This document shows positions 1 to 45,904 of a stretch of DNA of 45,904 nucleotides, one piece after another. The notes beneath the pieces were generated by a model that saw only the letters and a program-made list of their open reading frames with translations, had not been told where the DNA came from and did no database searches. Source of the DNA: Tepidanaerobacteraceae bacterium (GTDB taxonomy: Bacteria > Bacillota > Thermosediminibacteria > Thermosediminibacterales > Thermosediminibacteraceae); contig JASUSP010000006.1 in the NCBI GenBank assembly GCA_030446005.1, positions 1 through 45,904 of the forward strand, given 5' to 3'. Both the position numbers and the translations under genes were made by a program. Position 1 is the first letter of the stretch; each line of letters opens with the position of its first letter.

Positions 1-1
1 C

Positions 2-73
2 GAGTTCCTGCTTCTTGGGGCAGGGGCTATGAGGGTGCTTAAATACCGCCTGCTGGGAATGAGCACTCTCTGA
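2..73 (+). CDS. C-terminal end of an unidentified protein (partial)
   Basis: An open frame enters from the left edge and stops at TGA 71-73, giving about 23 residues ending in KYRLLGMSTL. The hydrophobic, basic composition looks like a real protein tail, but I cannot name the family. No start is visible. It lies 57 bases upstream of the methyltransferase gene on the same strand, so the two could be cotranscribed. Confidence 0.4.
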   Translation, partial: EFLLLGAGAMRVLKYRLLGMSTL

Positions 74-101
74 AAGGGCGGAATATAAATAGCCCAGCCG
101 T

Positions 102-131
102 CTAAACTTGTGCTGTTTTGCACAGTTTAGA
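102..131 (+). repeat. Stem-loop abutting the trmI start codon
   Basis: An inverted repeat TCTAAACT(T)GTGC / GCACAGTTTAGA with a TGTTTT loop ends exactly at the A of the ATG at 131. No T-run follows, so it is not a normal terminator. It would occlude the initiation region of the next gene, which also lacks a visible Shine-Dalgarno site. Confidence 0.5.
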
Positions 132-913
132 TGACCAGGCATAAAATGCAATCGGGATTTTCAACAAAAAGAGTCATAATTGGACCAGATGGATTTAAAA
201 AGGTGGTTGATGTAGCATCACCGAATAAAATAGGGTTGCCGAACGGCCAGATAGATTCAATGGAACTCGCCGATATTAAGCCGGGGGGCAGTTTCGAGGT
301 AAAAGGCACGGTTTACCATGTCCTTACCTGCGATACGTTCGATTACGTCATGTATTATCTTAAGCGCCGGACCCAGATAGTCTACCCAAAAGAAGGCGCG
401 TACATATTGATGCGGCTCGATATTTCACCGGGAAAACGGGTAGGTGAAGCAGGAACGGGTTCGGGAGCTTTTACGGTGTGCCTTTCCCGAGCCGTGGGAC
501 CTGAAGGGCGCGTGTATACCTATGAGCAGAGGGATGAATTTTACAAACTCGCCGAAAAGAATATAAAGGGTTTTTCCGAGTTTGACAATGTGGTAATGCA
601 TAATAAATCCATCGCCGAAGGGATAGAAGAAAGGGATTTGGATGCCTTTTTCCTGGACGTAAGGGAACCCTGGGAGGTGATAGGCGAAGTAAGAAAAGCT
701 ATAAAGCCGGCAGGACACCTGGGAATCATTGTTCCCACGACAAATCAGGTGACGCAAACCATGGAATCTCTGGAAAGGAACGGTTTTTATATAGCCGAAG
801 TTGTTGAAATAATGATGAGGAAGTACAAACTGGTCCCGGAAAGGCTCCGGCCCGAGGACCTTATGGTGGGGCACACGGGCTATCTTATTTTCGCAAGAAA
901 ACTGGGCGAGTGA
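131..913 (+). CDS. trmI: TrmI-like tRNA (adenine-58-N1) methyltransferase
   Basis: The predicted 260-residue protein matches the TrmI/GCD14 family of S-adenosylmethionine-dependent enzymes, which methylate N1 of adenosine 58 in the T-loop of tRNA. A small N-terminal beta domain (about residues 1-80) precedes the Rossmann fold. SAM motif I is visible as GEAGTGSGAF near residue 106, and a conserved acidic motif FFLDVREPW follows near residue 175. The frame is closed by TAG directly before ATG 131, so this is the first possible start; there is no good ribosome binding site, and ATG 146 is an alternative. An intrinsic terminator follows immediately. Family assignment is firm by motifs; the exact tRNA position modified is by family. 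Confidence 0.85.
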   Translation: MTRHKMQSGFSTKRVIIGPDGFKKVVDVASPNKIGLPNGQIDSMELADIKPGGSFEVKGTVYHVLTCDTFDYVMYYLKRRTQIVYPKEGAYILMRLDISPGKRVGEAGTGSGAFTVCLSRAVGPEGRVYTYEQRDEFYKLAEKNIKGFSEFDNVVMHNKSIAEGIEERDLDAFFLDVREPWEVIGEVRKAIKPAGHLGIIVPTTNQVTQTMESLERNGFYIAEVVEIMMRKYKLVPERLRPEDLMVGHTGYLIFARKLGE

Positions 914-948
914 AAAAGGGCAGTTGAGGAAAACTGCCCTTTTTTACG
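914..948 (+). terminator. Intrinsic terminator after trmI
   Basis: A 12-bp stem AAAAGGGCAGTT / AACTGCCCTTTT around a short GAGGAA loop is followed by further T residues. The A-rich left arm lets it also act on transcripts arriving from the minus-strand selenium genes. Confidence 0.85.
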
Positions 949-962
949 TGGCCCCCAGGGCG

Positions 963-1253
963 TTAATTACTCATCCCTGAGCGATCCTCCCACCTTTTCA
1001 CCAGACGGGGCTTTTCTTTGGGTCGGTCGTAAATGTAAATCGAGTCGTATTCTAGCTGCAAATTGTCAACGGTATCGATCAAAACTCTTTCTTCGACAAA
1101 GTTAACCCTGGCCGCCACCCCGCAGCTTGAGCTAATCTCCCTCGGCACGGGAACCAGCTGAAAGGAGATGCCTATTCCTTTCATCTTGGACTCGAACCTC
1201 AAGGCGTGGTGGACAGAGGGGAAGGTTATCATGAAATATGGGTATTTTTCCAT
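963..1253 (-). CDS. DUF3343 family protein (selenium-associated)
   Basis: The 96-residue protein resembles the DUF3343 family of putative Se/S carrier-like proteins, commonly found beside yedE/yedF and selD in anaerobes. It has the family's opening (aromatic-rich MEKYPYFMITFPSVHHAL) and a central SSCGVAARV segment with one cysteine. I place the start at the ATG at 1253, preceded by GAGGTAGG at good spacing; a TTG eighteen bases upstream would overlap yedF. It is the last gene of a minus-strand yedE-yedF-DUF3343 unit. No enzymatic activity is known for the family, so function beyond selenium metabolism is inference from neighbours. Confidence 0.75.
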   Translation of the reverse strand: MEKYPYFMITFPSVHHALRFESKMKGIGISFQLVPVPREISSSCGVAARVNFVEERVLIDTVDNLQLEYDSIYIYDRPKEKPRLVKRWEDRSGMSN

Positions 1254-1260
1254 AAGAGGC

Positions 1261-1473
1261 CTACCTCGCAATTTTTATTGTGAATTCTTCGCCTGAATTT
1301 ATTATTTCCACGTTATATCCCAAATTCCTCGCAAGTCGGCAGACATTTTCCCTGGCTGTGGGATTGTCGACCAGAACTTCCAGATTTTCTTCGGGAGATT
1401 CTTCAAGAGCTTTCTTTGTCAATACGACGGGTATGGGACACGAAAGTCCCCTGGCGTCAAGCCTTCTGGACAT
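1261..1473 (-). CDS. yedF: YedF-like TusA/SirA-family protein
   Basis: The 70-residue protein has the TusA/SirA fold signature: LDARGLSCPIPVV near the N-terminus with the conserved Cys of the CPxP motif, then a beta-alpha-beta core. TusA-like proteins relay persulfide sulfur; YedF variants are tied to selenium metabolism. Full-length YedF carries an additional C-terminal DsrE-like domain that is absent here, so this is the short form, with the separate DUF3343 gene next to it. ATG 1473 is chosen because the CPxP motif then sits at the family position; it overlaps the end of yedE by 17 bases, indicating translational coupling. Confidence 0.8.
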   Translation of the reverse strand: MSRRLDARGLSCPIPVVLTKKALEESPEENLEVLVDNPTARENVCRLARNLGYNVEIINSGEEFTIKIAR

Positions 1474-2548
1474 TAGGAAGTTCACTTCCTTTCTTTTGGA
1501 AAATATCAAGAGAGACGTTTAGAGCTGCGATGATAGTGAGTAAAGCTATTCCTACAATCACTGCCACTTTGCCGTTTAACCCGACCCCATTAGTAGATGC
1601 GGCAAGACCGAAATTATGCGAAAAGGCCGCGCCAACAAGCATCCCTAGAAAAGCTACTGCAGCGTCGGTGTCACCCTCTCCTGCCAAGATGCACTGCCTG
1701 AGAGGACATCCGCTGAGGAGGGCCGATCCGAATCCGGCGAGGAACATTCCGAGAAAATTCCACAAATGCATGCTGTGAGCTATGGGTTGGTTAGCAAAAC
1801 CCGGGTGAAAGTTGCCCAGTGCCAGATTTAAAACCAGTGCCGTGAAGAAAATGCTGACGAATCCTGAAAAAAGGTGAAAGTCCCGGAGGAGAAATATATC
1901 TCTTATGCCTCCCTGCATGCAGAGGCGCGACCTTTGAGCCAGCATCCCAACTATTAAGCCAGCTGCGAGGGACGCGATAAACGGAGCCCTCATGGAACCC
2001 GGCCCCTTTGCACTGAAAAATATGAAGGAGGGCGAAAGGGCGGCTAATAGGAGTAAAAAAACCGAGATGGCAGGCATCAAGTAAGCATTTCCTTGTGACA
2101 TTTTATAGCTTCTCCCAAGCGAATAGCCTCTTTTGATGAAGAAAAGGCCGTAATAAATGCCGAGAGCGAATCCGGCGAAAGCGGGAATTGCGTTTAAGTC
2201 GCCGGCTGCAAGCCTTAGGACCATGCGAAGAGGGCATCCGAGAAAGACTAATGCCCCTACCATAACGAAAAATCCTATGATGAAACGCGTGAGTGGGGCG
2301 GAGCCGCCGCGGGCTCTAAATTCCCCGGACAACAGGGATATGATGAAAGAGCCGAGAATAAAACCGGGTACTTCAGGCCTTATGTACTGCACTGCTTCAG
2401 CTCTGTGCAGTCCCAATCCACCTGCGATATCCCTTATGAAACACGCCACACAAATGCCTTGATTTGGCGGATTTCCAAGTACGGTTAGCATCACGGCCAG
2501 TGCCCCTACGGCGATGCCAGAAAAAATAACCACTCTCTTTTGCTCCAA
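1457..2548 (-). CDS. yedE: YedE-like selenium metabolism membrane protein
   Basis: About 363 residues with roughly ten hydrophobic segments. It matches the YeeE/YedE permease family in its selenium-linked form. The internal duplication is visible: two copies of a GCPLR motif (near residues 105 and 285), each followed by an acidic/glycine stretch, plus conserved cysteines in CVACF and RLCMQGG. YeeE relatives carry thiosulfate across the membrane; the selenium-linked form is proposed to move a selenium compound. TTG 2548 is chosen because GGGAGGTG lies 8 bases upstream. It heads the minus-strand unit and diverges from selD, which supports the selenium role. The transported substrate is not shown by the sequence. 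Confidence 0.82.
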   Translation of the reverse strand: MEQKRVVIFSGIAVGALAVMLTVLGNPPNQGICVACFIRDIAGGLGLHRAEAVQYIRPEVPGFILGSFIISLLSGEFRARGGSAPLTRFIIGFFVMVGALVFLGCPLRMVLRLAAGDLNAIPAFAGFALGIYYGLFFIKRGYSLGRSYKMSQGNAYLMPAISVFLLLLAALSPSFIFFSAKGPGSMRAPFIASLAAGLIVGMLAQRSRLCMQGGIRDIFLLRDFHLFSGFVSIFFTALVLNLALGNFHPGFANQPIAHSMHLWNFLGMFLAGFGSALLSGCPLRQCILAGEGDTDAAVAFLGMLVGAAFSHNFGLAASTNGVGLNGKVAVIVGIALLTIIAALNVSLDIFQKKGSELPNVQKA

Positions 2549-2598
2549 TATAATGCACCTCCCCAAAATTGTGATGATATTCACTATGTTTCATGGAA

Positions 2599-2628
2599 AT
2601 TATATTAAAAATATTTCAAGAATACCAA
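2599..2628 (-). promoter_or_regulatory. Possible promoter for yedE operon
   Basis: Read on the minus strand, TTGGTA and TATAAT are separated by 18 bases, about 50 bases upstream of the yedE start. The -35 is weak, so this is a tentative call. Confidence 0.4.
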
Positions 2629-2715
2629 TTGAAAATAGGAATTTAGCGCTAGGAAACAATAGAAAATTTCAATAGCTAAATAGTGTGCAGTTTTTCAAAG
2701 TTGAAATGTCAAAGA

Positions 2716-2743
2716 TTGAAGTTTTGGGGTGGTTTGATATAAT
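2716..2743 (+). promoter_or_regulatory. Sigma-A-type promoter for selD
   Basis: TTGAAG and a perfect TATAAT are separated by 16 bases. Transcription would start near 2750, leaving a leader of about 105 bases before the GTG start of selD. Confidence 0.6.
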
Positions 2744-2857
2744 TGTCTTAACGATAAAACCTGAGATGGCGAATATTCAAGGATGTAAAAATTAGAGCCG
2801 GGGAAATAGCAGAAATAAAGGTGTAATAAAGTCGAGACTTTAAGGGAGGTGCAGGAC

Positions 2858-3898
2858 GTGGGTAGAAAAGTAAAGCTCACGGAACTTACTTGCAGCTCTG
2901 GATGAGCGGCTAAACTTTCGCCTCTGGCTCTGTCGCAGGTGCTGCGGCAGTTACCCGTAATGAAACACGAAAATCTGCTGGTGGGCCTTGAGACCTCCGA
3001 TGACGCGGCGGTGTATAAAATAGACGATGAACTTGCCATTATCCACACCGTTGATTTTTTCACGCCCGTTGTGGACGATCCGTACCTTTTCGGGCAAATT
3101 GCGGCTTGCAACGCCTTGAGCGATATCTACGCAATGGGTGGAAAACCCCTGCTTGCTCTGAACATAGTCGGCTTTCCCGAGAATCTAGTAGAAGATGTGC
3201 TCCCATTGGTTCTAAAAGGTGGGGCGGACAAAGTGATTGAGGCGGGAGCCATAATAGCGGGAGGTCATTCCATAAAGACGCCCGAACCTATCTATGGGCT
3301 TTCGGTATTGGGCGCGGTACACCCGGCGAAAGTGCTTACGAATTCTAATGCAAAGCCGGGGGATGTGCTTATACTAACAAAGCCCATCGGGACGGGAATT
3401 TTTACAACGGCTATGAAGGCCGGTATGGTTGACGAAGTGACAGAAAAGGAAGCAATAGGAGTTATGAACACCTTGAACAAAGCAGCTTCCGAGGCGGCTG
3501 TTAAAGAAGGGGTAAACGCCATCACCGATATCACTGGCTTCGGCCTTTTGGGACACGCCTACGAAATGGCTGTTGCATCAGGAGTCACCATAAAAATAGA
3601 GGCCGAAAGAGTGCCGGTTATTTCGGGAATTTTGGAATGTGCATCTATGGGGCTTTTGCCCGCAGGACTTTACGCCAACAGGAGGTATTTAAAAAGTAAG
3701 GTTATCTTTTCAAACAATATAAAAGAAGAATTGCAGGATGTACTCTTCGATCCCCAGACATCGGGAGGGCTTTTGATATCCTGTCCTGAAGAAAAGGCCG
3801 ATGTTTTAATGGAAGAACTTAAAAAAAATGGTGTAAAGTGGGCTGAAATTATAGGATGGGTCGTTGAAAAATCCGATAGGGGTGTAATAATAGAGTGA
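2858..3898 (+). CDS. selD: Selenide, water dikinase with in-frame UGA selenocysteine
   Basis: SelD makes selenophosphate from selenide and ATP, the selenium donor for selenocysteine tRNA and selenouridine. The gene starts at GTG 2858 behind GGGAGGTGCAGGAC and reads MGRKVKLTELTCSSG, then TGA (2903-2905), then AAKLSPLALSQVL and on without interruption. The UGA falls at the catalytic Cys/Sec position of the family, so residue 16 is selenocysteine and the product is 346 residues, not the 319 given by calling the first start after the UGA. The AIRS-like ATP-binding domain (DDAAVYKI, then DIYAMGGKPL) and the C-terminal domain (TDITGFGLLGH, DPQTSGGLL) are intact. A candidate SECIS hairpin lies just downstream of the UGA. 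Confidence 0.95.
2930..2950 (+). promoter_or_regulatory. Candidate bacterial SECIS hairpin in selD
   Basis: A 9-bp stem CTGTCGCAG / CTGCGGCAG (one G-U pair) closes over GTG, giving an apical GGU as in bacterial SECIS elements. The stem begins 24 bases after the UGA. It would recruit SelB for selenocysteine insertion. The distance is at the long end of what is usual. Confidence 0.6.
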
Positions 3899-3904
3899 AA
3901 AATG

Positions 3905-3946
3905 GGTTATACTTTTTTTATAAAAGATAACCAATTTTTTATTTTC
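3905..3946 (+). terminator. Intrinsic terminator after selD
   Basis: GGTTAT(A)CTTTT pairs with AAAAGATAACC around a TTTAT loop, followed by AATTTTTTATTTT. It separates selD from plsY. Confidence 0.75.
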
Positions 3947-3999
3947 TTAAAACGATGCAATATGGTAAAATAAAGATAAGGATGGGAGGTGAGGACTGA

Positions 4000-4596
4000 T
4001 TGCTTAAATATGTAATTGCGGGAATTATAAGTTACTTAATAGGGTCCATATCCTTTGCACAGCTAATATGCAAAAAATATTACGGAATTGACATAAGGAA
4101 GTACGGCAGCGGAAATCCAGGAACCACCAACGTGCTGAGAGTTGTCGGGGGTAAGGCTGCGGCAGCAGTGTACGTAGCCGATTTTCTCAAGGGATTTCTC
4201 GTCGCTACCGTATTCAAGTTAATTGGTGGGGATGTGCTTGCGCTTTTCAGCGGCCTTTTCGTCATTGTTGGACACGATTGGTCTTTATTCCTCAACTTTA
4301 ACGGTGGAAAAGGCATAGCCACGAGCATGGGAGTGGCATTCGCGCTGGCGCCTAAGGTAGCGCTTTTTTCTACGCTGCTAGGAGTAGCTGCGATCATGGT
4401 AACCAGGTACGTTTCGCTGGGGTCCATTCTCGGCAGCGGTTCTTTTCCCTTGTTCCTCATGATTTTTCGTTATCCTACAAAATACATAGTATACGGGACA
4501 ATAATAGCCGCTATCGCTATTTACAGGCACCGGGCAAATATAAAGAGGTTAATCGCGGGAAAGGAGTATAAGCTTGGCGAAAGGGTCAGGCCTTAA
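4000..4596 (+). CDS. plsY: Glycerol-3-phosphate acyltransferase PlsY
   Basis: PlsY transfers an acyl group from acyl-phosphate to glycerol-3-phosphate, the first committed step of phospholipid synthesis in most Gram-positive bacteria. The 198-residue protein has five or so hydrophobic helices and the three family motifs: GSGNPGTTNVLR near residue 36, GHDWSLFLNFNGGKGIATSMG near residues 90-110, and a C-terminal basic segment YRHRANIKRL. The TTG start at 4000 is supported by GGGAGGTGAGG upstream. It stands alone between terminators but adjoins the glycerol genes whose kinase makes its substrate. Confidence 0.93.
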   Translation: MLKYVIAGIISYLIGSISFAQLICKKYYGIDIRKYGSGNPGTTNVLRVVGGKAAAAVYVADFLKGFLVATVFKLIGGDVLALFSGLFVIVGHDWSLFLNFNGGKGIATSMGVAFALAPKVALFSTLLGVAAIMVTRYVSLGSILGSGSFPLFLMIFRYPTKYIVYGTIIAAIAIYRHRANIKRLIAGKEYKLGERVRP

Positions 4597-4618
4597 GGCT
4601 GATATAAGAGTTTGAAAT

Positions 4619-4677
4619 TTACCAATTTATATATCAACTACTATTTATTCTTAATTATTGAAATGGTAAGTTGGTAA
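4619..4677 (+). promoter_or_regulatory. Candidate upstream activator sites for glpP promoter
   Basis: TTACCAA at 4619-4625 and GGTAAGTTGGTAA at 4665-4677 are copies of one motif in opposite orientations, 70-130 bases upstream of a sigma-54 promoter, the usual place for enhancer-binding protein sites. TAACCAACTTACG at 4791-4803, downstream of the promoter, repeats the same motif inverted. TTGATAAAAATTACCAA occurs before the second sigma-54 promoter at 13063-13079. Confidence 0.5.
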
Positions 4678-4749
4678 AAAATATCAAAAGTCCACACTTT
4701 GCTTGTTACTTTTTATCAAAGGTTATTAAAATTATAAGGAGTTTATTGT

Positions 4750-4765
4750 TGGCACAAATTTTGCA
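4750..4765 (+). promoter_or_regulatory. Sigma-54 promoter upstream of glpP
   Basis: TGGCACAAATTTTGCA matches the -24/-12 consensus (TGGCAC, then TTGCA) with exact spacing. Transcription would begin near 4777, about 40 bases before glpP. Confidence 0.88.
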
Positions 4766-4818
4766 ATTGCTAAAAAATAGTAAAATAATGTAACCAACTT
4801 ACGTCAGGAGTGACATTG

Positions 4819-5385
4819 TTGAAGGAAATACTGGCGGATTTAAAGGCATATCCGGTTATAGCGGCAATAAGGGATATTGAGGCTGTTGATGTGGCATTGA
4901 GTAAACCTGTCCGATGTATCTTCATGCTGACGGGAAATATTCTCGATATCAAATATCCGGTTACCCACATAAAAAAGGCTCGAAAAAGGGTTTTTCTCCA
5001 TGTAGATCTGCTGGAAGGTATAGGTAAAGACGCTGCCGGTGTAAAATATATCGCGGAAGAAATAAAACCTGATGGAATAATTACGACGAGAAGCAATTTA
5101 ATTTCTTCGGCAAAGAGCGAGGGTATTTTTGCAATTCAGCGGGTATTTTTCCTAGATAGCCAGGCCGTTGATACCGCCGTCCGCACCATACGCCAGGTGG
5201 ATCCTGATGCCGTAGAGATTTTACCGGGTGTAATACCGAAGATTATTAAGAGGATGTATGAAAAGGTCCATCACCCTTTGATAGCTGGAGGGCTGATAGA
5301 GGAGAAAAAAGAAGTGAGTGAAGCTCTAGAGGCGGGAGCATGGGCAGTATCCGTCAGCAAAGATGACCTGTGGAATGCCTTCTAA
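4819..5385 (+). CDS. glpP: Glycerol uptake operon antiterminator GlpP
   Basis: GlpP binds glycerol-3-phosphate and then leader mRNA, preventing intrinsic termination ahead of glycerol genes (known from Bacillus subtilis). The protein of about 188 residues shows the TIM-barrel-like family pattern: KAYPVIAAIRD at the start, FMLTGNI, HVDLLEGIGKD, GIITTRSNLI, FFLDSQAVDT, EILPGVIPKII, and a phosphate-binding-like GGLIEEKKEV at the end. TTG 4819 is chosen since AGGAG sits 8 bases upstream; GTG 4810 overlaps the Shine-Dalgarno site. It is the first gene after the sigma-54 promoter and is followed by a terminator, consistent with GlpP controlling its own operon. Confidence 0.92.
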   Translation: MKEILADLKAYPVIAAIRDIEAVDVALSKPVRCIFMLTGNILDIKYPVTHIKKARKRVFLHVDLLEGIGKDAAGVKYIAEEIKPDGIITTRSNLISSAKSEGIFAIQRVFFLDSQAVDTAVRTIRQVDPDAVEILPGVIPKIIKRMYEKVHHPLIAGGLIEEKKEVSEALEAGAWAVSVSKDDLWNAF

Positions 5386-5414
5386 AAAGCAAGTAGGTGG
5401 AAAGGTGGGGGCTT

Positions 5415-5478
5415 GGAGAATTGGAGAAGTCCTCCCGGAAGGTGATATATTTTACCTTTTCCGGGAGGATTTTATTTC
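5415..5478 (+). terminator. Terminator between glpP and glycerol transport genes, with paired GGAGAA boxes
   Basis: TCCTCCCGGAAGGT (5430-5443) pairs with ACC-TT-TTCCGGGAGGA (5454-5469), followed by TTTTATTT. Two GGAGAA boxes at 5415-5420 and 5423-5428 abut the 5' side of the stem. The same pair of boxes precedes the terminator between glpK and the oxidase genes, making both candidate GlpP-controlled antitermination sites. Confidence 0.85.
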
Positions 5479-5546
5479 AAGCAGGAGGAGGTGATTGAAG
5501 GCTTAAAAAAGTTTTCCTAACTTAAAATTTTAAGGGAGGGAAAGGA

Positions 5547-5944
5547 ATGAATTTTAGACGAATTCTCATGGGGATGTGCACGGGAGCCTTTGCTGGATTT
5601 GGTGTATTTACAATTTGGCCTTCAAGTTTAGCTCGGTGGAATTGGCTGGGTGGCTGGCTTGCGGCTGGAATCATAATAACTACCGGCTGGTTGGTCAATC
5701 ACTATGCCGGTGGTTTGCCCAACAAAGAAGGCGGGGCATGGGTGGATATGGCCCTGTCGATATGGCTTTCGGCGTTGCTTGGAGGAACGGTAGTGCTCGA
5801 TCCAGTTAATGGCCTCATAAGGGGAGCATATGGAATCTTTCACGGAGCAAACTTGGGCGGTGCGTTTTTGACCATTATACTGCAGCTGATTGGTGCAACA
5901 ATAGCAGGGTATTTCCTATATGCTGCAAGGAGGAGTGATGCGTA

Positions 5945-5945
<1 letters not shown>
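5547..5945 (+). CDS. Small membrane protein, putative glycerol transporter subunit A
   Basis: A 132-residue protein with four hydrophobic segments and Trp/Gly-rich loops (GFGVFTIWPSSLARWNWLGG; GGLPNKEGGAWVDMALSIWL). I recognise it as one of a pair of small membrane proteins resembling the Lin0368-type putative glycerol transporter subunits found with glycerol/dihydroxyacetone genes; that naming is from memory and moderate in confidence. It shares a layout with the next gene (WxDMAL motif, Gly-rich last helix), suggesting two diverged copies of one fold. It starts at ATG behind GGGAGGGAAAGG and its stop overlaps the next ATG. No glpF is present in the cluster, so a transport role fits. Confidence 0.65.
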
Positions 5946-7829
<1,884 letters not shown>

Positions 7830-7887
7830 TTAAAATCTCGTCGAATTATTATTATGAAAATCAAATTAGCATTTTTGAAGTTGTGGT

Positions 7888-7936
7888 GGAGAAGGAGGAG
7901 AACCACACCTTAGGTGTGGTTCTCTTTACTTTTTTA
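7888..7936 (+). terminator. Terminator between glpK and oxidase genes, with paired GGAGAA boxes
   Basis: A perfect 12-bp stem, GAGAACCACACC (7898-7909) with GGTGTGGTTCTC (7913-7924), has a TTA loop and is followed by TTTACTTTTTT. GGAGAA boxes lie at 7888-7893 and 7897-7902, the second overlapping the stem. TGTGGT just upstream could pair with ACCACA as a short competing helix. This is the arrangement expected of a regulated antiterminator ahead of a glpD-like gene. Confidence 0.9.
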
Positions 7937-7968
7937 GGGCTTATTCGATTTAAGGAGGTCAGTTCAAA

Positions 7969-9438
7969 ATGGCTGATGTGGTTATAATAGGCGGGGGTGT
8001 CGTGGGGTGCATGATAGCCCGCGAATTATCTCGATACCAACTGAAAATAGTGCTGCTGGAAAAGGAAGATGACGTAGCTAGCGGTACCAGCAAGGCCAAC
8101 AGCGCCATCATCCACGCCGGTTATGACGCAAAGCCCGGTACATTGAAAGCAAAATTGAATGTAAGAGGGAATCCCCTTTTTGACAAAATTTGCAGCGAGC
8201 TTGATGTACCTTTTAAGAGGATAGGTTCCCTCGTGGTAGCTTTAACCGATGAAGAACTCAAGGCGCTGGATGAATTGCTGGAAAGGGGAAAGATTAACGG
8301 CGTTCCGGGCCTTGAGATTATAAACCGGGAAAGATTGTTTAAGATGGAACCCAATATAAACAAGGAAGCTAAGGCAGCTCTTTATGCACCCACGGCAGGC
8401 ATTATATGTCCCTATGAGCTGACGATAGCTCTAGCGGAAAATGCCTGTCAGAACGGAGTGGAGATAAGGCTTAATTCGCCGGTTGTGGATATAAAGGTGG
8501 AAAATGAAAGGATGCTTTCCGTAATTACCCCGGGAGAAATTATTCATACTCGATATGTGGTAAATGCCGCGGGTCTTTTTGCAGACGAAATATCGAAAAT
8601 GGCGGGGGCGGAAGAATACAGCATAACGCCGCGAAAAGGCGAATACCTGATCTTTGATAGGAGATTCGGCGGCATTGTAAGCAAGGTGATATTTCCGACG
8701 CCTACAAAAATATCCAAGGGGATTCTTGTATGCCCTACCGTCGATGGCAACTTTTTCATCGGGCCCAACTCCAATGATGTGCAGGAAAAGGATGACGTTG
8801 CTGTTACCCAAAAGGGTATTGAAGAAATAGTAAACGGGGCTCGCAGGCTTGTACCCGACCTGCCCATGAGGCATGTCATAGCATCTTTCGCAGGACTAAG
8901 AGCCGTTTCGAATACCGATGATTTCGTCATAGAAGCTTCAAAGAAAGTCAAAGGCTTCGTCAACGTAGGAGGCATCCAGTCGCCGGGACTTTCTTCCGCT
9001 CCTGCCATTGCGGAAATGGTCATTGAGATTTTAAAAGAAGAGGGATTAGAGCTCAAAGTAAAAAGCGACTATAACCCCGAAAGACCGCAAATTTTTAAGT
9101 TCCGCCATTTAAGCAGCGAAGAGAAAAAAGAGCTTATACGCCAAAAACCTGCTTACGGGCGGGTAATCTGCCGGTGTGAAACGGTGACCGAAGGCGAGAT
9201 AATCGATGCAATTAGAAGACCCGTGGGGGCACGGAGCCTGGACGCCGTAAAGCGGCGGACAAGGGCGGGTATGGGAAGGTGCCAGGGTGGATTTTGCTCG
9301 CCGAGAGTTGTTGAAATATTGGCCCGAGAGCTCGGCATAAGCCCCTTGGAGGTGACCAAGTGCGGTTACGGTTCTGAAATACTAAAGGGAAGAACGAAAG
9401 AATTTATTGAGACTGGTGGTGTTGCCGGTGCAAAGTAG
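7969..9438 (+). CDS. GlpA-like FAD-dependent glycerol-3-phosphate dehydrogenase with BFD-type [2Fe-2S] domain
   Basis: A 489-residue flavoprotein of the DAO/GlpA group that would oxidise glycerol-3-phosphate to dihydroxyacetone phosphate. The FAD-binding GGGVVGCMIARELS lies at residues 8-21, followed by LLEKE; the substrate domain includes TSKANSAIIHAGYD and RKGEYLIFDR; the FAD-closing motif is GIQSPGLSSAPAIAEM. The last 90 residues form a BFD-like domain with four cysteines (CRC near residue 400, then CQGGFC), typical for a [2Fe-2S] site. ATG 7969 has AAGGAGG upstream. It is the first gene after the putative antiterminator and overlaps the next flavoprotein gene. Specific substrate is inferred from the glycerol context. 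Confidence 0.85.
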   Translation: MADVVIIGGGVVGCMIARELSRYQLKIVLLEKEDDVASGTSKANSAIIHAGYDAKPGTLKAKLNVRGNPLFDKICSELDVPFKRIGSLVVALTDEELKALDELLERGKINGVPGLEIINRERLFKMEPNINKEAKAALYAPTAGIICPYELTIALAENACQNGVEIRLNSPVVDIKVENERMLSVITPGEIIHTRYVVNAAGLFADEISKMAGAEEYSITPRKGEYLIFDRRFGGIVSKVIFPTPTKISKGILVCPTVDGNFFIGPNSNDVQEKDDVAVTQKGIEEIVNGARRLVPDLPMRHVIASFAGLRAVSNTDDFVIEASKKVKGFVNVGGIQSPGLSSAPAIAEMVIEILKEEGLELKVKSDYNPERPQIFKFRHLSSEEKKELIRQKPAYGRVICRCETVTEGEIIDAIRRPVGARSLDAVKRRTRAGMGRCQGGFCSPRVVEILARELGISPLEVTKCGYGSEILKGRTKEFIETGGVAGAK

Positions 9439-10705
9439 GGAACTTGTTATAATCGGTGCAGGGCCTGCGGGGCTGTCGGCTGCTGTAGAAGCCCGCAGGT
9501 TGGGTATAAAGGATGTGCTGGTTATAGATAGAGAGCCAGAACCGGGTGGAATATTGAAGCAGTGCATTCATACCGGTTTTGGGCTGCACGTTTTCAACGA
9601 AGAGCTCACCGGTCCCGAATACGCGGAGCGCTTTATACGGGAAGCGGAAAATCTCGGCGTGGAAATAATGCTGGACACTATGGTGATAGAGCTTTCTGCC
9701 GACAAGCGCATAGTTGCGGTTAATAACCGGGAAGGACTCATGGAAATCCAAGCTAAGGCTATAATCCTCGCGATGGGATGCAGGGAAAGGACAAGAGGTG
9801 CTATAAATATTCCTGGATTTCGTCCGGCGGGCATTTTTACAGCGGGTACCGCCCAGCGGTTTGTAAATATCGAAGGGTATATGCCTGGCAGGGAAATAGT
9901 AATTTTGGGTTCGGGCGACATAGGGCTCATAATGGCAAGGCGTCTGACACTGGAAGGAGCAAAAGTAAAATGCGTCGTAGAGATAATGCCTTACTCCAAC
10001 GGCCTTACGAGAAACATCGTGCAGTGCCTGGAGGATTACGACATTCCTCTGCTATTAAAGCATACGGTTGTTAACATACATGGGAGAAAGAGGGTGGAAG
10101 GAGTTACTATAGCAGAAGTCGATGAAAACATGAAACCAATAATGAGCACGGCAAAGTTTGTGCCCTGCGATACTTTGCTGTTGTCGGTTGGATTGATACC
10201 GGAAAACGAGCTTTCCAGAATGGCGGAGATTACTATCGATGAGGCAACCGGAGGGCCGGTGGTAAATCAAAGGATGGAAACATCCGTGCCGGGCATTTTC
10301 GCTTGCGGCAACGTTCTTCATGTTCATGACCTCGTGGATTACGTAACAAGGGAAGCCGAGCTTGCTGCAAGGGGTGCCGCTTCGTACCTGGCCGATGGAG
10401 GTAAGAAGTACGAGTATGTGCCCGTATCAACAGGGAGTGGACTGAGATACGTATTGCCCCAAAGAATAAATGCGGATGCAATGACGGATAGCAGGCAAAA
10501 CTTCTTCATGCGGAGCGTCCGACCCATGAACAAGGCAAGGCTTATTATTGAGTCAGAGAAGGGTGTAATAAAATCAAAGGCGATGAGACACGTTAAGCCC
10601 AGCGAGATGATAAGTATACAGCTGGGACGGGATGAGGTGATAGGAATTAAAATGTTGAGATTCAGCCTTCAGGAGGAAGGTGACGGCGTTGAGCGCGATG
10701 GTTAA
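9428..10705 (+). CDS. FAD/NAD-dependent oxidoreductase partner of GlpA-like protein
   Basis: A flavoprotein of about 425 residues with two dinucleotide-binding folds: GAGPAGLSAAVEARRLG at the N-terminus (FAD) and GSGDIGLIMARRLTLEGAKV near residue 160 (NAD(P)). It has KQCIHTGFG after the first beta-alpha-beta, a GCRERTRG segment, and FACGNVLHVHDLVD near residue 300, as in the HcnB/OoxA and GlpB-associated oxidoreductases. The start is placed at GTG 9428 because GGTGGTG lies at good spacing and the FAD motif then starts at the usual position; GTG/TTG codons back to 9407 are possible. It overlaps the GlpA-like gene and is followed by a DUF1667 gene, so the three probably form one complex passing electrons from glycerol-3-phosphate to NAD or a carrier. 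Confidence 0.82.
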   Translation: MQSRELVIIGAGPAGLSAAVEARRLGIKDVLVIDREPEPGGILKQCIHTGFGLHVFNEELTGPEYAERFIREAENLGVEIMLDTMVIELSADKRIVAVNNREGLMEIQAKAIILAMGCRERTRGAINIPGFRPAGIFTAGTAQRFVNIEGYMPGREIVILGSGDIGLIMARRLTLEGAKVKCVVEIMPYSNGLTRNIVQCLEDYDIPLLLKHTVVNIHGRKRVEGVTIAEVDENMKPIMSTAKFVPCDTLLLSVGLIPENELSRMAEITIDEATGGPVVNQRMETSVPGIFACGNVLHVHDLVDYVTREAELAARGAASYLADGGKKYEYVPVSTGSGLRYVLPQRINADAMTDSRQNFFMRSVRPMNKARLIIESEKGVIKSKAMRHVKPSEMISIQLGRDEVIGIKMLRFSLQEEGDGVERDG

Positions 10706-11054
10706 TGAAAAAACTGTAACGTGCATAATATGCCCTGCCGGATGCAGGATAAGGGTGAGCATGCAAGGTGGGGAGATAGCGAGTATAAAGGGTAATCTTT
10801 GTAAAAGAGGGGAGAATTATGCCAAAGACGAAGTGACCCATCCCACTAGGGTTTTAACAACTACGGTACGGCTGGAGGACGGAAGGCTACTGCCGGTTAA
10901 AACGGCACGCCCTATACCGAAAGCATTGCTTTTTGATGCCGTAAAGGAGTTGAGTAATGTTGTGGTCAAGGTGCCGGTAAAAATCGGCCAGGTGGTCTAC
11001 TCTAACGTGGCCGGCACCGGCGTTGATGTTGTGGCTACCAGGAGTTGGAAGTAA
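10689..11054 (+). CDS. DUF1667 protein, small iron-sulfur-like subunit
   Basis: About 121 residues. The N-terminus carries four cysteines in a CIICPAGC...LCKRG pattern, resembling the [4Fe-4S] site at the start of molybdopterin oxidoreductases; the rest is the DUF1667 beta-rich region ([30 protein letters not shown]). DUF1667 proteins usually follow the two flavoproteins seen here. TTG 10689 is preferred because AGGAGGAAGG ends 8 bases before it; GTG 10680 and ATG 10698 are alternatives. A GlpC-like electron transfer role is inference; the membrane quinone-linked GlpC itself is absent. Confidence 0.8.
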
Positions 11055-11067
11055 AATTACGGCGGTG

Positions 11068-12756
11068 ATGAGAATGCTCAAAAAGGAGGTCTTTTTTAAA
11101 AATAGGAAAGGTCTCCATATAAGAGCGGCTGCCATGCTGGTCCAAAAGGCCCATGAGATGCAAAAAGAAATGGATGTGAATCTCTTTGTGGGAAATCAGA
11201 GGGGCCATGAAGTTCCCGCAACGGCTCTCATGGCCCTTTATTCCCTTCGCATAAGACCTGGAGACAAAATTACTGTGTATGCAACGGGGACAAACGCAAG
11301 CACGGCCTTAGAGAGGTTTTCGAGGCTGTTGGAAAGCGATCTAACTCCTAAGGATCACGATGAAAACGACAAAATAGATTCCATCTTGGAAGAAAATGCG
11401 CTAACATCCGATGTAATATTGGACAGTATAACCGACGGTCTAATTGTAGTAGACTCGGATAGTACCGTTACGGTCATTAACAGAGCCGCGGAAGAAATTA
11501 TCGGAATGTCCAGGATATTAGTCGTTGGGAAGAATCTGGAATTGCTGCTACCAGGTACGGGAATGAAAAAAGTGTTAGCTACCGGAAAAGGCGAGTACGA
11601 AAGAAAGAAGGTTTTCAACGGCAGACCTGTAATAGCGGACATGGTGCCTATTGTTATTAATGACAAGGTAGTGGGAGGAGTAATAATTTTTCAAGATATT
11701 TCTCGCATGGAAAGGCTTTTAAAGGAGATGAGGGATTTCAACGAAGCTCTAGCACGGGCAGAATACCTGGAAGAAGAGCTAATAAGGAGTAGAAAGCTCG
11801 ACAGTGCTTTCGATGGAATCGTCGGCAGGAGCGGAAAGCTATTGGATGCTTTAGCTGTAGCCTCCAAAGCGGCAGCCACTACTTCTACGGTTCTCATAAG
11901 AGGTGAAAGCGGGACCGGTAAGGAGCTGGTGGCTAGAGCTATCCATTATGCAAGCAGAAGGAAAGAAGCTCCGTTCGTTAGAGTGAATTGTCCTGCCATC
12001 CCTCATACTCTTATGGAAAGCGAACTTTTCGGTCACGAGAAAGGTGCTTTTACCGGTGCACTTTATCAGAAGATTGGTAAGTTCGAGCTGGCCGATGGAG
12101 GTACGATTTTTCTCGACGAAATAGGAGAACTAAACGTTGAAATGCAGGCTAAGCTTTTGAGGGTTTTACAGGACAGGGAATTCGAAAGGGTAGGCGGAAA
12201 TCAGACGATAAAGGTGGATGTAAGAGTCATAGCGGCAACAAATAGAAACTTGGAAGAAATGGTTAAAAGGGGAGAGTTTAGGGAAGACCTTTATTATAGG
12301 CTAAACGTTGTCCCCATAGTTCTTCCTCCGCTGAGGGAAAGGAAAGAAGATATCCCGGACCTTGCTGAACATTTTTTAAGCAAATTGAGCCGAGAGCTGG
12401 AAAAGGAAGTTAATGCTATAACGCACCGGGCGATGAAATATCTTTTAAGTTACGATTGGCCGGGAAATGTGAGAGAACTGGAAAACGTGATTGAACGGGC
12501 CATAAATATTACTGACGATAATGTTATAGATGCGGATGACCTTCCCTCGTACATTACGGGCACCAACATAGAAGACAAACATCTTCTAGTGAATCTGAAT
12601 GCTGATGGGGATGTTGCTCCCTTTGAGGAATATGAAAAGGAAATTATTAAGATGGCTCTGAAAAAATATAAAAGTTTTAATGCTGCCGGTAAAGCCTTGG
12701 GACTTACTCACAAAACGGTGGCGTCAAAGGCAAGAAAATATGGACTTTTAATATGA
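11068..12756 (+). CDS. HPr-PAS-AAA+-Fis sigma-54 enhancer-binding regulator
   Basis: A 562-residue activator with an unusual domain order. Residues 5-95 form an HPr-like domain ([15 protein letters not shown]) with the PTS-phosphorylatable His at residue 17; the site equivalent to regulatory Ser46 of HPr is Ala53. A PAS domain follows (about 115-215), then a complete sigma-54 AAA+ module: Walker A GESGTGKE near residue 279, the sigma-54 contact loop GAFTGA, and FLDEIGE. A Fis-type HTH ends the protein ([21 protein letters not shown]). It sits between the glycerol oxidase and dihydroxyacetone kinase genes, and both glpP and dhaK have sigma-54 promoters, so these are its likely targets. ATG 11068 is chosen over upstream starts that would overlap DUF1667. 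Confidence 0.9.
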
Positions 12757-13062
12757 TTGAAAAAAAGAGGTGTTGTCATGCCGAACGAGAAAAATTAGAA
12801 TATGATGCTCATGAGATAAATTGGGTGGTTGGCAATAGTTCTGAAAAATCAAGAAAATTAGTAGGAATAATGGAAAATATAAATGAAATATCTCAAAAAA
12901 AGCAAAAGTTTAAATGAGGGAGCAAAGGAATATGGAATAACTTGTCGAAATATTCTGCGCAATTAAAAGAAAGTGATTAAATAAGTCGAGGGAAATACCG
13001 CTATTTGTTGAGGCTTATGATGAGAATTATGACATAATCAGAGCTGTAGCAAAGTATGTAGG
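12757..13062 (+). other. Gene-free stretch with traces of decayed coding sequence
   Basis: No intact gene. Short open stretches read like protein (NINEISQK then, after a frame change at a poly-A run, KSKSLNEGAKEYGIT; further on IPLFVEAYDENYDIIRAVAKYVG and a stop), interrupted by frame shifts and stops. I cannot name a parent family. Confidence 0.35.
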
Positions 13063-13079
13063 TTGATAAAAATTACCAA
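13063..13079 (+). promoter_or_regulatory. Candidate activator site before dhaK
   Basis: TTGATAAAAATTACCAA is an inverted repeat of the TTACCAA motif also present upstream of glpP. It lies 42 bases upstream of the -24 element, closer than usual for an enhancer site. Confidence 0.4.
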
Positions 13080-13120
13080 GAAGCAAAATTAAAAGGGGCA
13101 TTATAATGCACTTTTTTTGT

Positions 13121-13136
13121 TGGCATAATTTTTGCA
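13121..13136 (+). promoter_or_regulatory. Sigma-54 promoter upstream of dhaK
   Basis: TGGCATAATTTTTGCA matches the -24/-12 consensus with exact spacing between GG and GC. Transcription would start near 13148, 34 bases before dhaK. Confidence 0.85.
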
Positions 13137-13181
13137 CTATAAAAAATTTCAAAAATCGATATTTGAAGGAGGGCTAGAGTA

Positions 13182-14180
13182 ATGAAAAAGATCATCAACA
13201 ACCCCGAATACGTAGTGGAGGAGATGCTGGAGGGCATGGTCAGAGCATTTCCGCAGTACGTGAGGAAGCTTGAAGGTTATAACGTGATTGTACGGGCCGA
13301 TGCTCCGGTAAAGGGGAAGGTGGCTTTGGTTTCCGGCGGGGGCAGCGGTCACGAACCATCACATGCCGGATACGTGGGAAAGGGAATGCTGGATGCCGGT
13401 GTAGCGGGGGCTGTTTTTACTTCGCCCACTCCGGATCAGATCTTCGAAGCGATAAAAGCTGTTGATGGAGGAGCGGGAGTTCTGCTCGTGATAAAAAATT
13501 ACACCGGTGATGTAATGAATTTTGAGATGGCAGCAGATATGGCTAGAGCTGAAGGAATAGAAGTTGAGAGCGTTATAGTAAATGATGACGTGGCAGTGGA
13601 AAACAGCACTTACACAGTAGGCAGGAGAGGAATTGCTGGAACAGTATTCGTGCACAAAATTGCGGGTGCCAAAGCCCAGGCCGGTGGGACACTGGAAGAA
13701 GTTAAGGCAGTGGCCGAGAAGGTCATCAAAAATGTACGTAGCATGGGAATGGCCCTCACACCATGCATAGTGCCGGCTGCCGGGAAACCCACCTTTACCA
13801 TTGGCGATGATGAAATGGAAATAGGCATGGGCATCCACGGTGAACCCGGAACCATGAGGACGAAACTTATGAAAGCCGATGAGGTCGTAGATCACCTCAT
13901 GTCGAAAATCCTCGCCGATTTACCTTTGGAATCCGGAGACGAGGTGGCCGTTATGATAAATGGCCTCGGCGGCACCCCGCTCATGGAGCTCTTCATTATG
14001 AATAAAAAAGTTGGTCAAATTCTTGACGGAAAAGGAATAAAAGTTTTCCGAACCTATGTTGGAGAATTCATGACTTCGCTGGAAATGGCAGGGGCATCCG
14101 TAACCCTACTTAAATTGGATGACGAGCTTAAATCCCTTTTGAGCGCTCCTGCTGATACTCCCGCTTTCAAGCAACTATAA
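13182..14180 (+). CDS. dhaK: Dihydroxyacetone kinase subunit DhaK
   Basis: DhaK binds dihydroxyacetone covalently through a histidine and presents it to DhaL-ADP for phosphorylation in PTS-dependent dihydroxyacetone kinases. The 332-residue protein is full length: GGGSGHEPSHAGYVG near residue 52, NYTGDVMNFEMA near residue 105, and GIHGEPG with the substrate-binding His219. ATG 13182 follows GAAGGAGGG. It leads dhaK-dhaL-dhaM with gaps of 22 and 12 bases, under a sigma-54 promoter. The product, dihydroxyacetone phosphate, meets the output of the upstream glycerol-3-phosphate oxidase. Confidence 0.96.
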   Translation: MKKIINNPEYVVEEMLEGMVRAFPQYVRKLEGYNVIVRADAPVKGKVALVSGGGSGHEPSHAGYVGKGMLDAGVAGAVFTSPTPDQIFEAIKAVDGGAGVLLVIKNYTGDVMNFEMAADMARAEGIEVESVIVNDDVAVENSTYTVGRRGIAGTVFVHKIAGAKAQAGGTLEEVKAVAEKVIKNVRSMGMALTPCIVPAAGKPTFTIGDDEMEIGMGIHGEPGTMRTKLMKADEVVDHLMSKILADLPLESGDEVAVMINGLGGTPLMELFIMNKKVGQILDGKGIKVFRTYVGEFMTSLEMAGASVTLLKLDDELKSLLSAPADTPAFKQL

Positions 14181-14202
14181 ATGACCGAGAGGAGATATAA
14201 AG

Positions 14203-14838
14203 ATGGCGGTGGACTCGATAAAGCTCATAGATATAATAAAAGCCATTGCGGATAAGATCAACGAAAAGAGGGAATATCTTACCCAATTGGACTCAGCCAT
14301 AGGAGATGCCGATCACGGGATTAATATGAGCAAAGGATTCAAGGCTGTGGTGGAAAAGATAACGAATATGGGTGACAAGGATTGCGGTACCATACTTAAA
14401 ACCGTGGGTATGACGCTGGTCTCAACCGTTGGAGGAGCTTCGGGGCCGCTGTACGGTACTGCTTTCATGAAGGCAGGACAGGCGGTGGCTGGCAAGGTCA
14501 ATTTAGATTTTAACGACCTCATTTCAGTGTGCGAAGCAGCTTTGGAAGGTATAAAATACCGCGGCAAGGCGGAAAAAGGGGAAAAGACCATAGTTGATGC
14601 TTTGGAACCTGCGGTAGAAGCCCTGAGGAAGCACCGAAGCGAAGGGTTAAAGACCGCACTGCAGGAAGCAGTAAAAGCGGCAAAAAAAGGCATGGAATAT
14701 ACTAAGAATATAATTGCCAAGAAAGGAAGGGCTAGTTACCTGGGAGAGAGAAGTCTGGGCCATCAGGATCCAGGAGCCACTTCATGTTATATAATGCTCG
14801 AGACCCTGGCTGATCAGCTGTTGGACAAAAAATCCTAA
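14203..14838 (+). CDS. dhaL: Dihydroxyacetone kinase subunit DhaL
   Basis: DhaL carries the tightly bound ADP that is rephosphorylated by DhaM and donates phosphate to the dihydroxyacetone on DhaK. The 211-residue, all-helical protein shows the magnesium-binding Asp cluster in LDSAIGDADHGINMSKGF near residue 29, the nucleotide loop TVGGASGPLYG near residue 83, and the C-terminal GRASYLGERSLGHQDPGATS. It starts at ATG after GAGAGGAG. Length and motifs are those of the PTS-dependent type rather than ATP-dependent fused kinases, agreeing with the presence of DhaM next door. Confidence 0.96.
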   Translation: MAVDSIKLIDIIKAIADKINEKREYLTQLDSAIGDADHGINMSKGFKAVVEKITNMGDKDCGTILKTVGMTLVSTVGGASGPLYGTAFMKAGQAVAGKVNLDFNDLISVCEAALEGIKYRGKAEKGEKTIVDALEPAVEALRKHRSEGLKTALQEAVKAAKKGMEYTKNIIAKKGRASYLGERSLGHQDPGATSCYIMLETLADQLLDKKS

Positions 14839-14850
14839 GGGGGCGGTTAT

Positions 14851-15246
14851 ATGGTGGGTATAGTACTTGTATCCCACAGCCCCCGCATAGCTGAGGGGAC
14901 ACTGGACCTTGTGAGGCAGATGGTGGGTGACAAAGTACCTATTGAAATTGCAGCAGGAACGGCAGACGGAAGGTTGGGCACAGATGCTACGGAGATCGAA
15001 AAAAAAATCAGGAAAGTCTACGGCGGAGATGGAGTGTTAGTGATGGTAGATCTAGGCAGCGCAGTATTGAGCACAGAAGTTGCTATCGAAAACCTGGGAG
15101 AACCTTTTAGGTCAGCGATAGTTATAGCAGATGCACCTTTTGTAGAAGGGACAGTGGCAGCAGCCATTGAGGCTGGTTTTGGAAAGAGCTTGGCAGAAGT
15201 CAGGGCTGCAGCCGAAGGTGTAAAGGCGTATAGTAAGCTGGGTTGA
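14851..15246 (+). CDS. dhaM: PTS-dependent dihydroxyacetone kinase phosphotransferase subunit DhaM
   Basis: DhaM is the EIIA-mannose-like subunit that takes phosphate from HPr and rephosphorylates the ADP on DhaL. The 131-residue form holds only the EIIA domain: VSHSPRIAEGTLDLV with the active His near residue 9, GTADGRLGTDATEIE, and VDLGSAVLSTEVA. The longer enterobacterial form has extra HPr and EI-like domains, absent here. It ends the operon ahead of a strong terminator. Because the operon's probable activator has its own HPr domain, phosphate exchange between the two is an attractive possibility, not shown by sequence. Confidence 0.95.
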   Translation: MVGIVLVSHSPRIAEGTLDLVRQMVGDKVPIEIAAGTADGRLGTDATEIEKKIRKVYGGDGVLVMVDLGSAVLSTEVAIENLGEPFRSAIVIADAPFVEGTVAAAIEAGFGKSLAEVRAAAEGVKAYSKLG

Positions 15247-15290
15247 GGCTTACATTACGATAAGAACTGCCTTTTGCAGAGCGCAACAAA

Positions 15291-15331
15291 AAAGAGGCGG
15301 ATTGTCAATGTAAAGGTCCGCCTCTTTATAT
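15291..15331. terminator. Bidirectional terminator between dhaM and the thioredoxin-like gene
   Basis: AAAGAGGCGGA (15291-15301) and TCCGCCTCTTT (15317-15327) form an 11-bp stem with T-rich sequence on the plus side and a long A-run (T-run on the minus strand) on the other. It serves both converging operons. Confidence 0.88.
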
Positions 15332-15332
15332 T

Positions 15333-15572
15333 TTAAACATACTCTTGCAGAATTTCTTTTATCTCATCCTTCGATACGACCTTGCCGGCCACCTTTACCT
15401 CGCCGTTGACTACAAGTCCGGGAGTGAACATTATGTCGTACTCCATAATTTTGTTAATGTCCTGCACTTTCTCAATATCTGCAATGATTCCGAGTTCTTG
15501 AAGAGCCTCCCTGGTGTTTTGTTCGAGGGCTTTGCATTTGGGGCAGCCTGTTCCGAGAATTTTAATTTCCAT
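15333..15572 (-). CDS. Small thioredoxin/glutaredoxin-like redox protein
   Basis: The 79-residue protein belongs to the TM0996/MTH895-type 'redox-active disulfide protein 2' group: GTGCPKCKALEQ with Cys10 and Cys13, then the cis-Pro region FTPGLVVNGEVKVAGKV. Such proteins often accompany DUF318/ArsP-type permeases and ArsR regulators, as here, where all three lie on the minus strand. It is the last gene of the unit, about 100 bases after the permease. A thiol-relay role in metalloid handling is inferred from context. Confidence 0.85.
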   Translation of the reverse strand: MEIKILGTGCPKCKALEQNTREALQELGIIADIEKVQDINKIMEYDIMFTPGLVVNGEVKVAGKVVSKDEIKEILQEYV

Positions 15573-15674
15573 AATTTTTAACCTAACCTCCCTGAATTAA
15601 TAATTATTTATTTCAAGCCGGCATCTTTATTCTAACACTGGCCGGCTGGGGCATCAACGATTTGAAAAATTGGT

Positions 15675-16844
15675 TTAAAACAGGGTGCCAAATATATAAC
15701 CAGTTAGGGTAGCCATGATGATTACTAAAAATACGTATGTTATGGTTTTTTTGGGACCTAGTACACTGTTTATAACTAGCATGTTGGGAAAGCTCAGAGC
15801 GGGGCCGGCAAGAAGCAGGGCAAGGGCAGGGCCCTGCCCCATACCTGAACCTAAAAGCCCCTGAAGTATGGGAACTTCGGTAAGGGTTGCGAAATACATG
15901 AAAGCTCCCACAACCGACGCTAGAAAATTGGCGAAAAGGGAATTTCCGCCCACCATCGAGGCAATGTAACGCGCCGGTATGATACCCGCATCAACATCCG
16001 GCCGTCCCATGAGAAAACCAGCCACGAGTACTCCACCAAAGAGCAGGGGCGCGATCTGTTTTGCAAAGCTCCAGGTTGATTCCATCCAGGAGACAAGTTC
16101 TTCCTTTTGAAACCAAGTGGATAGGATAACCCCGAGGGTAGCAAGAAGTGCTGTAGTAATGTACCATTTTACCGCATAAATGGTGCTGAAAAAGCCTACC
16201 GGCTGGGCCGGCTTTCCCCATGCAGCGAAGATTAGGATGAATACTAAATTGAGGAAATAAATAGCTTCCTGGTATAAAATTCTTCCCTTTTCTTGGTCTG
16301 AAGGATTGATACTAAACTTTTTTGTCCTCTCTCTATCTTCTTTACCGAATAAGAGTTCCATTATCAATCCTATAAACACTGCGAATATAACGGCACCTAT
16401 TGCCCGGGCAATTCCCAGCTTCCACCCTAAAATACGGGCGGTCATGATTATTGCTAGCACATTAATGGCTGGCCCAGAGTAAAGGAAGGCCACTGCCGGT
16501 CCTATCCCGGCGCCTCTTTTATAAATCCCGGCAAAAAGCGGTAAAACCGTACAGGAGCATACAGCTAGGATTGTGCCCGATACCGAAGCTACCGCGTAGG
16601 ACAGCCACTTTTTGGCCTCACTGCCGAAATACCTTATGACCCCAGCCTGAGAGACGAAGTTAGCTATGGCACCCGCTATGAAGAATGCCGGGACAAGGCA
16701 TGTCAGGACGTGAAGCCTTGCGTAGTCCTGCAGCATGTAGAGGGATTCGAATACTGCTCCGGTGAACCTGGGATTTGAAAGGGGCATGAAGTAGGCGAAC
16801 AGGAAAACTCCAACTATGAGGAGAAACTTCTGCCATTCCTTCAT
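15675..16844 (-). CDS. DUF318/ArsP-type permease
   Basis: A 389-residue membrane protein with about ten hydrophobic helices in two halves. The hallmark of the family, CSCTVLPLFAGIYKRGAG followed by GPAVAFLYSGPAINVLA, is near residue 95; the second half repeats GPALALLLAGPALSFPN. ArsP, a member, exports trivalent organoarsenicals; other members are uncharacterised. The ATG at 16844 directly follows the arsR stop, so they are cotranscribed. Arsenical export is likely but not proven by the sequence; other metals or thiol-reactive compounds are possible. Confidence 0.85.
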   Translation of the reverse strand: MKEWQKFLLIVGVFLFAYFMPLSNPRFTGAVFESLYMLQDYARLHVLTCLVPAFFIAGAIANFVSQAGVIRYFGSEAKKWLSYAVASVSGTILAVCSCTVLPLFAGIYKRGAGIGPAVAFLYSGPAINVLAIIMTARILGWKLGIARAIGAVIFAVFIGLIMELLFGKEDRERTKKFSINPSDQEKGRILYQEAIYFLNLVFILIFAAWGKPAQPVGFFSTIYAVKWYITTALLATLGVILSTWFQKEELVSWMESTWSFAKQIAPLLFGGVLVAGFLMGRPDVDAGIIPARYIASMVGGNSLFANFLASVVGAFMYFATLTEVPILQGLLGSGMGQGPALALLLAGPALSFPNMLVINSVLGPKKTITYVFLVIIMATLTGYIFGTLF

Positions 16845-16845
16845 T

Positions 16846-17190
16846 TTATTTTTCCTCCCTTATTTCAGCAATCATCTTGCGCGATAAGGCAAATTTAGCA
16901 TTGAGGTCTGCCTTAATGACCTCATTGGCGCATCTTAGGAAATCTACAATACAGGGCATCCTGATTTTATAATTTACCGTGAGCCCTTGCTTTTTGCTTT
17001 CTATAATTCCTACGTTTTTCAGAACGCTAAGGTGTTTGGAAACCGAAGGCTGGTCTATGTTCAGTTTTTCGCCGATATTGCATACGCACATTTCGCCGTG
17101 GGTCGCAAGAAGTTCTATTATCTTTAGCCTTGTCGGATGGGCTAAAGCTTTGAATATTGAAGCGTACATGTCGTATATATCATTGGGCAT
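16846..17190 (-). CDS. arsR: ArsR/SmtB-family repressor
   Basis: A 114-residue winged-helix regulator: FKALAHPTRLKIIELL at the start, the metalloid-binding-like CVC (Cys35, Cys37) at the beginning of the DNA-binding helix region, and recognition helix DQPSVSKHLSVLKNVGII. In the classical ArsR the ELCVCDL motif binds As(III); here it reads EMCVCNI. It is the first gene of the minus-strand unit and lies behind a consensus promoter with an AT-rich inverted repeat between the -35 and -10. An ACR3 remnant beyond supports an arsenic origin. Confidence 0.9.
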   Translation of the reverse strand: MPNDIYDMYASIFKALAHPTRLKIIELLATHGEMCVCNIGEKLNIDQPSVSKHLSVLKNVGIIESKKQGLTVNYKIRMPCIVDFLRCANEVIKADLNAKFALSRKMIAEIREEK

Positions 17191-17236
17191 TATGTTTACC
17201 CCTTTCTCGAGCTTATTCCTGATTAACTACATTCCA

Positions 17237-17265
17237 ATATTAGCATATAGGAAAAGATATGTCAA
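17237..17265 (-). promoter_or_regulatory. Promoter of the arsR unit
   Basis: Read on the minus strand, TTGACA and TAATAT are separated by 17 bases, about 45 bases upstream of arsR. CATAT/ATATG repeats within the spacer could be the ArsR operator. Confidence 0.75.
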
Positions 17266-17343
17266 GTGCATTCAAAAATTTGTAAAAAATATTGACGTAA
17301 GTGAAAAAAGTAATTTAAAAAAGATTTCAACGGGGGTTCTTGA

Positions 17344-17661
17344 CAGCGGCTAGCGGTGTCGCTGACCATCCAGACCTATTTCATTTTTATTCTTGCTTAC
17401 GCTTGGGCAAAATTGTGGAAGGTGGATAGAACCGTTGCGGCTCTCGCAGCGATGATAGGCGCGAGCAACTTTTTCGAACTGGCGGTAGCTGTGGCTGTAT
17501 CCCTTTTCGGATTGGAGTCGGGGGCTGCCGTCGCAACGGTGGTTGGGGTTTTGGAAGAAGTACCGATAATGCTCAGCCTTGTCGCCATCGCCAACAGGAC
17601 GAAACACTGGTTTCCCGAAGGGGAAAAAACTAATAGTGCGATATCAAAGAATAAATTATGA
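17344..17661 (+). pseudogene. C-terminal remnant of an ACR3-type arsenite efflux pump
   Basis: About 100 residues matching the end of ACR3 (bacterial ArsB/Acr3) transporters: [19 protein letters not shown], then [22 protein letters not shown] and [19 protein letters not shown], close to the highly conserved ACR3 C-terminus. Full-length ACR3 is about 350 residues, so roughly 250 N-terminal residues are missing; upstream is non-coding with a TGA at 17341 and no proper start. It faces away from arsR, so a deletion probably removed the front of a former divergent ars locus. Not expected to be functional. Confidence 0.8.
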
Positions 17662-18005
17662 ATGCTATATGGTTCATCCTTTTGCATAAATTTGTAAAGT
17701 TTCGTGCGTGGTTTTATTTATTCTGAAGCCCTACTAACAGGGCTATTATTTTTTATCAAAGTACTTGACGCGAACCATATTGCCCATCTAAGTTGACAAG
17801 AGTTCTTTTGAAAGATATCATAAGAATGAGTAATTGTTTTTTTATTATATGATTATTCCTTCTCTTAAACGAGAAAACAACATGTTAGTGAAAAGTGGTT
17901 TCCATATCATTTAATAATTTCTTTTTATGGGTTTTGAAATGGTGTGTCGTTGGGGATATAACGAGTTCTAAAAATTTCTAAAATATTTGTTCAAGCGAGG
18001 TATTA
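17662..18005 (+). other. Gene-free stretch before the TetR gene
   Basis: AT-rich sequence of about 340 bases with no coding frame I can support and no clear hairpin terminator. AAGCGAGG just before 18006 serves as the ribosome binding site of the regulator. Confidence 0.5.
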
Positions 18006-18638
18006 ATGGCAATGGAATCAATCCGTGAATCTAGAGAGGCTGAGAAGCTAACAGAAAAAAGGAAGAGGCAGATATTAGAGGCAGCAATCGAAGTCTTCGC
18101 TGAAAAAGGATATAATGGGGCAAAAACAAAGGAAATCGCCGAAAGGGCTGGAGTTTCTGAAGGTACGGTATTTAAATATTTTAAAACAAAAAAGGATATT
18201 CTTTTAAGCCTATTAAATACTTCCACTATAGACGCGCTGAACCAGATGGTGTTAGAGGCAGAAAGTGAAGGAAAGGATCTGCAGGAAGTGCTTGAATTAT
18301 TATTGAGGAAATATGCCACATTTGTTAAAGACAATTTTGAACTTATGAAACTTATATTTTACGAAAGTCAGTTCCATAAGGATTTGAGGAGAGGATTACT
18401 GCAAAAAGTTTATAAGAAAATATTACGTTTATTCGAAGACTTAATAAGCCAAAAAATAAAAAAAGGAGAATTTAGACAGATAGATCCAAAGGTTGCTGTT
18501 AGAGCTTTTATTGGGATGGTTATGGCCACGTTGCTGTGGGTAAAGATGATGAGTCCGGAGGAGGGCAATATTGTAGATGAGGAAAAGTTGATTCACCAGT
18601 TTATAGATATATTTTTTAATGGAATAAGGAAAAAATAG
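18006..18638 (+). CDS. TetR/AcrR-family transcriptional regulator
   Basis: A 210-residue regulator. The N-terminal HTH is canonical (RQILEAAIEVFAEKGYNG, then TKEIAERAGVSEGTVFKYF, residues about 20-65); the ligand-binding C-terminal half is helical and diverged. No operator-like repeat is seen in front of this gene itself, but a perfect palindrome of TetR type lies 270 bases downstream before a TetR fragment, with near copies before the S-layer gene and the RND operon; this protein is the best local candidate to bind them. ATG 18006 follows AGCGAGG; ATG 18012 is an alternative. Confidence 0.88.
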   Translation: MAMESIRESREAEKLTEKRKRQILEAAIEVFAEKGYNGAKTKEIAERAGVSEGTVFKYFKTKKDILLSLLNTSTIDALNQMVLEAESEGKDLQEVLELLLRKYATFVKDNFELMKLIFYESQFHKDLRRGLLQKVYKKILRLFEDLISQKIKKGEFRQIDPKVAVRAFIGMVMATLLWVKMMSPEEGNIVDEEKLIHQFIDIFFNGIRKK

Positions 18639-18639
18639 A

Positions 18640-18885
18640 TCAATTTGGTTTCTTATTTTTTATGCCATTTAACCATAGTGCTGCCAAATCCTTGATTTCT
18701 TTCTCATCTGGCACCTCACCGTATTCCAACTTTTCTAAAAGCAAATAAAGAAATGCACCGCTTAGAAGGAAAGATGCAAAAGAGATTTCGTTTTCCTTCC
18801 TACTTATGCTACCTTCTTTTTTTATGTACTTTCCAATAATCTTACCCATTTGCGAGATTAGACGTATAACAAACTCATTGTCCAT
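18640..18885 (-). CDS. HTH-less TetR C-terminal-domain protein
   Basis: An 81-residue helical protein that reads like the end of a TetR regulator: FASFLLSGAFLYLLLEKLE, then EVPDEKEIKDLAALWLNGIK, the pattern of the last two dimerisation helices. No DNA-binding domain is present. It has a proper start (GGGGGA before ATG 18885) and its own operator-like palindrome upstream, so it may be expressed rather than being plain debris. It converges with the complete TetR gene, the two stops lying one base apart. It may be a relic of a duplicated regulator or a dimerising modulator. Confidence 0.5.
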   Translation of the reverse strand: MDNEFVIRLISQMGKIIGKYIKKEGSISRKENEISFASFLLSGAFLYLLLEKLEYGEVPDEKEIKDLAALWLNGIKNKKPN

Positions 18886-18910
18886 CCTTTTTCCCCCAAT
18901 TTTTTTGAAA

Positions 18911-18928
18911 AGTAAGTAATTACTTACT
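18911..18928. promoter_or_regulatory. Perfect 18-bp palindrome, TetR-type operator
   Basis: AGTAAGTAATTACTTACT is self-complementary throughout. On the minus strand it directly follows a TATAAT, placing it at the start point for the TetR fragment. A 22-base stretch here matches 19 of 22 bases at the RND operon promoter (30740-30761). Confidence 0.75.
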
Positions 18929-19023
18929 CATTATAGCTACTTTATATTTTACAAAATTGAATTTTAACTAGTCAACATACCTTTACGTAAATATTACAAA
19001 CAAATTACAAATCAAAAAACATA

Positions 19024-19052
19024 TTGACTTAAAACAAAGAACCTAGTATATT
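19024..19052 (+). promoter_or_regulatory. Sigma-A promoter of the S-layer-like gene
   Basis: TTGACT and TATATT are separated by 17 bases. Transcription would begin near 19058, giving a leader of about 200 bases. Confidence 0.75.
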
Positions 19053-19057
19053 AAAAA

Positions 19058-19088
19058 GTGAGCACTTACCTATTAAGTAAGTGCTCAC
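19058..19088. promoter_or_regulatory. 12-bp inverted repeat at the S-layer transcription start
   Basis: GTGAGCACTTAC and GTAAGTGCTCAC flank seven bases. The right arm context AAGTAAGTGCTCACCC resembles AAGTAAGCACTCACTC at the RND promoter, so it may be a TetR operator; as RNA it would cap the 5' end with a stable hairpin. Confidence 0.6.
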
Positions 19089-19120
19089 CCAAACTTCATA
19101 CCCAAATTCTCCTTATTTGT

Positions 19121-19144
19121 CCCCTCCCCTCCTGAGGGGAGGGG
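19121..19144 (+). repeat. GC-rich hairpin in the S-layer leader
   Basis: CCCCTCCCCT and AGGGGAGGGG form a perfect 10-bp stem over CCTG. Only CCTTT follows, so termination is doubtful. The core CTGAGGGGAG recurs at 22906-22915 in the leader of the cobalamin gene. Confidence 0.6.
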
Positions 19145-19193
19145 TCCTTTAAAGCAAAAACTCATCTAAAAGATATTTCTAAGGAGGTGAAAA

Positions 19194-19223
19194 TTGGTAA
19201 AAGCGATACGCCATTACGAATAA
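19194..19223 (+). CDS. Possible nine-codon leader peptide
   Basis: TTG at 19194 follows AAGGAGGTGA at ideal distance and encodes MVKAIRHYE before TAA. It ends 37 bases before the S-layer start. The strong Shine-Dalgarno site has no other use, so translation here may tune or protect the long leader. Confidence 0.35.
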   Translation: MVKAIRHYE

Positions 19224-19260
19224 GTTAAAACAAAGAACAATTTAATAAGGAGGTTAGTCT

Positions 19261-22125
19261 ATGCTAAAGGGTCAAAGAGCAAAGAGATTGCTCGCGTTGT
19301 TGACGGTATTCTTCTTCATCGCTGGAAGTGTTTTCACCGGAGCCGCCAATACATCCAAAGTAGCATATGCCGCTACAATAGAAGAATTTCCGGCTGTAGA
19401 CTTAAACAAGCTCACATCGGATGTATCGGACAAAAACACAAAGGATGCCGTAATGAGGCTTGCAGCCTTCGGAATCGTAAACGGCATGGAAGATGGCAAG
19501 TACCATCCTGAAGAAAAGGTCACAAGGGAACAGTTTGCGAAGCTACTGGTGACCGCACTGGGTATGGAATCGGCAGCTAAAGCTGGAGTAGGGCATGTTA
19601 CCTTTAAGGATGTGGCCCCGAATAGGTGGTCTGCTGGATACATAAGCGTTGCGGCAGGTCAGGGGCTTATAAAAGGGTATCCCGATGGCACATTCAGGCC
19701 TGAAAAGCACGTAACCTATGCGGAAGCCGTGACGATGCTGGTCAGGGCTCTGGGGTACAAGGATGAGTTCCTCCCCGGCAAGTGGCCCGGCAACTACCTG
19801 GCAAAAGCTGCTGAAGCAGAAATTACAAAATATGTGAAATTTGCCGATGCTAGCGGTTACGCCACTAGAGGAGATGTAGCAATCCTCGTCAATAACACCC
19901 TTGATGCAGAGGTTGTAAAAGTAGATACCTATGAAAGCGGGAACGTAAAGTATTATGAATCCGAAAAAACCCTGCTCGAGGATAAACTGGACATCACAAA
20001 ATATGAAGATGTAAGAATTATCGCGAATAAGAGACTTGATGACAATCTCGACGATGATGAGGTAAGGGTAGTATTCCTGAATGAGACCGATGACGATAAA
20101 TACGACGAGGGCGATAAGAAAGAATTTGACGTAGTGAAGGGCTACAATGTGGAGCCAGTGATAGGCGAAGAAGTAACGATTTACCTGAACGATGACGATG
20201 AACTGGTATACGCCGAGAGGGAATACGACGATAAGGCAATGTTCGATTTTGTCGAAGGAACCGCTGATAATGATACAAAATTGAGCCTTGTAAAATTTGA
20301 CGATGATTACGAGTTTGACGACGATGCTATAGTATATATCACGGATTCAGATGGTGCAATAAAATATGAAGGTAGTAAAAACGTACTTGACCATATCAAA
20401 GAGTTTGTAGGAAAACCGGGTAAATATGTATTGAAAAACGACAAGATAGTATTTGCGGATGTAATCGATCCTACAGAAGTAGATGAGTGGATGGTAGTAA
20501 CCGATAATGAAGATGGTGTAATTAAGGGCATCTCCAAGACGGATGATGAAAAAGAGATTGATTTAAGGCCGGACGAGACTTACGACGGTGTAATCATCCT
20601 TGACACGGAAGGCAACGTGCTGTCGGTTGATGACATCGAAGAGGGCAATGTCGTCTATGTTGCTAAACAGGAAATCGACGGCGACGACTATGCGATAGTA
20701 AGGGTTGTTAAGGACAATATCATAAAAGGTACGCTGGAAGCCGTAAAAACGAATAAGATCAGAATAGGTGATGAGGAGATTAAACTGACGCAGTACTCCG
20801 GTGAGATAGTTGCATGCTACAGTGTTGATAACGGGGATACTATTGAGGAGTACGATTTAAATGACAGCGATGTAGCTTCCGACATGGAAGATGCCGATGG
20901 TGCTGACGTAATCGCATATACCGATGCGGGTGGAAGAATAGCGTACTTTGTAACAGAGGCCAAGGCTGTATCCGGTTACAGATACGGTATAGTAACGAAG
21001 ATTTATGAAGAGAGCGAAAAGCTGAAGATTTACACGCTTACAGGCAACGGAGAGGGAGACGAAATAGTTTACCCCGTTGAGGAGACCAGGAATCTATCAT
21101 ATGGAATTCCATTAAATGAATACGGCCATAAGGATGGCAGCCATCCAACTGCGCCAATAAAAGTAGGTAGTATCGTTAAGTTCAAACTCAACAAGAATGG
21201 CGAAATTGCCGAAGATGAAATATACGTAATGCCCGAGGATAAGTACTGGGGAGTAGAAGATGAAGATTTGACGGAGGATACTATACCTGATGCGACATTA
21301 AATAGTAATAGTAACGTAGTAGCATCCTTCGTTGTTGATGACGATACGGTTATAATTGACGCTAAGGAATATGATCCAGACATAGTATTTGCAGAGAATA
21401 CGTCCTATAATGCACTGAGCGAGGTGCCCAAATATTCAGATTCAAACGAAACAATAGATGTGGATGACGACTTCGAGGTAATAAAATGGGCGGATCTGGC
21501 GGAAGATGACAACTTCAGCGGAAAGTTCTACGTATTCTGCGATGATGACAACAACGTGGAAGCAGAGGCAATAATATTCATAAGAGAAGGCACGGACAAA
21601 GCCGCACAGGATGAAGAAGCAGCATACATTGTTGATAAGTGGTATAAAGGCGGAGACCTCTACGTTGAATACATCACCTACGGAGGCAGCGTAGAAGAGG
21701 CTAAAGCCGATTCAAAGGCCGAGGATATAATTAATAAACGCGGCAAGGAGAGACCCTATATAGTAAAAATTAAGGCTGATGGAGACCTGAAAGTTGTCGA
21801 TCCGAAAGAAGCAGACGACTTTAAGATTTACTTCGGCACGATAACCACAAAGAGCGGCAGCGATGTGACAGCAGTTGTATACCAGGTATATCAAGAAGAT
21901 GATACGAACCTTGTAATTAATTACGTAGGTGAAAAGCAATTCAAACTGGAGAACAAGGCTGTTGTATACGAAGAGGATGAGAAGAAGTCAACATCCAATA
22001 TACATGCTGGTGATTGTGTAGTATTCATAACCGAAAAAGGCGGAGTTAACATCAAGGTTATCGAGAGACTTGTAGATGAAGAAGCCGACAAAGTTAGAAG
22101 ATATGAATATCCATACGGAAACTAA
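19261..22125 (+). CDS. SLH-domain surface (S-layer-like) protein
   Basis: A 954-residue secreted protein. The first 37 or so residues are a signal peptide (basic start, hydrophobic core, VAYA-A cleavage region). Three SLH domains follow at about residues 45-100, 103-163 and 165-220 (FGIVNGMEDGKYHPEEKVTREQ; GLIKGYPDGTFRPEKHVTYAEA), which bind pyruvylated cell-wall polymer. The remaining 730 residues are highly acidic, full of Asp-Asp pairs and beta-strand-like repeats, with no recognised domain. Size, strong promoter, long structured leader and monocistronic terminator fit a major S-layer or abundant surface protein. Its acidity could bind calcium; that is inference. Confidence 0.85.
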   Translation: MLKGQRAKRLLALLTVFFFIAGSVFTGAANTSKVAYAATIEEFPAVDLNKLTSDVSDKNTKDAVMRLAAFGIVNGMEDGKYHPEEKVTREQFAKLLVTALGMESAAKAGVGHVTFKDVAPNRWSAGYISVAAGQGLIKGYPDGTFRPEKHVTYAEAVTMLVRALGYKDEFLPGKWPGNYLAKAAEAEITKYVKFADASGYATRGDVAILVNNTLDAEVVKVDTYESGNVKYYESEKTLLEDKLDITKYEDVRIIANKRLDDNLDDDEVRVVFLNETDDDKYDEGDKKEFDVVKGYNVEPVIGEEVTIYLNDDDELVYAEREYDDKAMFDFVEGTADNDTKLSLVKFDDDYEFDDDAIVYITDSDGAIKYEGSKNVLDHIKEFVGKPGKYVLKNDKIVFADVIDPTEVDEWMVVTDNEDGVIKGISKTDDEKEIDLRPDETYDGVIILDTEGNVLSVDDIEEGNVVYVAKQEIDGDDYAIVRVVKDNIIKGTLEAVKTNKIRIGDEEIKLTQYSGEIVACYSVDNGDTIEEYDLNDSDVASDMEDADGADVIAYTDAGGRIAYFVTEAKAVSGYRYGIVTKIYEESEKLKIYTLTGNGEGDEIVYPVEETRNLSYGIPLNEYGHKDGSHPTAPIKVGSIVKFKLNKNGEIAEDEIYVMPEDKYWGVEDEDLTEDTIPDATLNSNSNVVASFVVDDDTVIIDAKEYDPDIVFAENTSYNALSEVPKYSDSNETIDVDDDFEVIKWADLAEDDNFSGKFYVFCDDDNNVEAEAIIFIREGTDKAAQDEEAAYIVDKWYKGGDLYVEYITYGGSVEEAKADSKAEDIINKRGKERPYIVKIKADGDLKVVDPKEADDFKIYFGTITTKSGSDVTAVVYQVYQEDDTNLVINYVGEKQFKLENKAVVYEEDEKKSTSNIHAGDCVVFITEKGGVNIKVIERLVDEEADKVRRYEYPYGN

Positions 22126-22151
22126 ATGATATAAAAAAGCAGCGTATAATA

Positions 22152-22194
22152 AAGCGAACAGGGATTAGATTTCCCTGTTCGCTTAGCTTTTTTT
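22152..22194 (+). terminator. Terminator of the S-layer-like gene
   Basis: AAGCGAACAGGGA and TCCCTGTTCGCTT form a 13-bp stem around TTAGATT, followed by AGCTTTTTTT. Confidence 0.9.
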
Positions 22195-22559
22195 GACTTT
22201 CCTGGATTTTGCTTTCCTGGGTTTTGCTTTCCAGACACCACTCGTGAAGTTATGATATAAATTGGTACTTTATGGTAAAAGCCACAGGTCCTTTAAAAGT
22301 GGCACAAAGCGCTGGAGAAGGATAAAGCAAAGGGATTACAGGGGCGACGTGATTATCTTTATTGGTGAATACTATTGTATTTTTTACTTGGAAGAATTAG
22401 CGATCTTAATGGGAGTTAAGGTTAAGAACACAAAAGCAAAAGAACAGATCTGTCAGACAAAGAGGACTTAATCCGCCAGGTTAGAAAGTAATAACCATTG
22501 CTTTCTACAATACTGGTATTTTATGAAAAATTATATCATTAACTTCAGAGGTTTACTTA
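22195..22559 (+). other. Gene-free stretch with short tandem repeats
   Basis: About 365 bases without a convincing gene. TTTCCTGGATTTTGC and TTTCCTGGGTTTTGC lie head to tail near 22198-22227, followed by a partial third TTTCCAG. A 69-codon frame at 22262-22471 has no start signal and no family resemblance. Confidence 0.4.
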
Positions 22560-22588
22560 TTGACGATTCTGTGAATTACTAATATAAT
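22560..22588 (+). promoter_or_regulatory. Sigma-A promoter of the cobalamin operon
   Basis: TTGACG and a perfect TATAAT are separated by 17 bases. Three ATGTACG copies (22591, 22604, 22614) straddle the predicted start point and may be a protein binding site. Confidence 0.75.
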
Positions 22589-22640
22589 TTATGTACGAAA
22601 TTTATGTACGGATATGTACGAAATAGTACAAATAAATAAT

Positions 22641-22785
22641 TCGGCAGGCAACAAGGGAAGCCGGTGAAAATCCGGCGCGGTCGCGCCACTGTGAGGAGGA
22701 GTGACCCCACATCATGCCACTGGGGATAACCCGGGAAGGCGTGGGGGAGCGGTGAATCCGAGCCAGGAGACCTGAGGCCTGCTGT
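22641..22785 (+). promoter_or_regulatory. Cobalamin riboswitch aptamer
   Basis: The conserved core is clear: GGGAAGCCGGTGAAAATCC, then GCGCCACTGTGA, and the B12 box GCCAGGAGACCTG at 22762-22774. The closing helix pairs CGGCAGGC (22642-22649) with GCCTGCTG (22777-22784). Binding of adenosyl- or other cobalamin switches off downstream genes, identifying the following operon as B12-related. Confidence 0.97.
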
Positions 22786-22837
22786 CAAACTGGTGCTCCC
22801 TACGCAGGATGGGGAACAGTTTACCACTGGCTTATAT

Positions 22838-22877
22838 CCCCTGGCTTATCTTAAGGAGCCGGGGTTTTTATTTTATT
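22838..22877 (+). terminator. Riboswitch-controlled terminator
   Basis: CCCC-T-GGCT (22838-22846) pairs with AGCC-GGGG (22857-22864), followed by TTTTTATTTTATTT. It lies 53 bases after the aptamer and is the expression platform. Confidence 0.85.
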
Positions 22878-22934
22878 TCATCAATGGTTCTGTTCCAACC
22901 CACCTCTGAGGGGAGCCCTTTGGAGGGGAGGTGT

Positions 22935-23012
22935 ATGAGAAAAGAAGCATATTTTAGCATATTGGAGCTAAAATTAATAATTTCAAAGATTAAATTTGAA
23001 AAGGTGGGTTGA
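22935..23012 (+). CDS. 25-residue small ORF before the cobalamin surface protein
   Basis: ATG 22935 follows GGAGGGGAGGTG and encodes MRKEAYFSILELKLIISKIK plus five residues, ending at TGA 23010-23012, three bases before the ATG of the next gene. The next gene's Shine-Dalgarno site lies inside its last codons, so the two would be coupled. A CACCTC (22901-22906) upstream can pair with the GAGGTG of its Shine-Dalgarno site. Amphipathic character; no family recognised. Confidence 0.45.
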   Translation: MRKEAYFSILELKLIISKIKFEKVG

Positions 23013-23015
23013 GAT

Positions 23016-26000
23016 ATGTTATATAAAACCAAAAAGCGTCCGGTATCGATTATTCTGGTATTTTGCCTTTTATTAAGCATCACTATTGGTGGGGGGGCTC
23101 TGACTGCAGCTCAGGCTGCCACACAGGCTGAGAGTTATACCGCTAAGCAATTGGCTGATAAGGCGGTACAGTTTATTAACGACAGATACAAAGCCGGGGA
23201 AAAAATTGACGGCTACACTGCATATGTCCTTACCCTGGCCGGAGAAGGTCTTTCGTCGGAAAAATGGTCCAGGAATGGTGAGAGTCTGAAGGAGGAAATA
23301 CAGAAAACTGCGGACCTTCTTGGCAATAACAGCAGCCTGATTACATATATCCTGGCTACACAGAACCCCGATGGCAGTTTCGGACCTTACGCCAACGAAT
23401 ATGGAACCAAAGCTCCTCTGCAGGCGCTAGCGATGGTAAAGAATGAAATAACCGATAGCAATTTAAAAGAAAAGGTGCAGGATAGTATTTCAAAAGCCGT
23501 AAAATATTTCAAGGATCGTTATTTAAAAGGATCCCTGGCTTATGATGCCCAGGGGTGGAAATTCGACTCCCGATGCGTGGAAGCCCTCTCCGAGGCAGGG
23601 GAAGACCTTTCCACATGGGTATACGGCGGCAAGTCTCTAAAAGATATAGTCATCACCTCCGCCGATGCCGCAGCGCGTAACGCCGCCGTTCTCGACGCTG
23701 TCTACCTTGCAAAAGAATTGACTGCCCTTAGAGCGGTAGACCCGCAATCTAATAATATCGACATTCTGGCCCAGGCTATTGCGAATAAGAGCAAAACTGT
23801 TGGCGATGCGGTTTATTTTGGGAACAGCATTTATGACGATGTGATGGTTCTGACCGCCCTCGGCAAGACGGGCAAACTTGGTCTAATAGACCAGCAAAAG
23901 GCATTTAATTACATCAATAAATTTGGACACCCGCACGAGAACAGTTGGGGTAATGAAGCGGGTGTCGCCTGGGGCGGCTATTATCCTGAAGAGCCCGACC
24001 TGACGGCACAGGTTATTACGGCCCTCAGCTATTTTGATGCGGCTCGCGATACCGGCAGCGATGTCTATAATGCAATTCAGGCCGGCCTCACTTATCTCGC
24101 GGACATCCAGGACCCCGAAACGGCGGCCATAAAAGCCCAGTGGGACAGCACCTTTGCAACGGCTGAAACCCTCATAGCCCTGAAATCAGTGGGGAAAAAA
24201 TATGATGATTACGCAGGCGCCGGTTCCTCCTGGGTGAAAAGATCGAAGACAAAGACCATCGCCCAGCACATATTGGCTTTAAACCTCTGGAAGGACGCGG
24301 AGAGGGTAAACAGACTGGTAAATCTTTTAAAAGAAAGGCATTCTTCAAAAGGCTTTGACAACAGCGTCTACAGCGACATGTGGGCGTATATCGCCCTAGG
24401 AGAAGCGGGGAAGATAAATGAAATAAATACTGCTGAAGCGCGAAGCTACATACTGGGGAAGCAGAGCCTATCGGGCGATAACGCCGGTTCCTGGGGAGAA
24501 GAATGGGATGGCGTGTTTTTCCCCGACTTTATGTCAACAGCTCAGGCCATTCGGGCTCTGACGTACCTACCAGGGGCTTTAGAAGACAAGCAGGTCCAGG
24601 ATGCCGTAGAAAAAGGCCTTGATTATCTTAAAAAACAATTACAGCCCGACGGCAGCGTATATACCACAAAGCCCTATCCGGATGATCCGGTGGTGGATAC
24701 GGCCGAGGTAATTGTTACATTAAAGAAATTGGGCAAGGATCCTACAGACTGGAAAAGCAGTCAGGGCTTCACTCCTGTTGACTACATGATGCAGAAAGCG
24801 TTGAACTCCGACGGCAGTTTCGGTGCAATGGGAAATATTCTTGACGCTGCGGAAGCGTTGAGTGCATTTCTTCTAATTGATGAAGAAGCAGAATTGCCGG
24901 AATCTTCCAGGATTGTTTCTGATTCTGATTCTGATCAAGCCAAGTGCAAAGTGTATGTAGCAGTTGTGGGCAAAGATGGGGAGCTGCTGTTCGGTCCCAG
25001 CTCCGTCACTGTAAGGGCAAATGGAAAATGGGGCCTGACGGCACTGGGAGCTCTGGATGCCACTGGCCTGGATTATGTTGATGACAACGGCTTTGTCAAA
25101 AACATTGAAGGACAGTCCAACAGTGGCATGAATGGATGGATGTATAAGGTCAACGGCAAGGTACCTTCCATACTGGCTTCCAAATTTACTATAGATGACG
25201 GTGATGAAATCATCTGGTGGTACAGTACAGATATAAATTCTACCGGCCCTGAGTGGGACGAACTGGTAAACGATGAAAAGACTCAGGAAAAGAAAGATGA
25301 AGATACCATTCCTTCCACCATTGTAGAACAGAATAAAAAGTTACCACAGGCTTTGCAGATTTCCGATGAAGCGCTGAAAGCACTTGAAAAAGTCGACCAA
25401 TTGCTCGAAATAAAAGCGAATACGAAAGATGCCGTGGGCCTTGAAGAAATAAACAAATCGGTAGTGGTTGTTGGAAACCGTGGACCTTTTAAACGCGATG
25501 AATTTTTGAATTTAAAAGAAATGCTTCTTCAAAATACGGTTGATGTTGAGAAAAAGATAGCTGCTTCAACGGGGACAGTCATTGCCGATAGCAAAGAGGA
25601 AATAGCCTTGATCATTCCGGCAGGTGCATTGAAAAATGATGTAGTAATATCGATCAAAGAGGTTAGTCTGCCATCAACTGAGAAAATCGGCGGTGATAGA
25701 GGCTTGAGCCCAATTCCTGCCGGCTACAAAGCTTTATCGGGAATTTACCAATTTTGCCCGGATGGAACCTCTTTTACTAAGCCTGTAACAGTGGCTATAA
25801 GAATTGCTATTCCGCTCCTGGTAAAACCGGAAAATCTAGCCCTTGCCTGGTATGATAAAGAAGGTGGCAAGTGGGCGGTTATCCCTGCTGTGGTGGACTT
25901 GCAAAAGGGTGTCATTCTGGCTAAGTTAGAACACTTCTCAGAAGTTGTCGTGTTTGCAAAGGAGGTAAAAAAATCGTTTGCTGATGTAAACGAGGCGTCT

Positions 26001-26510
26001 TTCAAATGGGCCAAGGATGCTGTTGAAGCTCTGGGCGGAGCCGGAATTGTGACGGGAGTTGACGGAACTCGCTTCGAGCCGCGCCGTGCTGTGACCAGGG
26101 CGGAGTTTGTTAGCCTTCTGGTCAGGGCACTGGGCCTTGAACCAAAGACGGGCAGAAAAGGACAATTCAAAGACGTAAAAGAAGATGCGTGGTCTGCAAA
26201 AGCCGTGTACACCGCTGCGGACTGGGGCTTTGTCAACGGCTATGAAGATGGCACATTCCGTCCTAATGGTACCATTACCAGGGAGGAGATTGCGGTTATC
26301 CTGTCCCGTACATTCGGGCTTGCCTCATCTGGGAAAAAGCCAGATTTTAAAGATAGAAAAATGATTTCGCCGTGGAGCGAGGAAAGTGTAGCTGCTGCTG
26401 TAGCTGGAGGGTTGCTCAAGGGGTTTGAAGACGGTACATTCCGGCCGAAAGCTACGGCCAGCAGGGCAGAAACCGCCGTTATAATATACCGAATTATGGG
26501 AGGAGAATAG
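23016..26510 (+). CDS. SLH-anchored, intrinsic-factor-like cobalamin-binding surface protein
   Basis: A secreted 1164-residue protein. Signal peptide (1-35) is followed by alpha/alpha-barrel repeats of the squalene-cyclase/prenyltransferase type to about residue 625 (QNPDGSFGPYANEYGTKAPL; GDNAGSWGEEWDGVFFPDFM; LNSDGSFGAMGNILDAAEAL). Residues 644-750 form a DUF4430 domain (KWGLTALGALDATG; NSGMNGWMYKVNGK; GDEIIWWYS), the family related to the transcobalamin/intrinsic factor C-terminal domain. A ZU5-like segment (PAGALKNDVVISI, about 840-985) and three SLH domains (about 990-1164) finish it. Helical barrel plus beta domain is how mammalian intrinsic factor sandwiches B12. The riboswitch and the downstream ECF transporter support cobalamin capture at the cell wall. 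Cyclase activity is unlikely. Confidence 0.88.
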   Translation: MLYKTKKRPVSIILVFCLLLSITIGGGALTAAQAATQAESYTAKQLADKAVQFINDRYKAGEKIDGYTAYVLTLAGEGLSSEKWSRNGESLKEEIQKTADLLGNNSSLITYILATQNPDGSFGPYANEYGTKAPLQALAMVKNEITDSNLKEKVQDSISKAVKYFKDRYLKGSLAYDAQGWKFDSRCVEALSEAGEDLSTWVYGGKSLKDIVITSADAAARNAAVLDAVYLAKELTALRAVDPQSNNIDILAQAIANKSKTVGDAVYFGNSIYDDVMVLTALGKTGKLGLIDQQKAFNYINKFGHPHENSWGNEAGVAWGGYYPEEPDLTAQVITALSYFDAARDTGSDVYNAIQAGLTYLADIQDPETAAIKAQWDSTFATAETLIALKSVGKKYDDYAGAGSSWVKRSKTKTIAQHILALNLWKDAERVNRLVNLLKERHSSKGFDNSVYSDMWAYIALGEAGKINEINTAEARSYILGKQSLSGDNAGSWGEEWDGVFFPDFMSTAQAIRALTYLPGALEDKQVQDAVEKGLDYLKKQLQPDGSVYTTKPYPDDPVVDTAEVIVTLKKLGKDPTDWKSSQGFTPVDYMMQKALNSDGSFGAMGNILDAAEALSAFLLIDEEAELPESSRIVSDSDSDQAKCKVYVAVVGKDGELLFGPSSVTVRANGKWGLTALGALDATGLDYVDDNGFVKNIEGQSNSGMNGWMYKVNGKVPSILASKFTIDDGDEIIWWYSTDINSTGPEWDELVNDEKTQEKKDEDTIPSTIVEQNKKLPQALQISDEALKALEKVDQLLEIKANTKDAVGLEEINKSVVVVGNRGPFKRDEFLNLKEMLLQNTVDVEKKIAASTGTVIADSKEEIALIIPAGALKNDVVISIKEVSLPSTEKIGGDRGLSPIPAGYKALSGIYQFCPDGTSFTKPVTVAIRIAIPLLVKPENLALAWYDKEGGKWAVIPAVVDLQKGVILAKLEHFSEVVVFAKEVKKSFADVNEASFKWAKDAVEALGGAGIVTGVDGTRFEPRRAVTRAEFVSLLVRALGLEPKTGRKGQFKDVKEDAWSAKAVYTAADWGFVNGYEDGTFRPNGTITREEIAVILSRTFGLASSGKKPDFKDRKMISPWSEESVAAAVAGGLLKGFEDGTFRPKATASRAETAVIIYRIMGGE

Positions 26511-26546
26511 AATTAAATTAAAACTTTGTTGCAGTGGGGGATATGA

Positions 26547-27359
26547 GTGAAAAACCAAGCTGTAAAGATTTCGATTATTATAGCACTACTACTTGCCATA
26601 ATAATAACCTTAACCACGGCTGAAAAAAACCACAGGTCTTTGATGTCTAATAATGTGAATACAGAGCCGACGAGTGCTATAATAAACGGACAGACAGAGC
26701 AGAAAGCCGGTGGACTTGCGGGCGGTTCGCAGGAGAAGGAAACAGGCACTGCTGCGGGTAGCGTTACTGTTAAAAAAAAGATCGGTGAAAAGGCAGAGCT
26801 TGCCGATGTAAAGTCACAGACAGAAATAAGACAGATTCCTAATGCTAAATCCGTGTCTGCCGGTAGCAGGGGTACTTCGGCAAGCAGTACTGCGGTTTCC
26901 TCTGAGGTTAATATGTCCTCGGCCGCTTCTGATAAAAAAGAGTCCGCTGCTGATGGCAGTGATACTACAAAAGAAACCGACTCAACTTCTGTTGCAGCAG
27001 GCAAATGTCAGGTGGAAATTGCCATTGTCGGAAAAGAAGGTCGGATAGTGTACGGCCCTGCAAAGGTGGCAGTAAAAGAGAACAACAGGTGGGGGTTAAC
27101 GGTGCTGGGTGCTCTCGATTCCACCGGAGTTGAATATAACACCAGCCCGACGTATGCTGGTTTTGTCATAAGCATAGCAGGACAGGCAAACAAAGGTATG
27201 TCGGGCTGGATGTACAAGGTAAACGATGAGGTGCCAATGGCTGCCGCAAGTGAGAAAAAGATCAAACCGGGCGATAGGATAATCTGGTGGTACAGCGAGA
27301 GCATCAGTACCCCCTCTCCCGACTGGGAGAGTTTGGTTAAGAATTCGCCTCAAAATTGA
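26547..27359 (+). CDS. Membrane-tethered DUF4430 (transcobalamin C-terminal-like) protein
   Basis: A 270-residue protein with one N-terminal hydrophobic helix (IIIALLLAIIITL), no lipobox, and a Ser/Thr/Lys/Gly-rich linker of about 110 residues. The C-terminal DUF4430 domain (about 154-262) is closely similar to that of the preceding protein: RWGLTVLGALDSTG, KGMSGWMYKVNDE and GDRIIWWYSE. GTG 26547 follows GGGGG. The flexible linker suits a second B12-binding module held at the membrane, able to take ligand from the wall-anchored protein and pass it to the ECF transporter encoded next. The transfer role is inference. Confidence 0.85.
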   Translation: MKNQAVKISIIIALLLAIIITLTTAEKNHRSLMSNNVNTEPTSAIINGQTEQKAGGLAGGSQEKETGTAAGSVTVKKKIGEKAELADVKSQTEIRQIPNAKSVSAGSRGTSASSTAVSSEVNMSSAASDKKESAADGSDTTKETDSTSVAAGKCQVEIAIVGKEGRIVYGPAKVAVKENNRWGLTVLGALDSTGVEYNTSPTYAGFVISIAGQANKGMSGWMYKVNDEVPMAAASEKKIKPGDRIIWWYSESISTPSPDWESLVKNSPQN

Positions 27360-27374
27360 GAGGAGAAAATTATA

Positions 27375-28304
27375 ATGCTGGACCGCTTTTTTTATAGAGA
27401 AAAAGGGCTCTTTTTGCAGAGTCTTCACCCGTTGTCCGCGTTAACATATATTGCAGTTTTGCTGGTGCTGGCGTTGGTGTTCAACCACCCGCTTTACCTC
27501 CTTGGACTGCTGGCAGTTACAGTCACGGCCATTAAAGCTCTTGACGGGATAGATGCCTGGAAAACTTTTCTCAGAGTAAGCTTGGGGGCAGCTTTTGTTA
27601 TCGTAATTGTAAATGCGATTACTGTGCGCGCTGGCGAGACCATCATATGGCACGGACCGTACATACCGGTTTTCGGCAGGTTGAACGTCTCACTGGAGGC
27701 CGTTTGTTATGGTGCGGACATGGGATTAAGGCTTCTGGATATAATGAGCATTTTTTGCCTTTACAATTTTATGATTCATCCCGACCGGATCCTGGATTTG
27801 CTGTCCCGCTTTTCTTTCAAGTCCGCACTGGTGCTTTCACTCGCCGCCAGGATGTTCCCCACCATGGTAAGTCGGCTGGATAGTATCAAGGAAGTGCAGG
27901 CAGCGAGAGGAGTCGATTTTAATGCCGGAACATTAAAAGAAAAAATGGGGAAATACGTCGTATTGATGAAAATACTACTTTTAACTTCTATGGAAGATTC
28001 CATGGAAACGGCGGAAGCCATGTATGCGAGGGCGTTTGGCAGCGGCAAGCGTTCACACTATGTCCGTGATGCCTGGAGGCCTAGAGATAGCGTCTGTCTT
28101 ACCGCAAGCCTGCTCGCTATGGGAGTAGCGATGTACGGTTGGACCAAAGGCCTGGGCACATTCAGCTTTTATCCGCGGCTTGCTTATCTTATTGACGGGC
28201 TTACGGGAATTGTGCTCCTTTTCGCCGTAATTTTTCTGTTATCCTTCCCATTAATATTGAGTTGGGGGTGGCACAATTGCCCCTTTATCAAATCAAAAAT
28301 CTGA
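27375..28304 (+). CDS. ecfT: ECF transporter transmembrane component EcfT
   Basis: EcfT is the scaffold coupling the ATPases to the S component in energy-coupling-factor vitamin importers. The 309-residue protein has about five to six hydrophobic helices; the C-terminal cytoplasmic coupling helices carry the paired family motifs SIKEVQAARGVDFN and AEAMYARAFGSG. It starts at ATG 27375, 15 bases after the DUF4430 gene, and overlaps the ATPase gene. Placement within a B12-riboswitch operon makes it a dedicated rather than shared module. Confidence 0.9.
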   Translation: MLDRFFYREKGLFLQSLHPLSALTYIAVLLVLALVFNHPLYLLGLLAVTVTAIKALDGIDAWKTFLRVSLGAAFVIVIVNAITVRAGETIIWHGPYIPVFGRLNVSLEAVCYGADMGLRLLDIMSIFCLYNFMIHPDRILDLLSRFSFKSALVLSLAARMFPTMVSRLDSIKEVQAARGVDFNAGTLKEKMGKYVVLMKILLLTSMEDSMETAEAMYARAFGSGKRSHYVRDAWRPRDSVCLTASLLAMGVAMYGWTKGLGTFSFYPRLAYLIDGLTGIVLLFAVIFLLSFPLILSWGWHNCPFIKSKI

Positions 28305-29947
28305 CTTATTTTTACCCCAACAGCCGGAAGCCTGCATTAAAAGACATAGATATGATTATTGAAGAGGGAGAGTTTTTGCTCATTGCTGGCGGTTCCGGTT
28401 CGGGGAAATCTTCTCTTGCTCGGGTGCTCGCTGGCTTAATTCCCGGCTTTTATGGTGGTCGCATCGGTGGCAGCGTTTTCTTTCGGGGCAAAGATATTAA
28501 GCAGCTTGACAAACGCAGTATAGCAAGGGAAGTGGGGATAGTCTTCCAGGATCCGGAAAAACAGCTAATTATGACAAGCGTGGAGGCCGAAATTGCGTTT
28601 GGCTTGGAAAACCTGGGTCTTCCACGGCAGGAGATGGCCCGCCGTATTGCCGAAGTCATGAGTTTTTTGGGGCTTGCGGAGCTAAAGCGAGAATTTACTG
28701 TAAAACTATCAGGTGGTCAAAAACAAAAACTTGCCCTGGCTGCAGTACTTGCCATGCAGCCTTCGGTTTTAATCCTTGATGAGCCCACTTCTCAACTGGA
28801 CCCGGTAGCGGCGGAGGATTTTCTCAATCTTGTAAAACGTTTGAATGAAGATATAGGCATGACCGTGATTTTAATCGAACAGAGGCTGGAAAGGTGTTTT
28901 CATATAGCAGACAGAATTGTGCTTATGGAAGGTGGAAGAATAAGATTTGAGGGCACACCTGAGCAGGTGGCTCGCTGGGCGGCACAGTGTGGAGAGCCTT
29001 TTATCCCACCTGTCGCCCGCTTCTTCGGCAAGGCAGGTCTTAATACAATTCCCGTCACGGTAAAAGAAGGACGGCGTATGCTGAGAGAAAAATTTAAACC
29101 TTCTTCGGGAGATTTTTATTTAAAGCATCCCGGTGTAGTGCATGAAGAAGAACCGCTCTTACGGATGGAAAGGGTATGGTTCGCATATCCCGATGGCAGG
29201 GAAGCGTTGCAGGATATAAATTTACAATTTTTTGCCGGAGAGCTGGTGGCCGTGCTGGGAGCCAATGGAGCGGGCAAATCCACGCTACTCAAAACCATGG
29301 CAGGGCTGTTGAAACCAGGACGCGGCCGGGTAATGTTGATGGGTGGGGAACCGGGGAGCAGCGTCAGTCGGAAGGCATGGAATTCATGTGTGGGTTACCT
29401 TTCCCAGAATCCCAGCGATTACCTGTTTCAGGATACTGTAGAGGAAGAATTATTATATACTTTAAAAAATTTTGGCATCAGCCCGAACGGTGTAGTTGAT
29501 GAAATAATGGATAAGCTTTCGCTGCAGGACTTTCGACACGCAAATCCGCGGGATTTGAGCTGTGGGGAACGCCAGAAGGTGGCCCTGGCTTCGGTTATGG
29601 TCACGAGACCAAAGCTTTTGCTGCTGGATGAACCTACCAGGGGGCTTGACTATCGCCAGAAGGCCGAAATGGGGAAAGTACTGTTAGATTACTGCAGGCA
29701 GGGGGCAAGTGTTGTACTGACTACCCACGATGTGGAATTTGCAGCAGAATACGCATCGAGAGTTATAATGATGTTCTGTGGCAGGATAGTATGTGACGGT
29801 CCAACACATCAAGTTCTATCAGAGTCGATTTTTTATTCTACCCAGATCGGTAGGATGTGTCGGGGGTTTGCAGACGGTATTCTAACTCCGGAGGAAGCTC
29901 TGGCCGTGTTAAAACCTGCGTCGCCCGGAAAACGGGAAAGGAAGTGA
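28277..29947 (+). CDS. ecfA: ECF transporter fused double ATPase
   Basis: About 556 residues with two complete ABC ATPase domains in one chain, replacing separate EcfA and EcfA'. Domain 1: Walker A GGSGSGKSS (38-46), Q-loop VFQDPEKQL, signature LSGGQ, Walker B VLILDEPTSQLDP. Domain 2: Walker A GANGAGKST, YLSQNPSDYLF, signature LSCGE (Gly replaced by Cys) and LLLLDEPTRGLD with TTHD. TTG 28277 is chosen because GGGGGTGG lies six bases upstream; it overlaps ecfT by 28 bases. ATP hydrolysis would power uptake by the neighbouring T and S components. Confidence 0.92.
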   Translation: MPLYQIKNLTYFYPNSRKPALKDIDMIIEEGEFLLIAGGSGSGKSSLARVLAGLIPGFYGGRIGGSVFFRGKDIKQLDKRSIAREVGIVFQDPEKQLIMTSVEAEIAFGLENLGLPRQEMARRIAEVMSFLGLAELKREFTVKLSGGQKQKLALAAVLAMQPSVLILDEPTSQLDPVAAEDFLNLVKRLNEDIGMTVILIEQRLERCFHIADRIVLMEGGRIRFEGTPEQVARWAAQCGEPFIPPVARFFGKAGLNTIPVTVKEGRRMLREKFKPSSGDFYLKHPGVVHEEEPLLRMERVWFAYPDGREALQDINLQFFAGELVAVLGANGAGKSTLLKTMAGLLKPGRGRVMLMGGEPGSSVSRKAWNSCVGYLSQNPSDYLFQDTVEEELLYTLKNFGISPNGVVDEIMDKLSLQDFRHANPRDLSCGERQKVALASVMVTRPKLLLLDEPTRGLDYRQKAEMGKVLLDYCRQGASVVLTTHDVEFAAEYASRVIMMFCGRIVCDGPTHQVLSESIFYSTQIGRMCRGFADGILTPEEALAVLKPASPGKRERK

Positions 29948-29961
29948 AAGGGAATATGCTT

Positions 29962-30675
29962 ATGAAAAAACTGTTGTCCAGAATTCTATTCTGGCTCGGG
30001 TTTGCAATTATCCCGATATTTCTGGCGACCGCCATGTCGGGGAAGACTTCCATCACCCGAGAATGGGGGCTGGCGGCATCTATTATCATCTTCGGCGCTG
30101 TTGGTTTGATGTACCTGAGCTTTGAACTGGACGCTTCCTCCCCTAGAGAAATTGCCGTAATAGCGGTGCTGGGAGCCGTTGGTGCCGCAGGTCGGTTTGC
30201 CTTTGCCGCCCTGCCCAATATACAGCCTACTACATTTATAGCAATCGCTTCCGGGTATGTCTTCGGACCGACTGCTGGTTTTATGACGGGTTCTACCGCG
30301 GCTCTGGTTTCGAACTTTTTTCTGGGGCAAGGGCCGTGGACACCGTGGCAGATGTTTGCGTGGGGTCTCGCCGGCTCGTCGGCTGGTATCGTTAAACGTC
30401 TCTTCCCGCACATAGGCAGATGGGGAATGGCCGCTTTCTGCTTTTTATGGGGGTATTTTTTTGGATGGATTTTAAACCTGTGGTCATGGACTACCTTCGT
30501 TAAACCATTAAACTGGCAGAGTTTTGTCGCCGTTTGTGCGGCAAGTTTCTGGTTTGATACTTTTCACGCCATAGGCAATGCGGCATTTTACCTGCTTTTC
30601 GGCACAGGCTTTATGAAGATACTGAATCGGTTTAAGCTCAAGATGACTGTTACGTATATAGGAGCTGATGACTAG
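29962..30675 (+). CDS. ECF transporter S component, predicted cobalamin-specific
   Basis: A 237-residue membrane protein with six or so helices of the ECF S-component type: the segment IAVIAVLGAVGAAGRFAF followed by GYVFGPTAGFMTGSTAALVSN and WQMFAWGLAGSSAGIV matches the family's small-residue-rich core. ATG 29962 is favoured over 29956 because AAAGGGA lies 8 bases upstream. It closes the riboswitch operon, so its substrate is probably cobalamin or a corrinoid precursor (CbrT/CblT-like); sequence alone does not separate these. No separate terminator is visible before the next promoter. Confidence 0.85.
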   Translation: MKKLLSRILFWLGFAIIPIFLATAMSGKTSITREWGLAASIIIFGAVGLMYLSFELDASSPREIAVIAVLGAVGAAGRFAFAALPNIQPTTFIAIASGYVFGPTAGFMTGSTAALVSNFFLGQGPWTPWQMFAWGLAGSSAGIVKRLFPHIGRWGMAAFCFLWGYFFGWILNLWSWTTFVKPLNWQSFVAVCAASFWFDTFHAIGNAAFYLLFGTGFMKILNRFKLKMTVTYIGADD

Positions 30676-30710
30676 AAAGGGTAGGCGAGAAAAAGAAGTA
30701 TAGCTGCTTA

Positions 30711-30739
30711 TTGACACGCGGCTTTTAAATTATTATTAT
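30711..30739 (+). promoter_or_regulatory. Sigma-A promoter of the RND efflux operon
   Basis: TTGACA and TATTAT are separated by 17 bases, close to the full consensus. The leader runs about 245 bases to the first gene. Confidence 0.85.
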
Positions 30740-30761
30740 AGTAAGTAAGCACTCACTCATT
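30740..30761. promoter_or_regulatory. TetR-type operator at the RND promoter
   Basis: AGTAAGTAAGCACTCACTCA starts directly after the -10 and is an imperfect palindrome (AGTAAGT-N4-ACTCACT). Over 22 bases it matches 19 of the site at 18911. Confidence 0.7.
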
Positions 30762-30824
30762 TAAGGATATAATATATATTCTTCGTAATCCCCTCCCGTA
30801 TTATTAACGTAAATAACAGGGCAA

Positions 30825-30857
30825 GCCGAGGGGTGTATATCACCTCGGCCTGATTTT
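30825..30857 (+). terminator. Terminator-like hairpin in the RND leader
   Basis: GCCGAGG(GG)TG pairs with CACCTCGGC around TATAT, followed by CTGATTTTT. It lies between promoter and first gene, so it may attenuate transcription. Confidence 0.5.
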
Positions 30858-30919
30858 TGCAATAATTGATTTATTATTTGAGCAATCAAAGGGGGGATAT
30901 TTTTTAAAAAGACAAACTG

Positions 30920-30933
30920 ACCGAACGGTCGGT
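30920..30933. promoter_or_regulatory. Second TetR/AcrR-type operator in the RND leader
   Basis: ACCGA-ACGG-TCGGT within CTGACCGAACGGTCGGTAC resembles well-known AcrR/TetR-class operators. It is unlike the AGTAAGT site, suggesting a different regulator, perhaps the TetR at the end of this operon. Confidence 0.6.
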
Positions 30934-30993
30934 ACTGTTCCAACTAAAAAAATTAAAAATGACAATTACAGTAAAGTAAAAGGGGTGCATTTT

Positions 30994-32241
30994 ATGAAGT
31001 TTTGCAGAAAAAACACCAAAATAATAGCTTCGCTATTGCTGATTTTCTTTGTGGCGTCAATATTCCTTCTTGCTGGATGTTCAAAAAAGGAAGGAGAAGA
31101 AAAAAATGATACAGCAGTACCGGTAAAAGTGATGAAAACAAAAAAGGACAAAATAGAAGACATAGTGACTTTTACAGGCCAGATTGAAGCGGGGGATGAG
31201 GTTAAAATTGTAAGCAAGATTTCGGGAAGGGTAAAAGAAGTTAATTTTGAAGTAGGTGATTATGTAAAAGAAGGAGAACCTCTCGTAATACTTGAGACAG
31301 AAGAACTGTACGACCAGCTCGCCCAAGCGGAGGCCGCTTTAGCAGCGGCAAGAGCCAATCTTGCAGCAAATGAATCGGGGGCGTTGCCACAGCAGCTTGA
31401 GCAGGCAAAGGCAGCTTTTGAGCAGGCCGAAGCAAATTATTTAAACGCCAAGGCTGATTATGAGCGCATGAAGGCCTTGTATGAGGCGGATGCAATTTCC
31501 AAGCAGGCATTCGACAGCATGGAACTGAAGTACAAAGTGGCAAAGAGCCAGTATGAAAGCGCAAAAGAACAATTGAAGCTGACCGAAGAACGCCTACCAA
31601 AAAATATTGAAGCACTGAGAGCTCAGGTTGCTCAGGCGCAGGCTCAGGTTGAGCTTATAAAAACGAATATAAAAAATTCGGTTATAAGGGCACCTATATC
31701 GGGTATGATTTCATCAAAACATATAAATCCCGGCGAGATGTGCCAGGCAGGGGTGACGCTTGGTTCAATAGTTAATATAGATAAGGTTAAAGTGGTTATT
31801 GATGTGCCGGAAGAGGATATTAATAAAATAAAAGATGGACAGGAAGCGACAGTGAATATAGATGCTCTAGGGGATGAAGGTAAAATAAAGGGGAAAATAA
31901 GCATTATTTCGCCGGCATCGGGTTCAGCCAGGCTTTTTAAGGTAAAAATCGAGATGGAAAACAAAGATCATAGGTTAAAGCCCGGCATGTTTGCAAGTGT
32001 GAATGTTGTCAGGGGTGTAAAGGAAAATGTGATTACGGTTCCAAAAGATGCTGTGCTGATTAAAAAACATGGCAATGTGGTGTATGTTGTAAAGGAAGGC
32101 AAGGCGGAAGAGCGGCTTGTGAAGATCGGAGTTACAAACGGAGACAGAGTTGAAATAACGGAGGGCCTTAATGAAGGCGAAATGGTTGTAATAAGTGGGC
32201 AAAACATGCTGATGGAAGGCTCTGCGGTAAAAATCCAGTGA
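30994..32241 (+). CDS. RND efflux periplasmic-adaptor (MFP) lipoprotein
   Basis: A 415-residue membrane-fusion protein that links an RND pump to an exit duct. The lipobox LLAGC places the lipidated Cys at residue 29. Domains follow in order: barrel-sandwich/lipoyl half GRVKEVNFEVGDYVKEGEP, a coiled-coil hairpin of Ala/Gln/Lys-rich heptads (about 105-225), the second lipoyl half VIRAPISGMISSKHINPGEM, the beta-barrel and the membrane-proximal domain (VVISGQNMLMEGS). ATG 30994 is chosen because AAAAGGGG lies 8 bases before it. It starts a four-gene operon. Confidence 0.92.
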   Translation: MKFCRKNTKIIASLLLIFFVASIFLLAGCSKKEGEEKNDTAVPVKVMKTKKDKIEDIVTFTGQIEAGDEVKIVSKISGRVKEVNFEVGDYVKEGEPLVILETEELYDQLAQAEAALAAARANLAANESGALPQQLEQAKAAFEQAEANYLNAKADYERMKALYEADAISKQAFDSMELKYKVAKSQYESAKEQLKLTEERLPKNIEALRAQVAQAQAQVELIKTNIKNSVIRAPISGMISSKHINPGEMCQAGVTLGSIVNIDKVKVVIDVPEEDINKIKDGQEATVNIDALGDEGKIKGKISIISPASGSARLFKVKIEMENKDHRLKPGMFASVNVVRGVKENVITVPKDAVLIKKHGNVVYVVKEGKAEERLVKIGVTNGDRVEITEGLNEGEMVVISGQNMLMEGSAVKIQ

Positions 32242-32264
32242 AAATTTAGCAAGGGGATGAAATC

Positions 32265-35200
32265 ATGAGAATTACGGAGACGGTTGTAAAAAGACCTATT
32301 GCAACATTCATGGCTGTGCTTGTCATAATTATCCTCGGGTTTGTTTCCTTGAGCAAGATGCAGATTGATTTGCTGCCGGATATACAGCTTCCGACGGCTG
32401 TTATTGTAACAACATACCCCGGGGCAAGCTCCGAAGAAATAGAGACGATGATAACAAAGCCGATTGAAAAGGAAATAGCCGGGATAGAAAACATAAAAAG
32501 CATATCTTCATCAAGTGAAGCCAACGTTTCAATGATTACGGTGAGTTTCAACTGGGGAACAGACCTTGATACAGCGGTGACGGATATAAGAGAGAAAGTG
32601 GATATGGTTAAAAAAAGATTGCCGGACGATGCAGATGAACCACTGGTGTTTAAGTTTGACCCGTCTATGTTGCCGGTGCTTATTTACGGCATGACGGGTG
32701 ACAGAGATCCGCTTTTGATGAAGCAGATTGCTGAAGATATAATAGAAAAAAGGCTTGAGAGGGTAGCGGGAGTTGCAAGCGTCCAGGTTACAGGTGGAGT
32801 AGAGCGCCAGATAAGGGTACTATTATCACCACAAAAGATGAACGGGTATGGAATCAGCTTTTCACAGGTTATACAGGCACTTGCAGCAAATAACCTGAAC
32901 CTGCCAGGCGGAACCGTTGACTACGGCAGTAGGGAGCTTATAGTGAGGACTACCGGAGAATTTGAAAATGTGGACGAAATAAAAAACCTTCCTGTAGCTA
33001 ATAGGCAGGGAGCCATTGTTAGATTAAGCGATATAGCTGATGTAAAAGATGCTACGGAAGACGTAAAAACCCATTCCAGAATCAACAAGTACGAAGGATT
33101 AAGAATACTTATACAAAAATCCAGCGACGCTAACACGGTGGCGGTGGCAAATGGAGTAAAAAAAGAACTCGAAGCGATTAAAAAAGAACTTCCAAGAGGT
33201 ATAGAGCTATATCAAATATTGGACCAATCGGACTTTATAAACAGGTCAATAAACAACGTGATATCAAGTGCAATACAAGGCGGTTTACTTGCGGTAATAG
33301 TTCTCTATCTTTTTTTACATAATTTCAGGTCAACAGTTGTTATTGCAATTTCCATACCAATCTCAATTATAGCCACATTTGTTGTAATGTATTTTAGCGG
33401 CATTACGATAAACTTAATATCCCTTGGCGGCCTTGCTCTGGGAATAGGTATGCTGGTGGATAGTTCCATAGTTGTGCTTGAAAACATATATTACCACAGA
33501 GAATTAGGGCTTAACAGCATGGAAGCGGCATCTGTAGGAGCAAGTGAGGTTACTCTTGCGTTAGTGGCATCTACACTGACGACGGTTGTCGTATTTTTAC
33601 CGATAGTCTTTGTAAAAGGCTTGGCGGGAATAGTTTTCAAGGAAATGAGTCTCACCATCACTTTCTCTCTCATGTCTTCTCTGATTGTTGCTATTACGAT
33701 CGTACCTTTGCTGAGTTCTCGTCTGGTCAAAGTAACCCCCACAGAAGAGAAAAAACAGGGCTTTCTTGCCAAGATATTCGAGAGAATGGACAGATTTTAC
33801 AATAGTATAGATGAAAAGTATGGGAAGCTTCTTGCGTGGGCCCTGGGGCACAGGAAGATTGTAATACTTGCAATTGTTGTGCTTCTTGCCATAAGTGTGG
33901 CGGCAGTGCCACTTGTAGGTACAGAATTTTTCCCGGAGACCGATGAGGGTAGGATTTCAATCAGTGTGGAATATCCTGTTGGCACAAAAGTTGAGAAGAC
34001 CGATGAGTTGGTTAAATCCATAGAAAATGTAGTTGCTTCAATACCAGAAGTTCAGATGTATTCGTCACAGGTTGGAACGGATACAAGAAGGAGCTTCCTC
34101 GGGACGACCGGAAGCGGCGAAATGGCCAGCATGGACGTGCGCCTTGTCCCGGTTAGCGAAAGGAAGAGGTCAACTAAGGATGTAGTTGAAGAAATCAGGC
34201 AAAAAATAGGAGAAGTCCCTGGGGCAAAAATCGAGATAAACAGCGCATCTATGATAAGCACTATGGGTTCTGCTATAGCAGGAAGCAGTAAACCAGTCCA
34301 AATTGCCATAAAGGGAGACGATTTTGCCACCCTTGAAAACCTTGCCGAAAAAATTAAAGCTATAGTCAAGAAAGTGCCGGGCACAAGGGATGTTGAGACA
34401 TCTATAGATGAGGGGAGACCGGAAGTCCGGATAAAAGTTGATAAGGACAGGGCATCATACTATGGCCTGGATGCAGGTCAGGTGGCGCAAGCAGTAAGAA
34501 TTGCAATAAATGGAGTTGAAGCAACCAAATACAGAGTTGCCGGGACAGAGGTGGAAGTGAATGTCCAGCTCAATGAGCTTTCAAGGAAGACCCTTGAAGA
34601 CCTTGAAGGAATGACATTGATGTCTCCGTCTGGCGTCAGTGTGCCGCTTAGAAACATAGCTAAATTTACGATTACTGAAGGCCCTAATGTGATTAATCGT
34701 GTGGATCAGGAGCGAGTAGTGTATGTGACTGCCGATATTTACAGGAGGAGTTTGGGAGAAGTAACAAATGACATCAAGTCAGCAGTTTCTTCAATCAATC
34801 TGCCGGAAGGCTACAGTATAAGTTTTGAAGGCCAGAATAAAGAAATGATGGAATCGTTTGCGGATCTATTCCAGGCTATGCTTCTTGCAGTATTCCTTGT
34901 TTATGCAGTAATGGCAGCCCAGTTCGAGTCACTCCTTCATCCATTTACCATAATGTTTGCAATACCATTCTGCACAACAGGTGTTGTATTTGGCCTGCTT
35001 TTAAGCAGGAGGGCGTTCAGCGTGCCTGCATTTATCGGTGTTATAATGCTGGCGGGCATTGTGGTTAACAACGCCATTGTATTAGTGGATTATATTAACC
35101 AGTTGAGGGCAAAAGGAAAGACGGTCAGAGAGGCTATAGTTGAAGCCGGCCCAAGAAGGCTCAGGCCCATCATGATGACAACACTTACGACAGTTCTCGG

Positions 35201-35405
35201 CCTTTTACCCCTTGCTCTTGGAATTGGTGAAGGCAGTGAAATCCAGGCGCCCCTTGCTGTTACCGTGCTGGGAGGATTGTCCGTCTCAACCCTTTTGACC
35301 CTTGTGGTTGTGCCTGTGCTTTATTCAATATTTGAAGACCTGTCTGCAAGGATGATAAGAAGAATAAATATATTTAAGCAAAAACTCGGCAGAAATCTCG
35401 TTTAA
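32265..35405 (+). CDS. RND-family efflux permease (AcrB/SwrC-like)
   Basis: A 1046-residue protein, full length for the hydrophobe/amphiphile efflux (HAE) family, with 12 predicted helices in two repeats, each with a large extracytoplasmic loop. The start MRITETVVKRPIATFMAV and PTAVIVTTYPGASSEEIE are typical. In helix 4 the proton-relay region reads GMLVDSSIVVLEN: one Asp (about residue 398) is kept, but the AcrB Asp-Asp pair is Asp-Ser, as is common outside Proteobacteria. Substrates cannot be told from sequence; Firmicute relatives (SwrC) export surfactants and drugs. The ATG is 23 bases after the adaptor. Confidence 0.94.
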   Translation: MRITETVVKRPIATFMAVLVIIILGFVSLSKMQIDLLPDIQLPTAVIVTTYPGASSEEIETMITKPIEKEIAGIENIKSISSSSEANVSMITVSFNWGTDLDTAVTDIREKVDMVKKRLPDDADEPLVFKFDPSMLPVLIYGMTGDRDPLLMKQIAEDIIEKRLERVAGVASVQVTGGVERQIRVLLSPQKMNGYGISFSQVIQALAANNLNLPGGTVDYGSRELIVRTTGEFENVDEIKNLPVANRQGAIVRLSDIADVKDATEDVKTHSRINKYEGLRILIQKSSDANTVAVANGVKKELEAIKKELPRGIELYQILDQSDFINRSINNVISSAIQGGLLAVIVLYLFLHNFRSTVVIAISIPISIIATFVVMYFSGITINLISLGGLALGIGMLVDSSIVVLENIYYHRELGLNSMEAASVGASEVTLALVASTLTTVVVFLPIVFVKGLAGIVFKEMSLTITFSLMSSLIVAITIVPLLSSRLVKVTPTEEKKQGFLAKIFERMDRFYNSIDEKYGKLLAWALGHRKIVILAIVVLLAISVAAVPLVGTEFFPETDEGRISISVEYPVGTKVEKTDELVKSIENVVASIPEVQMYSSQVGTDTRRSFLGTTGSGEMASMDVRLVPVSERKRSTKDVVEEIRQKIGEVPGAKIEINSASMISTMGSAIAGSSKPVQIAIKGDDFATLENLAEKIKAIVKKVPGTRDVETSIDEGRPEVRIKVDKDRASYYGLDAGQVAQAVRIAINGVEATKYRVAGTEVEVNVQLNELSRKTLEDLEGMTLMSPSGVSVPLRNIAKFTITEGPNVINRVDQERVVYVTADIYRRSLGEVTNDIKSAVSSINLPEGYSISFEGQNKEMMESFADLFQAMLLAVFLVYAVMAAQFESLLHPFTIMFAIPFCTTGVVFGLLLSRRAFSVPAFIGVIMLAGIVVNNAIVLVDYINQLRAKGKTVREAIVEAGPRRLRPIMMTTLTTVLGLLPLALGIGEGSEIQAPLAVTVLGGLSVSTLLTLVVVPVLYSIFEDLSARMIRRINIFKQKLGRNLV

Positions 35406-35469
35406 TCGTAACAAAAAGCAGGCGTTTTAATAAGAGGTCAAAATTGATAAAACCAGGGGGGTCCTGAAA

Positions 35470-36669
35470 ATGAGGAGTAGAAAAATCATATCTTTCCTTG
35501 CAGGTCTCTTATGTTTTTTAATACCGCTTGCAGGTTTTGCGGAATCCAAAGTTCGCGGAGATGTTTCTGCTAATACAACCGAAATCGCAAGCAGTGCATC
35601 CGAAAGTCCTAACGCTGAAGAAAAAGTAAGCTTTTCACTTGAAGAATGCATAAATACCGCTCTTCAAAACAATATAAGCTTGAAAATTTCTCGGCAGGAA
35701 TACGAAAAAACAATAGTGGAGCGAGAAGAAGCTGAATTTCAAGCAAAGAAGATAGAAGAGATTCGAGATGATAAGATATTGAGAAATTATGTTCCAACGG
35801 CTTTCAGCTTTGAGGGAGCACAGATCAAAGACCTCGCTCCCAAGTTGAAAGAAGCCAATGAACTGATAGCGAAAAAGAACCTTGCTCTTGATGAGCAAAA
35901 CCTGAGGATAGAGGTGGAAAAAGCCTATTTCAATGTGCTAAAAGCTCAGGACAACCTGAAAAACGCAGAGGTACAACTTCAGCGAGCTAAAGAACAGCTA
36001 AAAAACGCCCAGGAAAGCTATAAGCAAGGTGTTGTGGCAAAAGATTCGGTTTTAATGGCAGAATCTGCAGTTGCCAGCGCTGAAGCAAACAGGGTTTCGG
36101 CAGAAAAAAACCTTCAACTTGCAAAAATGAACCTCAACAAAATTATGGGCCGCAGCCTTACGGCTCCTCTGGAACTCACGACTACTTTCACTTATATTCC
36201 TGCTGAAATCCCAGATGTTGAAGAAATGGTCAAAAGCGCCTTGGCACTCAGGCCGGAAGTTATCAGTGTGAGAAAAATGCAGGAAGTTGCGGAACTCAAC
36301 TGTAAGCTCGCACTAAAATACTACGCTGAAAACACTTTTACTTATAGAAAGGCAAAAATAGAGCTGGAAAAAGCTATATTAGGAGTAAAGGAAGCGGAAA
36401 ACCAGATAGAACTTGCGGTAAGGTCGGCGCATTATTCATTGGTAGAGGCTGCGGAAAAATTGAAAGCTGCCCAAAAGGCTAAGGAGACAGCGCAGGAAGT
36501 ATACAGAATAACAGAACTTAAGTATAAATCACAGGCTGCCACAATGGCGGAAGTGCTCCAGGCCATGGAAAATTTGAGGCAGGCAGAACTTTTATATACA
36601 GCCTCAGTGTTCGATTATAATGTGGCAAGGGCGCAGCTTGACAACTGGGCAGGAAAAGGTCTGGAATAG
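35470..36669 (+). CDS. TolC/OEP-like protein, short form without clear barrel strands
   Basis: A 399-residue secreted protein with a signal peptide (to about AGFAES) and two OEP-type coiled-coil repeats: SLEECINTALQNNISLKISRQ, NLRIEVEKAYFNVLKAQDNL and a second copy ending AEVLQAMENLRQAELLYTAS. TolC repeats normally hold beta strands between the helices; here the second repeat has only about 12 residues (KYYAENTFTYRK) where some 50 are expected, and the first also seems shortened. It may be a helical duct reaching through wall and S-layer without an outer-membrane barrel. It completes an adaptor-pump-duct operon in what otherwise looks like a monoderm. Confidence 0.85.
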   Translation: MRSRKIISFLAGLLCFLIPLAGFAESKVRGDVSANTTEIASSASESPNAEEKVSFSLEECINTALQNNISLKISRQEYEKTIVEREEAEFQAKKIEEIRDDKILRNYVPTAFSFEGAQIKDLAPKLKEANELIAKKNLALDEQNLRIEVEKAYFNVLKAQDNLKNAEVQLQRAKEQLKNAQESYKQGVVAKDSVLMAESAVASAEANRVSAEKNLQLAKMNLNKIMGRSLTAPLELTTTFTYIPAEIPDVEEMVKSALALRPEVISVRKMQEVAELNCKLALKYYAENTFTYRKAKIELEKAILGVKEAENQIELAVRSAHYSLVEAAEKLKAAQKAKETAQEVYRITELKYKSQAATMAEVLQAMENLRQAELLYTASVFDYNVARAQLDNWAGKGLE

Positions 36670-36696
36670 GTCTTTATTCTACAGGGGTGAAATCCT

Positions 36697-37278
36697 TTGA
36701 GTAAAGAAAAACAGATAGAAAAGCGTTCATCAATAATTGAAGCAGCTGCTTCAATATTTTCAGATAAAGGCTATCCAAATACTAAAATGCAGGAGATTGC
36801 AGAAAAAGCTGGAATAGGCAAGGGTACCATTTACCAGTATTTTAAGAGTAAAAAGCACCTTTTCCAGCAGATCATAAAGGAAGGAATAGACCTTTACACG
36901 ATTGGCCTGAAAAACGAGATAAAAGATTACATCGGGTTGGAAGAAATCCTTAGAAAGATTGTGAGATTCAGCTTTTCGTTTATGGAAAAGCACGGCGGTG
37001 TTTTGAGGATAATAGCAAGCCATCACAGCCTGATTGACGAAAGCATGGTTAAATGGATATATGACAGAAAAACAAAAATAATAAACCTGCTTTCGAAAAT
37101 AATCGATGATAACACTGAAAAAACCGCACAACACGTAAAAGATGCAAATCTTGCCGCTTACTGCTTCTTCGGAATGATGATTTCCCTAATTGAGGAAAAG
37201 GTGTTCCATAACAGGGAATTCGATGTGGAAGAGGTTTCAGACCAGCTCGTTAAAATATTTTTATATGGGTATATGTGA
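36697..37278 (+). CDS. TetR/AcrR-family regulator of the RND operon
   Basis: A 193-residue regulator whose N-terminal HTH is canonical (SIIEAAASIFSDKGYPNT, MQEIAEKAGIGKGTIYQYF). The C-terminal ligand domain ends with SDQLVKIFLYGYM. TTG 36697 follows AGGGGTGA at good distance. As the last gene of the efflux operon it probably represses the operon through the ACCGA-N4-TCGGT site in the leader; which of the two operator types it binds is not decided by sequence. A convergent terminator follows. Confidence 0.9.
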   Translation: MSKEKQIEKRSSIIEAAASIFSDKGYPNTKMQEIAEKAGIGKGTIYQYFKSKKHLFQQIIKEGIDLYTIGLKNEIKDYIGLEEILRKIVRFSFSFMEKHGGVLRIIASHHSLIDESMVKWIYDRKTKIINLLSKIIDDNTEKTAQHVKDANLAAYCFFGMMISLIEEKVFHNREFDVEEVSDQLVKIFLYGYM

Positions 37279-37293
37279 GGAAATGGGCAAGAA

Positions 37294-37330
37294 AAGCCTC
37301 CCGCCTTATACCAGGCTGGGGGCTTTCTTA
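37294..37330. terminator. Bidirectional terminator between TetR gene and hydF
   Basis: AAGCCTCCCGCCT pairs with AGGCTGGGGGCTT (one G-U pair and one mismatch) around TATACC, with TTCTT on the plus side and TTTTC on the minus side. Confidence 0.75.
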
Positions 37331-38572
37331 AGACTCCGATGAGAATAGCGAAGCAGCTTCCGGAATGGGTTCGAGAGCCCTTTCCAATATGCCCAATGCG
37401 TAGGCTATAAAAACACCGTAATTCACAACGGGGATACCTTTTTGTTTTAAAAGCGAAAGCCTGTATAGCATTTCCTTCCTGTTTATCATGCAGCCACCGC
37501 AGTGAATCACCAGCTTGAAGTCTTCCAGGTTTTCAGGGAAGCCAAAGCCGCTGGACCATTCGAATTGTACATCAAAGCCAAGTATCTGCCTTAGCCACCG
37601 CGGTATTTTTACGGTGCCGATGTCGTCTTCCTGCCTGTGGTGGGTGCAGGCTTCGGCAATCAGTACCTTATCACCGGGTTTCAGGTTTTTTATGGCCTTC
37701 ACGCCCTCCACGAGCTGCGCCAGGTCGCCTTTGTAGCGGGCAAAGAGTATCGAGAAAGAGGTCATGGGGATATCCCTGGGTGTGTCCTGTGCCACCCGAG
37801 CGAAGGCCTGGGAGTCGGTCACGACTATTCGGGGCTTTCTGGCAAGGGAGGATAATGTATTTTTCAGCTCGGTCTCCTTGGTGACTACAGCAATGGCGTT
37901 GTGGTCCAGCACATCCCGTATAGTCTGCTGCTGGGGAAGGATTAGCCTGCCTTTGGGAGCAGCTTTGTCGATGGGCACCACCAATACCACGATGTCGCCG
38001 GGGGAAATAAGGTCGCCAATAAGAGGATACTCCGAGATGCTCGATGGAGCTTTGTTTATTATCTCCCGCTTGAGTTCCTCTATGCCCTGCCTTTTCAGGG
38101 CGGACACTTCTATGAGCTTAATATTCAGCCTTTTTTCCCAGTTTTTCTTATCTTCAGGCGTGTATCCTGCAACATCGCACTTGTTTACAACTCCGACTAC
38201 GGGTATGTTTTTCTCCCGGATCCTGCCCAGGATTTCCAGGTCATAGTCGGTAACTCCTGTCATGCCGTCTATTATTAAAACGGCAAGGTCCGTCTTATTG
38301 AGCACCTGGTAGGTCTTCTTCACCCGGAGTTCCCCGAGCTCGCCTTCATCGTCGATACCTGCGGTGTCGATTATGACGACGGGACCTATTGGTAAAAGTT
38401 CCATGGCCTTGAAAACCGGGTCGGTGGTGGTGCCGGCTACAGGGGATACCAGGGCTATATCCTGGTTGGTTATAGCGTTTATCAAACTGGATTTGCCTGC
38501 GTTTCTGCGGCCGAAAATGGCAATATGGAGCCTGCTGGAAATTGGCGTTTCGTTAAGGCTACCTTTCTGCAA
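37328..38572 (-). CDS. hydF: [FeFe]-hydrogenase maturation GTPase HydF
   Basis: HydF is the scaffold and GTPase on which the 2Fe subcluster of [FeFe]-hydrogenase is assembled by HydE and HydG. The 414-residue protein is full length. GTPase motifs are G1 GRRNAGKS (21-28), G2 TTT, G3 DTAG and G4 NKCD; the C-terminal domain carries the 4Fe-4S ligands CTH (309-311) and HCGGC (357-361) in the expected CxH...HCxxC spacing. The start is TTG 38572 behind GAGGTCG. HydE and HydG are not in the window. It stands alone on the minus strand, converging on the efflux operon. Confidence 0.96.
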   Translation of the reverse strand: MQKGSLNETPISSRLHIAIFGRRNAGKSSLINAITNQDIALVSPVAGTTTDPVFKAMELLPIGPVVIIDTAGIDDEGELGELRVKKTYQVLNKTDLAVLIIDGMTGVTDYDLEILGRIREKNIPVVGVVNKCDVAGYTPEDKKNWEKRLNIKLIEVSALKRQGIEELKREIINKAPSSISEYPLIGDLISPGDIVVLVVPIDKAAPKGRLILPQQQTIRDVLDHNAIAVVTKETELKNTLSSLARKPRIVVTDSQAFARVAQDTPRDIPMTSFSILFARYKGDLAQLVEGVKAIKNLKPGDKVLIAEACTHHRQEDDIGTVKIPRWLRQILGFDVQFEWSSGFGFPENLEDFKLVIHCGGCMINRKEMLYRLSLLKQKGIPVVNYGVFIAYALGILERALEPIPEAASLFSSES

Positions 38573-38716
38573 TTTACATCGACCTCTTCAATATTATATG
38601 TTGGTAAGTAATTTATTTCAGTAAGTTAATTATATCACATATTGAGAAGTAAGCGTATAAATGATATTATCATAAGTAAGTTGAATTTGTAATATTCTGG
38701 AGAAGGAGGATGGCGA

Positions 38717-39571
38717 TTGAAGAGATTTCTGATTCTGCTCCTTGCGGCTTTACTCCTGCTACCCGCCATCGCAGTGGCCGATGACGGTTATATAGCCCTG
38801 ATGGGGGAGGATGTGGTGATAGATACCGGTCAAGTTTTAAACGGCGATGCCGTGGCGATTATGGGCGACGTGATTGTAAATGGCAGGATTTCGGGCGACG
38901 CCGTAGCAGTAATGGGCGATGTGATTGTCGGCGGAACCGTGGAAGGTGACGCCACCGCTGTGGGCGGCAGGGTCATAGTCGAAGAAAACGGCAGGGTGCT
39001 GGGGAAGATAAACCAGGTGGGCATAGCAGGCGGCATCGGCGAAGTTTTGAGGAATCCGGGGAAGTACGGGTTTTACTGGAACCCTAAAATGTTGGGTCGA
39101 ACCTTCTTTCCCCGAACTACGGTATTTAATTTTTTGCGCTTCCTGGGCATTCTGGCCCTCGGAGCCCTGACGATTGCCCTTTTCCCAAACAATGTGAAAG
39201 TGGCTGCAAATGCCGTGGATAAAGACGCTGTCGGTAAATTAATCAAAGGGCTTGTTTTAATGCTGCTCATCCCGATAGTTGCGCTGCTTTTGGTGTTCAC
39301 GCTCATAGGCATTCCTTTGATACCAGCTGTCATGCTTTTGGCAGCTATAGCCGGATTTTTCGGGTATCTTGCCATAAGCGTATTCCTGGGAAGAAAGCTA
39401 AACGTACACCTTCGCATGAATGCAAGTCTTTTTATCGAATACCTGCTCGGGGCTCTGGTGCTCTGGCTGGTACAGCTTGTGCCTTTCGCTGGAGGTATTG
39501 TTTCCCTGGCGGTCTTCATACTGTCCCTGGGCATTACTGCCGATACCAGATTCGGAACAAGGCAGGTATAG
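38717..39571 (+). CDS. Bactofilin-like repeat membrane protein
   Basis: A 284-residue protein with an N-terminal signal or anchor helix, then five to six short right-handed beta-helix-like repeats in the first 100 residues (VLNGDAVAIMGDVIVNGRIS, GDAVAVMGDVIVGGTVEG), similar to polymer-forming bactofilin/DUF583 repeats. The C-terminal half is hydrophobic with about four helices. TTG 38717 has AGAAGGAGGA six bases upstream. It precedes cdaA by about 80 bases, though a TATAAT at 39614-39619 suggests cdaA has its own promoter. Function is unknown; an envelope scaffold role is a guess. Confidence 0.7.
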   Translation: MKRFLILLLAALLLLPAIAVADDGYIALMGEDVVIDTGQVLNGDAVAIMGDVIVNGRISGDAVAVMGDVIVGGTVEGDATAVGGRVIVEENGRVLGKINQVGIAGGIGEVLRNPGKYGFYWNPKMLGRTFFPRTTVFNFLRFLGILALGALTIALFPNNVKVAANAVDKDAVGKLIKGLVLMLLIPIVALLLVFTLIGIPLIPAVMLLAAIAGFFGYLAISVFLGRKLNVHLRMNASLFIEYLLGALVLWLVQLVPFAGGIVSLAVFILSLGITADTRFGTRQV

Positions 39572-39649
39572 AAATTTCGTTCCGACAAAATATAATTATT
39601 TTATTGCAACATGTTATAATATTGATAGATTACGTCATGAGGTGGAAAA

Positions 39650-40471
39650 ATGTCCTTACAGATTATTGAACTTTTTAAAGGCTTCAGGTTGATGGACCTT
39701 CTTGACATAGCTATAGTGGCTTACGTATCTTACAAGGCCATTCAGCTCATCCGGGGCACGCGGGCGGTACAGCTCATACGAGGAATCATAGTGTTCGTCG
39801 TTTTTACCAAATTGAGCGAATGGCTCGGACTTTATACCATAAACTGGCTTTTAAAAAATGCCATGACCGTAGGCGTTATAGCGCTCCTTGTGGTTTTTCA
39901 GCCGGAGCTCAGAAGGGTGCTGGAGCAGCTGGGAAGGAGCAGGTTCTTTTCAAGCTCCCTTTTCGGATTGGGAGAAGAGGAGCTCAGCTTTCTCATAGAT
40001 AACCTGGCACAAGCAGCGGAAGAGCTTTCGAAAAACAAAATAGGCGCTTTAATCGTATTGGAAAGGGAAACGGGCCTTAACGAATATATAGAAACCGGCG
40101 TCAAGATAGAAGGGTATCTTACCGCAGAACTCCTTATAAACATCTTCATACCTAATACTCCCCTTCACGACGGAGCTGTCATAGTCCGCAACGATAAGGT
40201 AATGGCTGCGGGTTGCTACCTTCCGCTTACTGAAAATCCAAACCTTAGCAAGGAGCTGGGCACCAGGCACAGGGCGGCTTTGGGAGTTACCGAACAATCC
40301 GATGCGGTGGCCATAATAGTCTCGGAAGAAACCGGGGTAATTTCGGTGGCCAGGGAAGGCAAGCTCAGCAGGTACCTCGATGTAAAGACGTTGAAAAACG
40401 TGCTGAAGGAAGTCTACCAGATAGGTGATAAAAAAACAAATTTCCTGCACTGGAGGAGATTAAATGGGTAG
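39650..40471 (+). CDS. cdaA: Diadenylate cyclase CdaA
   Basis: CdaA makes cyclic di-AMP from two ATP at the membrane; c-di-AMP governs potassium, osmotic and wall homeostasis. The 273-residue protein has three N-terminal helices (about residues 10-80) and a DAC/DisA_N domain with catalytic HDGAV (173-177) and RHR (206-208). The ATG follows GAGGTGG. It overlaps cdaR by eight bases, and glmM comes next: the conserved cdaA-cdaR-glmM order of Firmicutes, in which CdaR and GlmM modulate CdaA. Confidence 0.96.
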   Translation: MSLQIIELFKGFRLMDLLDIAIVAYVSYKAIQLIRGTRAVQLIRGIIVFVVFTKLSEWLGLYTINWLLKNAMTVGVIALLVVFQPELRRVLEQLGRSRFFSSSLFGLGEEELSFLIDNLAQAAEELSKNKIGALIVLERETGLNEYIETGVKIEGYLTAELLINIFIPNTPLHDGAVIVRNDKVMAAGCYLPLTENPNLSKELGTRHRAALGVTEQSDAVAIIVSEETGVISVAREGKLSRYLDVKTLKNVLKEVYQIGDKKTNFLHWRRLNG

Positions 40472-41669
40472 GTATTTCTCCGGGGATGTTGCTTTAAAAA
40501 TATTATCGGTGCTGGTGGCCGTGGTGCTATGGCTTTACGTCATGAACGAACAAAATCCTCAGGTTACATACGTGGTGAGGGATGTACCAGTACAGCTGAA
40601 AAATCTGGATTATTCCAGTCTGGCATTAAAAGACCCCTCGCAGCAATACTTTGTAAACGTGAAAGTCAGAGCCCGGCGAAGCATAATAACCGGCCTCAAA
40701 CCAGAGGATATCGTTGCTGAGGTAAACCTGCGGGGCCGAATGGAAGGAGAAAATATGGTGCCTGTAAGCGTGAGCGTGCCGCCCAACGTCGAACTGCTGG
40801 ATTTTTCCCCGAAAGAAATCATGGTGGTCCTGGAGGCCGTAATTGAGGAGCAAATACCGGTTTACGTGGAAGTTAAAGGGGTTCCCGCGGAAGGCTTTGC
40901 CGCCAAAACACCTTTGGCTACTCCCCAGGCGGTTCTGGTGAAAGGTCCAAGGAGCCTTGTGAATTCCTCGCGAAAAGCTGTAGTGGAAGCGGATATTAGC
41001 GAAAAAAACAACATGGTAATCGCATCACTTCCGGTGAAGGTTGTGGATGCAAAGGGCAATGAACAAAGAGGCGTTACCTACAGGCCCGAAACGGTGGAAG
41101 TGAGGATACCCATAGTGCCGGTGGCTACTGTCCCGGTCACGCCAAATATAAGAGGCAATCCCGAAGAAGGATATATGGTTAAAGAAGTAAGAGTTGAACC
41201 TTCGGTGGTTATGGTCACCGGCAATGTTGAGGTTTTAAAAAACATCAACCAAATTTCCACGGAACCGATAAACGTAAGCGGACTTTCCCAAAACGTGTCG
41301 GTGGAGACTGGGTTGCAGATGCCGCGCGGGGTTCAGCCTTTTGATGAGGCATTGAGCAAGGTAAGGGTTTTGGTGGAAATCGAAAGGGCCGACTTGAAGG
41401 CGTTAAGCTTCACCGGCGATGATATCAGTTTCAGAAACCTGCAAGCGGGGTTGAGGGTAGTTCCTGAGGATGGAGAATTTGTGTTGACAGTTCGAGGACC
41501 TAACAGTATCATAGATAGAGTGGACGTAGATTCGTTTAAAATCTATGCTGATGCTGCGGGGCTTTCGGAGGGCGAATATGTTTTAAAGATTAAAGCCGAC
41601 GTTCCGGAACCTTATGAGTTAATCAGCGTAGAACCTGATACTGTAAAAGTAACTATTAAAAGACAATAA
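40464..41669 (+). CDS. cdaR: CdaA regulator CdaR (YbbR-domain protein)
   Basis: A 401-residue protein with one N-terminal transmembrane helix (ALKILSVLVAVVLWLYVM) and four extracytoplasmic YbbR beta domains, each closing with a strand pattern such as PKEIMVVLEAVIE, PETVEVRIPIV, LSKVRVLVEIE and PDTVKVTIKRQ. YbbR/CdaR proteins contact CdaA and alter its activity. It starts at ATG behind GGAGG, overlapping cdaA. The number of YbbR domains matches the longer Firmicute forms. Confidence 0.92.
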   Translation: MGRYFSGDVALKILSVLVAVVLWLYVMNEQNPQVTYVVRDVPVQLKNLDYSSLALKDPSQQYFVNVKVRARRSIITGLKPEDIVAEVNLRGRMEGENMVPVSVSVPPNVELLDFSPKEIMVVLEAVIEEQIPVYVEVKGVPAEGFAAKTPLATPQAVLVKGPRSLVNSSRKAVVEADISEKNNMVIASLPVKVVDAKGNEQRGVTYRPETVEVRIPIVPVATVPVTPNIRGNPEEGYMVKEVRVEPSVVMVTGNVEVLKNINQISTEPINVSGLSQNVSVETGLQMPRGVQPFDEALSKVRVLVEIERADLKALSFTGDDISFRNLQAGLRVVPEDGEFVLTVRGPNSIIDRVDVDSFKIYADAAGLSEGEYVLKIKADVPEPYELISVEPDTVKVTIKRQ

Positions 41670-41702
41670 AATGTAGATAAAGAGTCTGGAGAGGAGAATT
41701 CC

Positions 41703-43043
41703 ATGGGAGAAAGACTTTTTGGCACAGACGGAGTGAGAGGGATTGCCAATAAGGAACTTACCCCTTTGCTGGCCTATCGGCTTGGGAGGGCAGGGGCTCA
41801 TGTGCTTTCTGAAAATCACCGCAGGCCCACGATAGTAGTCGGCAGGGATACCCGCATATCCGGGGACATGCTGGAAGCGGCGCTGATCGCCGGAATTTGT
41901 TCTACCGGGGCGAACGTTTTAAAAGTTGGGATAGTTCCGACTCCGGCGGTGGCATATCTAACTCGTTATTTTGGCGCCGATGCTGGAGTGGTGATTTCAG
42001 CTTCCCACAATCCTGTGGAATACAACGGCATAAAATTTTTCAACAGCGAAGGCTTCAAATTGCCCGATGCAATGGAAGACGAAATCGAGGCTTTGTTAGA
42101 GGATTGCGATGACCGGATAAAAAGCCCAACAGGGCCGGAAGTGGGCAAGGTTTTCAGCGAAGATGGCATTCGTCCTTATGCGGAATTTATAAAATCCATA
42201 GCTAATCGTGATTTTACAGGTATTAAGATAGCTTTAGACTGCGCGAACGGTGCAGCATATAAGATAGCTCCGCTGGTATTCAGAGAGCTGGGGGCGGAAG
42301 TCTTCGTCATAAACGACTGTCCCGATGGGTGCAACATAAACGTTAATTGCGGTTCAACGAACCCCGAAGTTATATCACTCTTCATGAGGGAAGTCAGGGC
42401 CGACATCGGCCTTTCTTTTGACGGCGACGCCGACCGGCTCATCGCCTGCGACGAAAAGGGCGAAATTATCGATGGGGACCACATCATGGCCATATGTGCC
42501 GATTATATGAAAAGCCGCAGGATTTTAAAAAACGGCACTGTGGTAGCAACGGTAATGAGTAACATGGGATTCGAGGTGGCGTTGAAAAACAGGGGGATTA
42601 AAACGGTAAGGACTAAAGTGGGAGACAGATATGTGCTGGAGGAAATGCTGAAAGGAGGCTACAATCTAGGAGGAGAACAATCGGGGCACATAATCTTTCT
42701 CGATCACAATACCACGGGTGACGGCGTGCTTACAGCGGTAAAATTGCTTTCGGTAATGGTAGAATCTGAAAAATCCTTGTCGGAATTGAGGAATATAATG
42801 AAAGTATATCCGCAGGTACTTGTAAATGTAAAAGTAAAAGACAAGTCCGGATACATCGAAAACAGAAAAATCAAGAAAGCGATTGAAGAAGCCGAAGCCC
42901 TGCTGGGAGAAAACGGCCGCGTCGTGGTCCGGCCATCGGGTACCGAACCTCTAATCCGGGTAATGGTCGAGGGAGAGGACGAAAAAGTTATAAACGAGCT
43001 GGCCCATAAGCTAGCCGGTGTGATAAGAGAAGAACTCTCTTAA
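41703..43043 (+). CDS. glmM: Phosphoglucosamine mutase GlmM
   Basis: GlmM interconverts glucosamine-6-phosphate and glucosamine-1-phosphate on the way to UDP-GlcNAc. The 446-residue protein is full length for the alpha-D-phosphohexomutase family: FGTDGVRG at the start, phosphoserine loop ISASHNP with Ser101, metal-binding DGDADR near residue 240, sugar-binding GGEQSGH near residue 323, and phosphate-binding RPSGTEPLIRV at the end. The ATG follows GGAGAGGAG. It directly precedes the glmS ribozyme and glmS, the enzyme supplying its substrate. Confidence 0.97.
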   Translation: MGERLFGTDGVRGIANKELTPLLAYRLGRAGAHVLSENHRRPTIVVGRDTRISGDMLEAALIAGICSTGANVLKVGIVPTPAVAYLTRYFGADAGVVISASHNPVEYNGIKFFNSEGFKLPDAMEDEIEALLEDCDDRIKSPTGPEVGKVFSEDGIRPYAEFIKSIANRDFTGIKIALDCANGAAYKIAPLVFRELGAEVFVINDCPDGCNINVNCGSTNPEVISLFMREVRADIGLSFDGDADRLIACDEKGEIIDGDHIMAICADYMKSRRILKNGTVVATVMSNMGFEVALKNRGIKTVRTKVGDRYVLEEMLKGGYNLGGEQSGHIIFLDHNTTGDGVLTAVKLLSVMVESEKSLSELRNIMKVYPQVLVNVKVKDKSGYIENRKIKKAIEEAEALLGENGRVVVRPSGTEPLIRVMVEGEDEKVINELAHKLAGVIREELS

Positions 43044-43177
43044 ACTGGACCCTTTTAAAGGAGGTGATGGAAGTCGAAAGGCACCGGTTGACACGGCTAA
43101 AGAAAAGAGGAAGGGGTGAGATATAGCATTAAAATAAGACTATGTGTTTTGACTTAAAAAAATACGGAGACTTTAAA

Positions 43178-43330
43178 AAGCGCCTGAGCTCTCGGAGGGA
43201 TTTTCTTCGGGAGCTGACGAGGATGGGGTTTATCGAACTTTCGGCGGATGCCCCACGGTGACCTGCCACCGTAAGAGGCCTACAAAACCGGCGAGCGATC
43301 GCCGGGACAAAGGGGTCTTCAGCAGGATGA
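43178..43330 (+). ncRNA. glmS ribozyme (glucosamine-6-phosphate-sensing)
   Basis: The self-cleaving riboswitch core is evident: AGCGCCTGAGCTC with cleavage expected between A43179 and G43180, then GAGCTGACGAGGATGGGG, TTCGGCGGATGCCCCACGG, CCTACAAAACCGG and GGACAAAG. With glucosamine-6-phosphate bound it cuts the leader of the glmS mRNA and lowers GlmS. The 3' limit is approximate. The stretch 43044-43177 holds no gene. Confidence 0.95.
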
Positions 43331-43379
43331 ATTATGATGCTTGAACCTTGAAAATTAAAAAGAAAGGCAGGAAAAGGTT

Positions 43380-45209
43380 ATGTGCGGAATTGTCGGCTAT
43401 GTGGGAGACAGGGAAGCTGCTCCCATTTTGATAGATGGGCTAAAAAGGCTGGAGTACAGGGGGTACGATTCGGCAGGTATCGCCGTGTACAATTCCTGCA
43501 GCATGAAAGTGGTAAAAAGCGAGGGCAAAATAAAAATTTTGGAAGAAAAGCTAGGAGGAGCTTATCCTGAAGGTCATATCGGCATAGGTCATACCCGGTG
43601 GGCCACTCATGGCAGGCCCTCCGATGTCAATGCTCACCCCCACAGCGATTGTTCGGGAGATTTTATTGTGGTGCACAACGGTATCATCGAAAACTTCCAG
43701 GAACTCAAGGAATGGCTAGAATCCCTAGGACACAGGTTTGAGTCCGAGACCGATACGGAAGTCGTGCCTCATCTGATTGAGCATTTTTACAAGGGAGATT
43801 TGTTCGAAGCGGTAAGGATGGCGGTAAAAAAGCTCGAAGGCTCCTTCGCCCTCGGGGTGATTTCCAGCAAAGAACCGGAGACATTGGTGGCTGCGCGGAA
43901 GTCAAGTCCGCTTATAGTGGGCCTCGGAAGCGGCGAGAATTTTGTAGCATCGGATATACCAGCCATACTTCAGTATACCCGTCGCGTCTACATCCTTGAA
44001 GACGGGGAAATGGCGAAAATAACCAAGACCGGCGTCGAGATTACGGACTTTGAAGGTAATCCCGTGTCCAAGGAAGTATTTGAAGTAAAATGGGATGCAG
44101 TGGCGGCGGAAAAAGGCGGGTACCCCCACTTCATGCTGAAGGAAATTCACGAACAGCCCAGGGCCCTGCGGGATACCATGACCGGGCGGCTCTATCCTGA
44201 AAGGGGAGAAGTAAGGCTGGATGATATAAAGATAACCAAAGAAGAGTTAGAAAATCTCAAGAAGATATTCATAGTGGCCTGCGGTACGGCTTACCACGCC
44301 GGCGTGGTGGGCAAGTATGTGATTGAAAAGCTCGCCCGCATACCAGTGGAAGTTGACCTGGCGTCAGAATTTCGATACAGGGAACCCATGGTCGGCAGGG
44401 ACACGCTGGTGATAATAATCAGCCAGTCCGGAGAAACAGCCGACACGCTGGCGGCGCTTCGCGAATCCAAAAAACTGGGCGCAAGGGTGCTTGCAATAAC
44501 CAACGTCGTGGGCAGCTCCGTTTCCCGGGAGGCCGACGATGTGCTATACACCTGGGCCGGCCCAGAAATTGCCGTTGCTTCTACCAAGGCGTACAGTACC
44601 CAGCTCGTTGCCCTGAACTTAATAGCTCTTCACTTTGCAAAACTTCTCGGGACCATTTCCGGTGAGGAATTCGCCGAAATCGCGCTGGCTTTGAAAAAGC
44701 TGTCAGACCAGGCAAAGGTCATTTTAGATGCTGAAAACGATATTAAAAAGATGGCCGAAAAATATGCGAATAGGGAACACATTTTCTACATCGGCCGGGG
44801 CCTTGATTACGCGGTAGCTCTAGAAGGGGCGCTGAAGCTGAAAGAAATCTCTTATATCCATGCGGAAGCTTATGCTGCGGGCGAACTGAAGCATGGCACC
44901 TTGGCCCTGGTCACGGAGGGTGTGCCGGTTATATCCCTGGTAACGCAGGAGCATTTGTACGAAAAGACCCTGAGCAATATTAAGGAAGTCAAGGCAAGGG
45001 GTGCGGCCGTAATTGCCCTTGCAAATGAAGGAAACGAAGATATCGCAAAATCTGCGGATCATGTAATGTACATTCCAAAAACCCATCCGATGCTGACGCC
45101 AGTACTCGCCGTTATTCCGCTGCAGCTTTTCGCGTATTACGCTGCGGTAGCGAGGGGCTGCGACGTGGATAAGCCGAGAAACCTCGCCAAGAGCGTAACG
45201 GTGGAGTAA
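43380..45209 (+). CDS. glmS: Glutamine-fructose-6-phosphate aminotransferase GlmS
   Basis: GlmS makes glucosamine-6-phosphate from fructose-6-phosphate and glutamine. The 609-residue protein begins MCGIVGYVGD, whose Cys becomes the N-terminal nucleophile, and has the glutaminase motif HTRWATHGRPSDVNAHPH near residue 73. Two SIS sugar-isomerase domains follow (ACGTAYHAG near 301; SQSGETADT near 346; GRGLDYAVALEGALKLKE near 470), ending DKPRNLAKSVTVE as usual. Expression is controlled by the upstream ribozyme. A strong terminator follows. Confidence 0.98.
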   Translation: MCGIVGYVGDREAAPILIDGLKRLEYRGYDSAGIAVYNSCSMKVVKSEGKIKILEEKLGGAYPEGHIGIGHTRWATHGRPSDVNAHPHSDCSGDFIVVHNGIIENFQELKEWLESLGHRFESETDTEVVPHLIEHFYKGDLFEAVRMAVKKLEGSFALGVISSKEPETLVAARKSSPLIVGLGSGENFVASDIPAILQYTRRVYILEDGEMAKITKTGVEITDFEGNPVSKEVFEVKWDAVAAEKGGYPHFMLKEIHEQPRALRDTMTGRLYPERGEVRLDDIKITKEELENLKKIFIVACGTAYHAGVVGKYVIEKLARIPVEVDLASEFRYREPMVGRDTLVIIISQSGETADTLAALRESKKLGARVLAITNVVGSSVSREADDVLYTWAGPEIAVASTKAYSTQLVALNLIALHFAKLLGTISGEEFAEIALALKKLSDQAKVILDAENDIKKMAEKYANREHIFYIGRGLDYAVALEGALKLKEISYIHAEAYAAGELKHGTLALVTEGVPVISLVTQEHLYEKTLSNIKEVKARGAAVIALANEGNEDIAKSADHVMYIPKTHPMLTPVLAVIPLQLFAYYAAVARGCDVDKPRNLAKSVTVE

Positions 45210-45633
45210 GTTCGTTTCGAAAAAAAGTGATTCTTGTATTTTTCATTTATTCCTCCCACCCATGCGAAAAAAGTGGTTCCGAGTGGGAATAACGAAGGGA
45301 TAAGTGGTAAGGCCTCGGAAAATTCGAGGTTTACGCCACTTATCCCTTTTTTCCTTGAACCATGATCCTACCCATTCGGAACAACTTTTTTCACACAAAT
45401 TTGAGCAGTGTTTGGAAAGTAATTTAATACTGCCTCACGGAAAGGCTTTATTCCCTCCTAGAAAATCCCATGTAGATTTTATGCGGGGTGGATGGGATGG
45501 GAAGGGAAAGGGGTTTTTTAAGTTAACAATCTTCGGACGGTCAAATATTGCAGAATTTTGTCCATAATGTTAGAATAAATAGTCAAAGTGGGTTTTTATT
45601 TGAAACATAGAAAGGAGAAATTAAAGACCAACC
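45210..45633 (+). other. Gene-free stretch after glmS
   Basis: Apart from the terminator and a weak TCCCAC/GTGGGA hairpin (about 45254-45287), I see no supported gene. A frame at 45304-45567 runs through the terminator and lacks a ribosome binding site. Confidence 0.5.
45297..45352 (+). terminator. Terminator after glmS
   Basis: GGGATAAGTGG pairs with CCACTTATCCC, with an inner CCTCG/CGAGG stem, followed by TTTTTT. Confidence 0.92.
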
Positions 45634-45825
45634 ATGGATGACAAAATTACTTATTTTAAGAAGAAGGAAGAATTTTTAAGTAGAATTCTTGAAAATGAGC
45701 AGATGCTTATAGTAGTCTGGGCACTGGATGGTAGAGTAGTTTGGCTTAATAGATATGTTCGAATTATATTTGGTATAACACTCGAGGGACAAACAGAGAT
45801 AATAGATGTGACATCCTCCCCCTAA
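45634..45825 (+). pseudogene. PAS-domain protein truncated by an IS element
   Basis: The first 58 or so residues read as the start of a PAS sensor (MLIVVWALDGRVVWLNRYVR, then FGITLEGQTEIID), probably of a regulator or kinase. The native sequence stops near 45810, where the IS200/IS605-type end begins; the last few codons and stop (SSP) come from the element. GAAAGGAG lies upstream at slightly long distance. The rest of the gene, if still present, would be beyond the element outside the window. Confidence 0.6.
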
Positions 45826-45904
45826 TGAATTAGGGGGCATCCCACCGTGGGACGGCGGCTTTAAGCCGCAGGTTAGCCAGCATTCCCCGGATGACCCGGT
45901 TCAT
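45811..45904 (-). mobile_element. End of an IS200/IS605-family (TnpB) element
   Basis: The run to the window edge has the subterminal hairpins of IS605/IS1341-type right ends: CCCCCTAA-TGAA-TTAGGGGG (45818-45837), CCCAC/GTGGG, and GCGGCTTTAAGCCGC (45854-45868), in the order seen at the 3' end of tnpB and its overlapping omegaRNA. Read on the minus strand, the RNA scaffold would end near GGAGGATGT with the guide taken from the adjacent PAS gene. The transposase/tnpB gene lies outside the window. Confidence 0.65.

Follow-up and report, generated by a model that had tools for sequence, protein, structure and literature searches.

A putative corrinoid salvage operon linking an SLH-bearing toroid-SLBB protein to a CbrT-like ECF transporter in the Thermosediminibacteraceae

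The analysis of a 45,904-nucleotide stretch of DNA (contig JASUSP010000006.1, hereafter the window) from a Tepidanaerobacteraceae bacterium outlined a five-gene operon that probably mediates the salvage of corrinoids (vitamin B12/cobinamide), with capture at the cell wall, hand-off by a tethered SLBB protein and import through an ECF transporter. We put the probability of this reading at roughly 0.75. B12-type (corrinoid) import by the operon, which the earlier note had proposed, is strongly supported by the combination of a cobalamin riboswitch, a CbrT-like S component and conserved linkage.

Organization of the operon and its leader

The following features were identified in the operon region, with coordinates given as positions in the window.

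22560-22588, + strand: sigma-70-like promoter, TTGACG-17-TATAAT (consensus scan, 11/12 positions; a consensus match only)
22629-22796, + strand: cobalamin riboswitch aptamer RF00174 (cmscan, 102.7 bits, E 9.8e-25, full model 1-189)
22839-22874, + strand: intrinsic terminator, 9-pair stem and T tail (hairpin present in the minimum-energy fold)
23016-26510, + strand: 1164-aa surface protein with signal peptide, two alpha/alpha toroids, DUF4430/SLBB, ZU5-like stretch and three SLH domains
23982-24887, + strand: second toroid of the surface protein, residues ~323-624, adjoining the SLBB (AlphaFold model of residues 300-765, helices at model positions 24-325)
24942-25226, + strand: DUF4430/SLBB beta-grasp with post-helix hairpin, residues ~643-737 (PF14478; model strands 344-438)
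25977-26498, + strand: three SLH wall-anchor domains (PF00395, E 9.7e-34, three stretches)
26547-27359, + strand: 270-aa tethered DUF4430/SLBB protein with N-terminal anchor, linker and SLBB at 27003-27338 (PF14478, E 1.3e-16)
27375-28304, + strand: EcfT, CbiQ-type transmembrane component (PF02361, 50.1 bits, cut-off 25)
28262-29947, + strand: fused EcfA-EcfA' ATPase (two ABC_tran stretches; TIGR04520, 386.5 bits, cut-off 315); the true start lies somewhere from 28262 to about 28280
29956-30675, + strand: EcfS, CbrT-like cobalamin S component (PF12822, 30.8 bits, cut-off 30.7); the start is most likely the ATG at 29956

The leader runs from the promoter-like site through the RF00174 aptamer and the terminator to the five co-directional genes. 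The aptamer is full-length and scores above the gathering threshold of its model (31.5 bits). The terminator hairpin is likely to constitute the off-switch platform of the riboswitch, and the anatomy of the leader suggests that low intracellular cobalamin would permit transcription past this point.

The gene standing first behind the riboswitch encodes the surface protein. Its DUF4430 domain was identified with PF14478 (E 1.8e-13, 51.2 bits against a cut-off of 23.8), its alpha/alpha repeats matched a squalene cyclase model (E 3.5e-9), and the match to ZU5 was sub-threshold. The signal peptide was read from sequence alone. The SLH part resembles that of the S-layer protein Sap in the PDB, and the presence of these repeats suggests a location at the cell wall. 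Close homologs without an internal stretch of ~300 amino acids keep a single toroid, indicating that the window protein carries two. The protein encoded immediately downstream combines an N-terminal hydrophobic anchor, a long low-complexity linker and a DUF4430 domain (PF14478, 61.2 bits against a cut-off of 23.8).

The T component, both ATPase domains and the S component of an ECF transporter are encoded together in the same operon. A profile of the EcfS protein matched chain A of 6FNP (CbrT) with an E-value of 1.8e-21 across 171 residues, and the sole other PDB match had an E-value of 3.8. The earlier note had described a cobalamin riboswitch ahead of a wall protein with alpha/alpha repeats, DUF4430 and SLH domains, a second DUF4430 protein on a membrane tether with a long linker, and a dedicated ECF transporter (T, fused A-A', S). 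These matches bear out each element of that description, with the surface protein refined to two toroids.

Conservation and co-occurrence

The operon order was found to be kept in the Thermosediminibacteraceae, the Tepidanaerobacteraceae, Moorella, Desulfotomaculum, Pelotomaculum and Desulfallas. Since both gene order and riboswitch recur throughout the order and beyond, the operon is not a chance arrangement. In 23 of the 26 testable loci, defined as those with sufficient upstream DNA, a riboswitch lay upstream of the main SLBB (surface-protein) gene at a distance of no more than 1 kb, and six loci had more than one. The second DUF4430 protein of other operons is either membrane-anchored or a lipoprotein with a lipobox.

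CbrT-like S components were present in 47 of 149 genomes of the host phylum, as were DUF4430 proteins, and 46 genomes encoded both (Fisher p 3e-36). The two genes lay within 12 kb of each other in 39 of these 46 genomes. The linkage that the earlier note had expected in related genomes is hence apparent in gene order, riboswitch and proximity. Furthermore, the analysis identified minimal forms in which the gene for a short DUF4430 protein overlaps or abuts the S gene, without a toroid.

Predicted fold and alternative readings

Foldseek searches of the PDB were performed with two AlphaFold models, one of residues 300-765 of the window protein and one of a single-toroid homolog. The best 15 matches of the former and the best 14 of the latter were all haptocorrin, transcobalamin or intrinsic factor, with E-values as low as 5.5e-10 and alignments covering the toroid and the beta domain. 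The beta domain of the window protein matched that of transcobalamin (5np4) with a TMt of 0.71. The homolog was modeled (mean pLDDT 90, pTM 0.70) as 12 helices followed by a beta-grasp, and the predicted order of the beta domain in both models (E-E-H-hairpin-E-E) corresponds to an SLBB-type hairpin after the helix. As in animal cobalamin carriers, the toroid lies N-terminal to the beta domain in the predicted structures. The closed geometry of transcobalamin was reproduced by neither model (rmsd about 22 A to transcobalamin and intrinsic factor), and global TM values to the B12 carriers ranged from 0.28 to 0.49, the relative placement of toroid and beta domain not being recovered and the linker pLDDT lying below 50. 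These models support the intrinsic-factor-like plan put forward in the earlier note as regards the two domains, their order and their likeness to the B12-carrier fold.

A sequence-level link to transcobalamin and intrinsic factor was also sought and rejected. The match of the surface protein to PF01122 (Cobalamin_bind, the family of both carriers) was marginal, at 12.4 bits against a cut-off of 25, no PF01122 match above cut-off was detected in the host's own genome, and a profile search of the PDB with the toroid returned mainly cyclases and prenyltransferases, with B12 carriers absent. The likeness is hence evident in the fold comparison alone.

The surface proteins are likely to bind corrinoids. 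In the salvage mechanism we propose, the SLH protein would be displayed on the cell wall and would capture the corrinoid between toroid and SLBB, following the predicted resemblance to intrinsic factor and transcobalamin. The second SLBB protein, on its long membrane tether, may then hand it to the CbrT-like S component, completing a putative wall-to-membrane relay, and the dedicated T and A-A' module would, by homology, power import. In up to 11 of 24 homologs, a Big_2 (Ig-like) domain separates the toroid from the SLBB, and a strict sandwich would need to tolerate it, which counts against this mechanism. A rule of one toroid per SLBB, with the double toroid pairing the second SLBB in trans, is contradicted by operons (loci L066, L070, L078 and L085) that combine one toroid with two SLBB proteins and have no extra toroid gene.

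The minimal DUF4430-S forms imply that the basic unit can do without a toroid, and Big_2, ZU5 and SLH domains are characteristic of wall scaffolds. Both observations would fit an alternative in which corrinoid import falls to the ECF transporter together with the tethered SLBB protein and the toroid-SLH protein acts as wall scaffold, corrinoid store or carrier-stripping receptor, without direct transfer. We consider this alternative unlikely, given that the toroid-SLBB order is preserved in divergent operons, that the surface-protein gene is the one closest to the riboswitch and that the modeled toroid-SLBB matches transcobalamin, intrinsic factor and haptocorrin above every other fold.

Far less probable is the import of cobalt, with the riboswitch merely coordinating cobalt with B12 need. 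The T and A domains do match CbiQ and CbiO models, and a cobalamin riboswitch also precedes the host's own cobalt transporter and cbi cluster. Nevertheless, the window operon has neither CbiM nor CbiN, DUF4430 tracks the CbrT-like S component nearly one to one, and cobalt import can be rejected because the S component matches CbrT, not CbiM, and the same genome encodes a separate CbiMQO transporter behind another cobalamin riboswitch (CbiM in locus L060). It is equally improbable that the surface toroid is an extracellular terpene cyclase or prenyltransferase-type enzyme in an incidental B12-riboswitch setting: squalene-hopene cyclases are its best sequence matches and some operons add toroid proteins bearing a DxDDTA motif, but neither the window protein nor its main toroid-SLBB homologs have this catalytic motif, the surface protein carries a signal peptide and SLH repeats, and the homolog model places cyclases (E about 2e-4) far below B12 carriers (5e-10).

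The host is a heat-loving bacterium. Its genome encodes corrin ring enzymes in a corrin synthesis cluster, and import is therefore not explained by B12 auxotrophy; nor is this explanation supported by the presence of CbiD in 3 of the 4 operon-bearing genomes of the family.

ECF importers are usually described as binding the vitamin directly via their membrane S component. If correct, corrinoid salvage by this operon would add a surface capture layer to a Gram-positive B12 importer and would offer bacteria in which the bacterial origin proposed for the animal B12 carriers can readily be studied. The near one-to-one tracking of the CbrT-like S component across the 149 genomes hints at a functional assignment for DUF4430, and the minimal DUF4430-S gene pair would be a simple system in which to test it. 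A broader proposal, to which we assign slightly less than even odds, is that the CbrT-type S components of the phylum have near-obligate extracellular partners in the DUF4430/SLBB proteins, which would form an ECF substrate-binding class, and that intrinsic factor and transcobalamin have their true bacterial counterpart, perhaps their source, in the toroid-SLBB proteins, with corrinoid transfer from wall to membrane.

Prior work and comparison with known systems

The idea of intrinsic-factor-like capture, presented in the earlier note without mention of a precedent, had been published in 2007. Burroughs et al. described bacterial toroid-DUF4430 (SLBB) fusions, for instance in Desulfotomaculum, paired extracellular SLBB paralogs and neighboring CbiO-like ATPase and CbiQ-like genes in predicted operons, and predicted B12 scavenging by these toroid-SLBB operons (PMC1796856). 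A transfer of such proteins to animals was also proposed in 2007. No experimental follow-up of that prediction was found in the open literature, which defined the scope of the search. The window operon shares with their transcobalamin-like SLBB clade the toroid-SLBB fusion, the second extracellular SLBB and the CbiO/CbiQ-like genes, and differs from their account in its riboswitch (a term with no occurrence in that text), its CbrT-like S component and its duplicated toroid. Moreover, bacteria with such operons were reported to usually lack key B12 biosynthesis enzymes (PMC1796856), whereas the window genome and some relatives have corrin synthesis genes. Novelty is hence limited to the links with a riboswitch and with CbrT, an association that is nearly one to one, the duplicated toroid, the minimal DUF4430-S gene pair and the occurrence in B12 producers.

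CbrT is a proven B12/cobinamide S component, and ECF-CbrT moves both cobalamin and cobinamide in proteoliposomes (PMC5997447). Given the homology of the S components, these are also the expected substrates in the window. Lactobacillus delbrueckii ECF-CbrT (6FNP) transports B12 in vitro without an extracellular partner (PMC5997447), which counts against the proposed mechanism; the window operon differs in combining its T, fused A-A' and S components with a pair of extracellular SLBB proteins. The Bacteroides surface lipoproteins BtuG and BtuH are likewise reported to capture B12 at the cell surface before it reaches a dedicated importer (PMC6143338, PMC8941943); these belong to a Gram-negative outer-membrane BtuB system, unlike the window operon. 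B12-binding DUF4465 domains (PMC13398666) are set apart here from DUF4430 by family name only. With intrinsic factor, transcobalamin and haptocorrin, the window protein shares a predicted alpha6/alpha6 toroid followed by a beta-grasp with a post-helix hairpin. In contrast to these animal carriers, it has an extra toroid, a ZU5-like stretch, SLH domains and a PF01122 score below cut-off, and it would be anchored to the wall, with an ECF importer in the place of endocytic receptors.

Organization and conservation of the operon

The riboswitch, domains and gene order described in the earlier note were borne out by the analysis, which outlined a full-length cobalamin aptamer and five forward-strand genes encoding a DUF4430/SLH wall protein, a tethered DUF4430 protein, EcfT (T), a fused EcfA-EcfA' ATPase (A-A') and EcfS (S). 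The genes lie downstream of three elements:

22560-22588, + strand, promoter-like site upstream of the riboswitch
22629-22796, + strand, full-length cobalamin riboswitch aptamer (102.7 bits)
22839-22874, + strand, intrinsic terminator with a T tail, between the riboswitch and the five genes

Genes 1 and 2 are followed by gaps of 36 and 15 bases, the T and A-A' genes overlap, and 8 bases separate A-A' from S. The RND efflux genes from 30985, with a 309-base gap after the operon and their own promoter-like site at 30711, are not part of this unit. They encode (30985-36669) an RND adaptor, an AcrB-type pump and an OEP/TolC-like outer-membrane efflux protein, in a genome of a presumably single-membraned group. 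The window also contains a TetR-like regulator (18006-18638) and, in an ordinary arrangement, a phosphoglucomutase-family gene (41703) ahead of a glmS ribozyme (43168-43328, 120.9 bits) directly preceding a SIS/GATase gene (43380) that fits glmS.

The conserved linkage for which the earlier note had proposed a survey was detected. Among 149 genomes sampled from the phylum, CbrT-like S (E up to 1e-10) and DUF4430 were each present in 47 and co-occurred in 46. Two cautions apply: the genomes are related to one another, although these 46 represent 29 families by table count, and the S profile derives from operon members. Both lie within 12 kb in 39 of these 46, and on different contigs of draft assemblies in the other seven. 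A cobalamin riboswitch was located within 1 kb upstream of the main DUF4430 gene in 23 of the 26 loci with at least 600 upstream bases, a set including two near-duplicate pairs (L083/L084 and L082/L087) and four loci with the main gene set by hand (L090, L093, L096 and L097). The riboswitches of L090 lie about 2.3 kb upstream, no riboswitch precedes the main gene in L093 and L096, and six loci present more than one. Ca. Formimonas warabiya (L090:3448-5519) has a pair of DUF4430-SLH genes and, within the same 12 kb, three cobalamin riboswitches. In L105, the gene set downstream of a cobalamin riboswitch (3917-4131) includes an 831-aa protein joining both ECF ATPase domains and CbrT-like S (7860-10355).

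Probable transport substrate and predicted fold of the wall protein

The B12 importer proposed in the earlier note was corroborated with a profile built on the S components of 25 operons of this type, which matched 6FNP chain A in the PDB (E 1.8e-21 over 171 residues; sole other match, E 3.8). This structure is ECF-CbrT, for which cobalamin and cobinamide import has been demonstrated (PMC5997447); through it, the operon is linked to a substrate family that has been proven.

The wall protein (1164 residues) opens with a signal peptide, continues through alpha/alpha repeats, the DUF4430 domain and a ZU5-like segment, and ends with three SLH repeats. Homologues from close relatives (L055, L056 and L066) have a single toroid (alpha/alpha barrel), their repeat region being shorter by about 300 internal residues; alignment with them shows that the window protein has two. 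Two AlphaFold models were searched against the PDB: one covers window residues 300-765 (mean pLDDT 84.6, pTM 0.54), the other is of L066, the homologue with a single toroid (pLDDT 90.0, pTM 0.70), and shows exactly 12 helices ahead of the beta domain. Haptocorrin, transcobalamin and intrinsic factor accounted for all of the first 15 and 14 matches, respectively (E down to 5.5e-10), and the alignments cover barrel and beta domain alike. Other toroid proteins, prenyltransferases and terpene cyclases among them, ranked below, from about 2e-5. The isolated transcobalamin beta domain aligned with TM 0.71. Barrel and beta domain both align to the carriers, as the earlier note had anticipated, but their global placement agrees poorly (TM only 0.28-0.49, rmsd about 22 A). 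The linker between the domains has low confidence in the models (pLDDT below 50), so a closed sandwich would be one possible arrangement. Since the AlphaFold training structures include such carriers, the fold match is not fully independent. By sequence, the toroid falls below the cut-off of the animal carrier family (PF01122). The wall protein therefore looks like intrinsic factor in predicted fold and domain order, but by sequence does not belong to its family.

In as many as 11 of the 24 homologues (among them L073, L074, L080, L085, L078 and L086), a Big_2 Ig-like domain separates toroid from DUF4430, which constrains the sandwich model. Extra toroid genes bearing DxDDTA, the squalene-hopene-cyclase catalytic motif, sit inside related operons (L069:17149-18675, L075:6550-8055, L086:16767-18320, L090:15314-16855 and L092:5418-6124), with SLH where complete; unlike these, the main toroid-DUF4430 proteins lack the motif. 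In Moorella-type operons, a gene for an exported toroid protein separates the second DUF4430 gene from T (L072:4712-6103, L074:13304-14677 and L080:5313-6707); the L072 protein ends in a Cu_amine_oxidN1 domain.

The tethered DUF4430 protein and minimal operons

In the product of the second gene, a long low-complexity linker joins an N-terminal anchor to a DUF4430 domain, and its counterpart carries a membrane anchor or lipobox in each complete operon examined. A minimal two-gene form was identified in three genomes (L100:5481-6382, L101:5535-6412 and L102:101-1029), in which the gene for an anchored or exported DUF4430 protein of 122-139 aa overlaps or abuts that for CbrT-like S; neither a toroid nor an ECF module is encoded nearby, and these stretches yielded no cobalamin riboswitch. 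These toroid-free pairs suggest that S partners directly with the tethered DUF4430 protein, to which the wall protein adds a further layer of capture. In this inferred relay, corrinoid would pass from the wall layer through the tethered protein to S.

Distribution and relation to earlier predictions

Among named organisms, Thermovorax subterraneus (L063) is the nearest to the window (87 percent over query). Flanking genes vary between relatives and DUF4430 is absent from five of the nine genomes of the family, so the operon behaves as an accessory unit, repeatedly moved or lost. The genome that contains the window also has a cbi cluster (CbiM, CbiQ, CbiO, CbiA, CbiC, CbiD and CbiJ) with a separate riboswitch upstream, so the operon probably serves salvage under low cobalamin. 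The 98 percent complete genome of Thermosediminibacter litoriperuensis (G006, L053) carries the operon and returned no CbiD match; this species is possibly a corrinoid auxotroph and a natural comparison to CbiD-bearing relatives.

Burroughs et al. 2007 (PMC1796856) had already described the fusion of a toroid with the SLBB (DUF4430) domain, together with a second, paralogous extracellular protein and neighbouring CbiO/CbiQ genes; they predicted that such systems scavenge B12 and proposed a transfer to animals. A search of the openly accessible literature returned no experimental test of this prediction. The operon is a real, well-formed member of the kind predicted in 2007, in a genome whose cbi cluster contrasts with the usual absence of key B12 enzymes from such bacteria in that description.

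Follow-up and report, generated by a model that had tools for sequence, protein, structure and literature searches.

The window, the whole stretch of 45,904 nucleotides analysed here, belongs to a genome of 1.90 Mb that is 83% complete. The closest relative with a name is Fervidicola ferrireducens, at 96% identity, of the family Thermosediminibacteraceae. The window carries a four-gene pump cluster in the order MFP-RND-OEP-TetR, with gaps of 23, 64 and 27 nt, and the OEP gene under study is the third. The features of the cluster and its surroundings are as follows.

19261-22125, plus strand: ORF for a candidate S-layer protein, possibly the main one, 954 aa, acidic, with two SLH matches (PF00395) near the N-terminus
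23016-26510, plus strand: SLH-anchored DUF4430 protein, from a profile search
30919-30933, plus strand: palindrome GACCGAACGGTCGGT ahead of the adaptor gene, possibly a TetR operator
30985-32241, plus strand: periplasmic adaptor (MFP/HlyD) with lipobox LLAGC; PF16576/PF13437, TIGR01730 at 264 bits
31465-31500, plus strand: adaptor hairpin-tip motif RMKALYEADAIS, RLS-type; such a motif also arises in 80 of 1000 shuffles of the adaptor protein
32265-35405, plus strand: RND permease, 1046 aa; PF00873 at 950 bits, NF033617 at 827 bits, below the NF033617 cut-off
35470-36669, plus strand: barrel-less OEP/TolC-family duct subunit, ORF of 399 aa with an ATG start; PF02321 in two stretches, 109.6 bits
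35470-35541, plus strand: putative Sec signal peptide, residues 1-24, without a lipobox cysteine, from sequence reading and a hydrophobic-run heuristic; predicted cleavage site
35767-35814, plus strand: repeat-1 outer tip, residues 100-115, replacing barrel strands; FSFEG motif kept in eight orthologues
36028-36051, plus strand: repeat-1 inner loop GVVAKDSV, putatively adaptor-docking; the TolC equivalent in a phmmer alignment is GLVAITDV
36322-36336, plus strand: repeat-2 outer tip, where a turn of five residues (285-289) replaces barrel strands, from AlphaFold2 helix boundaries and the anchor spacing given below
36535-36555, plus strand: repeat-2 inner loop AATMAEV, a second putative adaptor-docking loop
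36697-37278, plus strand: TetR-family regulator (PF00440), 27 nt past the OEP gene

The RLS-type motif we take to be R-x3-L-x6-S/T. The palindrome GACCGAACGGTCGGT has one site in the window and none in 100 shuffles. An initial annotation of this DNA had placed the OEP with an adaptor and an RND pump in a genome with SLH proteins; both pump genes lie in the operon, and SLH proteins are found in the window and in the genome. ORFs at 26547-30675, read as DUF4430-like, EcfT-like, EcfA-like and EcfS-like, adjoin the SLH-anchored DUF4430 protein, and the group has the appearance of an ECF uptake cluster whose binding partner is anchored at the surface. Contig C46 carries a paralogous copy of the adaptor-RND-OEP-TetR cluster, again with a barrel-less OEP. 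Neither the window nor the C46 copy holds a barrel-bearing OEP partner. OEP matches in the source genome comprise two short OEPs only, plus weak matches located in adaptor genes.

The window OEP is a secreted OEP/TolC-family protein. Both coiled-coil repeats are present, with two PF02321 matches above the cut-off, and TolC proteins are its best PDB sequence matches. With E. coli TolC (1EK9) it shares the two OEP repeats, long coiled-coil hairpins and the inner docking loop. No surface-binding domain is found in it by Pfam profile search. The barrel was measured as the spacing between the conserved helix anchors that flank each barrel insert. In repeat 2 this spacing is 59 residues in the window OEP and 110 in TolC of E. 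coli K-12. In repeat 1 it is 85 against 99, and about 16-25 tip residues are left. TolC itself contributes four barrel strands per subunit, as given in PMC8809574. By the strict OMF criterion, barrel strands in both repeats, the window OEP thus has a repeat 2 without a barrel-sized insert and a shortened repeat 1. Eight orthologues in other genomes, 58-96% identical, all have the repeat-2 spacing of 59, and the paralogue (G000:C46) likewise keeps it. The short repeat 2 is therefore not a sequencing or assembly accident, and a truncated or broken gene is ruled out as well.

Across all rows measured, repeat-2 spacing is bimodal. It is 95-102 in the unpaired barrel OEPs of Omp85-positive Bacillota (n=27) and 51-65 in the short OEPs of Omp85-negative genomes (n=71), where it is exactly 59 in 50. 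These counts come from 196 rows, 17 repeats of the same gene having been removed from 213, and omit L035 and L036, which are cut by contig ends, as well as the long OEPs of L101, L076 and L109, which are also cut. There are two exceptions among Omp85-negative genomes. L174 (G276) has a repeat-2 spacing of 97, but its insert is proline/acid-rich and not barrel-like. L175 (G104:C160, 272-1645) has a real barrel insert and sits beside MFP and MacB-like genes without a detected Omp85; the G104 assembly has 450 contigs and 3% contamination, and this OEP may be a contaminant or a transfer. Some Omp85-negative OEPs are long, 459-665 aa, with a repeat-2 spacing of 59 (L089, L090, L091 and L092, also L176). 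Their extra length is a tip of 84-159 residues in repeat 1 only, in some of them with abundant helix formers.

An AlphaFold2 model of the window OEP, built from a three-row alignment (pLDDT 72, pTM 0.44), contains helices 57-99, 116-185, 191-226, 250-284, 290-353 and 359-394, with a one-residue break in two of them. In repeat 2, a five-residue turn joins helices 262-284 and 290-353 with pLDDT of about 86. The repeat-1 tip, residues 99-122, is low-confidence coil and may include a stray strand pair. All 44 PDB fold matches of the model at E<=1e-3 are TolC/OMF proteins, and VIA-align superposes it on 9tg4 TolC (Z 19.2, 314 aligned, rmsd 5.8) and on 1ek9 (Z 16.7, 318 aligned, rmsd 5.9). Helices and PDB matches agree on a helical-hairpin topology in each repeat. 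A Bacteroidota barrel OEP, modelled as a control with the same three-row alignment, showed no strands (pLDDT 46.8); the case for a missing barrel is therefore made by length and alignment, the model having been dropped as proof of it. Intact coiled-coil halves with a reduced repeat-2 insert had been proposed initially, and the two OEP matches and the spacing bear this out.

None of the 26 genomes sampled from the species, genus, family, order and class of the source bacterium has Omp85 (PF01103), the 83% complete source genome included, so that an outer membrane is not indicated. The initial annotation had proposed a check for BamA, and this one showed no Omp85. Among the relatives lacking it are six from the genus and family whose genomes are 98-100% complete. 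Omp85 is present in 8 of 61 genomes overall and exceeds the cut-off in 73 of 299 genomes sampled from the phylum. LptD was discarded as an outer-membrane marker: its count was 0 of 31 genomes, and the Omp85-positive G026 was missed too, making it uninformative. Thermosediminibacter oceani presumably shares its NCBI family with Fervidicola. It is listed as monoderm by TEM, without Lpx, LptA, OmpH and BamA, in a TEM-based table of PMC11448272. The source bacterium is apparently bounded by one membrane only.

The barrel-less form also occurs in genomes with Omp85. A short-OEP profile (alignment A1, which itself included seven short OEPs from Omp85-positive genomes) matched 72 of the 73 Omp85-positive genomes. 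The matches listed are ordinary long OEPs and many full-length matches in frames of about 350-450 aa. Together with short OEPs identified beforehand, the short-type matches listed, each of them examined, give at least 62 short OEPs, which come from G057 and 45 of the 73 genomes (46 in all) and from 23 family groups; all 62 have a repeat-1 spacing of 58-62 and a repeat-2 spacing of 57-59. Every one of these 62 shares strand and pump cluster with a barrel-bearing long OEP, the pairing being called by profile in 60 and by reading in two (L182, L189). The clusters mostly also hold MFP and RND or MacB-like ABC genes. Where a short-long distance has a value (59 pairs), 50 pairs are overlapping or at most 19 nt apart, pump genes intervene in eight and one is at a broken contig end. 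Four long partners run off contig ends. Another, L080 (G057:C137, 7370-9517, minus strand), forms a single frame with the C-terminal part of an RND permease beside the short OEP; a natural RND-OEP fusion or a lost stop is possible.

Among Omp85-negative genomes with an OEP (n=143), 80 were searched with A1 and 40 loci were fetched, of which 38 hold short OEPs. A long partner is found at none of these 38. An RND gene is present in the fetched stretch of 21, MFP or ABC genes in five others and none of these in 12. Two different short OEP genes stand in tandem in place of a short-long pair at L085, L172 and L173, all in Omp85-negative genomes, and L172 and L173 are among the 38 loci. No family group contains both monoderm-type and diderm-type short OEPs.

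The long partners carry an enlarged insert. A spacing of at least 115 in one repeat is found in 56 of 57 paired long OEPs and in 1 of 27 unpaired ones (Fisher 2e-19; Mann-Whitney 2e-11), a descriptive comparison in which the 115-residue limit was set after the spacings had been seen and related genomes are treated as independent, so that kinship inflates the p-values. The enlargement lies in repeat 1 in 43 paired long OEPs and in repeat 2 in 15, both being enlarged in two, suggesting at least two origins. In the six genomes where both long kinds were measured (G063, G310, G243, G184, G050 and G057), only the paired one is enlarged. Enlarged tips have 0.37 helix formers and 0.39 turn formers, close to ordinary barrel inserts (0.31-0.33 and 0.40) rather than to the helical core (0.57 and 0.22). 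The simplest reading is compensation, in which the long subunit supplies the strands absent from the short one. Alternatively, the enlarged partner may belong to a stack of two tubes or bear extra extracellular loops.

The short OEPs of diderms share the stripped repeat 2 with the window OEP but differ from it in their repeat-1 spacing, in their tip motif NDYTPxL and in a barrel-bearing neighbour, which they always have and the window OEP does not. Monoderm short OEPs as a group have a repeat-1 spacing of 68-219 and the tip motif YxxNTFxY. Since both tip motifs and repeat-1 spacings differ, the two kinds may be two separate closures. In a tree from which the inserts were omitted, short and long rows split almost cleanly, with 3 label changes against a shuffled mean of 28.7. 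A single clade of all short OEPs survives the AU test (p 0.86), that tree lying 21 log units above the free search, and so does a clade of paired short and paired long OEPs (p 0.78). Both constraints pass, and a tree-based choice between single and repeated origin was given up. These tests kept 93 of 139 rows, 46 with long branches or odd composition having been taken out. Apart from E. coli TolC and a Thermophagus OEP, all rows analysed come from Bacillota.

We estimate a probability of about two in three that the product of the window gene is a barrel-free exit duct of the TolC type and represents a distinct pump part of Bacillota, paired in diderms and alone in monoderms. This reading is built on the sequence family, the operon, a repeat 2 without a barrel-sized insert, the absence of Omp85 and the pairing statistics. 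The barrel-free OEP would be secreted by Sec and would probably trimerise into the usual alpha-helical tube. Its inner loops would dock onto the hairpins of the lipoprotein adaptor, and the duct would take substrate delivered by the RND pump away from the cell's single membrane. At its outer end, the duct would be closed into tight helical turns, which would make an outer-membrane barrel impossible. The cluster would be under TetR control. The OEP may be seated in the wall or S-layer. Diderms encode the short OEP with a second OEP that has an oversized barrel insert, and monoderms such as this Fervidicola relative would use the barrel-free member only. Because the diderm short OEP is encoded with an oversized-barrel OEP, the diderm duct is probably a two-OEP assembly in a four-part pump. 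On this sequence evidence, we read the barrel-free form as a pump part in its own right and not merely as a by-product of membrane loss. A fuller version, to which we would give somewhat less than an even chance, is that Bacillota have a four-part pump whose duct combines the barrel-free OEP with an enlarged partner giving all outer-membrane strands; the barrel-free OEP would be ancient, and loss of the outer membrane would have spared it. The partner's insert would then be enlarged because it supplies all the outer-membrane strands. Only the barrel partner would have become dispensable when the outer membrane was lost, and monoderms would therefore still run TolC-type pumps.

An explanation in the line of Stubenrauch et al. 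(2022) and of the initial annotation has monoderms lose the barrel by adaptive erosion and seats the outer end of the duct in the S-layer lattice. In the sample of 299 genomes of the phylum, OEP is found in 215 and SLH in 258. The 226 genomes without Omp85 divide into 139 with both, 4 with OEP only, 46 with SLH only and 37 with neither, so that SLH accompanies 139 of 143 OEP-positive but 46 of 83 OEP-negative genomes (Fisher 4e-15, descriptive and uncorrected for kinship). This agrees with the S-layer genes that accompany each of the 12 monoderm TolC-like proteins in PMC8809574, where C. difficile is also cited as shedding its TolC-like protein with the S-layer. An OEP-family protein is likewise reported in a monoderm surface extract in PMC4137172. 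However, SLH is widespread, CWB2 anchors occur in just one of the four OEP-positive SLH-negative genomes, and the window OEP has no surface-binding domain. Moreover, Omp85-positive Bacillota commonly carry an equally barrel-less form, in each case beside a barrel-bearing partner. The suggested duct across wall and S-layer thus keeps the support of the operon, the SLH genes, the missing Omp85 and the OEP-SLH co-occurrence, but the loss of the barrel as an adaptation to that setting is not supported, and we consider this explanation as a whole unlikely. Somewhat easier to accept, though still rather doubtful, is that the losses were independent: diderm short OEPs would be duplicates of their long neighbours, and monoderm ones would have eroded after outer-membrane loss. 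The differing tip motifs and repeat-1 lengths point this way, and the clade of paired short and long OEPs is compatible with it. So, however, is a single clade of all short OEPs with the data, and the commonest repeat-2 spacings of the two kinds, 59 and 58, are only one residue apart.

Some monoderm RND pumps, for example in Bacillus, work without any OEP. The window OEP might accordingly be a secreted coiled-coil scaffold or cap that steadies the adaptor ring, with the substrate freed at the membrane, and it has no barrel to anchor an outlet. It nevertheless retains the adaptor-docking loop and the full TolC-like hairpin topology, and we regard a scaffold as distinctly improbable. Least credible, and very improbable indeed, is an unrecognised outer membrane with a barrel from another protein. 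The incompleteness of the source genome would allow it, and the Bacillota ancestor has been argued to be diderm (PMC5007114). Against it stand the six nearly or fully complete relatives lacking Omp85, the TEM of Thermosediminibacter oceani (PMC11448272) and a source genome whose OEP matches reduce to the two short OEPs and weak hits on adaptor genes.

A TolC-like duct without part of the barrel was proposed for S-layered monoderm Firmicutes in 2022 (PMC8809574), and the window OEP is a further member of these monoderm TolC-like proteins. Shared with them are the monoderm Firmicute host, the operon with adaptor and pump, the omission in the barrel domain, the S-layer genes and the absence of BAM. 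That paper models one C. difficile protein and presents 12 operons, and a monoderm operon containing two TolC-like genes is also mentioned there. The present analysis measures the omission in 71 proteins and, in addition, finds an equally stripped form in Omp85-positive genomes, beside a long partner. The cluster also resembles HAE-1 RND tripartite pumps of the AcrAB-TolC type in having adaptor, RND permease and OEP together with a TetR gene, but its outlet is without an outer-membrane part. What is new, as judged from sequence, is that barrel-lessness is not confined to monoderms: diderm Bacillota regularly encode the short form as a pump part with a partner. A search of open-licence papers found no report of paired short and long OEPs. 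The partnered short OEPs of diderms shift the explanation away from erosion for an S-layer seat and towards a barrel-free subunit whose existence or origin did not depend on loss of the outer membrane. The pairing predicts a heteromeric or stacked outlet, of a kind described for no OEP in the open-licence literature searched. A barrel-free subunit would need no BAM, and the paired genes of the diderms offer a clue to how the pump outlasted the outer membrane.
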